DNA of 33,141 nt from a virus, in IMG/VR virus record IMGVR_UViG_3300000115_000096, positions 1-33,141 of that record, one strand, 5' to 3'. Made by a program: the position numbers and the translations under genes. This document shows positions 1 through 33,141 of the stretch, in pieces. Under the pieces are notes generated by a model. That model was not told the origin of the DNA, did not search any database, and saw nothing but the letters and a program-made list of their open reading frames with translations. Numbering within the stretch: position 1 is the first letter of the stretch; the number at the start of each line of letters is the position of its first letter.

Positions 1-1
1 A

Positions 2-130
2 AAACTTGATAAGAATAAGGACGGAAAACTCTCAGGTATTGATTTTAAAATGATGGGTAATAAGAATAAGGCTATGGGTGGCATGAAAATGAAGTATGGT
101 CACGGAGGAAGACTTCCACAACACGATTAA
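2..130 (+). CDS. C-terminal fragment of a small EF-hand-like protein (5' truncated)
   Basis: The gene enters from the left edge in frame 2 and ends at TAA 128-130; the start codon lies outside the window. The visible 42 residues open with a canonical 12-residue EF-hand calcium loop at nt 8-43 (DKNKDGKLSGID). Acidic or Asn ligands sit at positions 1, 3, 5 and 12, Gly at 6 and Leu at 8. A Gly/Met/Lys-rich tail follows (GGMKMKYGHGG), ending in LPQHD. From memory, small proteins combining a D-x-[ND]-x-DG loop with GG/K/Y-rich tails are common in marine phages, but I know no proven function. The next gene ends with the same PQHD tail and starts 3 nt after this stop. The role is unknown; it is probably a small virion or assembly protein. 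Confidence 0.75.
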   Translation, partial: KLDKNKDGKLSGIDFKMMGNKNKAMGGMKMKYGHGGRLPQHD

Positions 131-291
131 GTATGGCAAAGAAGGGATTGTATTATAATATCAACAAAAGAAAAAAAGCAGGAACATCGCGTTCTAAATC
201 TAATAGTACGATTAGTCCCGAAAGTTACGCAGATATGAAGTCTGGATTTAACAAGGGAGGAAAGATAAAACTAAGACCACAACACGATTAA
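116..291 (+). repeat. 15-nt direct repeat encoding a shared C-terminal PQHD tail
   Basis: CCACAACACGATTAA occurs exactly at 116-130 and again at 277-291. Each copy ends one of two adjacent small genes, so both proteins end in PQHD. The upstream codons differ, which suggests a small duplicated tail and not a recent whole-gene duplication. Confidence 0.85.
133..291 (+). CDS. 52-aa basic protein of the 'KKGLYxNINKRKKAG' type
   Basis: An ATG at 133, 3 nt after the previous stop, opens a 52-codon frame ending at TAA 289-291. The product begins MAKKGLYYNINKRKKAGTSR, is rich in Lys/Arg/Ser and ends KGGKIKLRPQHD. The N-terminus matches a short-protein pattern (K-G-L-Y-x-N-I-x-x-K-R-K) that I recall from structural regions of pelagic phages; its function is unknown to me. 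The GGKI element also occurs in the neighbouring 926-aa protein (GGGKIPKY), which links these products by a shared linear motif. The small size and high basicity would fit a nucleic-acid-contacting or internal head protein, but that is only inference. Confidence 0.8.
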   Translation: MAKKGLYYNINKRKKAGTSRSKSNSTISPESYADMKSGFNKGGKIKLRPQHD

Positions 292-302
292 AATATAAAA
301 TT

Positions 303-3083
303 ATGGGTAGTTACAAAGATATGATAGAAATGATAGGTAAGTTTAAACACGTACCTGAAATATTAGCTAATCCAGATAATGCTTACAATAAATATTACGG
401 TGGGGGTAAGATACCAAAGTATAAAGCAGGCGGTGGTACTGGTTATGGTGGTTTAGACCCAGTTTCTCAATGGTTTACTTCTGGTGGTGCAGACGGAGGA
501 ATGGGAACTCCAAAAGCATATCAACCTTATAATAGAGCGATGGGTGATGATGGTAACCTTTTAACTGGAGAATCTGGTTCTCTTATGGGTGACGATACAT
601 TAGCATCTGGAGGAGCAGCGGGAAGTGGATATCAGGGATTAACTCCGTATGGAAGTAAACCTATAAATCACCCTCTTATAGTTCCAAAAGTTACTTCTTT
701 TAAAAAAGGAGGCAAAATGTATTTTGACGGAGGTAAAAAAAAAGCGGTAACTGAAGAAGAATTTAACTTCACATCTTTTAAAGACCTTACAAAAAAACAA
801 CAAACCGAATTACTAAAACATTTTACAAACACAGAGGGGTACCTACCTAATGGACATCTTGCTACTAAAGAGTCAGGTATTACCTTTGGTTCAGGGTTAG
901 ACGCAAAAGCTTTAATAACAGAACAAGACTACATAGACCACGGGGTAAGTAAAAAAGACGCTAAGACTATTGTAGCGGGACTGAAGTATACGAAAAAGAA
1001 CGGAAAGGTATATGACATGGCGGGTAAATCTTCTCAAAAAATTCAAAAAGATTTAGGATTAACTAAGGAGCAGTTAGAGGAATATGTAGGAAATATTAAA
1101 TTTAGTAATACAACACAATCAGATATTGTCAGTAAGTCTGTAGATAAGAATTTTAATAATAATTCTGATTTATTTAATAAGGTTTCAAATTTTAAAGACT
1201 TTACTGTATTGTCTTCTGTAGTACACTTCACAGGAGATTCTCATTTTGACGAAGAAGGTAGAGGTATAAATAGAAATAAAAACTCTTCTACAAAAAGAGC
1301 TTTACAACTTACTATTGCAGACTTAATGAATAAATATGATGGTAAATTAACATCAAAAGAATTTTATAATGTTATGTATCAAACTGATAAAATAGTAGAC
1401 GACCAAGGAGGAATAGGAGTTAGAACTGATGTTTCTCACCCAGGAGATGAATCAGCAACTTTTAACAGATGGAACAAAGAGTTAAACTATTCATTAGGAA
1501 CTTTAGGAGAAGATTACGAACATGACGAAACAAAATATTACACTATAGATGTAGATGATTTAGGAAAGCAGGGTTCTAGCGACAAAAAAGCACTTACATA
1601 TTATGACGCTACATACGAAGAGCCAGAAGTTTTACCCACGGAAGGAATGAACATGACGCCCACTCAAGACATAAACCAAAATTTGATTCCTTCGGAATCG
1701 TATAACGCGTCAACAAACCCATATGAAAATATAGATTCAGAATACAATACTTCTCAGACATTTAAAAAAGGTGGATTGTACAATGAAGGAGGAAATAAAG
1801 ATTACGCAGATTCTTATGGGTCTAAGAAAAGAGGAGCTTTTCCAAGAATGAAATTTGAAGACAGTGACGAGTTTCCTAATTTAAATGTTGGAGAAAACGT
1901 ATTTATGGCTTTATCTATGGCTCAATATTACGGATACACAGGAGACATAGAAATGACTAGTGGTCAAAGAGGAGGTAAAGACCAAACAAGAGTATATGGA
2001 AAATATCAAAGAGACGATGCTTATGTTTATGGAAGGTATCCACAATATCAACAAGCTATAGCAGACTCTTTAGGGGTTTCGTTAAGAGATTATAAACGTA
2101 ACGATGTGAGTGACGAAGAATGGGAAAATCAAGATGTAGACTATATGACTAATTGGATTAATAACATTTGGTCTCAAGTACAGTCTGGAGAAATGACTAT
2201 GAAAGAAGCTGATAAAATATATCCAATGGAACACATGACGGGAGACGCAGGTGACTTTACTGGAGGTTTTAAAAGATGGTTAAACAGCAGTGAAAGTAAA
2301 CAATTTAGAAAAGATTTTAATGTAAGTGTGTTAAACGAAAGCGACCACTTTCATGTTACTTTTGGAGAATCTAATGTAGATAATTTACCAGAAGAACATC
2401 AAGCAGATTACTTTGTACATCAAGACCAGTTTAACAACCTTTCTGTAGAAAGTTCAGATGTAGCTGGAACAACAGTAATAAATATGAATCCATCTGTATA
2501 TCAAGGAGAACAAAGAAATCAATTATATGGACCTGTACTAAAACTTGAAAATATTGAAGCCAGTCTAAACACCACTCAAAATCTTGAATTACAAAAAGCT
2601 TCTCCTATGTACGAAGGAGACGTAGCTTACAGTAATTACTTAAAAGAAAATTCTGAAAGAAATGAACCTCTTGAGAATTTAGGATTAATGGAATTAGCTA
2701 AAAAAAGTTTATCAAGAGAAGATTTTTTTAATAAAGAGGGGTACGATATAAATTATAATCCCGCTCCACCACCACCACCTCCTGCAGCAGAAACTGTGAG
2801 AGTAGGAGACCATGGAGTACCCTTTCAAGAAAATATTTATAATAATAATCCTTATAATACAGAAGAACCTGTAACATTAGATAAAATGCCAGTACAAGGA
2901 AATGGTTTTACAACATTAGACAAATCTATACCAGAAGGAACCAATGTCACTCCATCTACTTTACCACAAATAAATAATGGAAATATACCAACAGTACAAC
3001 AATACAATGAGTTTTTATACGAACAAGAAGTAAAATCAAAAACAGATAATATATTTAGAATGATAAATCCTTATGGTAAATAA
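303..3083 (+). CDS. Two-domain cell-wall-degrading protein: lysozyme-like plus M15-like peptidase
   Basis: This 926-aa protein has three modules. Residues 1-140 are Gly-rich (YGGGKIPKYKAGGG at 32-45). Residues about 160-390 resemble a GH24/pesticin-type lysozyme: E178 in NTEGY, then SGITFGSGLD at 191-200 with T194 and D200 in the positions of the Thr/Asp of 'SGxTIGxGxD'. Residues about 500-690 resemble a zinc M15 peptidase: EHMTGDAGD (H644, D651, the HxxGxAxD signature) and ESDHFHVTF (E679, H682/H684). Near-identical linkers FKKGGKMYFDGGKK (133-146) and FKKGGLYNEGGNK (487-499) precede the two catalytic domains. A polyproline stretch (about 822-829) lies in the C-terminal tail. It would cut glycan and peptide bonds of peptidoglycan, for entry, lysis or both. 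No signal peptide is evident. The domain calls rest on motifs by eye; the M15 call is the firmer one. Confidence 0.75.
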   Translation: MGSYKDMIEMIGKFKHVPEILANPDNAYNKYYGGGKIPKYKAGGGTGYGGLDPVSQWFTSGGADGGMGTPKAYQPYNRAMGDDGNLLTGESGSLMGDDTLASGGAAGSGYQGLTPYGSKPINHPLIVPKVTSFKKGGKMYFDGGKKKAVTEEEFNFTSFKDLTKKQQTELLKHFTNTEGYLPNGHLATKESGITFGSGLDAKALITEQDYIDHGVSKKDAKTIVAGLKYTKKNGKVYDMAGKSSQKIQKDLGLTKEQLEEYVGNIKFSNTTQSDIVSKSVDKNFNNNSDLFNKVSNFKDFTVLSSVVHFTGDSHFDEEGRGINRNKNSSTKRALQLTIADLMNKYDGKLTSKEFYNVMYQTDKIVDDQGGIGVRTDVSHPGDESATFNRWNKELNYSLGTLGEDYEHDETKYYTIDVDDLGKQGSSDKKALTYYDATYEEPEVLPTEGMNMTPTQDINQNLIPSESYNASTNPYENIDSEYNTSQTFKKGGLYNEGGNKDYADSYGSKKRGAFPRMKFEDSDEFPNLNVGENVFMALSMAQYYGYTGDIEMTSGQRGGKDQTRVYGKYQRDDAYVYGRYPQYQQAIADSLGVSLRDYKRNDVSDEEWENQDVDYMTNWINNIWSQVQSGEMTMKEADKIYPMEHMTGDAGDFTGGFKRWLNSSESKQFRKDFNVSVLNESDHFHVTFGESNVDNLPEEHQADYFVHQDQFNNLSVESSDVAGTTVINMNPSVYQGEQRNQLYGPVLKLENIEASLNTTQNLELQKASPMYEGDVAYSNYLKENSERNEPLENLGLMELAKKSLSREDFFNKEGYDINYNPAPPPPPPAAETVRVGDHGVPFQENIYNNNPYNTEEPVTLDKMPVQGNGFTTLDKSIPEGTNVTPSTLPQINNGNIPTVQQYNEFLYEQEVKSKTDNIFRMINPYGK

Positions 3084-3091
3084 ATTTTTTG

Positions 3092-3099
3092 TAATTTTG
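3092..3099 (+). promoter_or_regulatory. Bacteroidota-type -7 element TAATTTTG
   Basis: TAATTTTG fits the TAnnTTTG -7 consensus of Bacteroidota sigma-70-type promoters and is followed by CAA. It lies just after the stop of the 926-aa gene and upstream of the terminator at 3134-3166. I see no clear TTG -33 element at the right spacing. If active it would yield an RNA of only about 60 nt. Confidence 0.4.
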
Positions 3100-3133
3100 C
3101 AACTTCTTTATCTTTCCGTGTTTTCATGCAGTT

Positions 3134-3166
3134 AACCTCTTTATCAAAAAGGGGTTTTCTGCTTTT
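3134..3166 (+). terminator. Rho-independent terminator after the lytic-protein gene
   Basis: AACCTCTTT (3134-3142) pairs with AAAGGGGTT (3148-3156) across a 5-nt loop, giving nine pairs with one T-G wobble. A T-rich tract (TTCTGCTTTT, 3157-3166) follows. It separates the left gene group from the terminase operon. Confidence 0.8.
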
Positions 3167-3188
3167 AAAACTATATAAATAAATTTCG

Positions 3189-3196
3189 TATATTTG
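3189..3196 (+). promoter_or_regulatory. -7 element TATATTTG driving the terminase-portal operon
   Basis: TATATTTG followed by TAA matches TAnnTTTG and lies 5 nt before the ATG at 3201, directly after the terminator. No TTG -33 box is seen at 17-23 nt. The expected start of transcription falls on or within a few bases of the ATG, so the mRNA may be leaderless or may use the second ATG at 3210. Confidence 0.6.
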
Positions 3197-3200
3197 TAAA

Positions 3201-3464
3201 ATGAATATTATGAATAACGCAAAAGGAAAAATAATTAAGAAAGGTGAATTTTTTTATTTAGAAAAAAACTACGATGACATTTCTTTACTACTTAATGAAG
3301 AAGAAAAACTAATAGACAAAATAGAAAATAATAATTTTATATATTTAGACAACACTGTTTCAATTTGTAAAAATCCAAATTACAATTTAGATAAATTATA
3401 CAGAAAAAAAACTAGTAAAATAAAATACAAAAATACTTTTAAATTAATGCACGTAGGATTATAG
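3201..3464 (+). CDS. Hypothetical 87-aa protein, first gene of the terminase operon
   Basis: The 87-codon frame begins MNIMNNAKGK and ends at TAG. The product is mixed-charge and Lys/Asn-rich, with no cysteine-rich or membrane motif. It is predicted soluble, and I do not recognise a family. It sits immediately downstream of a -7 element and is followed after one base by the 176-aa gene, so it is probably the first cistron of the packaging operon. Two in-frame ATGs (3201, 3210) are possible; the second leaves room for a minimal leader. The position invites comparison with small packaging factors, but nothing in the sequence shows that. Confidence 0.65.
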   Translation: MNIMNNAKGKIIKKGEFFYLEKNYDDISLLLNEEEKLIDKIENNNFIYLDNTVSICKNPNYNLDKLYRKKTSKIKYKNTFKLMHVGL

Positions 3465-3465
3465 T

Positions 3466-3996
3466 ATGTACTTACTACAAATAAATAAAAAGGGAGATAT
3501 AGTTAGAGACGACAATGGAGTTAGTCTTGTGCCAGAATTTAAAACAGTTTTAGAAACAGAAAAATTAGGTCAAGATGCAATGAAGTGGATTGCAATGGTA
3601 TATGACTACGAAAGCCCTTACAGACATTACACTGAAAAAGAAAGAATAAAAGCTGTTTCTATGGATTTGTATAAAAGCTATACATGGTCTGGATATAAAA
3701 AACCAGAAATGATAGTTGCTGCAAATAAATATAAAGAATTACAGTTTGACCCACTAGACGAACAGCTTATAGCTTTTAATAAAAAAATTAATGAGTTTAC
3801 AAATTTAATTGACAATATGTTTTTAAATGAAGAAAACGCAGAGTTATTACAAAAGCTTATGATAGGTGTAGAGAAAATATTAAAAACAAGACAATCTTTA
3901 TTAGATTCTATAGAAAGGAGAGGAGAAAGACAAAAAATTGCTGGAGATAAAGGATTATCTTTCTTAGAAAATCGTAAGAAAATAAAAGAAATGTAA
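3466..3996 (+). CDS. 176-aa helical protein upstream of TerL; small-terminase candidate by position
   Basis: The product contains LGQDAMKWIAMVYDYESPYRHYTEKERIKAVSMD (residues about 35-68; key elements YDYESPYRHY and the following helix). The C-terminal half is helical and probably coiled-coil (about 95-176), ending in a basic tail. I recall similar 'YD-x-SPYRH-x-[PT]E-x-[DE]R' proteins next to phage packaging genes, without an experimentally assigned role. The gene starts one base after the previous stop, and its stop overlaps the next start (TAATG). Being two genes before TerL makes it the best candidate in the window for a small terminase subunit, but no helix-turn-helix is obvious, so this stays a positional inference. 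Confidence 0.7.
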   Translation: MYLLQINKKGDIVRDDNGVSLVPEFKTVLETEKLGQDAMKWIAMVYDYESPYRHYTEKERIKAVSMDLYKSYTWSGYKKPEMIVAANKYKELQFDPLDEQLIAFNKKINEFTNLIDNMFLNEENAELLQKLMIGVEKILKTRQSLLDSIERRGERQKIAGDKGLSFLENRKKIKEM

Positions 3997-4271
3997 TGAA
4001 CAAAAGTATTAGAAAGCCTATTAGAGAAACAAAAAAACCTATACAAGTTAATCGTAAGGGTGGTAAAAAAGATAATATTGTATATTTAAAACAAAGGTAT
4101 TCTTATCATTACAGAAAAGGTCAATGGGATAAAGCGGAAGAATACAATCAATATACTTTAAGCAATTACAATATAAATTTGAGAGATTGGATGGAGTCAA
4201 AGGAATCTAATAAAATAAAAAATAAAAATACATTTGGATTTGAAAAACCAAAAAGACTAAGATATGGGTAA
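3996..4271 (+). CDS. Small basic protein overlapping the terminase gene
   Basis: This 91-aa product is strongly basic at its N-terminus (MNKSIRKPIRETKKPIQVNR) and continues with an aromatic, charged helix (YLKQRYSYHYRKGQWDKAEEYNQY). It starts on a TAATG overlap with the 176-aa gene, and its last 8 nt overlap the start of TerL, so the three are translationally coupled. Basicity and coupling suggest a DNA- or terminase-associated factor. I do not recognise the family, and a TerS role cannot be excluded. Confidence 0.7.
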   Translation: MNKSIRKPIRETKKPIQVNRKGGKKDNIVYLKQRYSYHYRKGQWDKAEEYNQYTLSNYNINLRDWMESKESNKIKNKNTFGFEKPKRLRYG

Positions 4272-6081
4272 GATTAAATTTGACCCACAAAGATACAGAC
4301 CTATACCAAATAAAGGGTTTCCTGATTTAGAACATGGTTCTGTTTCATATCAAGAGTGGTGGACTGAGCAACAAGAAAGATGTATCAATGGTTTTAAACC
4401 AAAAGGTATGCCCTGGATATCTGGTAAGTATTATTTTTATTTAAATTTTTATTATATACTAGGTAACAGTGGAGAGAAAGGAGGAAGGAAATCTTTAATA
4501 CATCCGTGGTACAGAGAGATGGATAGAGAATACTTTAACTTATTTGAAACGTGTAAAAAAGAAGGAAAAGGAATGATTGTTATAAAGGCCAGAGACAAAG
4601 GTTTTTCTTACATGAACTCAGGTATGGTAGCACATGAATATACGTTTTTTCCATACAATGATATAGGTGTAGCGGCAGGATTACAAGCAACTGCTGACGC
4701 ATTCTTTGATAAAACTAAAAAAGGATTAAATGGTATACATCCTAACTTTAAACATTCAGTATTAAAAGACACAGATGGTATATTACGTTCAGGTTACAAA
4801 CAAAAAAACAAAGACGGTAAGTGGGAAATTGGTGGATATCAATCTACAATTATATGTAGAACAATGGATAATCCAGAAGTATTTAAGGGAGAAAGAACTT
4901 CTTTGATGGTATTTGAAGAGGCTGGAGAATTTAAACATTTAAAAAATGCGTACATGTCATCTAAAGCTTGTTTTATGGATGGTGATATACAATTTGGAGT
5001 TCCTATTGTTGGAGGTACGGGTGGTGACATATCTAGAGCTTCTAAAGATTTTATGGATATGTATTATAGTCATGACGCTTACAATCTTATACCTATGTTT
5101 ATACCAGCGTCAAAAGCTTACTATGGATTTTTTGATATACAAACAGGGAAGGAAGATATTAATGGAGCTAAAGACAAATTGACTGAAGACAGAGAAGTGA
5201 TTAGAAAGTCTGGAGATAACGAAGCTTATAATTTACATATACAAAACTACCCTTTAACAATTGAAGAAGCGTTCTTAAATACTAAAGAAAGTAGGTTTGA
5301 TATATCTCTGCTTAATGCACAAAGGTCAAGAATACTTGCAAGTAAAGATTATAAGAATCAAATACAGTCAGGATATTTAGATTGGGTGTTAAGTGACGAC
5401 CAAGAATTAAAAGTTTTATGGAGGCCTCACCCTGCTGGACCCTTTAAAATTCTGTCACATCCAATGCCAGAATATAAAGGAATTGACATAGGAGGAATAG
5501 ATTCTTATGACCAAGATGAAGCAGGAGCGTCAGATTCCTTGGGAAGTGCAATAATTTATCGTAGATTTGCAAATACAAATATACCAAGCGATTATGTTGT
5601 CGCTGAATATACAGACAGACCTAAGAAAAAAGAAGATTTTTGGGACGGATGTTTGAAATTAGCAGTCTACTATAACAGTAAAATGTTGGTAGAATACACA
5701 AAGATAGGTATATTAGATTATTTTAAACGTATGAATGCGTTAAAATATTTAAAAGAAAAACCAGAGTCTGCTCATAATCCAGGCTCTAGAACAAGAAACC
5801 AATATGGTGTTCACATGAATAAGCAAGTGAAATCTTTATTGGAAGATTTGATAGATGATTATATTAGAGAAAACATCAAAGAGATTTGGTTTTTAGATTT
5901 AATAGATGAATTAGCAAATTATGGACTACAAAATACTGACCGAGCTATGGCTTTTGGTATATGTTTAATCCATAATATAGACAACTACAGAATGAGAGTG
6001 GAAGAAAAACAAGAGTCAATAGACATAGGTCTAAAATATTATACAAGGGGTCATAATGGTACTCCAATAAAATTAAATTAA
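4264..6081 (+). CDS. terL: Terminase large subunit (crAss-like)
   Basis: This 605-aa protein is the ATPase-nuclease that powers DNA packaging through the portal and cuts the concatemer. A deviant Walker A lies at residues 109-117 (ARDKGFSYM), the form I know from crAss-like TerL. Walker B plus catalytic Glu is at about 213-221 (SLMVFEEAG). The RNase H-like nuclease shows motif I at about 406-413 (GIDIGGID, D408), motif II at E477 (MLVEYTK) and motif III at D559 (DRAMAFG). Length and motif order are complete. The start ATG at 4264 lies within the preceding gene, and the portal ATG follows the stop by one base, so expression is coupled to both neighbours. Confidence 0.95.
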   Translation: MGKIKFDPQRYRPIPNKGFPDLEHGSVSYQEWWTEQQERCINGFKPKGMPWISGKYYFYLNFYYILGNSGEKGGRKSLIHPWYREMDREYFNLFETCKKEGKGMIVIKARDKGFSYMNSGMVAHEYTFFPYNDIGVAAGLQATADAFFDKTKKGLNGIHPNFKHSVLKDTDGILRSGYKQKNKDGKWEIGGYQSTIICRTMDNPEVFKGERTSLMVFEEAGEFKHLKNAYMSSKACFMDGDIQFGVPIVGGTGGDISRASKDFMDMYYSHDAYNLIPMFIPASKAYYGFFDIQTGKEDINGAKDKLTEDREVIRKSGDNEAYNLHIQNYPLTIEEAFLNTKESRFDISLLNAQRSRILASKDYKNQIQSGYLDWVLSDDQELKVLWRPHPAGPFKILSHPMPEYKGIDIGGIDSYDQDEAGASDSLGSAIIYRRFANTNIPSDYVVAEYTDRPKKKEDFWDGCLKLAVYYNSKMLVEYTKIGILDYFKRMNALKYLKEKPESAHNPGSRTRNQYGVHMNKQVKSLLEDLIDDYIRENIKEIWFLDLIDELANYGLQNTDRAMAFGICLIHNIDNYRMRVEEKQESIDIGLKYYTRGHNGTPIKLN

Positions 6082-6082
6082 A

Positions 6083-8377
6083 ATGAGTAAAGAGTATAGT
6101 GCATTTCCATCAATGATGGTATCAGAAAAAGAAAAGAATGACGAATGGTGTAATTCTGTTTTAGGTTCAATAGTTAGTTATATGTCGTATAACGAAAGTT
6201 CATATGGAGACTCAAGAACAAGAGACATCAATAATTATTCAATATATAATGGAAATATTAATCAAGGTGACTACGCTTATATTACTGAACAATACGGATT
6301 ATCATATCCTGCAAGATTAGTTAATTATCCTATTATTACTCCTAAAATTGATTTATTAGTTGGTGAAGAACTGAAAAGACCTATAGACATGAAGGTGTCT
6401 ACTATAAACAAAGAAGCTGTAATAAGAAAGTTAGACCACAAAGTTGCTATAGAAATGAAATCATTGTTGGAAGATATACATAAAGATTTTGAAGAAACAT
6501 ACGGAGCTCCTATAACAGATGAAGGCCAGGGAATGCCAGTACCAGATGACATAGGTATATATATGAAATATAACTACCGAGAAATGGTAGAGGAGAATGC
6601 ACAAGACGGACTAGAGTATGTGCTAAACAGATATAATTTAAAAGATAAATTTAAAGAAGGGTTTAGAGATTTATTAGTTACTGGTAAAGAATTTTATAAA
6701 GTAGATATAGTAAACGGAGACCCTCACGCGCGAAGGGTAGACCCACGTTCTGTAATATATGATACGTCTGTACATTCTGATTATTTAGATGACGCAGCTT
6801 GGGTGGGAGAAGAAAGATGGTTATCTGTTAATGAAATAAATGACGAGTTTAAAGAATACTTAACAAAAGACGATTTACTTATATTAGATGAAATGAGAAC
6901 TTCTTATGGTCAAGATATTAGTGACTATAATAATCAATTACTATGGGTGGATAGTGCTCATGGAAAAGAAAACCGTATCCGTATAGTAACAGCTGAATGG
7001 AAATCCTTAAGAGCTATTAAATTTAAAATATCTCCTAATAAATATGACCCAGATAGACCATTTAGAAAAATGGTAAGAGACACATACAAAAAAAGAAAAG
7101 GTGATACTATAGAAACTAAGTGGGTAGACGACATATGGGAAGCGACAAAAATTGGTGGTAAAATATTAGTAAAAGCTAAAAGAAGAGACAATCAAGTTAG
7201 AAGTGTAGATGACCCAGGTAAAACTAGTTTGTCTTATATTGGATGTATAAAAGGTAACACTACGGGACATCCAAACTCAATGGTAGATATATTAGCTAAT
7301 ACACAGATGTTATATAATATAGTAATATACCAAATAGAATTAGCTATGGCTCGTTCTGGTGGTAAAGCAGTAGTATACGACACGTCACAAATACCAACAA
7401 ACGTAGGTATGGATATGCAAACTGTATTGTATCATTTAAAAACAGACGGTATCATACCTATTAACTCAAAAGACGAAGGTGGTCAGGTGAGTAGTTTTAA
7501 TCAATTTCAACAAGTTGATTTTACATTATCACAATCTGTACAACAGTTAATTAATCTAAAGATTATGTTAGAAGATATGGCTGGTCAACTTTCTGGAGTT
7601 ACAAGACAAAGAGAAGGAGCGGTAGAACAATATGAATACGTAGGTAACGTACAAAGAAGTGTAGTGCAGTCATCTACTATTACAGAGTCTTGGTTTTATT
7701 CACACGCAGAAGTAAAACAAAGAGTTTTAGAAAGTTTATGTAACAACATGAAAATAGCTTGGGCTGGAGGTAAAAAAGCAGCAATGATATTAGGAGACGG
7801 AGCTTATAAATTTTTAAATATTATGCCTCAAGTTGCTTTACAAGATTACGGTGTTTATGTAGGAGACAGCGGTAAGGATGACGCTATGAAACAAGTGGTA
7901 CAACAATTAGCTCAGTCTGCATTACAAGCAGGAAACATTGACTTACTAAACATCTTAAAAGTATTAAAAGCAGATACCATGACTGAAGCAGAAAAAGTTT
8001 TAGAACAAGGTATGGATAAAATGAAAGAACAAGCAGCTGAACAACAACAACAAGTTATGCAACAAATGCAAGCTCAACAAGAAGCTGACCAAGCTAAATT
8101 TCAAGCAGAAGCAGAACTTAAGAAAATGGATAACGACACTAAAATACAAGTGGCGGAAATACAAGCTGAATCTAGAATGGCGGTTGCAACATTACAATCT
8201 GAAGACAAGAGAGATATACATGACTCTACACAAGACGCAGACTTTAATAAAAAATTAGCTGACCATGAAATAAACAAAGACACTAGTAATTCTGAAAAAG
8301 ATAAGAATAGTTTTACTGGTGAGTCACCAACTACAATGGAGGATAAATTAAGAGCAAAGAACAAAGTTACAAAATAA
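6083..8377 (+). CDS. Portal protein (crAss-like)
   Basis: This 764-aa protein would form the dodecameric ring at the packaging vertex. The segment NYPIITPKIDLLVGEELKRP (about residues 80-99) closely follows the 'NYxII-P-KI-LLIGEE-KRP' signature I associate with Crassvirales portals. IYNGNINQGDY upstream and YDTSVHSDYLDDAAWVGEERW (around 225-245) also fit the family. The C-terminal quarter is Gln/Ala-rich and probably coiled-coil (QAAEQQQQVMQQMQAQQEADQ, about 650-670), likely facing the interior as a barrel or anchor. The last residues are disordered and charged. It directly follows TerL and is followed by a new promoter element, so it closes the packaging operon. Confidence 0.93.
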   Translation: MSKEYSAFPSMMVSEKEKNDEWCNSVLGSIVSYMSYNESSYGDSRTRDINNYSIYNGNINQGDYAYITEQYGLSYPARLVNYPIITPKIDLLVGEELKRPIDMKVSTINKEAVIRKLDHKVAIEMKSLLEDIHKDFEETYGAPITDEGQGMPVPDDIGIYMKYNYREMVEENAQDGLEYVLNRYNLKDKFKEGFRDLLVTGKEFYKVDIVNGDPHARRVDPRSVIYDTSVHSDYLDDAAWVGEERWLSVNEINDEFKEYLTKDDLLILDEMRTSYGQDISDYNNQLLWVDSAHGKENRIRIVTAEWKSLRAIKFKISPNKYDPDRPFRKMVRDTYKKRKGDTIETKWVDDIWEATKIGGKILVKAKRRDNQVRSVDDPGKTSLSYIGCIKGNTTGHPNSMVDILANTQMLYNIVIYQIELAMARSGGKAVVYDTSQIPTNVGMDMQTVLYHLKTDGIIPINSKDEGGQVSSFNQFQQVDFTLSQSVQQLINLKIMLEDMAGQLSGVTRQREGAVEQYEYVGNVQRSVVQSSTITESWFYSHAEVKQRVLESLCNNMKIAWAGGKKAAMILGDGAYKFLNIMPQVALQDYGVYVGDSGKDDAMKQVVQQLAQSALQAGNIDLLNILKVLKADTMTEAEKVLEQGMDKMKEQAAEQQQQVMQQMQAQQEADQAKFQAEAELKKMDNDTKIQVAEIQAESRMAVATLQSEDKRDIHDSTQDADFNKKLADHEINKDTSNSEKDKNSFTGESPTTMEDKLRAKNKVTK

Positions 8378-8381
8378 TTTG

Positions 8382-8389
8382 TATCTTTG
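8382..8389 (+). promoter_or_regulatory. -7 element TATCTTTG before scaffold and capsid genes
   Basis: TATCTTTG followed by CAAAATA matches TAnnTTTG in the short gap after the portal stop. It gives a predicted leader of roughly 25 nt before ATG 8420. The same 11-mer TATCTTTGCAA recurs at 22650. No good TTG -33 box is visible. Confidence 0.6.
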
Positions 8390-8419
8390 CAAAATAGGGA
8401 ACAAATAAATTAAATAAAT

Positions 8420-9421
8420 ATGTCAGAAGAAAAATCAAGCTTAGTAGAAGAGGTTACTAGTGAATCAGCTTCTAATGAAACAAAAGAAAACACAGAATCA
8501 TTTAATCCATTAGCGTTTGCATCAGACGCTCCTGCTGGGGATTTAGGACCAGATATACCTAAATCAGATGAAGACAAAGGAGAACCTGTAACAGACGAAG
8601 ACGGATGGAAATGGGAAAAACAATCAAAAGAAGAAGAAGAAGAAACGGAAGTAGAAGAAACATACGACTGGGAAGCTAAATCAGAATCAGAAGTAGAAGA
8701 AGATGACGATTTAGACTGGGGGAAAGTAGCTAAACAATTAGGAATGCCTAACGCATCAAAAGAAGAAATTAGGCAAACTATGAAAGCTATGAATAGTAAA
8801 GATACAGAACAAGACACTCAAGAAGAAGAAGTCACAAGTCCAGAAATTTCTACATTACAAAACTATTTAGATTATTCTAATAAAGAATTAGTAATAGAAG
8901 AATTAAAAGCAGATGGACTAACTCAATCTGAAATAGACGACACTGTTGACAAAATGCAACGTAATGGATTGATTGCTATTAAAGGAAGAGAAATAAAAAG
9001 AAATATAAAGGGAGCTATAAAACAAGCTAAAGAAAATTTATCTGTTACACAACAACAAAGTTTAGCAGAAAAAAATAAAAAAATAAGTGAAGCTAGAGAA
9101 GGTTTACAAGGTCACTTAAAAGAAATGGATAGGTTCATGGGAGGTAAAGTAACAAAAAAACAGAAGGAAGAGGTGTATAGATTTGCTACTAAAGATATGG
9201 CGAATGAATTATGGAAAAGTCATGCCAATGTTGCTGACGTTGCTATGTTTCTGCTATATAAAGACCAAATCAAAGACATTCTTCGTTCTCAAGGGCGTAA
9301 CGAAGGTAGTAAGAGTTTAATGGACAAAATACAATCGCCAAACCTAAACAACGGGAAAAATCGTAATCCATATCAACCGAAAGGGGATGCGTTTGACCCA
9401 AAAGCGTTCATGAGCGAGTAG
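8420..9421 (+). CDS. Probable capsid scaffold / assembly protein
   Basis: The 333-aa protein lies between portal and major capsid genes, the usual place of the scaffold. The N-terminal 140 residues are extremely acidic and disordered and contain three Trp motifs in acid context (DGWKWEK, YDWEAK, LDWGKVAKQLG). The middle and C-terminal parts are charged helices (about 145-300) with a basic end (NNGKNRNPYQPKGDAFDPKAFMSE). An acidic, helical, capsid-adjacent protein fits a scaffold that is lost or degraded before maturation. No protease domain is recognisable. The gene stops at TAG and is followed by an 83-nt leader before the MCP. Confidence 0.75.
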   Translation: MSEEKSSLVEEVTSESASNETKENTESFNPLAFASDAPAGDLGPDIPKSDEDKGEPVTDEDGWKWEKQSKEEEEETEVEETYDWEAKSESEVEEDDDLDWGKVAKQLGMPNASKEEIRQTMKAMNSKDTEQDTQEEEVTSPEISTLQNYLDYSNKELVIEELKADGLTQSEIDDTVDKMQRNGLIAIKGREIKRNIKGAIKQAKENLSVTQQQSLAEKNKKISEAREGLQGHLKEMDRFMGGKVTKKQKEEVYRFATKDMANELWKSHANVADVAMFLLYKDQIKDILRSQGRNEGSKSLMDKIQSPNLNNGKNRNPYQPKGDAFDPKAFMSE

Positions 9422-9504
9422 ACAAAAAGTAAGACAAAGTCTAAAATAGTTGAAAGTTAATTGAGCAAAAGTAAAATAATGTTTAATTAATAAATTTAAA
9501 AAAA
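9422..9504 (+). promoter_or_regulatory. A-rich leader of the major capsid gene
   Basis: This 83-nt gap is highly AT-rich and ends in eight As running into the ATG (9498-9505). A weak hairpin AGAC/GTCT around 9432-9442 and imperfect TAnnTTTG variants (TAATGTTT at 9477, TAAATTTA at 9491) are present, but no convincing promoter. The run of As fits the A-rich translation enhancers of Bacteroidota genes, which lack Shine-Dalgarno sites. Confidence 0.4.
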
Positions 9505-11043
9505 ATGGCAAATTTATCAACAGACGTTTATGGTAGTGGAACTACTGCCGAAAACGCATTGAATACGGCCTTGATGCAATATCCAGAGATTGCTAGAACT
9601 TTGATTCAGCAATACCCAAGATATGCAGCAACGTATTTATTAGAGCGAACAGGAAGATTCGCTTCAGAAAAAGTATTAGGAGATAATTCTTTTGAATGGA
9701 AAGTAATGGGAAGATACAATCGTCCATCTTACAACACAGGATTCTTTGGTACTAATGGTACATCATTTACAGCGGCTGCTTCTGTAACAGCAACTGGAGG
9801 AACAATAGATGACGCAGATGCAAATGGTGATGTATTTTATTTAATCACTGATGGAACAGCTACTGGTAGAACTGGTAACTTTTTGAACAAATGGGATATG
9901 GTTAGATTTCAGTCAGGAGCTACTGCGGTAGTTGTTGCAGACCCTATTGCAAACACTTCATCTTCAGCAGCTGCAACAGACTACATAGTTCAATTTGAGA
10001 TGATTGACGCTAGTGCTCAAGCTCTTTTACCAGCAGATATTGCTGATGAAGCAATTATAGCTTCTATTGGTTCAGCTTTCCCTAACGGTTCTGATGGAGC
10101 TGATGTAGGTGAGAACTTCTCTTATCCAACTACACATAAGAACTACTTAACTACAATGAGAAAGAAATGTTCAGTTACTGGTAAAGATTTAACTGACGTT
10201 ACTTGGATTGAAAATAATGGTTCAAGATTATGGTACTTTACAAGAGAACAACAAATGATGGATGAATTTATGTACCAACAAGAGTTACAAAGATGGTATG
10301 GTAGAAAATCTATTACAAATGAAACTACAACAGTTGCAAGACCAGGAGCTATTACATCTTCTTTATTAGGAACTTCAGGTACTATGGGAAGTTCAGTTGT
10401 AACTGGAGACGGTCTATTAGCTCAAATTGATTCTTCTAACCAAGCTTCGTATTCTATGGGGTCTTTAACAGAAGATATTATTACTGAGTTTATTGCTAAG
10501 ATTTCATTAAACGCAACTTCTGCTGAAGGTAACGAGTGGGTAGTATTCACTGGTACTGAAGGTAGATTAGCGTTCCACAAAGCTATGAAAGACCTTATTG
10601 TTGCACCTTCTGGTTCAATGACTGGTGGTTCTATGAAGGGTGTATCTGGTGACGTTCATTTAGGAGCCAACTTTTCTTCATATAGTGCATTAGGTAACAA
10701 AATTACTGTTGCTCATTGTCCTGTATTTGACGACCCTAACATTCATTCTTCAGCTGGTGGAACTAATGCTTTTGGTGACAACAGACTTAAAGAATCTGCT
10801 AAGATGGTGTTTATGGACTTCGGAAAAACTTCTGGAATTTCTAACGTAGAGTTAGTTACTAAAGGAGCTGAAGGAGTAAACAGAAGTATGATTAAGAAGT
10901 ATGTAGCTGGAATGGTAAACCCTTATGACCAAAAATCAATGTTAAGTGCTAACGCTGATGACAAGTTTGAATGCCACGTGCTTTCAGAAACTGGAATCGT
11001 TGTTAGAAATCCATTGTCTTGTGGTATCTTAAGTGTTTCATAA
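9505..11043 (+). CDS. Major capsid protein (HK97-fold, crAss-like)
   Basis: The 512-aa product occupies the MCP position after portal and scaffold and has the expected length. The N-terminal arm (MANLSTDVYGSGTTAENALN) leads into a long helix (YPEIARTLIQQYPRYAATYLLERTG) and then the FEWKVMGRYNRPS strand region. A beta-rich insertion around 95-155 (GDVFYLITDGTATGRTGNFL, WDMVRFQSG) would form a surface or E-loop-like subdomain. The C-terminal half carries the EWVVFTGTEGRLAFHKAM region and YVAGMVNPYDQKSM, typical of the A-domain and end of crAss-like MCPs as I know them. No separate protease gene lies beside it. The strong A-rich start context and flanking hairpins suggest high expression. Confidence 0.85.
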   Translation: MANLSTDVYGSGTTAENALNTALMQYPEIARTLIQQYPRYAATYLLERTGRFASEKVLGDNSFEWKVMGRYNRPSYNTGFFGTNGTSFTAAASVTATGGTIDDADANGDVFYLITDGTATGRTGNFLNKWDMVRFQSGATAVVVADPIANTSSSAAATDYIVQFEMIDASAQALLPADIADEAIIASIGSAFPNGSDGADVGENFSYPTTHKNYLTTMRKKCSVTGKDLTDVTWIENNGSRLWYFTREQQMMDEFMYQQELQRWYGRKSITNETTTVARPGAITSSLLGTSGTMGSSVVTGDGLLAQIDSSNQASYSMGSLTEDIITEFIAKISLNATSAEGNEWVVFTGTEGRLAFHKAMKDLIVAPSGSMTGGSMKGVSGDVHLGANFSSYSALGNKITVAHCPVFDDPNIHSSAGGTNAFGDNRLKESAKMVFMDFGKTSGISNVELVTKGAEGVNRSMIKKYVAGMVNPYDQKSMLSANADDKFECHVLSETGIVVRNPLSCGILSVS

Positions 11044-11063
11044 TAATTAACTTAATTGTTTAC

Positions 11064-11089
11064 ACAGGGGGATTAACCTCCCCCTCTGT
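11064..11089 (+). terminator. GC-rich hairpin after the MCP gene
   Basis: ACAGGGGGA (11064-11072) pairs with TCCCCC plus CTGT (11079-11089), with a two-base bulge and a 6-nt loop. It is followed by AGATTTAACTT and not a real U-run. It may partially terminate or protect the 3' end of the MCP message. Confidence 0.5.
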
Positions 11090-11116
11090 AGATTTAACTT
11101 AAAAAACTTTAAAAAA

Positions 11117-11425
11117 ATGGCAAAATATATTAAATTCAATGATGTAGCCTCAAGCGCTAACGTAGCTAGTACATTTTTATATGTAGAGGTTAACAGCATT
11201 AAATATGTAGATACTGCAGATACATCTGTAGTAATCTATTGTACTGGTCGTGGTGCGGATGGTGGTACTGATGATACTATCACAATCACATGTGCTTCTG
11301 GCGAGGAAACAAAAATAGCGGATAGAATACTCCATGTAGCTAACACTTTAAGAAATGGTCAAATGATGCTTGTTGACGTTAACTTTGAAAGTGGTATTAC
11401 GGATATTTCTCCTGCTGTAGTATAA
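11117..11425 (+). CDS. Small beta-rich structural protein downstream of MCP
   Basis: The 102-aa product is compact, with alternating beta strands (FLYVEVNSIKYVD, SVVIYCTGRG, DTITITCASGEE), a single helix (KIADRILHVANTLRNGQ) and a last strand. There is no membrane or catalytic motif. Its place between the MCP and the decoration-like 166-aa gene, its own GC-rich hairpins on both sides and the A7 start context suggest a high-copy virion component such as an auxiliary capsid protein. The family is not one I can name. Confidence 0.7.
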   Translation: MAKYIKFNDVASSANVASTFLYVEVNSIKYVDTADTSVVIYCTGRGADGGTDDTITITCASGEETKIADRILHVANTLRNGQMMLVDVNFESGITDISPAVV

Positions 11426-11484
11426 TAATTAACTGGTATGCCTAGAACACTTTGCTTAGCTAGGATATCTTAAATAATAACTTG

Positions 11485-11521
11485 GTAGAGGGGGGTAAAA
11501 ATTAAAACCCCCCAATACTAC
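11485..11521 (+). promoter_or_regulatory. GC-rich hairpin between two capsid-region genes
   Basis: GGGGGGT (11490-11496) pairs perfectly with ACCCCCC (11507-11513) around an A/T loop. An outer GTAG/CTAC pair (11485-11488, 11518-11521) may extend it. A smaller CCTAG/CTAGG stem lies at 11441-11464. No U-run follows, so an mRNA-stabilising or processing element fits better than a classical terminator. Confidence 0.6.
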
Positions 11522-11536
11522 AAAAACAATAAAAAA

Positions 11537-12037
11537 ATGGCAATAAAATTTGATTTAAACAGATTAAGAACAGCTATCTCTGGCTTTGTAAAAGCTGAGG
11601 ATACTGCTGGGTCGGATGTAAAACACATTCCGATAATGCAAACAGTTGCAAAAACAAGAACAATTGCTGGTGTTGCAGCTACTACAGTCTTAAAAGACGA
11701 TGATTTTGGAATGACAATTTTCCTAACACAATCAGGTGGTTCTGACTCAGCAATTACTTTACCGCCCCCAACTAATGGTGGGCAACTAACATTTATAGTT
11801 GCGGCAACTCCTTCAGGTTCTGGTGATGTAGTAATTAGCTCTCCAACTGCAGATACAATAGTAGCTATGAGCGCTGCTGATTCTGGTGCAGACGGTGCAT
11901 CTAATTTACTTGCTGACACTGTAACAGTAGAAGCTGCTTCTATTGGTGGTGAAAGAATAGAGTTTGTAGCTGATGGAACGTACTGGTACTGTTATGTACA
12001 CCAAAACGCTGTTGGTTCTATTACTTTTGCAGGTTAA
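11537..12037 (+). CDS. Probable head decoration / head-fibre-type beta protein
   Basis: The 166-aa protein starts with a short helix (MAIKFDLNRLRTAISGFVKA) and then forms a beta-sandwich-like domain: MTIFLTQSGGSDSAITLPPP, QLTFIVAATPSGSGDVVIS, TVTVEAASIGGERIEFVADG and TYWYCYVHQNA. The sequence 'ITLP-P...F-V....G..V.I.....G..I.FVADGT-W-' is a pattern I know from phage decoration and fibre proteins. The location two genes after MCP supports an outer-capsid role. It begins with A7TGGCA like its two upstream neighbours and is followed by another GC-rich hairpin. The exact role (cement versus fibre anchor) is undetermined. Confidence 0.7.
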   Translation: MAIKFDLNRLRTAISGFVKAEDTAGSDVKHIPIMQTVAKTRTIAGVAATTVLKDDDFGMTIFLTQSGGSDSAITLPPPTNGGQLTFIVAATPSGSGDVVISSPTADTIVAMSAADSGADGASNLLADTVTVEAASIGGERIEFVADGTYWYCYVHQNAVGSITFAG

Positions 12038-12057
12038 GAACTTGTAATGTAAATTTG
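12027..12057 (+). promoter_or_regulatory. Promoter TTG-N20-TAAATTTG
   Basis: TTG (12027-12029), 20 nt spacing and TAAATTTG (12050-12057) match the Bacteroidota -33/-7 consensus. It is the only site in the window with both elements. It overlaps the end of the 166-aa gene and would place a GC-rich hairpin at the very 5' end of the transcript for the 67-aa gene. Confidence 0.65.
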
Positions 12058-12090
12058 AATAGAGGAGGGGCTTAGTCCCCTCCATTATTC
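12057..12090 (+). promoter_or_regulatory. Strong hairpin between the 166-aa and 67-aa genes
   Basis: GGAGGGG (12064-12070) pairs with CCCCTCC (12077-12083) around CTTAGT. GAATA/TATTC (12057-12061, 12086-12090) extend the stem. It is either a 3' element of the upstream message or, given the promoter at 12027-12057, a 5' stabilising hairpin. Confidence 0.65.
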
Positions 12091-12105
12091 TTAAATGATA
12101 AAAAA

Positions 12106-12309
12106 ATGAACTTTATAGATTTTTTAAATAACTTAAATCCAGGTCACACAAAAAGGGCCGCTGAAGAATACGATAAAAGTAAAAAGAATAGATTTAATAT
12201 TGGAGGTCAGTCTGGATTTAAATGGAGAACAGAATCAGCTAATAAAACATGGGTGGAAGGAAACACACTAGTAAAAGAAAACAAAGGTAAAACAATACCT
12301 AAATATTAA
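12106..12309 (+). CDS. Hypothetical 67-aa protein ending in KTIPKY
   Basis: The small, basic product starts MNFIDFLNNLNPGHTKRAAE and ends NKGKTIPKY. The ending resembles the GGGKIPKY element near the N-terminus of the 926-aa protein. It has one IGG and no membrane span. It starts in an A7TG context after a promoter and hairpin and is followed 29 nt later by the 248-aa gene. Perhaps a minor virion component; the family is unknown to me. Confidence 0.6.
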   Translation: MNFIDFLNNLNPGHTKRAAEEYDKSKKNRFNIGGQSGFKWRTESANKTWVEGNTLVKENKGKTIPKY

Positions 12310-12338
12310 CAGGGAGTATTAACTAAAAACAAAAAAAG

Positions 12339-13085
12339 ATGAGTCACATTGTAATGATTAAGTCAAAAAAACCAGAGAAGTTTAACTATTGTAAATTTGG
12401 TACCTACACAGACAAAGATGGTAGGTTAAAAGAACTAGTAGATATTAATGGAAATAAAGTAAGTGGATATGAAATGTTCCAAGCTATAACAACATTAGAT
12501 ATAGACAAAGAGTACGACAATAGACTATATACATTTTTAAAAAACCATCCTTTAATAAGAGGAAAATTTATTATAGAAGATGTTTCAAAACAAGAACAAC
12601 AAAATGCTGCGGATTCAATTAAAAGTGCAGAAGCAATAACAAGAGCTTCTACATTAAAAGACAAAGAAGTAAATGATATATCAATACTTATGGGTTTAGA
12701 CACTACAATAGAAAGCGTATTGTTAAGAGCAAGAATTATTCAATTAGCTAGTTCAAACTCAGAAAAATTCTTAACTTATGTAGACGATATAGATAAAGAG
12801 CATAGAGTATTCTTAAAGAAAGCTTACGATAAGAAAATTTTAAATAAAGTTAATGGTGTATGGAAACATAATACGTTAAACATTGGATTAACTGAAGACC
12901 AAGCTATTGTATGGTTAAAAGAAAATGGTGATACTTACGCTTTATTAAAACAAGAACTTAGAGGTGGTAAGACTAAAAAAGCTAAAGAAGAAACAGTAGA
13001 AAAAGTTGAAGAACATTCAATGAGAGCTGGTTCTGCAATATCACAAATAGAACAAGAAATAGAGGACATTCAAAATAATAAATAA
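12339..13085 (+). CDS. Hypothetical 248-aa head/neck-region protein
   Basis: The N-terminus is a small beta region (MSHIVMIKSKKPEKFNYCKFGTYTD), followed by LDIDKEYDNRLYTFLKNHPLIRGKFIIEDV, a region where short strands and helices bind or lock a partner. A long helical section (about 85-170) and a charged C-terminal coiled coil (QELRGGKTKKAKEETVEKVEEH) follow. The product is soluble, without catalytic motifs. It begins in an A-rich context, and its stop overlaps the start of the ring-protein gene (TAATG), so it is probably made with the neck proteins. Likely an assembly factor or connector component; I cannot name a family. Confidence 0.65.
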   Translation: MSHIVMIKSKKPEKFNYCKFGTYTDKDGRLKELVDINGNKVSGYEMFQAITTLDIDKEYDNRLYTFLKNHPLIRGKFIIEDVSKQEQQNAADSIKSAEAITRASTLKDKEVNDISILMGLDTTIESVLLRARIIQLASSNSEKFLTYVDDIDKEHRVFLKKAYDKKILNKVNGVWKHNTLNIGLTEDQAIVWLKENGDTYALLKQELRGGKTKKAKEETVEKVEEHSMRAGSAISQIEQEIEDIQNNK

Positions 13086-13702
13086 TGAATATAGCTACAG
13101 CGTACACATATGTGGATTTAATGATTGATAAAGCCAATCAACCATATTTTATAGATTCGGAAAAAGATATATTTTTAAACTTATCTATTTCAGAGTTCTT
13201 AGATAAAAGATACGCTTTAATGCGAGTTAATCAAGATTATTCTGAAATGATTGGAAATAGAGAGTCTTCTAATCAATCTTCAGGAAATGTTACAGTGGCG
13301 AGTAATTATTGTGAATTTAATGAGTTATACTATCATTTAACATATGCGTCTTTAAACGGTATAGAATGTAAAATAGTATCAGACGACCAGCTATCTGAAT
13401 TAAGAGTTAGTAATAATCCTTATAAAGAAGTAAACGAATTAAATCCTATATGCGCTGTAACAACAACAGTAGGTGGAGATACAAGACTTTACTTTCATAA
13501 CACACCCTTAGGTGGAGCTAATCCAGATTTTACTGGTTCTGATAGTTTTGGTATAAGATGGTTAAAACACCTTACTGTAAGTGATTGGGAAGATATTCCA
13601 GAACATTATCAACATGATATTTTAAATGTAACTGTAAGAAAAATGACAGGAAACATAGAAAGTTCTAATTATACTGTACAGGCAAACGAAGAACAACAAT
13701 AG
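13085..13702 (+). CDS. Neck/ring protein, crAss-like
   Basis: The 205-aa product starts MNIATAYTYVDLMIDKANQP, then has FIDSEKDIFLNLSISEFLDKRY (an N-terminal helix-strand pattern typical of phage head-tail connector proteins), a beta-rich centre (CEFNELYYHLTYASLNGIECKIV) and WLKHLTVSDWEDIPEHYQHDILNVTVRKM near the end. The order MCP, small proteins, ring proteins, hub, muzzle is that of crAss-like phages, in which such proteins stack below the portal. Its start overlaps the 248-aa gene by one base. It ends with TAG before a terminator region, so it closes this transcription unit. Confidence 0.75.
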   Translation: MNIATAYTYVDLMIDKANQPYFIDSEKDIFLNLSISEFLDKRYALMRVNQDYSEMIGNRESSNQSSGNVTVASNYCEFNELYYHLTYASLNGIECKIVSDDQLSELRVSNNPYKEVNELNPICAVTTTVGGDTRLYFHNTPLGGANPDFTGSDSFGIRWLKHLTVSDWEDIPEHYQHDILNVTVRKMTGNIESSNYTVQANEEQQ

Positions 13703-13718
13703 ATATATATCGTAAGGA

Positions 13719-13737
13719 ATTTGCTCCCTGTGCAAAT
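13719..13737 (+). other. First of two adjacent hairpins after the ring-protein gene
   Basis: ATTTGC (13719-13724) pairs with GCAAAT (13732-13737) around a TCCCTGT loop. It directly abuts the terminator stem. Its 3' arm could instead pair with ATTTG at 13757-13761, inside the terminator loop. Confidence 0.5.
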
Positions 13738-13783
13738 GAAATAGGTCTAATCATTAATTTGTGCGGGCCTATTTCTGTTTAAT
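13738..13783 (+). terminator. Terminator inside the tail-module gene cluster
   Basis: GAAATAGGTC (13738-13747) pairs over ten positions (one wobble) with GGCCTATTTC (13766-13775), with an 18-nt loop. TGTTTAATT follows. Together with the promoter element at 13798 it divides the neck/tail genes into two transcription units. Confidence 0.65.
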
Positions 13784-13797
13784 TGGAATAAAATTCG

Positions 13798-13805
13798 TAA
13801 TTTTG
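13798..13805 (+). promoter_or_regulatory. -7 element TAATTTTG for the tail operon
   Basis: TAATTTTG followed by TAA matches TAnnTTTG and lies 16 nt before ATG 13822, just after a terminator. No TTG is seen at 17-23 nt, so activity would rest on the -7 box. Confidence 0.6.
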
Positions 13806-13821
13806 TAATTAATATAATTAT

Positions 13822-14736
13822 ATGGCGACGTTAAACGAAATAGCATACAACATTAAAGAATTAATGTCTGGCGGTAGTGAAACTTTAGAGCAAAATATTA
13901 GTACTAGGCAAATTAAACATTGGATACATTATCATAGAGCTAAAATAATTACAGATAAGTTATCTTCTGGAGAAATATTAGATAGAAGATATATACAGCC
14001 AATGTTTTCAGAATTAATAGAACTAGAAGACGAACACGATTTATTGGGTAATACAAGTACTTTCGTTAACTCTATTGAGGAGTCGCAAAGTTTTGGATGG
14101 TCTAACAATGACTATAACGGAACAGATTACCATGAAGGCTCAGAGTTTAATACGTTTTCGGTAACTGTTACTTTACCTCATACATTAAATGTAGGAACAT
14201 ATGACGGTTTAACTGATATAAGATTAAGAAAAAGAATAAAACAAACAGATAGTACAGTTGGAAGATGGATGGGGTGGAATAAATTGCCAATAAAATCTAA
14301 AGATAACGCTGCTTTTGATTGGGCAAATAAATTTAACAAAACAAACAAACCATACGCTATAGTTTACAATAACATGAAATCACAAAGAGATGACTCTAAA
14401 GGAATAAAAGAAATGGCTTTAGAGGTTGCTGGGTTAAGATATCAGACTATAGAGAATGATAGTGGTAAGTTTTATCAATATTGGGTAGACGTATGGGGTG
14501 TGTTAACAGACCCAACAAAAGCACAAAAAATTTATGATTATGCTAGTAGTACTTCGCTGTACAGTCCTTTTGATGACTCAGCAAGTCACTATCCTATAAC
14601 TGAAGAAGATTTACCATTATTAATTAGTAGAGTAGCTGAAATAGAAATGACACTCGTAATGAAAACTCCAGAAGATTTAGTAGAAGATAATGTAGATACT
14701 ACTAAAATAAATATAGGAGGAGAACAAAGACAATAA
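13822..14736 (+). CDS. Neck/ring protein of the 'MATLNEIAYNI' type, crAss-like
   Basis: The N-terminus MATLNEIAYNIKELMSGGSE followed by ISTRQIKHWIHYHRAKIITDKL is a recognisable crAss-like structural signature (MATLNEIAYNI...ISxRQIxFWI...RALLI). The remaining 250 residues are mixed alpha/beta (VTVTLPHTLNVGTYDGLTDIRLR, KFYQYWVDVWGVLTDP) and end in an acidic helix (EDLVEDNVDTTKI). At 304 aa it appears longer than relatives I recall. It is the first gene after an internal promoter, and its stop overlaps the next start. Expected role: a ring below the portal that connects head and tail. Confidence 0.8.
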   Translation: MATLNEIAYNIKELMSGGSETLEQNISTRQIKHWIHYHRAKIITDKLSSGEILDRRYIQPMFSELIELEDEHDLLGNTSTFVNSIEESQSFGWSNNDYNGTDYHEGSEFNTFSVTVTLPHTLNVGTYDGLTDIRLRKRIKQTDSTVGRWMGWNKLPIKSKDNAAFDWANKFNKTNKPYAIVYNNMKSQRDDSKGIKEMALEVAGLRYQTIENDSGKFYQYWVDVWGVLTDPTKAQKIYDYASSTSLYSPFDDSASHYPITEEDLPLLISRVAEIEMTLVMKTPEDLVEDNVDTTKINIGGEQRQ

Positions 14737-15131
14737 TGAGTAGTAAATACAAACATAAATATACGCAAGTAAGAGAGATTTATAATAACGTAAAAAATAA
14801 TTTACTTAAAAAAATAAGCTACAGTACATTTTATAATATAGTTAAAAGATATTTTGAAATTGTTTTAAGAGATTTAGTTGTTAGAGAAGAAAAAATACAT
14901 TTACCAAACAATATGGGATATGTATATTTAGACAAAAGAGAACATACAAGAGCTTTCCATGTTAGAATAGACCAAAAAGCTAGTAAAGAAACAGGAGAGT
15001 TAGTAAAATATAAGGTTCCAATACTTGATGATTTTTATCATAAACTAGTATGGGTGAGACCAAAGAAATATAAGAATTGTAAAATTATGCCATTAGGTAT
15101 ATACAAAAGAGTAATAAACAATATAAAATAA
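14736..15131 (+). CDS. Conserved small basic protein of the tail operon
   Basis: The 131-aa product is basic. It has a helical start (YTQVREIYNNVKNNLLKKISYSTFYNIVKRYFEIVLRDLVVRE) followed by IHLPNNMGYVYLDKR, which matches the 'L-x-x-GxxYI' beta element of a small protein I recall in crAss-like tail gene clusters. The C-terminus is Lys/Arg-rich. The gene sits between two structural genes with a one-base overlap upstream and 6 nt downstream. Likely a minor structural or assembly protein; its function has not been established to my knowledge. Confidence 0.7.
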   Translation: MSSKYKHKYTQVREIYNNVKNNLLKKISYSTFYNIVKRYFEIVLRDLVVREEKIHLPNNMGYVYLDKREHTRAFHVRIDQKASKETGELVKYKVPILDDFYHKLVWVRPKKYKNCKIMPLGIYKRVINNIK

Positions 15132-15137
15132 AAAATT

Positions 15138-15605
15138 ATGGCAGATTCGGATTTAAATGCAGGAGACCTTACGGTAACAATAACAGAAGCTTTAACAGTT
15201 GGACACGACACCGCTAGTGTAGATTTAGATTTTGCACAAACATACGTACATACCTTTGCAGGTATTTTAAATACATCTAAAAGAATTATTAAATTGGCAA
15301 ACACAAATTTAACTGAAGTGGTAACTTTTGGAACTACAACTGCAGATGGCGCTTTTGTTAAAGCTGATGTAAGATATATTAGAGTGACTAATTTAGATGG
15401 TACTGATGCATTACAAGTTGGTTTAGATAAGGAAACATCAACTGCTGAAGCCGCGTATGTATCTGTAGCTGCAAATAGTAGTATTATGTTTACGGGAACA
15501 ACTCTTGAAGGAACTTCTGATGGGTCAACTTTAGTAGACGCAACAGCATTAAAAGTTAAGGGAGTAGCTAATCATCAACTTGAAGTATTTATAGCATCAG
15601 TATAA
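15138..15605 (+). CDS. Beta-rich structural protein of the neck or tail
   Basis: The 155-aa product is acidic, poor in Lys and rich in Thr/Val/Ala, with regular strands: DLTVTITEALTVGHDTASVD, KRIIKLANTNLTEVVTFG, VRYIRVTNLDGTDALQVGLD, YVSVAANSSIMFTG and HQLEVFIASV. 'RYIRVTNLDGTxxLxVG' followed by 'VxxNSSIMFTG' is a pattern I know from small phage beta-sandwich virion proteins. It is placed between the 131-aa protein and the hub. A ring, fibre-base or decoration role is plausible; the sequence alone does not settle which. Confidence 0.65.
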   Translation: MADSDLNAGDLTVTITEALTVGHDTASVDLDFAQTYVHTFAGILNTSKRIIKLANTNLTEVVTFGTTTADGAFVKADVRYIRVTNLDGTDALQVGLDKETSTAEAAYVSVAANSSIMFTGTTLEGTSDGSTLVDATALKVKGVANHQLEVFIASV

Positions 15606-15609
15606 AATT

Positions 15610-16680
15610 ATGTACGTACATATAGAAAGAATATATAACACAGTTGCACGTAATCTTGGACTTAGAGATTACAGCTCAAATATTAATAGTTGGGTTGAAT
15701 GGGCTTTTGAAGCAGAATTACTTATAGGAAGTAGAGATACTTTTGAAGAAGTAGAGTCTACATATTCTACATCAGGAGCTGCGTCAACAGGAACAATTAT
15801 ATTTACAGAAAATCCTTCATATGGTGATAGTATTACTTTAAATGGAGTTACGTTGTATTTTAGAGATGATAGCAACGCTACAAATTTGAATCAAGAACAT
15901 CAAGCAAATTCTATAACTATAAAATCAACATTAGCTTTAACAATAGCTGAGTTAGTACTTGAGTTAAACGGAACTGGTAGTAACATTAATAACGCAGCGG
16001 GTTTAGTTTTTGCTGATTTACTAGAAGGGTATTTGTACACTGCAGATACCACAACTTTAACTATAACTGCAAAAGAAGTAGGATTGCATGGTAACAAATA
16101 CACCCTGTCTTCAAATAAAGTAAATGCAAAATGTAGTAGTTCTCACCTAACGGGAGGTAAGGGTATTTTATCTAATCAACAATTACGATTGCCAGACAAT
16201 ATAGTTAAATTGTTAGGAGTACGCGCGGGCACGGGAGACGCAAGTTTTCGTCATTCAGAACTGTTAAAACCAATGGCAATACATAGAGAAAGAGTTGGAA
16301 AAGATGCTTTAGATACACAACAAAAAGCTTTAAGGTATTATGTTAGTGGTAACAGGATAAATATACAACATGATGACATTACAGAAATAACAATAGTTTA
16401 CTCTTCTTATCCTACAGATTCTAAAGGTCATCCAATGATTAAAGAAAGTCATTCAACTGCAGTAGCTCAATATATAATGTGGCAACAAAAAAATATAGAA
16501 TTTATAAATGGTAAACTATCTATGTATGTAGTTAAAGAATTAGAAAAAAGATGGTACTTTTTGTGCGGAAAAGCTAGAGGAGATGACAATATGCCTACAG
16601 CAGAAGAACTAAGGCAAATAGGAAAAATATGGAATACTATGGTGCCTGTTAAAAGTACCAGGGGATTATTAGATTTATAA
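15610..16680 (+). CDS. Tail hub/stabilisation-type protein with an inserted beta domain
   Basis: The start MYVHIERIYNTVARNLGLRD then SWVEWAFEAELLIG matches the 'MYVHIERV...WxxEAL' start of a crAss-like tail/neck protein. In relatives I recall, this leads straight into a short hairpin and 'LP.DLVKI'. Here residues about 59-184 interrupt it with a beta domain of another type: GTIIFTENPSYGDSITLNGVT...LYF, TIAELVLELNG, TLTITAKEVGLHGNKYTL, ending LTGG. The host fold then resumes at QLRLPDNIVKLLGVRAG. The inserted domain resembles the 'GDTITINGTTFTF...LTITA...GxxGN...LTGG' module found in many phage surface proteins. At 356 aa it is longer than expected by about that insertion. The muzzle follows 1 nt after its stop. 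Confidence 0.8.
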   Translation: MYVHIERIYNTVARNLGLRDYSSNINSWVEWAFEAELLIGSRDTFEEVESTYSTSGAASTGTIIFTENPSYGDSITLNGVTLYFRDDSNATNLNQEHQANSITIKSTLALTIAELVLELNGTGSNINNAAGLVFADLLEGYLYTADTTTLTITAKEVGLHGNKYTLSSNKVNAKCSSSHLTGGKGILSNQQLRLPDNIVKLLGVRAGTGDASFRHSELLKPMAIHRERVGKDALDTQQKALRYYVSGNRINIQHDDITEITIVYSSYPTDSKGHPMIKESHSTAVAQYIMWQQKNIEFINGKLSMYVVKELEKRWYFLCGKARGDDNMPTAEELRQIGKIWNTMVPVKSTRGLLDL

Positions 16681-16681
16681 T

Positions 16682-17095
16682 ATGGCTAAAAAACAAGAAC
16701 AACAAAAATCTAATAAAGCTATGTCTCAAGCTCAGGGTTTTACTGGAGGTATGGTGTCAGACCCAGACCCAAGATATCAACCAAAAGGGAGTTATAGACG
16801 AGCTTTAAATGTAAGACTAACAAATGACGCTGGAAATACGTTTACTGTAGAAAATATAGAAGGAAACAGAAAGATGTTTAATTTAAATGACATCTGTCAA
16901 CAAACATATGACCCAGGTCTTACAGAAGGTATTTTAGGAACAAGAGTATTTACTAAAGCTGGAGTTGCATCAGCTGGTGAAAAGTTTTCTGAAATATACA
17001 TGCATCCATCTACAACAGATGGAAATGGTAACGAAGTAGGAGATTTTTTTCCAAGTCCAAATAACGGTCAAATAGTCCTACTTTTTCTGGAGTGA
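16682..17095 (+). CDS. N-terminal part of the muzzle (tail nozzle) protein
   Basis: The 137-codon frame contains GFTGGMVSDPDPRYQPKGSYRRALNVRLTNDAGNTFTVENIEGN, the classic N-terminus of the crAss-like muzzle/tail nozzle. A muzzle of this kind is normally one very long chain. Here the frame stops at TGA 17093-17095 after GQIVLLFLE, and the rest continues at once in the -1 frame. Either this is the first half of a frameshifted gene (programmed or an assembly error in the TTTTT run at 17082-17086) or a naturally split protein with a GTGA-coupled second half. The N-terminal half alone could hardly form a nozzle, so the joint product is favoured. Confidence 0.8.
   Translation: MAKKQEQQKSNKAMSQAQGFTGGMVSDPDPRYQPKGSYRRALNVRLTNDAGNTFTVENIEGNRKMFNLNDICQQTYDPGLTEGILGTRVFTKAGVASAGEKFSEIYMHPSTTDGNGNEVGDFFPSPNNGQIVLLFLE
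17065..17095 (+). other. -1 frame transition within the muzzle gene
   Basis: The upstream frame is open to TGA 17093-17095, and the downstream frame is open from codon 17065 (after TAA 17062-17064). Any -1 slip in this 30-nt window joins the two. The T-run (ACTTTTTC, 17080-17087) is the likely place, giving ...GQIVLLF|SGVIPFIG.... GTG at 17092 overlaps the TGA as GTGA, so independent reinitiation is also possible. Confidence 0.7.
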
Positions 17096-20000
17096 TACCA
17101 TTCATTGGAACTTCAGCTACAGCAACATTTTCAGTTGCACAATCTTTTCAGGTTAGTATAGTTGGCCATTACTCATATAATAATAATGTAATCTTTGTTA
17201 TTGTAAAACCTCATGTAGATTTTCCTACTGACCCAGATAAATCACAAACTATTTTTTTAGATGTAAGATTTGATAGAAATCTTAGAATTGAAATGGTATA
17301 TGATTTAATGGTTTGTTACGACCACGTTGGAGCTAATAATAGATATCCTGATTTAAAAATGAAAGTTGACACTCCTATAAGAATGGAGGGTATTATAGAA
17401 AATGAATGTATATCAAGAATTTTTTGGACAGACAATATAAATCCGCTTAGGTCGTTAAATTTAGGTAAATCAGGGTTAAATAGATTATCACCAGATGTTT
17501 TAGATTTAACTCCATTACACTCACCATCACAACCAGTTTTAACAAAAACTATAAACGGTAGTTTACCTGTAGGTCAGTTACAATATTGTTATAAATATAT
17601 TTCTTCTAATGGAGGAGAAACAGTAATGAGTCCTTTTAGTAATTTGTATCACACATCTAAACATAGTTTTTCTACATACTCTAATTACTACGGAAGTATA
17701 TCGGGAGACCCCTTACAAGACGTAAGTTCTCAGGGTTTTGAAATCAAAATTAAAGATTTAGATAATGACTTTGATGTTATTGAATTGTATTCTATATTAC
17801 ATGTTCAAAATGACGGACCTATCAGAGTTTCACTTGTTGGTAGCCAGCAATTTGCAAGCAGTGCTAGTGAAGTTACATTTTATCACACTAATTGGAATGG
17901 AGATTTAGCTGAAGGTATAGATTCAATATTAATAGATATTAACACGTGGAATATATGTAAAGATATAGTTATAAAAGATAATATATTACTTGCTGGTAAT
18001 TTACAAACATTAGATAATTCAATATCTGAAAAAGAATGGAATGTAAAAGTAAGAAGATATAATATTATAGACTCATCTGGTTCTTCTAACACAGGAACAA
18101 TTACGTCAAATGATTCGCAGATACTAGAATACGAAATACCTTCAGGAAGTACAGAAGCTACTTCAGTACCCCCTTCGTTAGGATTAACTTGGACAAACGG
18201 TATGCCTAAATGGAGAACGTACAAAGGGGACGACACAAGTACTATAGGGGGTACAGATTATAACGATAAAGGAAGGGTAGACATATTGAAAAAACAATCT
18301 CATGAATACAGGTATTTGTCGGATGGACTTACATTAGGAGGAGAGAGTTATGATTACTCAAATAATGATTTAGGGGGATGTAGACTTACTTTTGATTTAA
18401 AACAAAGACAAGTTGATTTTCAAAACAACGTAAGTGTGTCGCCTTTTATACAAGCTGGACCTATAACAGACTTACAAACAGACAATATATCTAGAGACGA
18501 TACAGGTTCATTAAATACAGATAATACTGATACAGATTTTGTAGCTAGTATGTCTTTAGGAGGAAGTAAAGACCCATCAACAGGGAATTTTAAAGGATAT
18601 CGCAGGGGAGAAATGTATAGATTTGGTGTGCAAATTTACGACAAAAATGGTAGAGCTGGAAACGTACTATGGATAGGAGACATAGAAATGCCAGAAATGA
18701 ATGACCCCTTACGAAGGCTTAGGTCAGATGACTCAGATTACAATCCTGGTATGCCTACATACGGAACAGACTCACTATTTGATAAAGAACTGTTTGGTCA
18801 ATTAGATGTAATAGGAGACCACAGAACTTCCTATATATATGGATGTACAACTCCAGGTATAGATGTTTCATGGTTTAATCAAACAGCAGGATACTTTTCT
18901 TCTAGACCAACATACAGATATATTAAAAACGGTGAACTTAGTTACAATTATGCTGCGCAAGAAAATACTATAACCGCTTCAACTACTAATAATACTGGAG
19001 CTGGTTTAGATTTACACGCAGCTTATGCTCGTTCAAATGGTAAATGGGATTGGGGGTCGTCTAATGCTGTTGGATGGATAAGTCCTAATGTCCTTGTAGG
19101 AAGTTCTTCTATTTTAGATTCTGATTATACGGTAAAACAAATACCAAATAGATATAAAATGCAAAATTCTTTTTCGGATGACGTGCATTACGCTTTAGAT
19201 TTGTTTGTAAATTTTGAATTTAGAATACCTAGTGATGTTAGAGACAAAATATCTGGATTTAGAGTAGTAAGAGCAGAAAGACAAGAATCAGATAAAAGTA
19301 TTTTACAACAAGGTATACTTAATCAAACCGTAGCTTATGGTCATAATAAAGTAGAAAAAGGATATTCAGAAAAAAGAATAGGATGGGAAAAAAGTGGAGA
19401 CCAATTTATAAACACTACTGCAATCGACCAAACAATACATGAAGTATACGATAGTATTTTAAATGGTTATATTGGATTAGCGGAAAATTCAAATTTAGCT
19501 TTTAGAGGAAAAGTAAACAATAATTATACACTATTACAAAGTGCTGCTGTAAATACAGAACAAATTTTTGCTTGGAATGAATTTGAAGAAGCAATGAGTA
19601 AGCATAATAGTGCTTTTGAATATTGGAATAATCCGATGGATTATCAAGGTACTACTGGTCAAAGAACTCCTTTTACACCAGACCCAAAAAGAAGACATAG
19701 TGCTTATTTTGGATGTTACGAGGTAATGCCTAATGTAAAAGAATTAGTAGAACCAACTAATAGGCATGACTTAAGTCCTGGTACTCATACACATTATTCA
19801 AAGGGAGCTTGCGCTCAAGCTGTACAAGGAAGTATTTTTACATTAGACAGTCCTGACAGCGCTTTTGGAACATCTCCATATAGTCACAGAACAGGAGATA
19901 AAATACGTGTAGACGCTATAATGAAGTTAGTTTACGACCTAAAAACACTAGGAGATTCAGCTTCTACTGTACCAGGTCTTGAAAGGCCTTTTGGCTTTTC

Positions 20001-22692
20001 TAATCATTCAGGAGAATCTTATAGCGCAAATGATGCAACAACATCAGAACCAGGAGCTGTTACTAACGATGGAACAAGTACAAGTTTACATAGAATAAAA
20101 AATAATTTGAACGCTACAACAGGTAAAAGTTGGCATCCACAAAATGACGAATTGTCACAAGATAACACGTTAAGATATTGTAAAAAAATAAGTATAGGTT
20201 CTGACGATGAAGGATATGGAGCTTTAATTGCAAAGTATTATATATATGATACATATTACGGAATAGGTTTGTCTGTTGACGGAGGAGCTGGATATGGTAA
20301 TGGTTTTAAAACTAAACAAACAGGAGAAAAGCATGACGACCCAGCTACACCTTTTAGTATGCAATACAGAGCTAGTCAATTTCACGATGTTTATCATCAC
20401 GAAATATTAAACGCTAAAGAATTAGAAGAAGGTGAAGTAGTGTCAAAATCATTTTTTAAAAACGGTGTTTTAATGATAGACGAAGGAGATAAAGCTTTTG
20501 CCACGCCTGCCACACAGGCACACGCAGATAATAATATGAGTGGATTTTCTAATAATACTTTAGGGTTTTATTCAGGAGTAAGAAGAGCGGAAATTACATC
20601 GGGGTCACACAAACAAGAGGCCTCTGGGGGAACATCGTTTTTATTTTCTATGTTTGGTATTGTAAATGCTACAAGTTCAAGTTCAGGACCTGGAGACCTT
20701 GATAGAACTTACGATACAATGTCAACAGTGCAAAAAGGATTAAAAAGTATTCTTATACAAATAGACGGTGATGGAGAAAGAGGAGAAAAAAGAGGTCTTT
20801 TAAATCCTAGGGATTTGTCGGCAATTTTAGAAAACAGAAATTGGAATACAGGTCAGGGTGTAGACCGTGCAAATTTTCACGGATGGATGAGTGAAATTTC
20901 TAACGAACATAACAAAAGAAACTATGACACGGGAAATGTCGGTATAAAAACTAGTGTTAACTGTAAATTTGGAGGTCCGTCATATATACCGTATAAATTT
21001 TTATGTTCAATAGTTAGAAATATAATTCCTTATGGGGGTCCAGGACAAAACGCTATTGTATCAACAAGATATATACCTGCTGGTAACTTTCACCCTATTA
21101 AAAAAGATGCAAATGGAGACTCAGACGCAAATCATTTATCTAAAGTTTTTGGAGGGGACACGTTTGTTAATTTCTACTCACATCAAAAAACAGCTTGTGA
21201 TACAGAAAATAACTCGTACGCTAGATGGCAAGTTTTTCCTGTAGAGTCTGACACAAATACCGACATGAGACTAGGTTATCATTTAGCGGCTGGAGATACA
21301 AATATAGGTGACACATCAGTAACTACCGATACAGGGGAGTTATTAATAAATACAAACGACTGGGAAGCAAACGATGTATACAGTCAAGAAAACAATTTAA
21401 AATCAGCAATTTCTGTAGACGAAACAAGAACATGTAAATCACTTGACTTACCTTATCAAATTGTATATTCTGAAACAAAAATATCTGGAGAAGCTGAAGA
21501 TTCTTTCAAAGTATTTAAACAGTTTTCTTTTCATGATATGGAAACTCAGTATGGAGAAGTTACAAGATTAGCAAAATGGAAAAACGATGTCTACGTATTA
21601 CAAGAATCGTCAATGTCAAAACTTCTAGTAAATCCTATATCTATGATAGCAGACGAATTAGGGTCTTCTCTATTTACAGGTACAGGAGAAACAGTTGAAA
21701 ATCATTTATATATATCAACTAAGTTTGGTACAAGAAATATGGAAAGTGTTGTTTCTACAGAAAAAGCTATATACTATATAGATAATACTTACGGAAAACT
21801 AATACAATATACAGGAGAATCTTTAAAAGTTTTATCTGATGACTTGGGACAAAGAAACGCTTTAGAGAGCATTATTAAAGGCGAAGGTAGTTTAGATAGT
21901 AAAAAGAAAGTTGGAAGAAACTTTATTTGTGATAACGCTTTAAAATTTAACGGAATAACAAGTATTTTTGATTATAAAAACAACGAGTTAATTATTACTA
22001 TGCATAGCTCTACATTAGACACTGAAAACAATAGAGAAGTTAAAACTATTGGTGCGGGAGAAAATGCTTATCAGGTAGCTACGACAAATTCACAAACAAT
22101 AGTTTACAGTGAATCTTTAAACGCTTTTACATCTTATTATTCTGTTACACCAAGAAGATGGATGTCAATAGGCGGATATGTAACTTCTACAGAAAGTGAT
22201 ATTTATTTAGATGAAAAAGGTCCTTTCACAGGAGCACCTGGACAACCTTACATTTTTAATGATAATCATTTATCTGTGTGGAAATGGGACGAACAAATAC
22301 ACGAGTATAAAACTATGTTTTTTGATGAAAACATTACTCCGTCTGCGTCAGACATAGCATTAAGCGGTATAACTAAATCTATATCAGAAATACCTTCAGA
22401 TGTTAAGGTTTTTGATAACGCTAAAATTGTAATGACTCCTAACTCTAAATCTAATTTAACTAATCAGTTTGTAATTTTTGAAACAGAGACAACAGGTCCT
22501 AGTACTTTAGATATAAATAACAATACAGTAGCAAAGTATCAAGAAGGTATATTAAGATTTCCATTAAGAGATACCACTCAAGCGGGACCTAGAATGAGAG
22601 GTACATACATAAATATAGAATACTCTACAAGAAGTACAAATAAATTTAATATCTTTGCAATACTTGCAAAATACCGAAAATCATACAACTAA
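17092..22692 (+). CDS. Muzzle (tail nozzle) protein, main part
   Basis: This frame of 1866 codons from GTG 17092 carries the bulk of the muzzle that closes the tail end of crAss-like virions. Family features include YRFGVQIYDKNGRAGNVLWIGDIEMPE (about 502-528), VVRAERQESDKSILQQGILNQTVAYG (about 724-749, the 'R-x-xR...ILxQG' block) and FKQFSFHDMETQYGEVTRLAKWKNDVYVLQESSMSKLLVNP (about 1475-1515, repeat-like beta structure near the C-terminus). Joined to the preceding 137-codon frame it makes a protein of about 2000 aa, large for the family. The start is uncertain: GTG is the first usable codon, but a frameshifted start from 16682 is more likely. The stop overlaps the next ATG (TAATG). Confidence 0.85.
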   Translation: MIPFIGTSATATFSVAQSFQVSIVGHYSYNNNVIFVIVKPHVDFPTDPDKSQTIFLDVRFDRNLRIEMVYDLMVCYDHVGANNRYPDLKMKVDTPIRMEGIIENECISRIFWTDNINPLRSLNLGKSGLNRLSPDVLDLTPLHSPSQPVLTKTINGSLPVGQLQYCYKYISSNGGETVMSPFSNLYHTSKHSFSTYSNYYGSISGDPLQDVSSQGFEIKIKDLDNDFDVIELYSILHVQNDGPIRVSLVGSQQFASSASEVTFYHTNWNGDLAEGIDSILIDINTWNICKDIVIKDNILLAGNLQTLDNSISEKEWNVKVRRYNIIDSSGSSNTGTITSNDSQILEYEIPSGSTEATSVPPSLGLTWTNGMPKWRTYKGDDTSTIGGTDYNDKGRVDILKKQSHEYRYLSDGLTLGGESYDYSNNDLGGCRLTFDLKQRQVDFQNNVSVSPFIQAGPITDLQTDNISRDDTGSLNTDNTDTDFVASMSLGGSKDPSTGNFKGYRRGEMYRFGVQIYDKNGRAGNVLWIGDIEMPEMNDPLRRLRSDDSDYNPGMPTYGTDSLFDKELFGQLDVIGDHRTSYIYGCTTPGIDVSWFNQTAGYFSSRPTYRYIKNGELSYNYAAQENTITASTTNNTGAGLDLHAAYARSNGKWDWGSSNAVGWISPNVLVGSSSILDSDYTVKQIPNRYKMQNSFSDDVHYALDLFVNFEFRIPSDVRDKISGFRVVRAERQESDKSILQQGILNQTVAYGHNKVEKGYSEKRIGWEKSGDQFINTTAIDQTIHEVYDSILNGYIGLAENSNLAFRGKVNNNYTLLQSAAVNTEQIFAWNEFEEAMSKHNSAFEYWNNPMDYQGTTGQRTPFTPDPKRRHSAYFGCYEVMPNVKELVEPTNRHDLSPGTHTHYSKGACAQAVQGSIFTLDSPDSAFGTSPYSHRTGDKIRVDAIMKLVYDLKTLGDSASTVPGLERPFGFSNHSGESYSANDATTSEPGAVTNDGTSTSLHRIKNNLNATTGKSWHPQNDELSQDNTLRYCKKISIGSDDEGYGALIAKYYIYDTYYGIGLSVDGGAGYGNGFKTKQTGEKHDDPATPFSMQYRASQFHDVYHHEILNAKELEEGEVVSKSFFKNGVLMIDEGDKAFATPATQAHADNNMSGFSNNTLGFYSGVRRAEITSGSHKQEASGGTSFLFSMFGIVNATSSSSGPGDLDRTYDTMSTVQKGLKSILIQIDGDGERGEKRGLLNPRDLSAILENRNWNTGQGVDRANFHGWMSEISNEHNKRNYDTGNVGIKTSVNCKFGGPSYIPYKFLCSIVRNIIPYGGPGQNAIVSTRYIPAGNFHPIKKDANGDSDANHLSKVFGGDTFVNFYSHQKTACDTENNSYARWQVFPVESDTNTDMRLGYHLAAGDTNIGDTSVTTDTGELLINTNDWEANDVYSQENNLKSAISVDETRTCKSLDLPYQIVYSETKISGEAEDSFKVFKQFSFHDMETQYGEVTRLAKWKNDVYVLQESSMSKLLVNPISMIADELGSSLFTGTGETVENHLYISTKFGTRNMESVVSTEKAIYYIDNTYGKLIQYTGESLKVLSDDLGQRNALESIIKGEGSLDSKKKVGRNFICDNALKFNGITSIFDYKNNELIITMHSSTLDTENNREVKTIGAGENAYQVATTNSQTIVYSESLNAFTSYYSVTPRRWMSIGGYVTSTESDIYLDEKGPFTGAPGQPYIFNDNHLSVWKWDEQIHEYKTMFFDENITPSASDIALSGITKSISEIPSDVKVFDNAKIVMTPNSKSNLTNQFVIFETETTGPSTLDINNNTVAKYQEGILRFPLRDTTQAGPRMRGTYINIEYSTRSTNKFNIFAILAKYRKSYN
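22650..22657 (+). promoter_or_regulatory. -7 element TATCTTTG before the cargo-protein genes
   Basis: TATCTTTGCAA lies inside the last codons of the muzzle gene, 34 nt before ATG 22692. It repeats the 11-mer seen at 8382-8392 before the scaffold. It would allow separate expression of the four downstream virion-protein genes. No -33 TTG is visible, and the coding context (IFAILAK) means it could be chance. Confidence 0.4.
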
Positions 22693-23936
22693 TGGCAAAC
22701 TACTTAGACTTAATGAATCAATTACAGGATAGAAGGAGAGCTGATATATCAGAATTTAATCCTACTAATCCTTACAGTTCTTCAGCGTATACTTATCAAA
22801 ACGCAGGAGATTTATATAACGAAGCTCAAGGAGAAAGTTTACAAAATGCACCAGAAGGATATATTCCTTCTGAATATTACGAAACTCCATCTTTAACACA
22901 AAAAGTAACATCAGGTGTTAGTAATGTTTCTTCAGCTGCTACAGTAGTTGATAAGTTAGCAAAACCTTTAGGTAAAATAGGTCAAAGTGCTATTAGTAAA
23001 GGACTACCTTCAGGAATGACAGCTCTTCCTCCAGCAACAATACCAAATTTTCCAGTAGGAGATGTGGGACACGTGGCGGGAATAGAAGGGGTAGCGGGAG
23101 CAGGAGGAGCTATGGGGGCAGCTCCAGCAACAATACCAAATCCAGCTGCCACTGGAATGTCTGCAGCGGGAAGTGGAGCAATAGCAGCTGCGGCTTACAC
23201 AATAGCAAACGACAACAATCCATACACATATAAAGCTCCAGAAGCTGTAGGTATGGGTGTAGGAGATTTTATGGCTGCAAAAACAGTAATGGGGATGGCG
23301 GGAGTAGCAGCTCCGTGGGTACCTATCGCTGCAGCTGCTTTAGGATATTTATTTAGAAGTAAAAAATCTAAAAAACTAAAAAGACAAGAGCTAGAGGTAA
23401 AGCAAGAAACAAAAAATTTGTATTCCCAAAACATGATAGAAGAAAGAAGAAAAAGAAATTTAATGTCAGATTTATCTAGAAAATCAAAAGGAAATACTAT
23501 TTATGGTGGAGCTATGTCAAATCAAAACACAATGGCAAAAAGCGGAATGAAATATAATTACAACTCGGGAGGAGTTAATTTAGAAAATGTAACAGCAGAG
23601 TTTACAGGAAATGAACTAATAGTAAACAATCAAGATGTTGTAGAGCAAGGAATAGCTGAAAAAAATTATTCTAAAGCTGCTCAACCTATAAGGGAAGCGA
23701 TGAGAGGAGGTAAAATAACACCTGGTCCTGAAACACACAAAAATAATCCAATGCCTGTAACTGCTGATGGAAGTATATACGCGGGTGGAGGTATGTTACC
23801 TTTTAAAGTAGGTAATGGAGCTGGAATATATGACCACGCTACTGACCAGTTTAAATCTACAATGTCAGACAAACAAATAGCTATGGTGGCACAGAAAAAT
23901 ATAAATAAGTGGAAATCTAATAATATGTATTCATAA
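22692..23936 (+). CDS. Probable ejected virion protein with a Gly/Ala-rich hydrophobic core
   Basis: This 414-aa protein has three parts. Residues 1-75 are polar and Tyr/Asn/Pro-rich. Residues about 100-225 are Gly/Ala-rich and hydrophobic (GVAGAGGAMGAAP, AAGSGAIAAAAYTIAN, VMGMAGVAAPWVPIAAAALGYLF), the last part long enough to insert into a membrane, followed by a very basic stop (RSKKSKKLKRQ). Residues about 295-414 form a conserved-looking tail (AEFTGNELIVNNQD, GKITPGPETHKNNPMPV, DGSIYAGGGMLPFKVGNGAG). This tail recalls the 'VEGGExV...GPSHxxGGI' tails of internal proteins in Bacteroidota phages. Coupled to the muzzle by TAATG and to the M15/SPOR gene by the same overlap. Expected role: packaged protein that helps form the channel at infection; inference. 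Confidence 0.65.
   Translation: MANYLDLMNQLQDRRRADISEFNPTNPYSSSAYTYQNAGDLYNEAQGESLQNAPEGYIPSEYYETPSLTQKVTSGVSNVSSAATVVDKLAKPLGKIGQSAISKGLPSGMTALPPATIPNFPVGDVGHVAGIEGVAGAGGAMGAAPATIPNPAATGMSAAGSGAIAAAAYTIANDNNPYTYKAPEAVGMGVGDFMAAKTVMGMAGVAAPWVPIAAAALGYLFRSKKSKKLKRQELEVKQETKNLYSQNMIEERRKRNLMSDLSRKSKGNTIYGGAMSNQNTMAKSGMKYNYNSGGVNLENVTAEFTGNELIVNNQDVVEQGIAEKNYSKAAQPIREAMRGGKITPGPETHKNNPMPVTADGSIYAGGGMLPFKVGNGAGIYDHATDQFKSTMSDKQIAMVAQKNINKWKSNNMYS
23029..23141 (+). repeat. In-frame 20-nt direct repeat
   Basis: CTCCAGCAACAATACCAAAT occurs at 23029-23048 and 23122-23141. The copies are 93 nt (31 codons) apart and both encode PATIPN in the same frame. This points to a recent internal duplication in the hydrophobic region of the 414-aa protein. 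Confidence 0.85.
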
Positions 23937-26900
23937 TGTCAGAGAAAAGAGGTAAGTTTACAAAAGGTAGTACCGCATCAGAAGATATTAGAGGTGAACT
24001 TTATTACGCTATAGAAGACTTATTAGCGCAAGGAATTGATATCCGTTCAAACAGTTTATACCGTGATAGAGATAATAATACAGATGAAACTGGTTCATCT
24101 TTAAAATATAAAAAAGGAAGTCCTCATGGTCATGCTTCTGCTTGTGATATTTCACACAATTATAATCCTGAGTTAATGACATTTTTATTTGGGACACAAT
24201 ACAACCCAGATACTTTCAAGGCAGATAGTATGAAAGACTGGGTACTAACTCCAAAAGCAACAGAATGGGCAAAAAAACATAATATATTAATACTTGATGA
24301 ATATGAGATTGGTTTAGGTCATATTCATTTTGAAGTTCAGACAAGAGACGGAAATTCTGAAGCTGGATTTGGTGAAACAGAAATAGTTAGTGAATATGGA
24401 GAAGATTTTTCTTCAAGAAAAAAATTTACAAATGGGAGTGGAAAATATTTAAAGGCTCATTATTGGGGAGCCGATAGTAAGACATTTGTAGAAAACGATT
24501 ATAACACATCTGAGTTTTATATAGAAAATGTTGGTGTTAAAGAATATGAAACAGAAAGAGAAGACAGATTAGGTCATCCTACTAATATAATATCAGTAGA
24601 TAATTTGAATAAAGAAGGTGGAGGAGAATTAGCAAAAGTGTATAATGAAAGTGGTGTGAGTTATACAGAAACAACAGTAGAAGAAACAACACCACCTAAA
24701 CTACAATATAAAGTTCAGGTTGGTGTATATGGAGAAGGTGAAATTCCAACAAAAGTACAACAACTATTCAATAGACTAAGAGAGGATGAAGGATATACAG
24801 TAATTAAAGAACCTGTAGGGGGAGTTTTATATAAATATAGTATCTATAAAGTAGATGATGGAATAGCTACAACAAAAGCAGCGGCAGACAAACTGCAAGA
24901 AGAACTTGTAAATTTTGGATTTGAAGACGTAATTACAATACCAGAAAAAGATGGAGAAAGAATTAAAATGGAAGACGCTGAAAAGCTAGAACAACAATTA
25001 ACAACGGAAAAACAAGAAGAAGAAAAGAAAGAAGAAGTAAGACCTAACAACATGCCTCCTAACGTAGATAACCCTACAAAAGAAATGTTAGATTCTGCTG
25101 TAGAATACGATACAGCTAAAGAAGCGTTAGAAGCTTTTAATAACGGAGACATACAAGATGGAGATATTATAAAAATTGGAAACGAACACGTTCAGGTTTC
25201 TGAAAATAATGGTTATCCGTCAATTACTCCTTATAGAGAGGATAACAATACATTTGATGGAGGGGAAGGAGGAACACAAGATTTAGGGTTAGTAGCAGAT
25301 GAAGAAGTTATAAATGAAGAAGAAACTGAAGAAATAGAAGAAGAGGTAGAAGAAAATATAGAAGAAGAAGTAGAGGAAGAAATAGAAGAAGAAACTGAAG
25401 ACCCGCTACGAACAGAAATAGAAGATACTAGTGAAATAACAACAGAACCTGTTGATGTGGATGATAATAATAATACACAGGTTGTTGAAGAAACTACAGA
25501 AAGAACAACAACATTAACAGAAGAAGAGCAAGATATTTTAGATAATTATTCTATTGATGGAACTGTAGGAGAAGGAAAAGCAGAGATTAAAAATAACGAG
25601 GGAGAAACTATAGCTTATTTAGAAGGAAATAAATTAATTGGTAAAAAAACTATACCAATTCTAGGAGAACAAACTTTTGAAATAGGAGAATATATAGATA
25701 ATGAAGATGGCACATATACATTTAAAGAAGGCAAGGACTATAATAAAGTTATGACAGCAGCTTCTTCAGAAGAAAAAAAAGTTATAGAAACATTTAAAAA
25801 AGCTGCTGAAGATAACCCACAATTTGCTAGAGATATAATAAGTACAACAGAAGGAAATGAAACTAATATGTCTGGTAGTGACATAAGAACATCAGCTACT
25901 ACATTTACATCTTCATCAGAAGATGACATCGCAGAAGACGATATTGACGTGGTCGATACTGAAGAAAATCTTGAAGATTTAGAAATAGAAGAAGAGTTTG
26001 CCGAACCTAGAAATATAAATGACGATAAAGAAACTATAAGAAATAGATTATTACAAGAAAACCCAAGTTTATCAGACGATACAGAAGAGCTAGAAAAACA
26101 AGTTGAATTAGAGTATGAATGGAATCAAGATGAATTAGAAGACATACAAGAATTAAAAAACAATAAAAAATATATAGATAAGATTTTTGAGCAAAACCCA
26201 GAAATAGCAGCAAAATATGAAGGAATCCCTATTGAAGAGTATAATAAAGTAGATGGATTTTATGACGATTTATATGAAAAAATTTATGAAGAAATAGAAA
26301 TAGATGAAGAAAATCAAAGTCAATTAAACAAAGAAGAGACAGGAGTATTTGAAACAAACGAACAAAGAGCAAAAAGAGAGAGTGATACCGCTAGGTTCAA
26401 TGAGTTGGAAGAGAAAAAAAATAACAACACAATTACACCAGAAGAACAAACTGAACTTACTAACTTAATTAATAGTTACGGGGGTAATGACCTTAATGAA
26501 TTACATGAAACAAATAAAACTGAACAAGCAGAAAAAGACGCTAACATAGAGGCTGGTAAGGGAGATGTTACTAATGAAGAATTTGAAACACAAGAAATAG
26601 ATAAAGAAATAGATAAAGAAGAATTAGAAGCAGAAAGAGAAGAAAATTTTAGACTATACGGAAAAAGAGAAACAGATGAGGAAAAGTACACTAGAATAAA
26701 TAAAGAGCAAGAAGCTAATTTTGAAAAAGGACTTAAAACTAAAGACCCAGGTCCAGACGGGGAATGGGACACAGAGGATGATACAGAAATCGGTTTAAGT
26801 GATATTCAAGTTGAAGACCGAAACGTAATATTTAGTACGCCTAATTCTGAAAAAGCTTTAAGAAACGAACTTAAAACAAACTTAAAAAATAAAGAAAACG

Positions 26901-28606
26901 CTTTAAAAGCTGCTGAGTCAGAAGAAGAAAAATCTCAAATAGATAAAGACATAAAAACTATAAATTTAGCTTTAGAGTATTTAGAGTTAAAAAAAGAATA
27001 TGGAAATAAAGATGATGTATTTGACATTAATACCTTTAGAGAAGCTGTAGAAAATAATGATAATCAGCAAATTTCTATGTATTATAACGACCAAAGAGGT
27101 ACGGTTATAAATAAATTAGAGTCACAAAGAAAGTCAATTGTAGACGGAAGTTTTGAAGGTACAGAAAAAGAAAAAGAAAAAATACTATCGACATTAGAAA
27201 AAATAAATACATCAACACAAAAAAGTGAGTTGCCAGAGTTTGATTCAGAGTACGACAAACTTTTGTACATGACTAATGCAACAAATGAAGATATAGATAA
27301 GTTAAAAGCTCTTGAAAAAGATAAAAAACTAATACAAAATAAAGGTAAGGTAAATGTACAAATATTAGATTTAGCAAACCAAGACGTAACAAATTCAGGA
27401 ATTACAGATGCTGATATGTCTGAAAATAATGATTATGTTAAAGTTGAAAATCCAAAAGACGGTACAGGTAAATATGTTTTAAGAGACTGGGTAAATAGTT
27501 TTGATGATAATGACGCAGAAATAGAAAGACTAGAAAAGAAAGAAAGTTTAGGAACTATTACATCAGAAGAAAGCGTTACTTTAAAAAATTATAAAGAAAA
27601 TAGATTTCATAGTAGAGATATTTTAACAAACAGTAAAATCTTTGACAAAACAAAAGGACATCCTGATGGAATAGGTGGTCGTTATTTTGGAGGTACAGAC
27701 GAAATAGATGTATTTTTAGAAAATAGAAAAAGAAAAATATTTGAAACAGGAGCTAATCCAGATATAAATTTAACTCCAGAACAAATTGCTTTATTTGACA
27801 ATATAAAGTCGGAAGACTATGACATGTCTAATTTAGAAAATGATTTAGACCAAATAGTATCATATACACCAGAAGCGTTTGAATTTGATACAGACTTAGA
27901 GTCAGTTACAGACCAAGAACCTAGAAGTATGGGTCCTAATGCACAAGAGTTGTTAAAAGGTACTATGGACGTAGCTAACGGTATTATGGATGCTTTTGGA
28001 GGTCCTGACGCTTTAATAAACGCGGTTATGGGTAAGAAAGCTTTAGCTGCTGCAATGAAAGATGTTACACCAATGGAGCAAGCTAAACTTAGTCCTATGT
28101 TTCAAGAACACTTAAGAGAAACAAAAGAATTGTCTAAGAGAGGATATCATCCATCAGAAGAATTAAAAATAAGAAGAGGTATAGATAAAGCTTATCAACA
28201 AGGATTAGAGAATAGCATTAGAGGTACAGCGGGAGATAGAGCAAAATATTTAGCTTCTTCAGGTATATTTGACGCTCAAAGAACATCTGCTTTATTAGAG
28301 GTAGCTTCTCAAGATGCAGCTTTACAAAGAGAGAATCAAAAACAATATTCTGAATTACTTACATATAAAGAAAACTTTGACGCATCACAACAAGAAGCTA
28401 AAAGAACTGAAAACTTACAAATGCAATTAGCAAATAAAAAAGCGGCCTCTGAATTTGCTGGACTAACATTTGCTAATGCTTTGTCAAGTATGAGAGGGTC
28501 TAATTCACTATTAGACCAAATTAAAAATGGACTAGCAAATACAAGAGGAGGGTTTGATATATCTTCTTCCTTTGATGATAATACTAATTTAAACGAAAAC
28601 GAATAA
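23936..28606 (+). CDS. Large virion protein: M15-like peptidase, SPOR domain, acidic linker, helical C-terminus
   Basis: In this 1556-aa protein, residues about 15-135 form an M15-type peptidase (SPHGHASACDISHN with H64 and D71; EIGLGHIHFEV with E124, H129/H131), expected to cut peptidoglycan stems. Residues about 256-338 match a SPOR domain, with a beta-alpha-beta duplication (YKVQVGVYG...VQQLFNRLREDEGYTVI; YKYSIYKV...ADKLQEELVNFGFEDVITI). Known SPOR domains bind denuded glycan strands. Residues about 457-492 are a nearly pure Glu tract. The middle is charged and helical. Residues about 1325-1556 form a distinct helical domain (GYHPSEELKIRRGIDKAYQQG, GDRAKYLASSGIFDAQRTSALLEVASQDA), probably the virion-docking part. 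Overlaps by one base with both neighbours. Fits an ejected protein that locally opens the wall; the domain calls are by motif. Confidence 0.75.
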   Translation: MSEKRGKFTKGSTASEDIRGELYYAIEDLLAQGIDIRSNSLYRDRDNNTDETGSSLKYKKGSPHGHASACDISHNYNPELMTFLFGTQYNPDTFKADSMKDWVLTPKATEWAKKHNILILDEYEIGLGHIHFEVQTRDGNSEAGFGETEIVSEYGEDFSSRKKFTNGSGKYLKAHYWGADSKTFVENDYNTSEFYIENVGVKEYETEREDRLGHPTNIISVDNLNKEGGGELAKVYNESGVSYTETTVEETTPPKLQYKVQVGVYGEGEIPTKVQQLFNRLREDEGYTVIKEPVGGVLYKYSIYKVDDGIATTKAAADKLQEELVNFGFEDVITIPEKDGERIKMEDAEKLEQQLTTEKQEEEKKEEVRPNNMPPNVDNPTKEMLDSAVEYDTAKEALEAFNNGDIQDGDIIKIGNEHVQVSENNGYPSITPYREDNNTFDGGEGGTQDLGLVADEEVINEEETEEIEEEVEENIEEEVEEEIEEETEDPLRTEIEDTSEITTEPVDVDDNNNTQVVEETTERTTTLTEEEQDILDNYSIDGTVGEGKAEIKNNEGETIAYLEGNKLIGKKTIPILGEQTFEIGEYIDNEDGTYTFKEGKDYNKVMTAASSEEKKVIETFKKAAEDNPQFARDIISTTEGNETNMSGSDIRTSATTFTSSSEDDIAEDDIDVVDTEENLEDLEIEEEFAEPRNINDDKETIRNRLLQENPSLSDDTEELEKQVELEYEWNQDELEDIQELKNNKKYIDKIFEQNPEIAAKYEGIPIEEYNKVDGFYDDLYEKIYEEIEIDEENQSQLNKEETGVFETNEQRAKRESDTARFNELEEKKNNNTITPEEQTELTNLINSYGGNDLNELHETNKTEQAEKDANIEAGKGDVTNEEFETQEIDKEIDKEELEAEREENFRLYGKRETDEEKYTRINKEQEANFEKGLKTKDPGPDGEWDTEDDTEIGLSDIQVEDRNVIFSTPNSEKALRNELKTNLKNKENALKAAESEEEKSQIDKDIKTINLALEYLELKKEYGNKDDVFDINTFREAVENNDNQQISMYYNDQRGTVINKLESQRKSIVDGSFEGTEKEKEKILSTLEKINTSTQKSELPEFDSEYDKLLYMTNATNEDIDKLKALEKDKKLIQNKGKVNVQILDLANQDVTNSGITDADMSENNDYVKVENPKDGTGKYVLRDWVNSFDDNDAEIERLEKKESLGTITSEESVTLKNYKENRFHSRDILTNSKIFDKTKGHPDGIGGRYFGGTDEIDVFLENRKRKIFETGANPDINLTPEQIALFDNIKSEDYDMSNLENDLDQIVSYTPEAFEFDTDLESVTDQEPRSMGPNAQELLKGTMDVANGIMDAFGGPDALINAVMGKKALAAAMKDVTPMEQAKLSPMFQEHLRETKELSKRGYHPSEELKIRRGIDKAYQQGLENSIRGTAGDRAKYLASSGIFDAQRTSALLEVASQDAALQRENQKQYSELLTYKENFDASQQEAKRTENLQMQLANKKAASEFAGLTFANALSSMRGSNSLLDQIKNGLANTRGGFDISSSFDDNTNLNENE

Positions 28607-30762
28607 TGGCAATAGATTATGGATTTTGGTCTACGCTGAGCACAGGATATAAATCCGCACAGGACAGAAAAAGTCAAAGAGATTCTGAATCTTTGAAAGA
28701 ATTGCAATACATGCAAATGTTGCAACAACAACAAACACAAAGAATAAATCAACAAAACGCCGTACAACAACAGATACAACAGGCGGAAGCTACAGCTACA
28801 CAAATATTAAATAATTCTTTTGGTAGACAAAAAGATATTGATGATATGAAAAAGTGGCATGCAGAACATTCTGGGTGGGGAGATATAAAAAATGTAATAC
28901 AACAATATAATGGAGATTATACACAAGCTAGATTGTATGGTAATTTAGATTATTATATAAATCAATATAAGATGAATATAAATAATCCAGACGCTGACCC
29001 TACTAAGGGAAATCCAATATTGAGAAGAGTGGCGAATAATAAAGCTAATTTAACTAACTATACAGCAGCTACGCAAGACGCAGAAACACAAAAGTTAATT
29101 ATGTCTGGAGACCATGCAAGATACACCGCTTTTATAAATGGAGAAACAGACGAATTTGATTATGTGGGAATGAGAGGAGATTGGGATTTGTCTACTATGA
29201 TGGAAGACACTGACAATGGTCAAGAAATAAGTTATGAAGATTTTTACGCTAAAAACGAGGTAGCGATACTAAGTGATATGTCAAAAGATACTGGTATAGA
29301 CAGAAATACTTTACAAGAAAATCCACAAGCAGTAGAGATTTGGACTAGAAAAAATTTAAGATGGGAAGAAGACCAAGAGGTGTATGGTACAAAAGAAATA
29401 GAAACAAGTTATGCATTACAGTTTAGAAAGAATCTAGATGTTATTCCACAACTTTTACAAAATTATAAGGGTTCTATAGATGGGTTTACAGTAAATGATG
29501 TTTTAGATATGGAACAAGAGCATGGTACTGGTTCAACAAGTGGATTCCAACAATTATTAGAAAGTTTAGACCCTGAAAATGACAATAAAGCATACACAGA
29601 AGTATGGGCAGGAATAGGTGGTTATGACACAGACTCGAGAGCTTATGACAAGTGGATAGGTTCTGGCGACCAAATGAACACATCTGGACAAATACTAACA
29701 GAGAAAAACATACAAACAGCAGTATTAAAAGCTCAGTATGGTGACGCTTATTTTACTGAAAATGAAACAATAAATAATATGCAATCAAAAGGATTGTATA
29801 ATGAAAACGGAGTATTAGTAACAGATGATGATATAACTGGAACTTGGTATGAAAGAGGATTAGAAGTTGGAGCTACAACAGGTGTAGCAGGAGCGGGTGT
29901 AGGACTTGTTACAGGACCAGGAGCTGCAATAGTTGGAGGTCTCAGTGCTGTTGGGGGGTTTGCAGCTGGAGCTTTAGGATTAAATCCTTATGGAGAAGAA
30001 GAGACTATGGACCTTAAATATAATGGTACTTATTTAGGATTTAGACTTACGGGAGTGGACCCGCAAACAGGACAACCTACATCAATGTTAATTACTAGAA
30101 ATACAGATAAAAATGATTTACAGAAAATAAGAGACAACATGGGTAATAGACCTGTAGAAGTAGTTATGATAAACGAATTAATAGATAGTGACACTTTTAG
30201 TGCGGATGACGCTTTTTATGATGTTATTGATTTAAATGATGTTTCTTTCAGACAAAAAATGGATGAAATGACAGATAGTGAAAGTTTAAGTAAGGTTATT
30301 AATGAAGATAAATCATATAAGACTAAAGTGGCAAACGCTGCTTATTATGAAGACCAAAAAAATAGATTAGCGTTAGATTTAGCAAATATATACACAGAAG
30401 GTAATACAGAAATTTTACCAGAAGTAGCGACTTCATATAAGTCTAATATAGAAACTAGTTTGGTTGTAGGTGGAGTAAGTGCACAAAATGGACATTTAAC
30501 ATCACCAATGATAATGAGTTGGCTATTAACAGAATCAGAAAAAGCTTCAGAAGGAAATATGCAACAAACTAATAAATTATTTGAACAAGCTACGTCTGGA
30601 TTAAGTACATTAATTAGTAAAGACAAAACACTACAAGAAGCTTTAAAACAAGGACCAAAAGGATTTATGAACTGGTATTCTAAAAATACAGATAAAGAAA
30701 CTTTTAAAAAATTCCAACAAACAAACAAAAAGTGGTCTAAATATTTTACATTAAAGAAATAA
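28606..30762 (+). CDS. Probable cargo/ejection protein with a Gly-rich membrane-like segment
   Basis: This 718-aa protein begins MAIDYGFWSTLSTGYKSAQD and has a Gln-rich coiled coil (residues about 35-72: LQQQQTQRINQQNAVQQQIQ). The middle is mixed alpha/beta (FINGETDEFDYVGMRGDWDLSTMM). A Gly/Ala-rich hydrophobic stretch with repeated GxxxG-like spacing follows (about 418-460, TGVAGAGVGLVTGPGAAIVGG, SAVGGFAAGALG). A beta-rich part and a helical, basic C-terminus complete it. No enzyme motif is recognised. It starts on a TAATG overlap with the M15/SPOR gene. Order and composition resemble internal virion proteins that cross the envelope with the genome, by analogy with other podophages. That role is inference. 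Confidence 0.65.
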   Translation: MAIDYGFWSTLSTGYKSAQDRKSQRDSESLKELQYMQMLQQQQTQRINQQNAVQQQIQQAEATATQILNNSFGRQKDIDDMKKWHAEHSGWGDIKNVIQQYNGDYTQARLYGNLDYYINQYKMNINNPDADPTKGNPILRRVANNKANLTNYTAATQDAETQKLIMSGDHARYTAFINGETDEFDYVGMRGDWDLSTMMEDTDNGQEISYEDFYAKNEVAILSDMSKDTGIDRNTLQENPQAVEIWTRKNLRWEEDQEVYGTKEIETSYALQFRKNLDVIPQLLQNYKGSIDGFTVNDVLDMEQEHGTGSTSGFQQLLESLDPENDNKAYTEVWAGIGGYDTDSRAYDKWIGSGDQMNTSGQILTEKNIQTAVLKAQYGDAYFTENETINNMQSKGLYNENGVLVTDDDITGTWYERGLEVGATTGVAGAGVGLVTGPGAAIVGGLSAVGGFAAGALGLNPYGEEETMDLKYNGTYLGFRLTGVDPQTGQPTSMLITRNTDKNDLQKIRDNMGNRPVEVVMINELIDSDTFSADDAFYDVIDLNDVSFRQKMDEMTDSESLSKVINEDKSYKTKVANAAYYEDQKNRLALDLANIYTEGNTEILPEVATSYKSNIETSLVVGGVSAQNGHLTSPMIMSWLLTESEKASEGNMQQTNKLFEQATSGLSTLISKDKTLQEALKQGPKGFMNWYSKNTDKETFKKFQQTNKKWSKYFTLKK

Positions 30763-30763
30763 C

Positions 30764-33141
30764 ATGGCAGATAATATTACAGGGTATGATTTACCAGCAG
30801 AACAAGAAACTAATTTAATTTCTACACCAGACGAAGCTATTGAAAGTTATGATGGAAAAAGTAGTACAGATGTTTTTAATAGTTTACTAGGACCTTCACA
30901 AGAACAAATACAACAACAAGAAAACATAGATAGATACTACAAGAGTGTAGCGTCTTCAAATATGGTGCAAAATGAAATGGAAGGATTTACGCAACCTATA
31001 CAGGAAGACGCTTCAGGTAGTGTTTCTATGGTAGACCCAGATGCAGTTATAGGAGGATTTACATCAGACGCAGGTAGAACTATAAGAGCAGGTTGGGGAG
31101 ATTTGGTATACACTACAGGAGACGCTATAGATTATGTGTCAGCATTTATGTCTCCTAATGACCCTGAACCAACCACAGCAGTAGGAGATTGGTTAAAGAA
31201 AAAAGGAACAGATTTGCAAAATGAAAATTTAGTAATTATATCAGAAGACTTACAAGATGTTACATGGCAAGACATGTTTAAAGCAGAAATGTGGTCTTCT
31301 AAGGTCGCTAGATTAATTCCATACGCTGCTTCATTTATGATTCCTTATGGTGGAGGAGCGATGATAGGTGGTAGATTTGGAAGCTGGGCTATGAAAGGGT
31401 TAGCTAAAAGTGGAAGAGTTGGACAGATGGGAAGAGTAGTTTCTACAACAAGCGGAGGGTCAAAAGTTTCAAAGTTATTGTATGGAACAAATAGAGTTGG
31501 AGGTTCTGGACTAGCTCAACATTTAGCTATTGATGCAGGTAAAGCTGGCGTTATAGCTACAAAAGGTGTAAGAAACGTTTCACAAGCTATAGGTGGTGGT
31601 CTTGCTGCTAATACATTTGAGGGAATGTATTTAGGAGGTGAAACATATAGTCAGGGTATTAAGGAAGGACTAACAAAAGAACAAGCTGCAAGTGCTGCAA
31701 GTGGAGTTGTTTGGGACAACGCTAAGTGGGCAGCTGTAGATATTGTTCAGTATGGAATATTGTTTGGAGGGTTAGGTAAAACTATGAATATAAATAGAGT
31801 AGCTAGACTAACTCCAAACCCAAAAGCGTTTAGTCTTAGCGTTGGAGGTGTTGTAGGTCCTTTGGTTCAAAGAGGATTAATACAACTACCTACTATTGGA
31901 GTTTATGGTGGAATAGAAGGATTTACCGAGGGAGTTCAAGAAACGTATCAAGAATGGATTAAATACGCTAATTTAAATGATGTGCAAGGTAAGTCTTATG
32001 ATTCTTATACAGACTGGATAAAAGAAGCAGACGGTTCGTACACTAAAGAAGCTAGAGATATATTTTGGACTTCTGTAGGATTAGGAGGAAGTATGGGGGG
32101 AGTAAGAGGTGTAGTAGACGGAGCTGCTGAAAGACAAAAAATGTTAGACGAAAAAATAGAGAAAACTGAAAGATTAAAACTATTAGCAGAAGACGGAAGC
32201 TATTCAGAAGAATCTATGAGAGATTTCCAAAACTTATCTGACGAGTTAGTAGCAGACCATATATGGAATTACGAAGGAGACGCTAGTAACATGAAGTCTG
32301 TTATAGAACAACAAGTGCAAGACGGAAAACTAACAGAAGAAGGAAGAGACAATATATTTCAGACTATAGACAGAATGACTGAAAATTATAACAAACATTC
32401 TGTAAACACTACATTAACAGAGGCTGGAGCTAAACAAGTTTTTTATAGAGAAAATAGATTAACTAGAAACAATTCACAACAAGAACAAGTTAAATCTATA
32501 TACAATGAACAAAGAAAAAAAGTTAAAGAAAATGTTTCTGCAGAAAATCAAAAACAAAAGCTGAATGATATTAAAATGGAAGAACAAGCTGTTTTAGCAG
32601 AATTAAAAGCAGAAGAAAAACAACTTAAAAACGAGATAGAAAATTTCTATTTACAGAAAGAAGAAGTCTTAACTAAAGAAGGAAAGGCAGATAAAAGATA
32701 TAAAAAGAGATTAACTTCTGAGGAAATGGAAAAATTTACACAGAAGGGCGAAAAAAGAATGACAGCTAGACAAGCTAAAGAATCTGGTATGACTATAGAG
32801 GAATATAGAGAATATAAGGAAAAACAAGAAGGTAAGGGATTCTTAAGTAGAGCTTTTGAGACTGTTAAAGGGGTGGCTAAGAAAGGAGTTGAAACAGTTA
32901 AAAGTGTAGGTAAAAAAGGAGTAGACGCAGTACAAGACTTAAGAGGTAAAACACCAAAAGAAGTTTCAGAAATCGCAAAAAAATTAGTTGCAAAAAATGT
33001 AGTTGACGCTGTAGATAGAGCCGAAAGAATATTAAAGAAATCAAAAACTCCACAGCAGATAAGAAGAGCTTTTACTGAGTTAAAAAAGAAGATGAAGAAT
33101 ATGGCTGGTGTAAGTGTTGAAACTTATAAAAAAGTAGAAGA
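30764..33141 (+). CDS. Large partial virion protein with membrane-active regions (runs off the window)
   Basis: ATG 30764, one base after the previous stop, opens a frame that stays open to the window end: 792 codons without a stop. Residues 1-150 are acidic and polar. About 170-470 carries hydrophobic Gly-rich segments (LIPYAASFMIPYGGGAMIGG, DIVQYGILFGGLG, PTIGVYGGIEGFTEGVQET), of which EGFTEGVQETYQEW is a motif I recall from giant phage internal proteins. About 455-650 is a charged coiled coil. From 699, two exact-phase 11-residue amphipathic repeats (ETVKGVAKKGV, ETVKSVGKKGV) are followed by DAVQDL and another basic helix. It is likely an injected cargo protein. A C-terminal enzyme domain such as a virion RNA polymerase could lie beyond the edge, but nothing here shows it. 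Confidence 0.75.
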   Translation, partial: MADNITGYDLPAEQETNLISTPDEAIESYDGKSSTDVFNSLLGPSQEQIQQQENIDRYYKSVASSNMVQNEMEGFTQPIQEDASGSVSMVDPDAVIGGFTSDAGRTIRAGWGDLVYTTGDAIDYVSAFMSPNDPEPTTAVGDWLKKKGTDLQNENLVIISEDLQDVTWQDMFKAEMWSSKVARLIPYAASFMIPYGGGAMIGGRFGSWAMKGLAKSGRVGQMGRVVSTTSGGSKVSKLLYGTNRVGGSGLAQHLAIDAGKAGVIATKGVRNVSQAIGGGLAANTFEGMYLGGETYSQGIKEGLTKEQAASAASGVVWDNAKWAAVDIVQYGILFGGLGKTMNINRVARLTPNPKAFSLSVGGVVGPLVQRGLIQLPTIGVYGGIEGFTEGVQETYQEWIKYANLNDVQGKSYDSYTDWIKEADGSYTKEARDIFWTSVGLGGSMGGVRGVVDGAAERQKMLDEKIEKTERLKLLAEDGSYSEESMRDFQNLSDELVADHIWNYEGDASNMKSVIEQQVQDGKLTEEGRDNIFQTIDRMTENYNKHSVNTTLTEAGAKQVFYRENRLTRNNSQQEQVKSIYNEQRKKVKENVSAENQKQKLNDIKMEEQAVLAELKAEEKQLKNEIENFYLQKEEVLTKEGKADKRYKKRLTSEEMEKFTQKGEKRMTARQAKESGMTIEEYREYKEKQEGKGFLSRAFETVKGVAKKGVETVKSVGKKGVDAVQDLRGKTPKEVSEIAKKLVAKNVVDAVDRAERILKKSKTPQQIRRAFTELKKKMKNMAGVSVETYKKVE
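32858..32923 (+). repeat. Tandem 11-residue amphipathic repeats
   Basis: Two tandem 33-nt units encode ETVKGVAKKGV and ETVKSVGKKGV, then a degenerate third unit begins DAVQDL. The 11-residue period with Val and Lys in fixed positions is like the lipid-binding repeats of synuclein and apolipoprotein helices; the comparison is by pattern only. Confidence 0.8.

Follow-up and report, generated by a model that had tools for sequence, protein, structure and literature searches.

A conserved aromatic-x-x-G-G-basic motif at C-termini and lysin module borders in a marine crassvirus-like clade, a candidate docking tag for virion cargo

Near the start of the virus record analysed here (33,141 nt, hereafter the window), a 926-aa mosaic protein carries two different wall-degrading domains. 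The original prediction noted that each has the same FKKGG linker in front, and read this arrangement as a modular cassette bearing a processing, export or virion-docking signal. The question raised by this locus is whether such a short glycine-rich linker is a signal at all and, if so, for what. Both domains and both linkers are present in the ORF, and the further N-terminal variant that had been pointed out, GGGKIPKY, lies within YYGGGKIPKY (Table 1).

The window TerL and portal (phrog_6547) both matched head-and-packaging PHROGs, and TerL was 25-31% identical to its counterparts in crassviruses and in Flavobacterium phage FpV4 (Fipvunavirus). Judged from these genes and from the crassvirus-type major capsid protein (Table 1), the window comes from a marine crassvirus relative, a Crassvirales-type tailed phage in or beside the order, and its host is presumably a marine Bacteroidetes. 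IMG/VR contigs of up to 67 kb provided close relatives. At 16682-22692 of the window, two overlapping ORFs of 137 and 1866 aa take the place of a single unbroken 2001-aa ORF of the near relative G001 (35116-41121), the split being likely a frameshift or a sequencing error. The start of a giant ORF, 3969 aa in G001, is cut at the window end (30764-33139) and occupies the place of the RNA-polymerase-associated cargo proteins of crAss001. A spore photoproduct lyase-like radical SAM protein of G001 was also recorded (L085 505-1368; PF20903, E 1.8e-25).

Table 1. Features of the window referred to in the text, in window positions.
Feature	Position	Strand	Basis
End of EF-hand-like small protein, tag YGHGGRLPQHD before the stop codon; cut by window start	2..130	+	full homologues in L001, L139
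52-aa small basic protein, C-terminal tag FNKGGKIKLRPQHD before the stop codon (247-288)	133..291	+	sequence, homologue alignments
Mosaic 926-aa protein, two wall-degrading modules, motif-bearing disordered linkers	303..3083	+	homologues before TerL in relatives
N-terminal motif YYGGGKIPKY, residues 31-40	393..422	+	sequence
Double motif FKKGGKMYFDGGKK, residues 133-146, before lysozyme-like module	699..740	+	sequence
Lysozyme-like module A, probably T4-lysozyme/pesticin-like, approximate boundaries	741..1652	+	weak Pfam, partial AF2 model
Double motif FKKGGLYNEGGNK, residues 487-499, before M15-like module	1761..1799	+	sequence
Putative M15/LAS-type metallopeptidase-like module, HxxGxAxD and ExxH	1800..2528	+	AF2 model, motifs read from sequence
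Three untagged small genes, conserved, between mosaic gene and TerL	3201..4271	+	sequence, relatives
Terminase large subunit (TerL), preceded by tagged genes	4264..6081	+	phrog_6681, E 2.4e-96
Scaffold-like protein, acidic N-terminal segment 8501-8728 (FNPLAF, GWKWE, YDWE, LDWGKV)	8420..9421	+	sequence
Major capsid protein, crassvirus-type	9505..11043	+	Pfam Crass_capsid, E 2.5e-38, over cut-off
67-aa protein near capsid gene, conserved internal F-x-I-G-G, weak member	12106..12309	+	sequence, relatives
414-aa protein in crAss001 gp45 position, YNSGG and YAGGG	22692..23936	+	gene position

The whole mosaic protein generated no Pfam hit, only one sub-threshold PHROG hit, no convincing PDB sequence match and no match among named phage records, and Foldseek with the full 926-aa model returned no significant match. 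The profile of the first module (module A) likewise gave no convincing PDB sequence match, and its Pfam match to Pesticin reached only E 0.036. The best matches of a partial AF2 model of module A (mean pLDDT 52, low confidence) were mostly T4 lysozyme entries and pesticin with Z of 3.5-4.6, in a list where many receptors are T4 lysozyme fusions. At the level of fold, these weak scores point to a module that is probably T4-lysozyme/pesticin-like. The second module was modelled at pLDDT 66-88 across most of its length; Hedgehog-N, VanXYc, VanYB and LysECD7 headed its structure matches, with Z of only about 4, and the metal and catalytic motifs HMTGDAGD (HxxGxAxD) and ESDH (ExxH) were read directly from the sequence. 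Two homologous modules searched in Pfam gave no match, and the low-scoring fold similarity weakly suggests an M15/LAS-like metallopeptidase. Elsewhere in the window, a 1556-aa protein in the gp46 position (23936-28606) contains an HGHASACDIS...GHIH pattern, generated no Pfam or PHROG match, and is possibly another M15-like peptidase. The motif-bearing linkers of the mosaic protein are predicted to be disordered (AF2 pLDDT of about 20-30). Because G001 has a separate pair of a holin gene (phrog_3427, E 1.1e-31) and an adjoining endolysin-like gene (phrog_33083, 4.6e-13) away from the mosaic gene, the mosaic lysin is unlikely to serve as the endolysin for host lysis.

Comparison with the relatives showed that the K-K-G-G element originally described is real but merely one instance of a conserved aromatic-x-x-G-G-basic core. 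The motif is [FY]-x-x-G-G-[KR] with exact spacing, often with a hydrophobic residue after the basic one; in the positional profile, basic residues are followed by [FY], [NDTK], any residue, G, G and [KR], and then by F, M, H, Y, V or I. In 167 proteins of the relatives, a redundancy-reduced set in which some homologous pairs may remain, [FY]xxGG occurred 140 times against 26.0 expected from within-protein shuffling (z 24), and [FY]xxGG[KRTMV] 90 times against 6.5 (z 32). With the aromatic residue one position before GG, the count was 37 against 25.8 (1.4x), and with three positions 28 against 25.7 (1.1x). The window proteins alone contained six [FY]xxGG[KRTMV] against 1.3 expected from shuffling, and as this excess is modest, the statistics rest on the relatives. 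The source contigs of the 167 proteins were picked by similarity to the terminase and the mosaic protein and lie mostly around head genes, so that the motif statistics speak for the head-gene region. The motif is commoner than expected for Gly/Lys-rich linkers, and the shuffles and spacing controls led us to reject a chance linker.

The distribution along the genome was examined in five longer relatives. Genes just before TerL contained 25 [FY]xxGG against 3.0 expected (15 against 0.6 with K or R added), TerL and later genes 33 against 34.6, and the early genes on the other strand none against 3.2. No [FY]xxGG excess was found in the stretches of crAss001, Cellulophaga phage phi14:2, cr125_1 and FpV4, and Azobacteroides phage ProJPt-Bp1 (L237) showed a mild excess (21 against 9.9; 2 against 1.0 with K or R). 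A generic crassvirus feature was rejected, since these four crassvirus-type stretches are without excess and that of ProJPt-Bp1 lacks the basic residue. Glycine and aromatic codons at the motif were close to background, codon choice for the motif glycines hardly differing from that for the remaining ones, and this ordinary codon use indicates a signal selected on the protein rather than an anchor in DNA. The motif is almost certainly a real protein-level element of the marine crassvirus-like clade; a narrow search of the open-access PMC literature returned no description of it.

Besides the linkers, the motif occupies the C-termini of small and late proteins. Related endings had been pointed out in small neighbouring proteins, and two of these are real: the protein cut by the window start terminates in MKYGHGGRLPQHD (tag at 95-127) and the 52-aa protein in its own copy. 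KTIPKY at the end of the 67-aa protein is a weak example, being lost in relatives at greater distance. One protein family of the relatives, encoded at the upstream edge of the late genes and about 200-610 aa long, has a [KR]x[FY]TxGG[RK][FL] variant as its exact C-terminus, for example KRYTNGGRF directly before the stop codon. In small proteins, no more than about a dozen residues separate YxxGG[KR] from a terminal Q-H-D or Q-L-D. Clustering of 68 tagged short ORFs after removal of the tag gave 10 clusters, an approximate number because the biggest pools several K/M/G-rich families and another consists of a truncated piece of this 200-610-aa family. DUF5872 (E 1e-12) is among the tagged proteins, and in this family the x residues vary while the aromatic residue, GG, K and QHD are constant; a neighbouring DUF6321 protein (1.3e-14) retains only the Q-x-D end. 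Net charge was +10 to +18 in the tagged small proteins tested and +25 in the DUF6321 neighbour. The 414-aa protein in the gp45 position had no PDB sequence match, and its counterparts in relatives carry a few motif copies.

The YTNGGRF C-terminus pattern was found in 17 stretches of viral contigs, mostly on known contigs of the same clade, the match in L111 lying outside called ORFs. The GG..QHD end pattern yielded at least 27 distinct tagged ORFs, most of the raw matches listed not being tagged ORFs. A single DNA pattern for the tag, probably too strict, gave no match in whole records. In L010, glycine-rich repeats like those of a beta-barrel outer-membrane protein occur at 4588-5244 and in the N-terminal part of 5463-8801, a tagged gene and its neighbour.

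Homologues in other marine phages indicate how the tag relates to the proteins that bear it. The 52-aa protein aligned with pelagiphage and cyanophage proteins across residues 1-41 at most, and these homologues stop about where the tag starts, e.g. at YANMKKGFPKKKK before the stop codon in HTVC200P. In HTVC033P, the DUF6321 protein ends in RAWNC and the DUF5872-like protein is also tagless. A gene for an untagged homologue is located between the scaffold and capsid genes in HTVC200P and directly upstream of the terminase in S-TIP28; in pelagiphage Greip, homologue genes are among other genes, not head genes. The modules DUF6321, DUF5872, phrog_25774 and phrog_727, known from small basic proteins of marine phages, occur in the present clade as well; the pelagiphage and T7-like cyanophage versions examined end without the tag, and the T4-like cyanophage versions are fused within polypeptides of 472-1006 aa, which are perhaps cut by the prohead protease of these phages. 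As the modules are fused in T4-like cyanophages and separately tagged in the present clade, they may act in one place. The DACYHKV module was seen in long polypeptides of the T4-like cyanophage contigs L103 (1873-4893) and L104 (1317-2735), the latter also with DUF6321.

The prediction of a modular cassette was supported, as four different wall-degrading modules (A-D) interchange at the lysozyme slot across the window and its relatives, and homology breaks cluster close to the motif. Modules B and C matched PF00959 (Phage_lysozyme) at E 1.4e-4 and 1.4e-11, scoring 22.6 and 45.2 bits, respectively, against a curated cut-off of 22.3; module D in L012 matched the SLT transglycosylase family PF01464 (E 6.6e-10, 39 bits against a cut-off of 21.3), and L013 is homologous to L012 across this module. 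At the DNA level, the window is about 80-89% identical to L002 along two stretches separated by a differing module, the first ending at residue 152, eight residues past the FDGG motif, and the second beginning at residue 451. Between L009 and L006, DNA homology stops at residue 132/139, where the motif has its final G, and resumes at 499/388, one residue ahead of the next motif (the equivalent of FKKGGLYNEGGNK). Among ten proteins, 48% of the internal homology ends (mean of the two proteins compared) were within 20 residues of a motif against 8% of random positions, figures that are descriptive only because the ends are non-independent and alignments are drawn to the motif.

Found both at exact C-termini and within disordered linkers, on proteins that are unrelated to one another, the short conserved element behaves as a docking motif would. 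Among the three functions originally offered, virion docking is the best, given the exact C-terminal placement and the addition to small basic proteins, and processing is disfavoured. We give roughly even chances to the reading that [FY]-x-x-G-G-[KR]-hydrophobic recruits cargo into the procapsid in this one marine crassvirus-like clade, the tag probably not being cleaved. The tag ends small basic proteins and a larger late protein, and recurs in linkers before, between or after lysin modules; under this reading, tagged proteins would be bound in the procapsid and then kept in the particle, the small basic ones as internal head proteins, and the lysozyme/M15 protein would cut peptidoglycan during genome entry. 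T4 directs its basic internal proteins into the head core through a short sequence common to them (PMC9026906). The cargo proteins of crAss001 reside in capsid and tail and are ejected, and the parts of the crassvirus structural atlas drawn on here leave the choice of cargo for packaging unexplained (PMC10172136). Gene order offers circumstantial support, the tagged genes lying ahead of TerL and homologues close to head genes in some phages but not all (Greip); that other crassviruses carry cargo without the tag counts against the docking explanation.

A partner for the tag may be found in the scaffold-like protein, the product of the ORF presumed to be the scaffold from gene position and acidity. 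Residues 36-102 of the window protein form a low-complexity, otherwise variable segment of net charge -22, in which the motifs FNPLAF, [WF]xW, [YD]xW and [LI]xW are kept in 29/29 non-redundant scaffold homologues, a descriptive count as the regular expressions were loosened after sequence inspection. The proteins of crAss001, phi14:2 and FpV4 at this position, read by eye, are without the aromatic pattern. Because of its complementary charge and aromatic residues, the arm is a candidate tag partner. That this acidic aromatic segment reads the tag as its receptor is put forward tentatively, and its aromatic motifs could bind the capsid protein instead. Equally speculative is the full proposal, namely that the scaffold-arm aromatics would read one transferable address motif, placed C-terminally or between domains, and that this motif would load unrelated proteins and swappable lytic enzymes into the head as a protease-independent counterpart of the T4 capsid-targeting sequence (CTS).

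Other explanations of the motif were weighed. A maturation cleavage site, at which a phage or host protease would cut after GG to separate modules or trim the small proteins, would suit motifs in disordered linkers at module borders, and Gly-Gly is a protease site in other systems. In familiar Gly-Gly sites, however, an aromatic residue is at the fourth position before the cut and here it is at the fifth; moreover, KRYTNGGRF stops two residues past GG, QHD is conserved beyond GG at variable distance, and S78, C39 and Clp-type protease families were not found in seven relatives, although another phage protease or a host protease is possible. Cleavage thus seems distinctly unlikely. Slightly better placed, though still unlikely, is docking to a component of the mature virion or injection apparatus (portal, tail barrel or gp45-position protein) or to the host envelope instead of the procapsid interior. 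The 414-aa gp45-position protein bears a motif copy, crAss001 gp45 binds portal and tail barrel (PMC10172136), and the envelope is the expected site of lysin action, but the small basic tagged proteins resemble head proteins more than tail parts.

The motif might also have no binding role and be a favoured flexible linker that recombination and local duplication have carried through neighbouring genes, as the clustering of homology breaks close to it, the Gly/Lys-rich low-complexity context and the K/M/G-rich composition of some small families would allow. This we regard as improbable: composition-preserving shuffles and neighbouring spacings do not reproduce the motif, its x positions vary with aromatic, GG and K/R constant, codon use is ordinary, and it is fixed at C-termini, where a linker is unnecessary. 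A role of the DNA itself, as recombination anchor or internal ribosome-binding site, is very improbable. The first copy does contain AAAAAAGGAGG followed by ATG, and AAAAAAGGAGGCAAAATG resembles a Shine-Dalgarno sequence with a start codon; the ATG is missing in the second copy (GGTGGATTG) and in most homologues, and the motif glycine codons match those of other glycines. With codon use ordinary and the start codon not conserved, this candidate was disfavoured.

The proposed docking tag has counterparts in known systems. The T4 CTS of IPI-III and Alt is likewise one short sequence on dissimilar, mostly basic phage proteins, proposed as a general head-loading route (PMC9026906), but it is N-terminal, 10-19 residues long and cleaved by the protease gp21, whereas the marine tag, different in sequence, stands C-terminally or between domains and occurs in phages in which an S78 or Clp-type protease was not found (seven relatives). 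The cargo-loading peptide of encapsulins is a short C-terminal peptide on several proteins that serves the loading of an HK97-fold shell (PMC8346489), a likeness that applies if the tagged proteins are cargo, as we infer; encapsulins are, however, cellular compartments with dedicated enzyme cargo, while the marine tag has an unlike sequence, occurs in internal copies too and would belong to a viral head. A further comparison is with the crAss001 cargo proteins gp45, gp46, gp47, gp49 and gp50, crassvirus cargo held in capsid and tail before ejection (PMC10172136); the crAss001 stretch tested showed no [FY]xxGG[KR] excess, unlike the marine clade.

With a compact motif fixed in its place across many unrelated proteins, the choice of crassvirus cargo becomes directly testable. 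If the docking explanation is true, the motif would predict which marine-phage proteins of unassigned role travel in virions, and the YTNGGRF or YKKGGKYYKQHD forms may serve as short fusion tags with which proteins are loaded into heads of this kind in the laboratory. A docking tag would also account for the free exchange of lytic modules in these phages.
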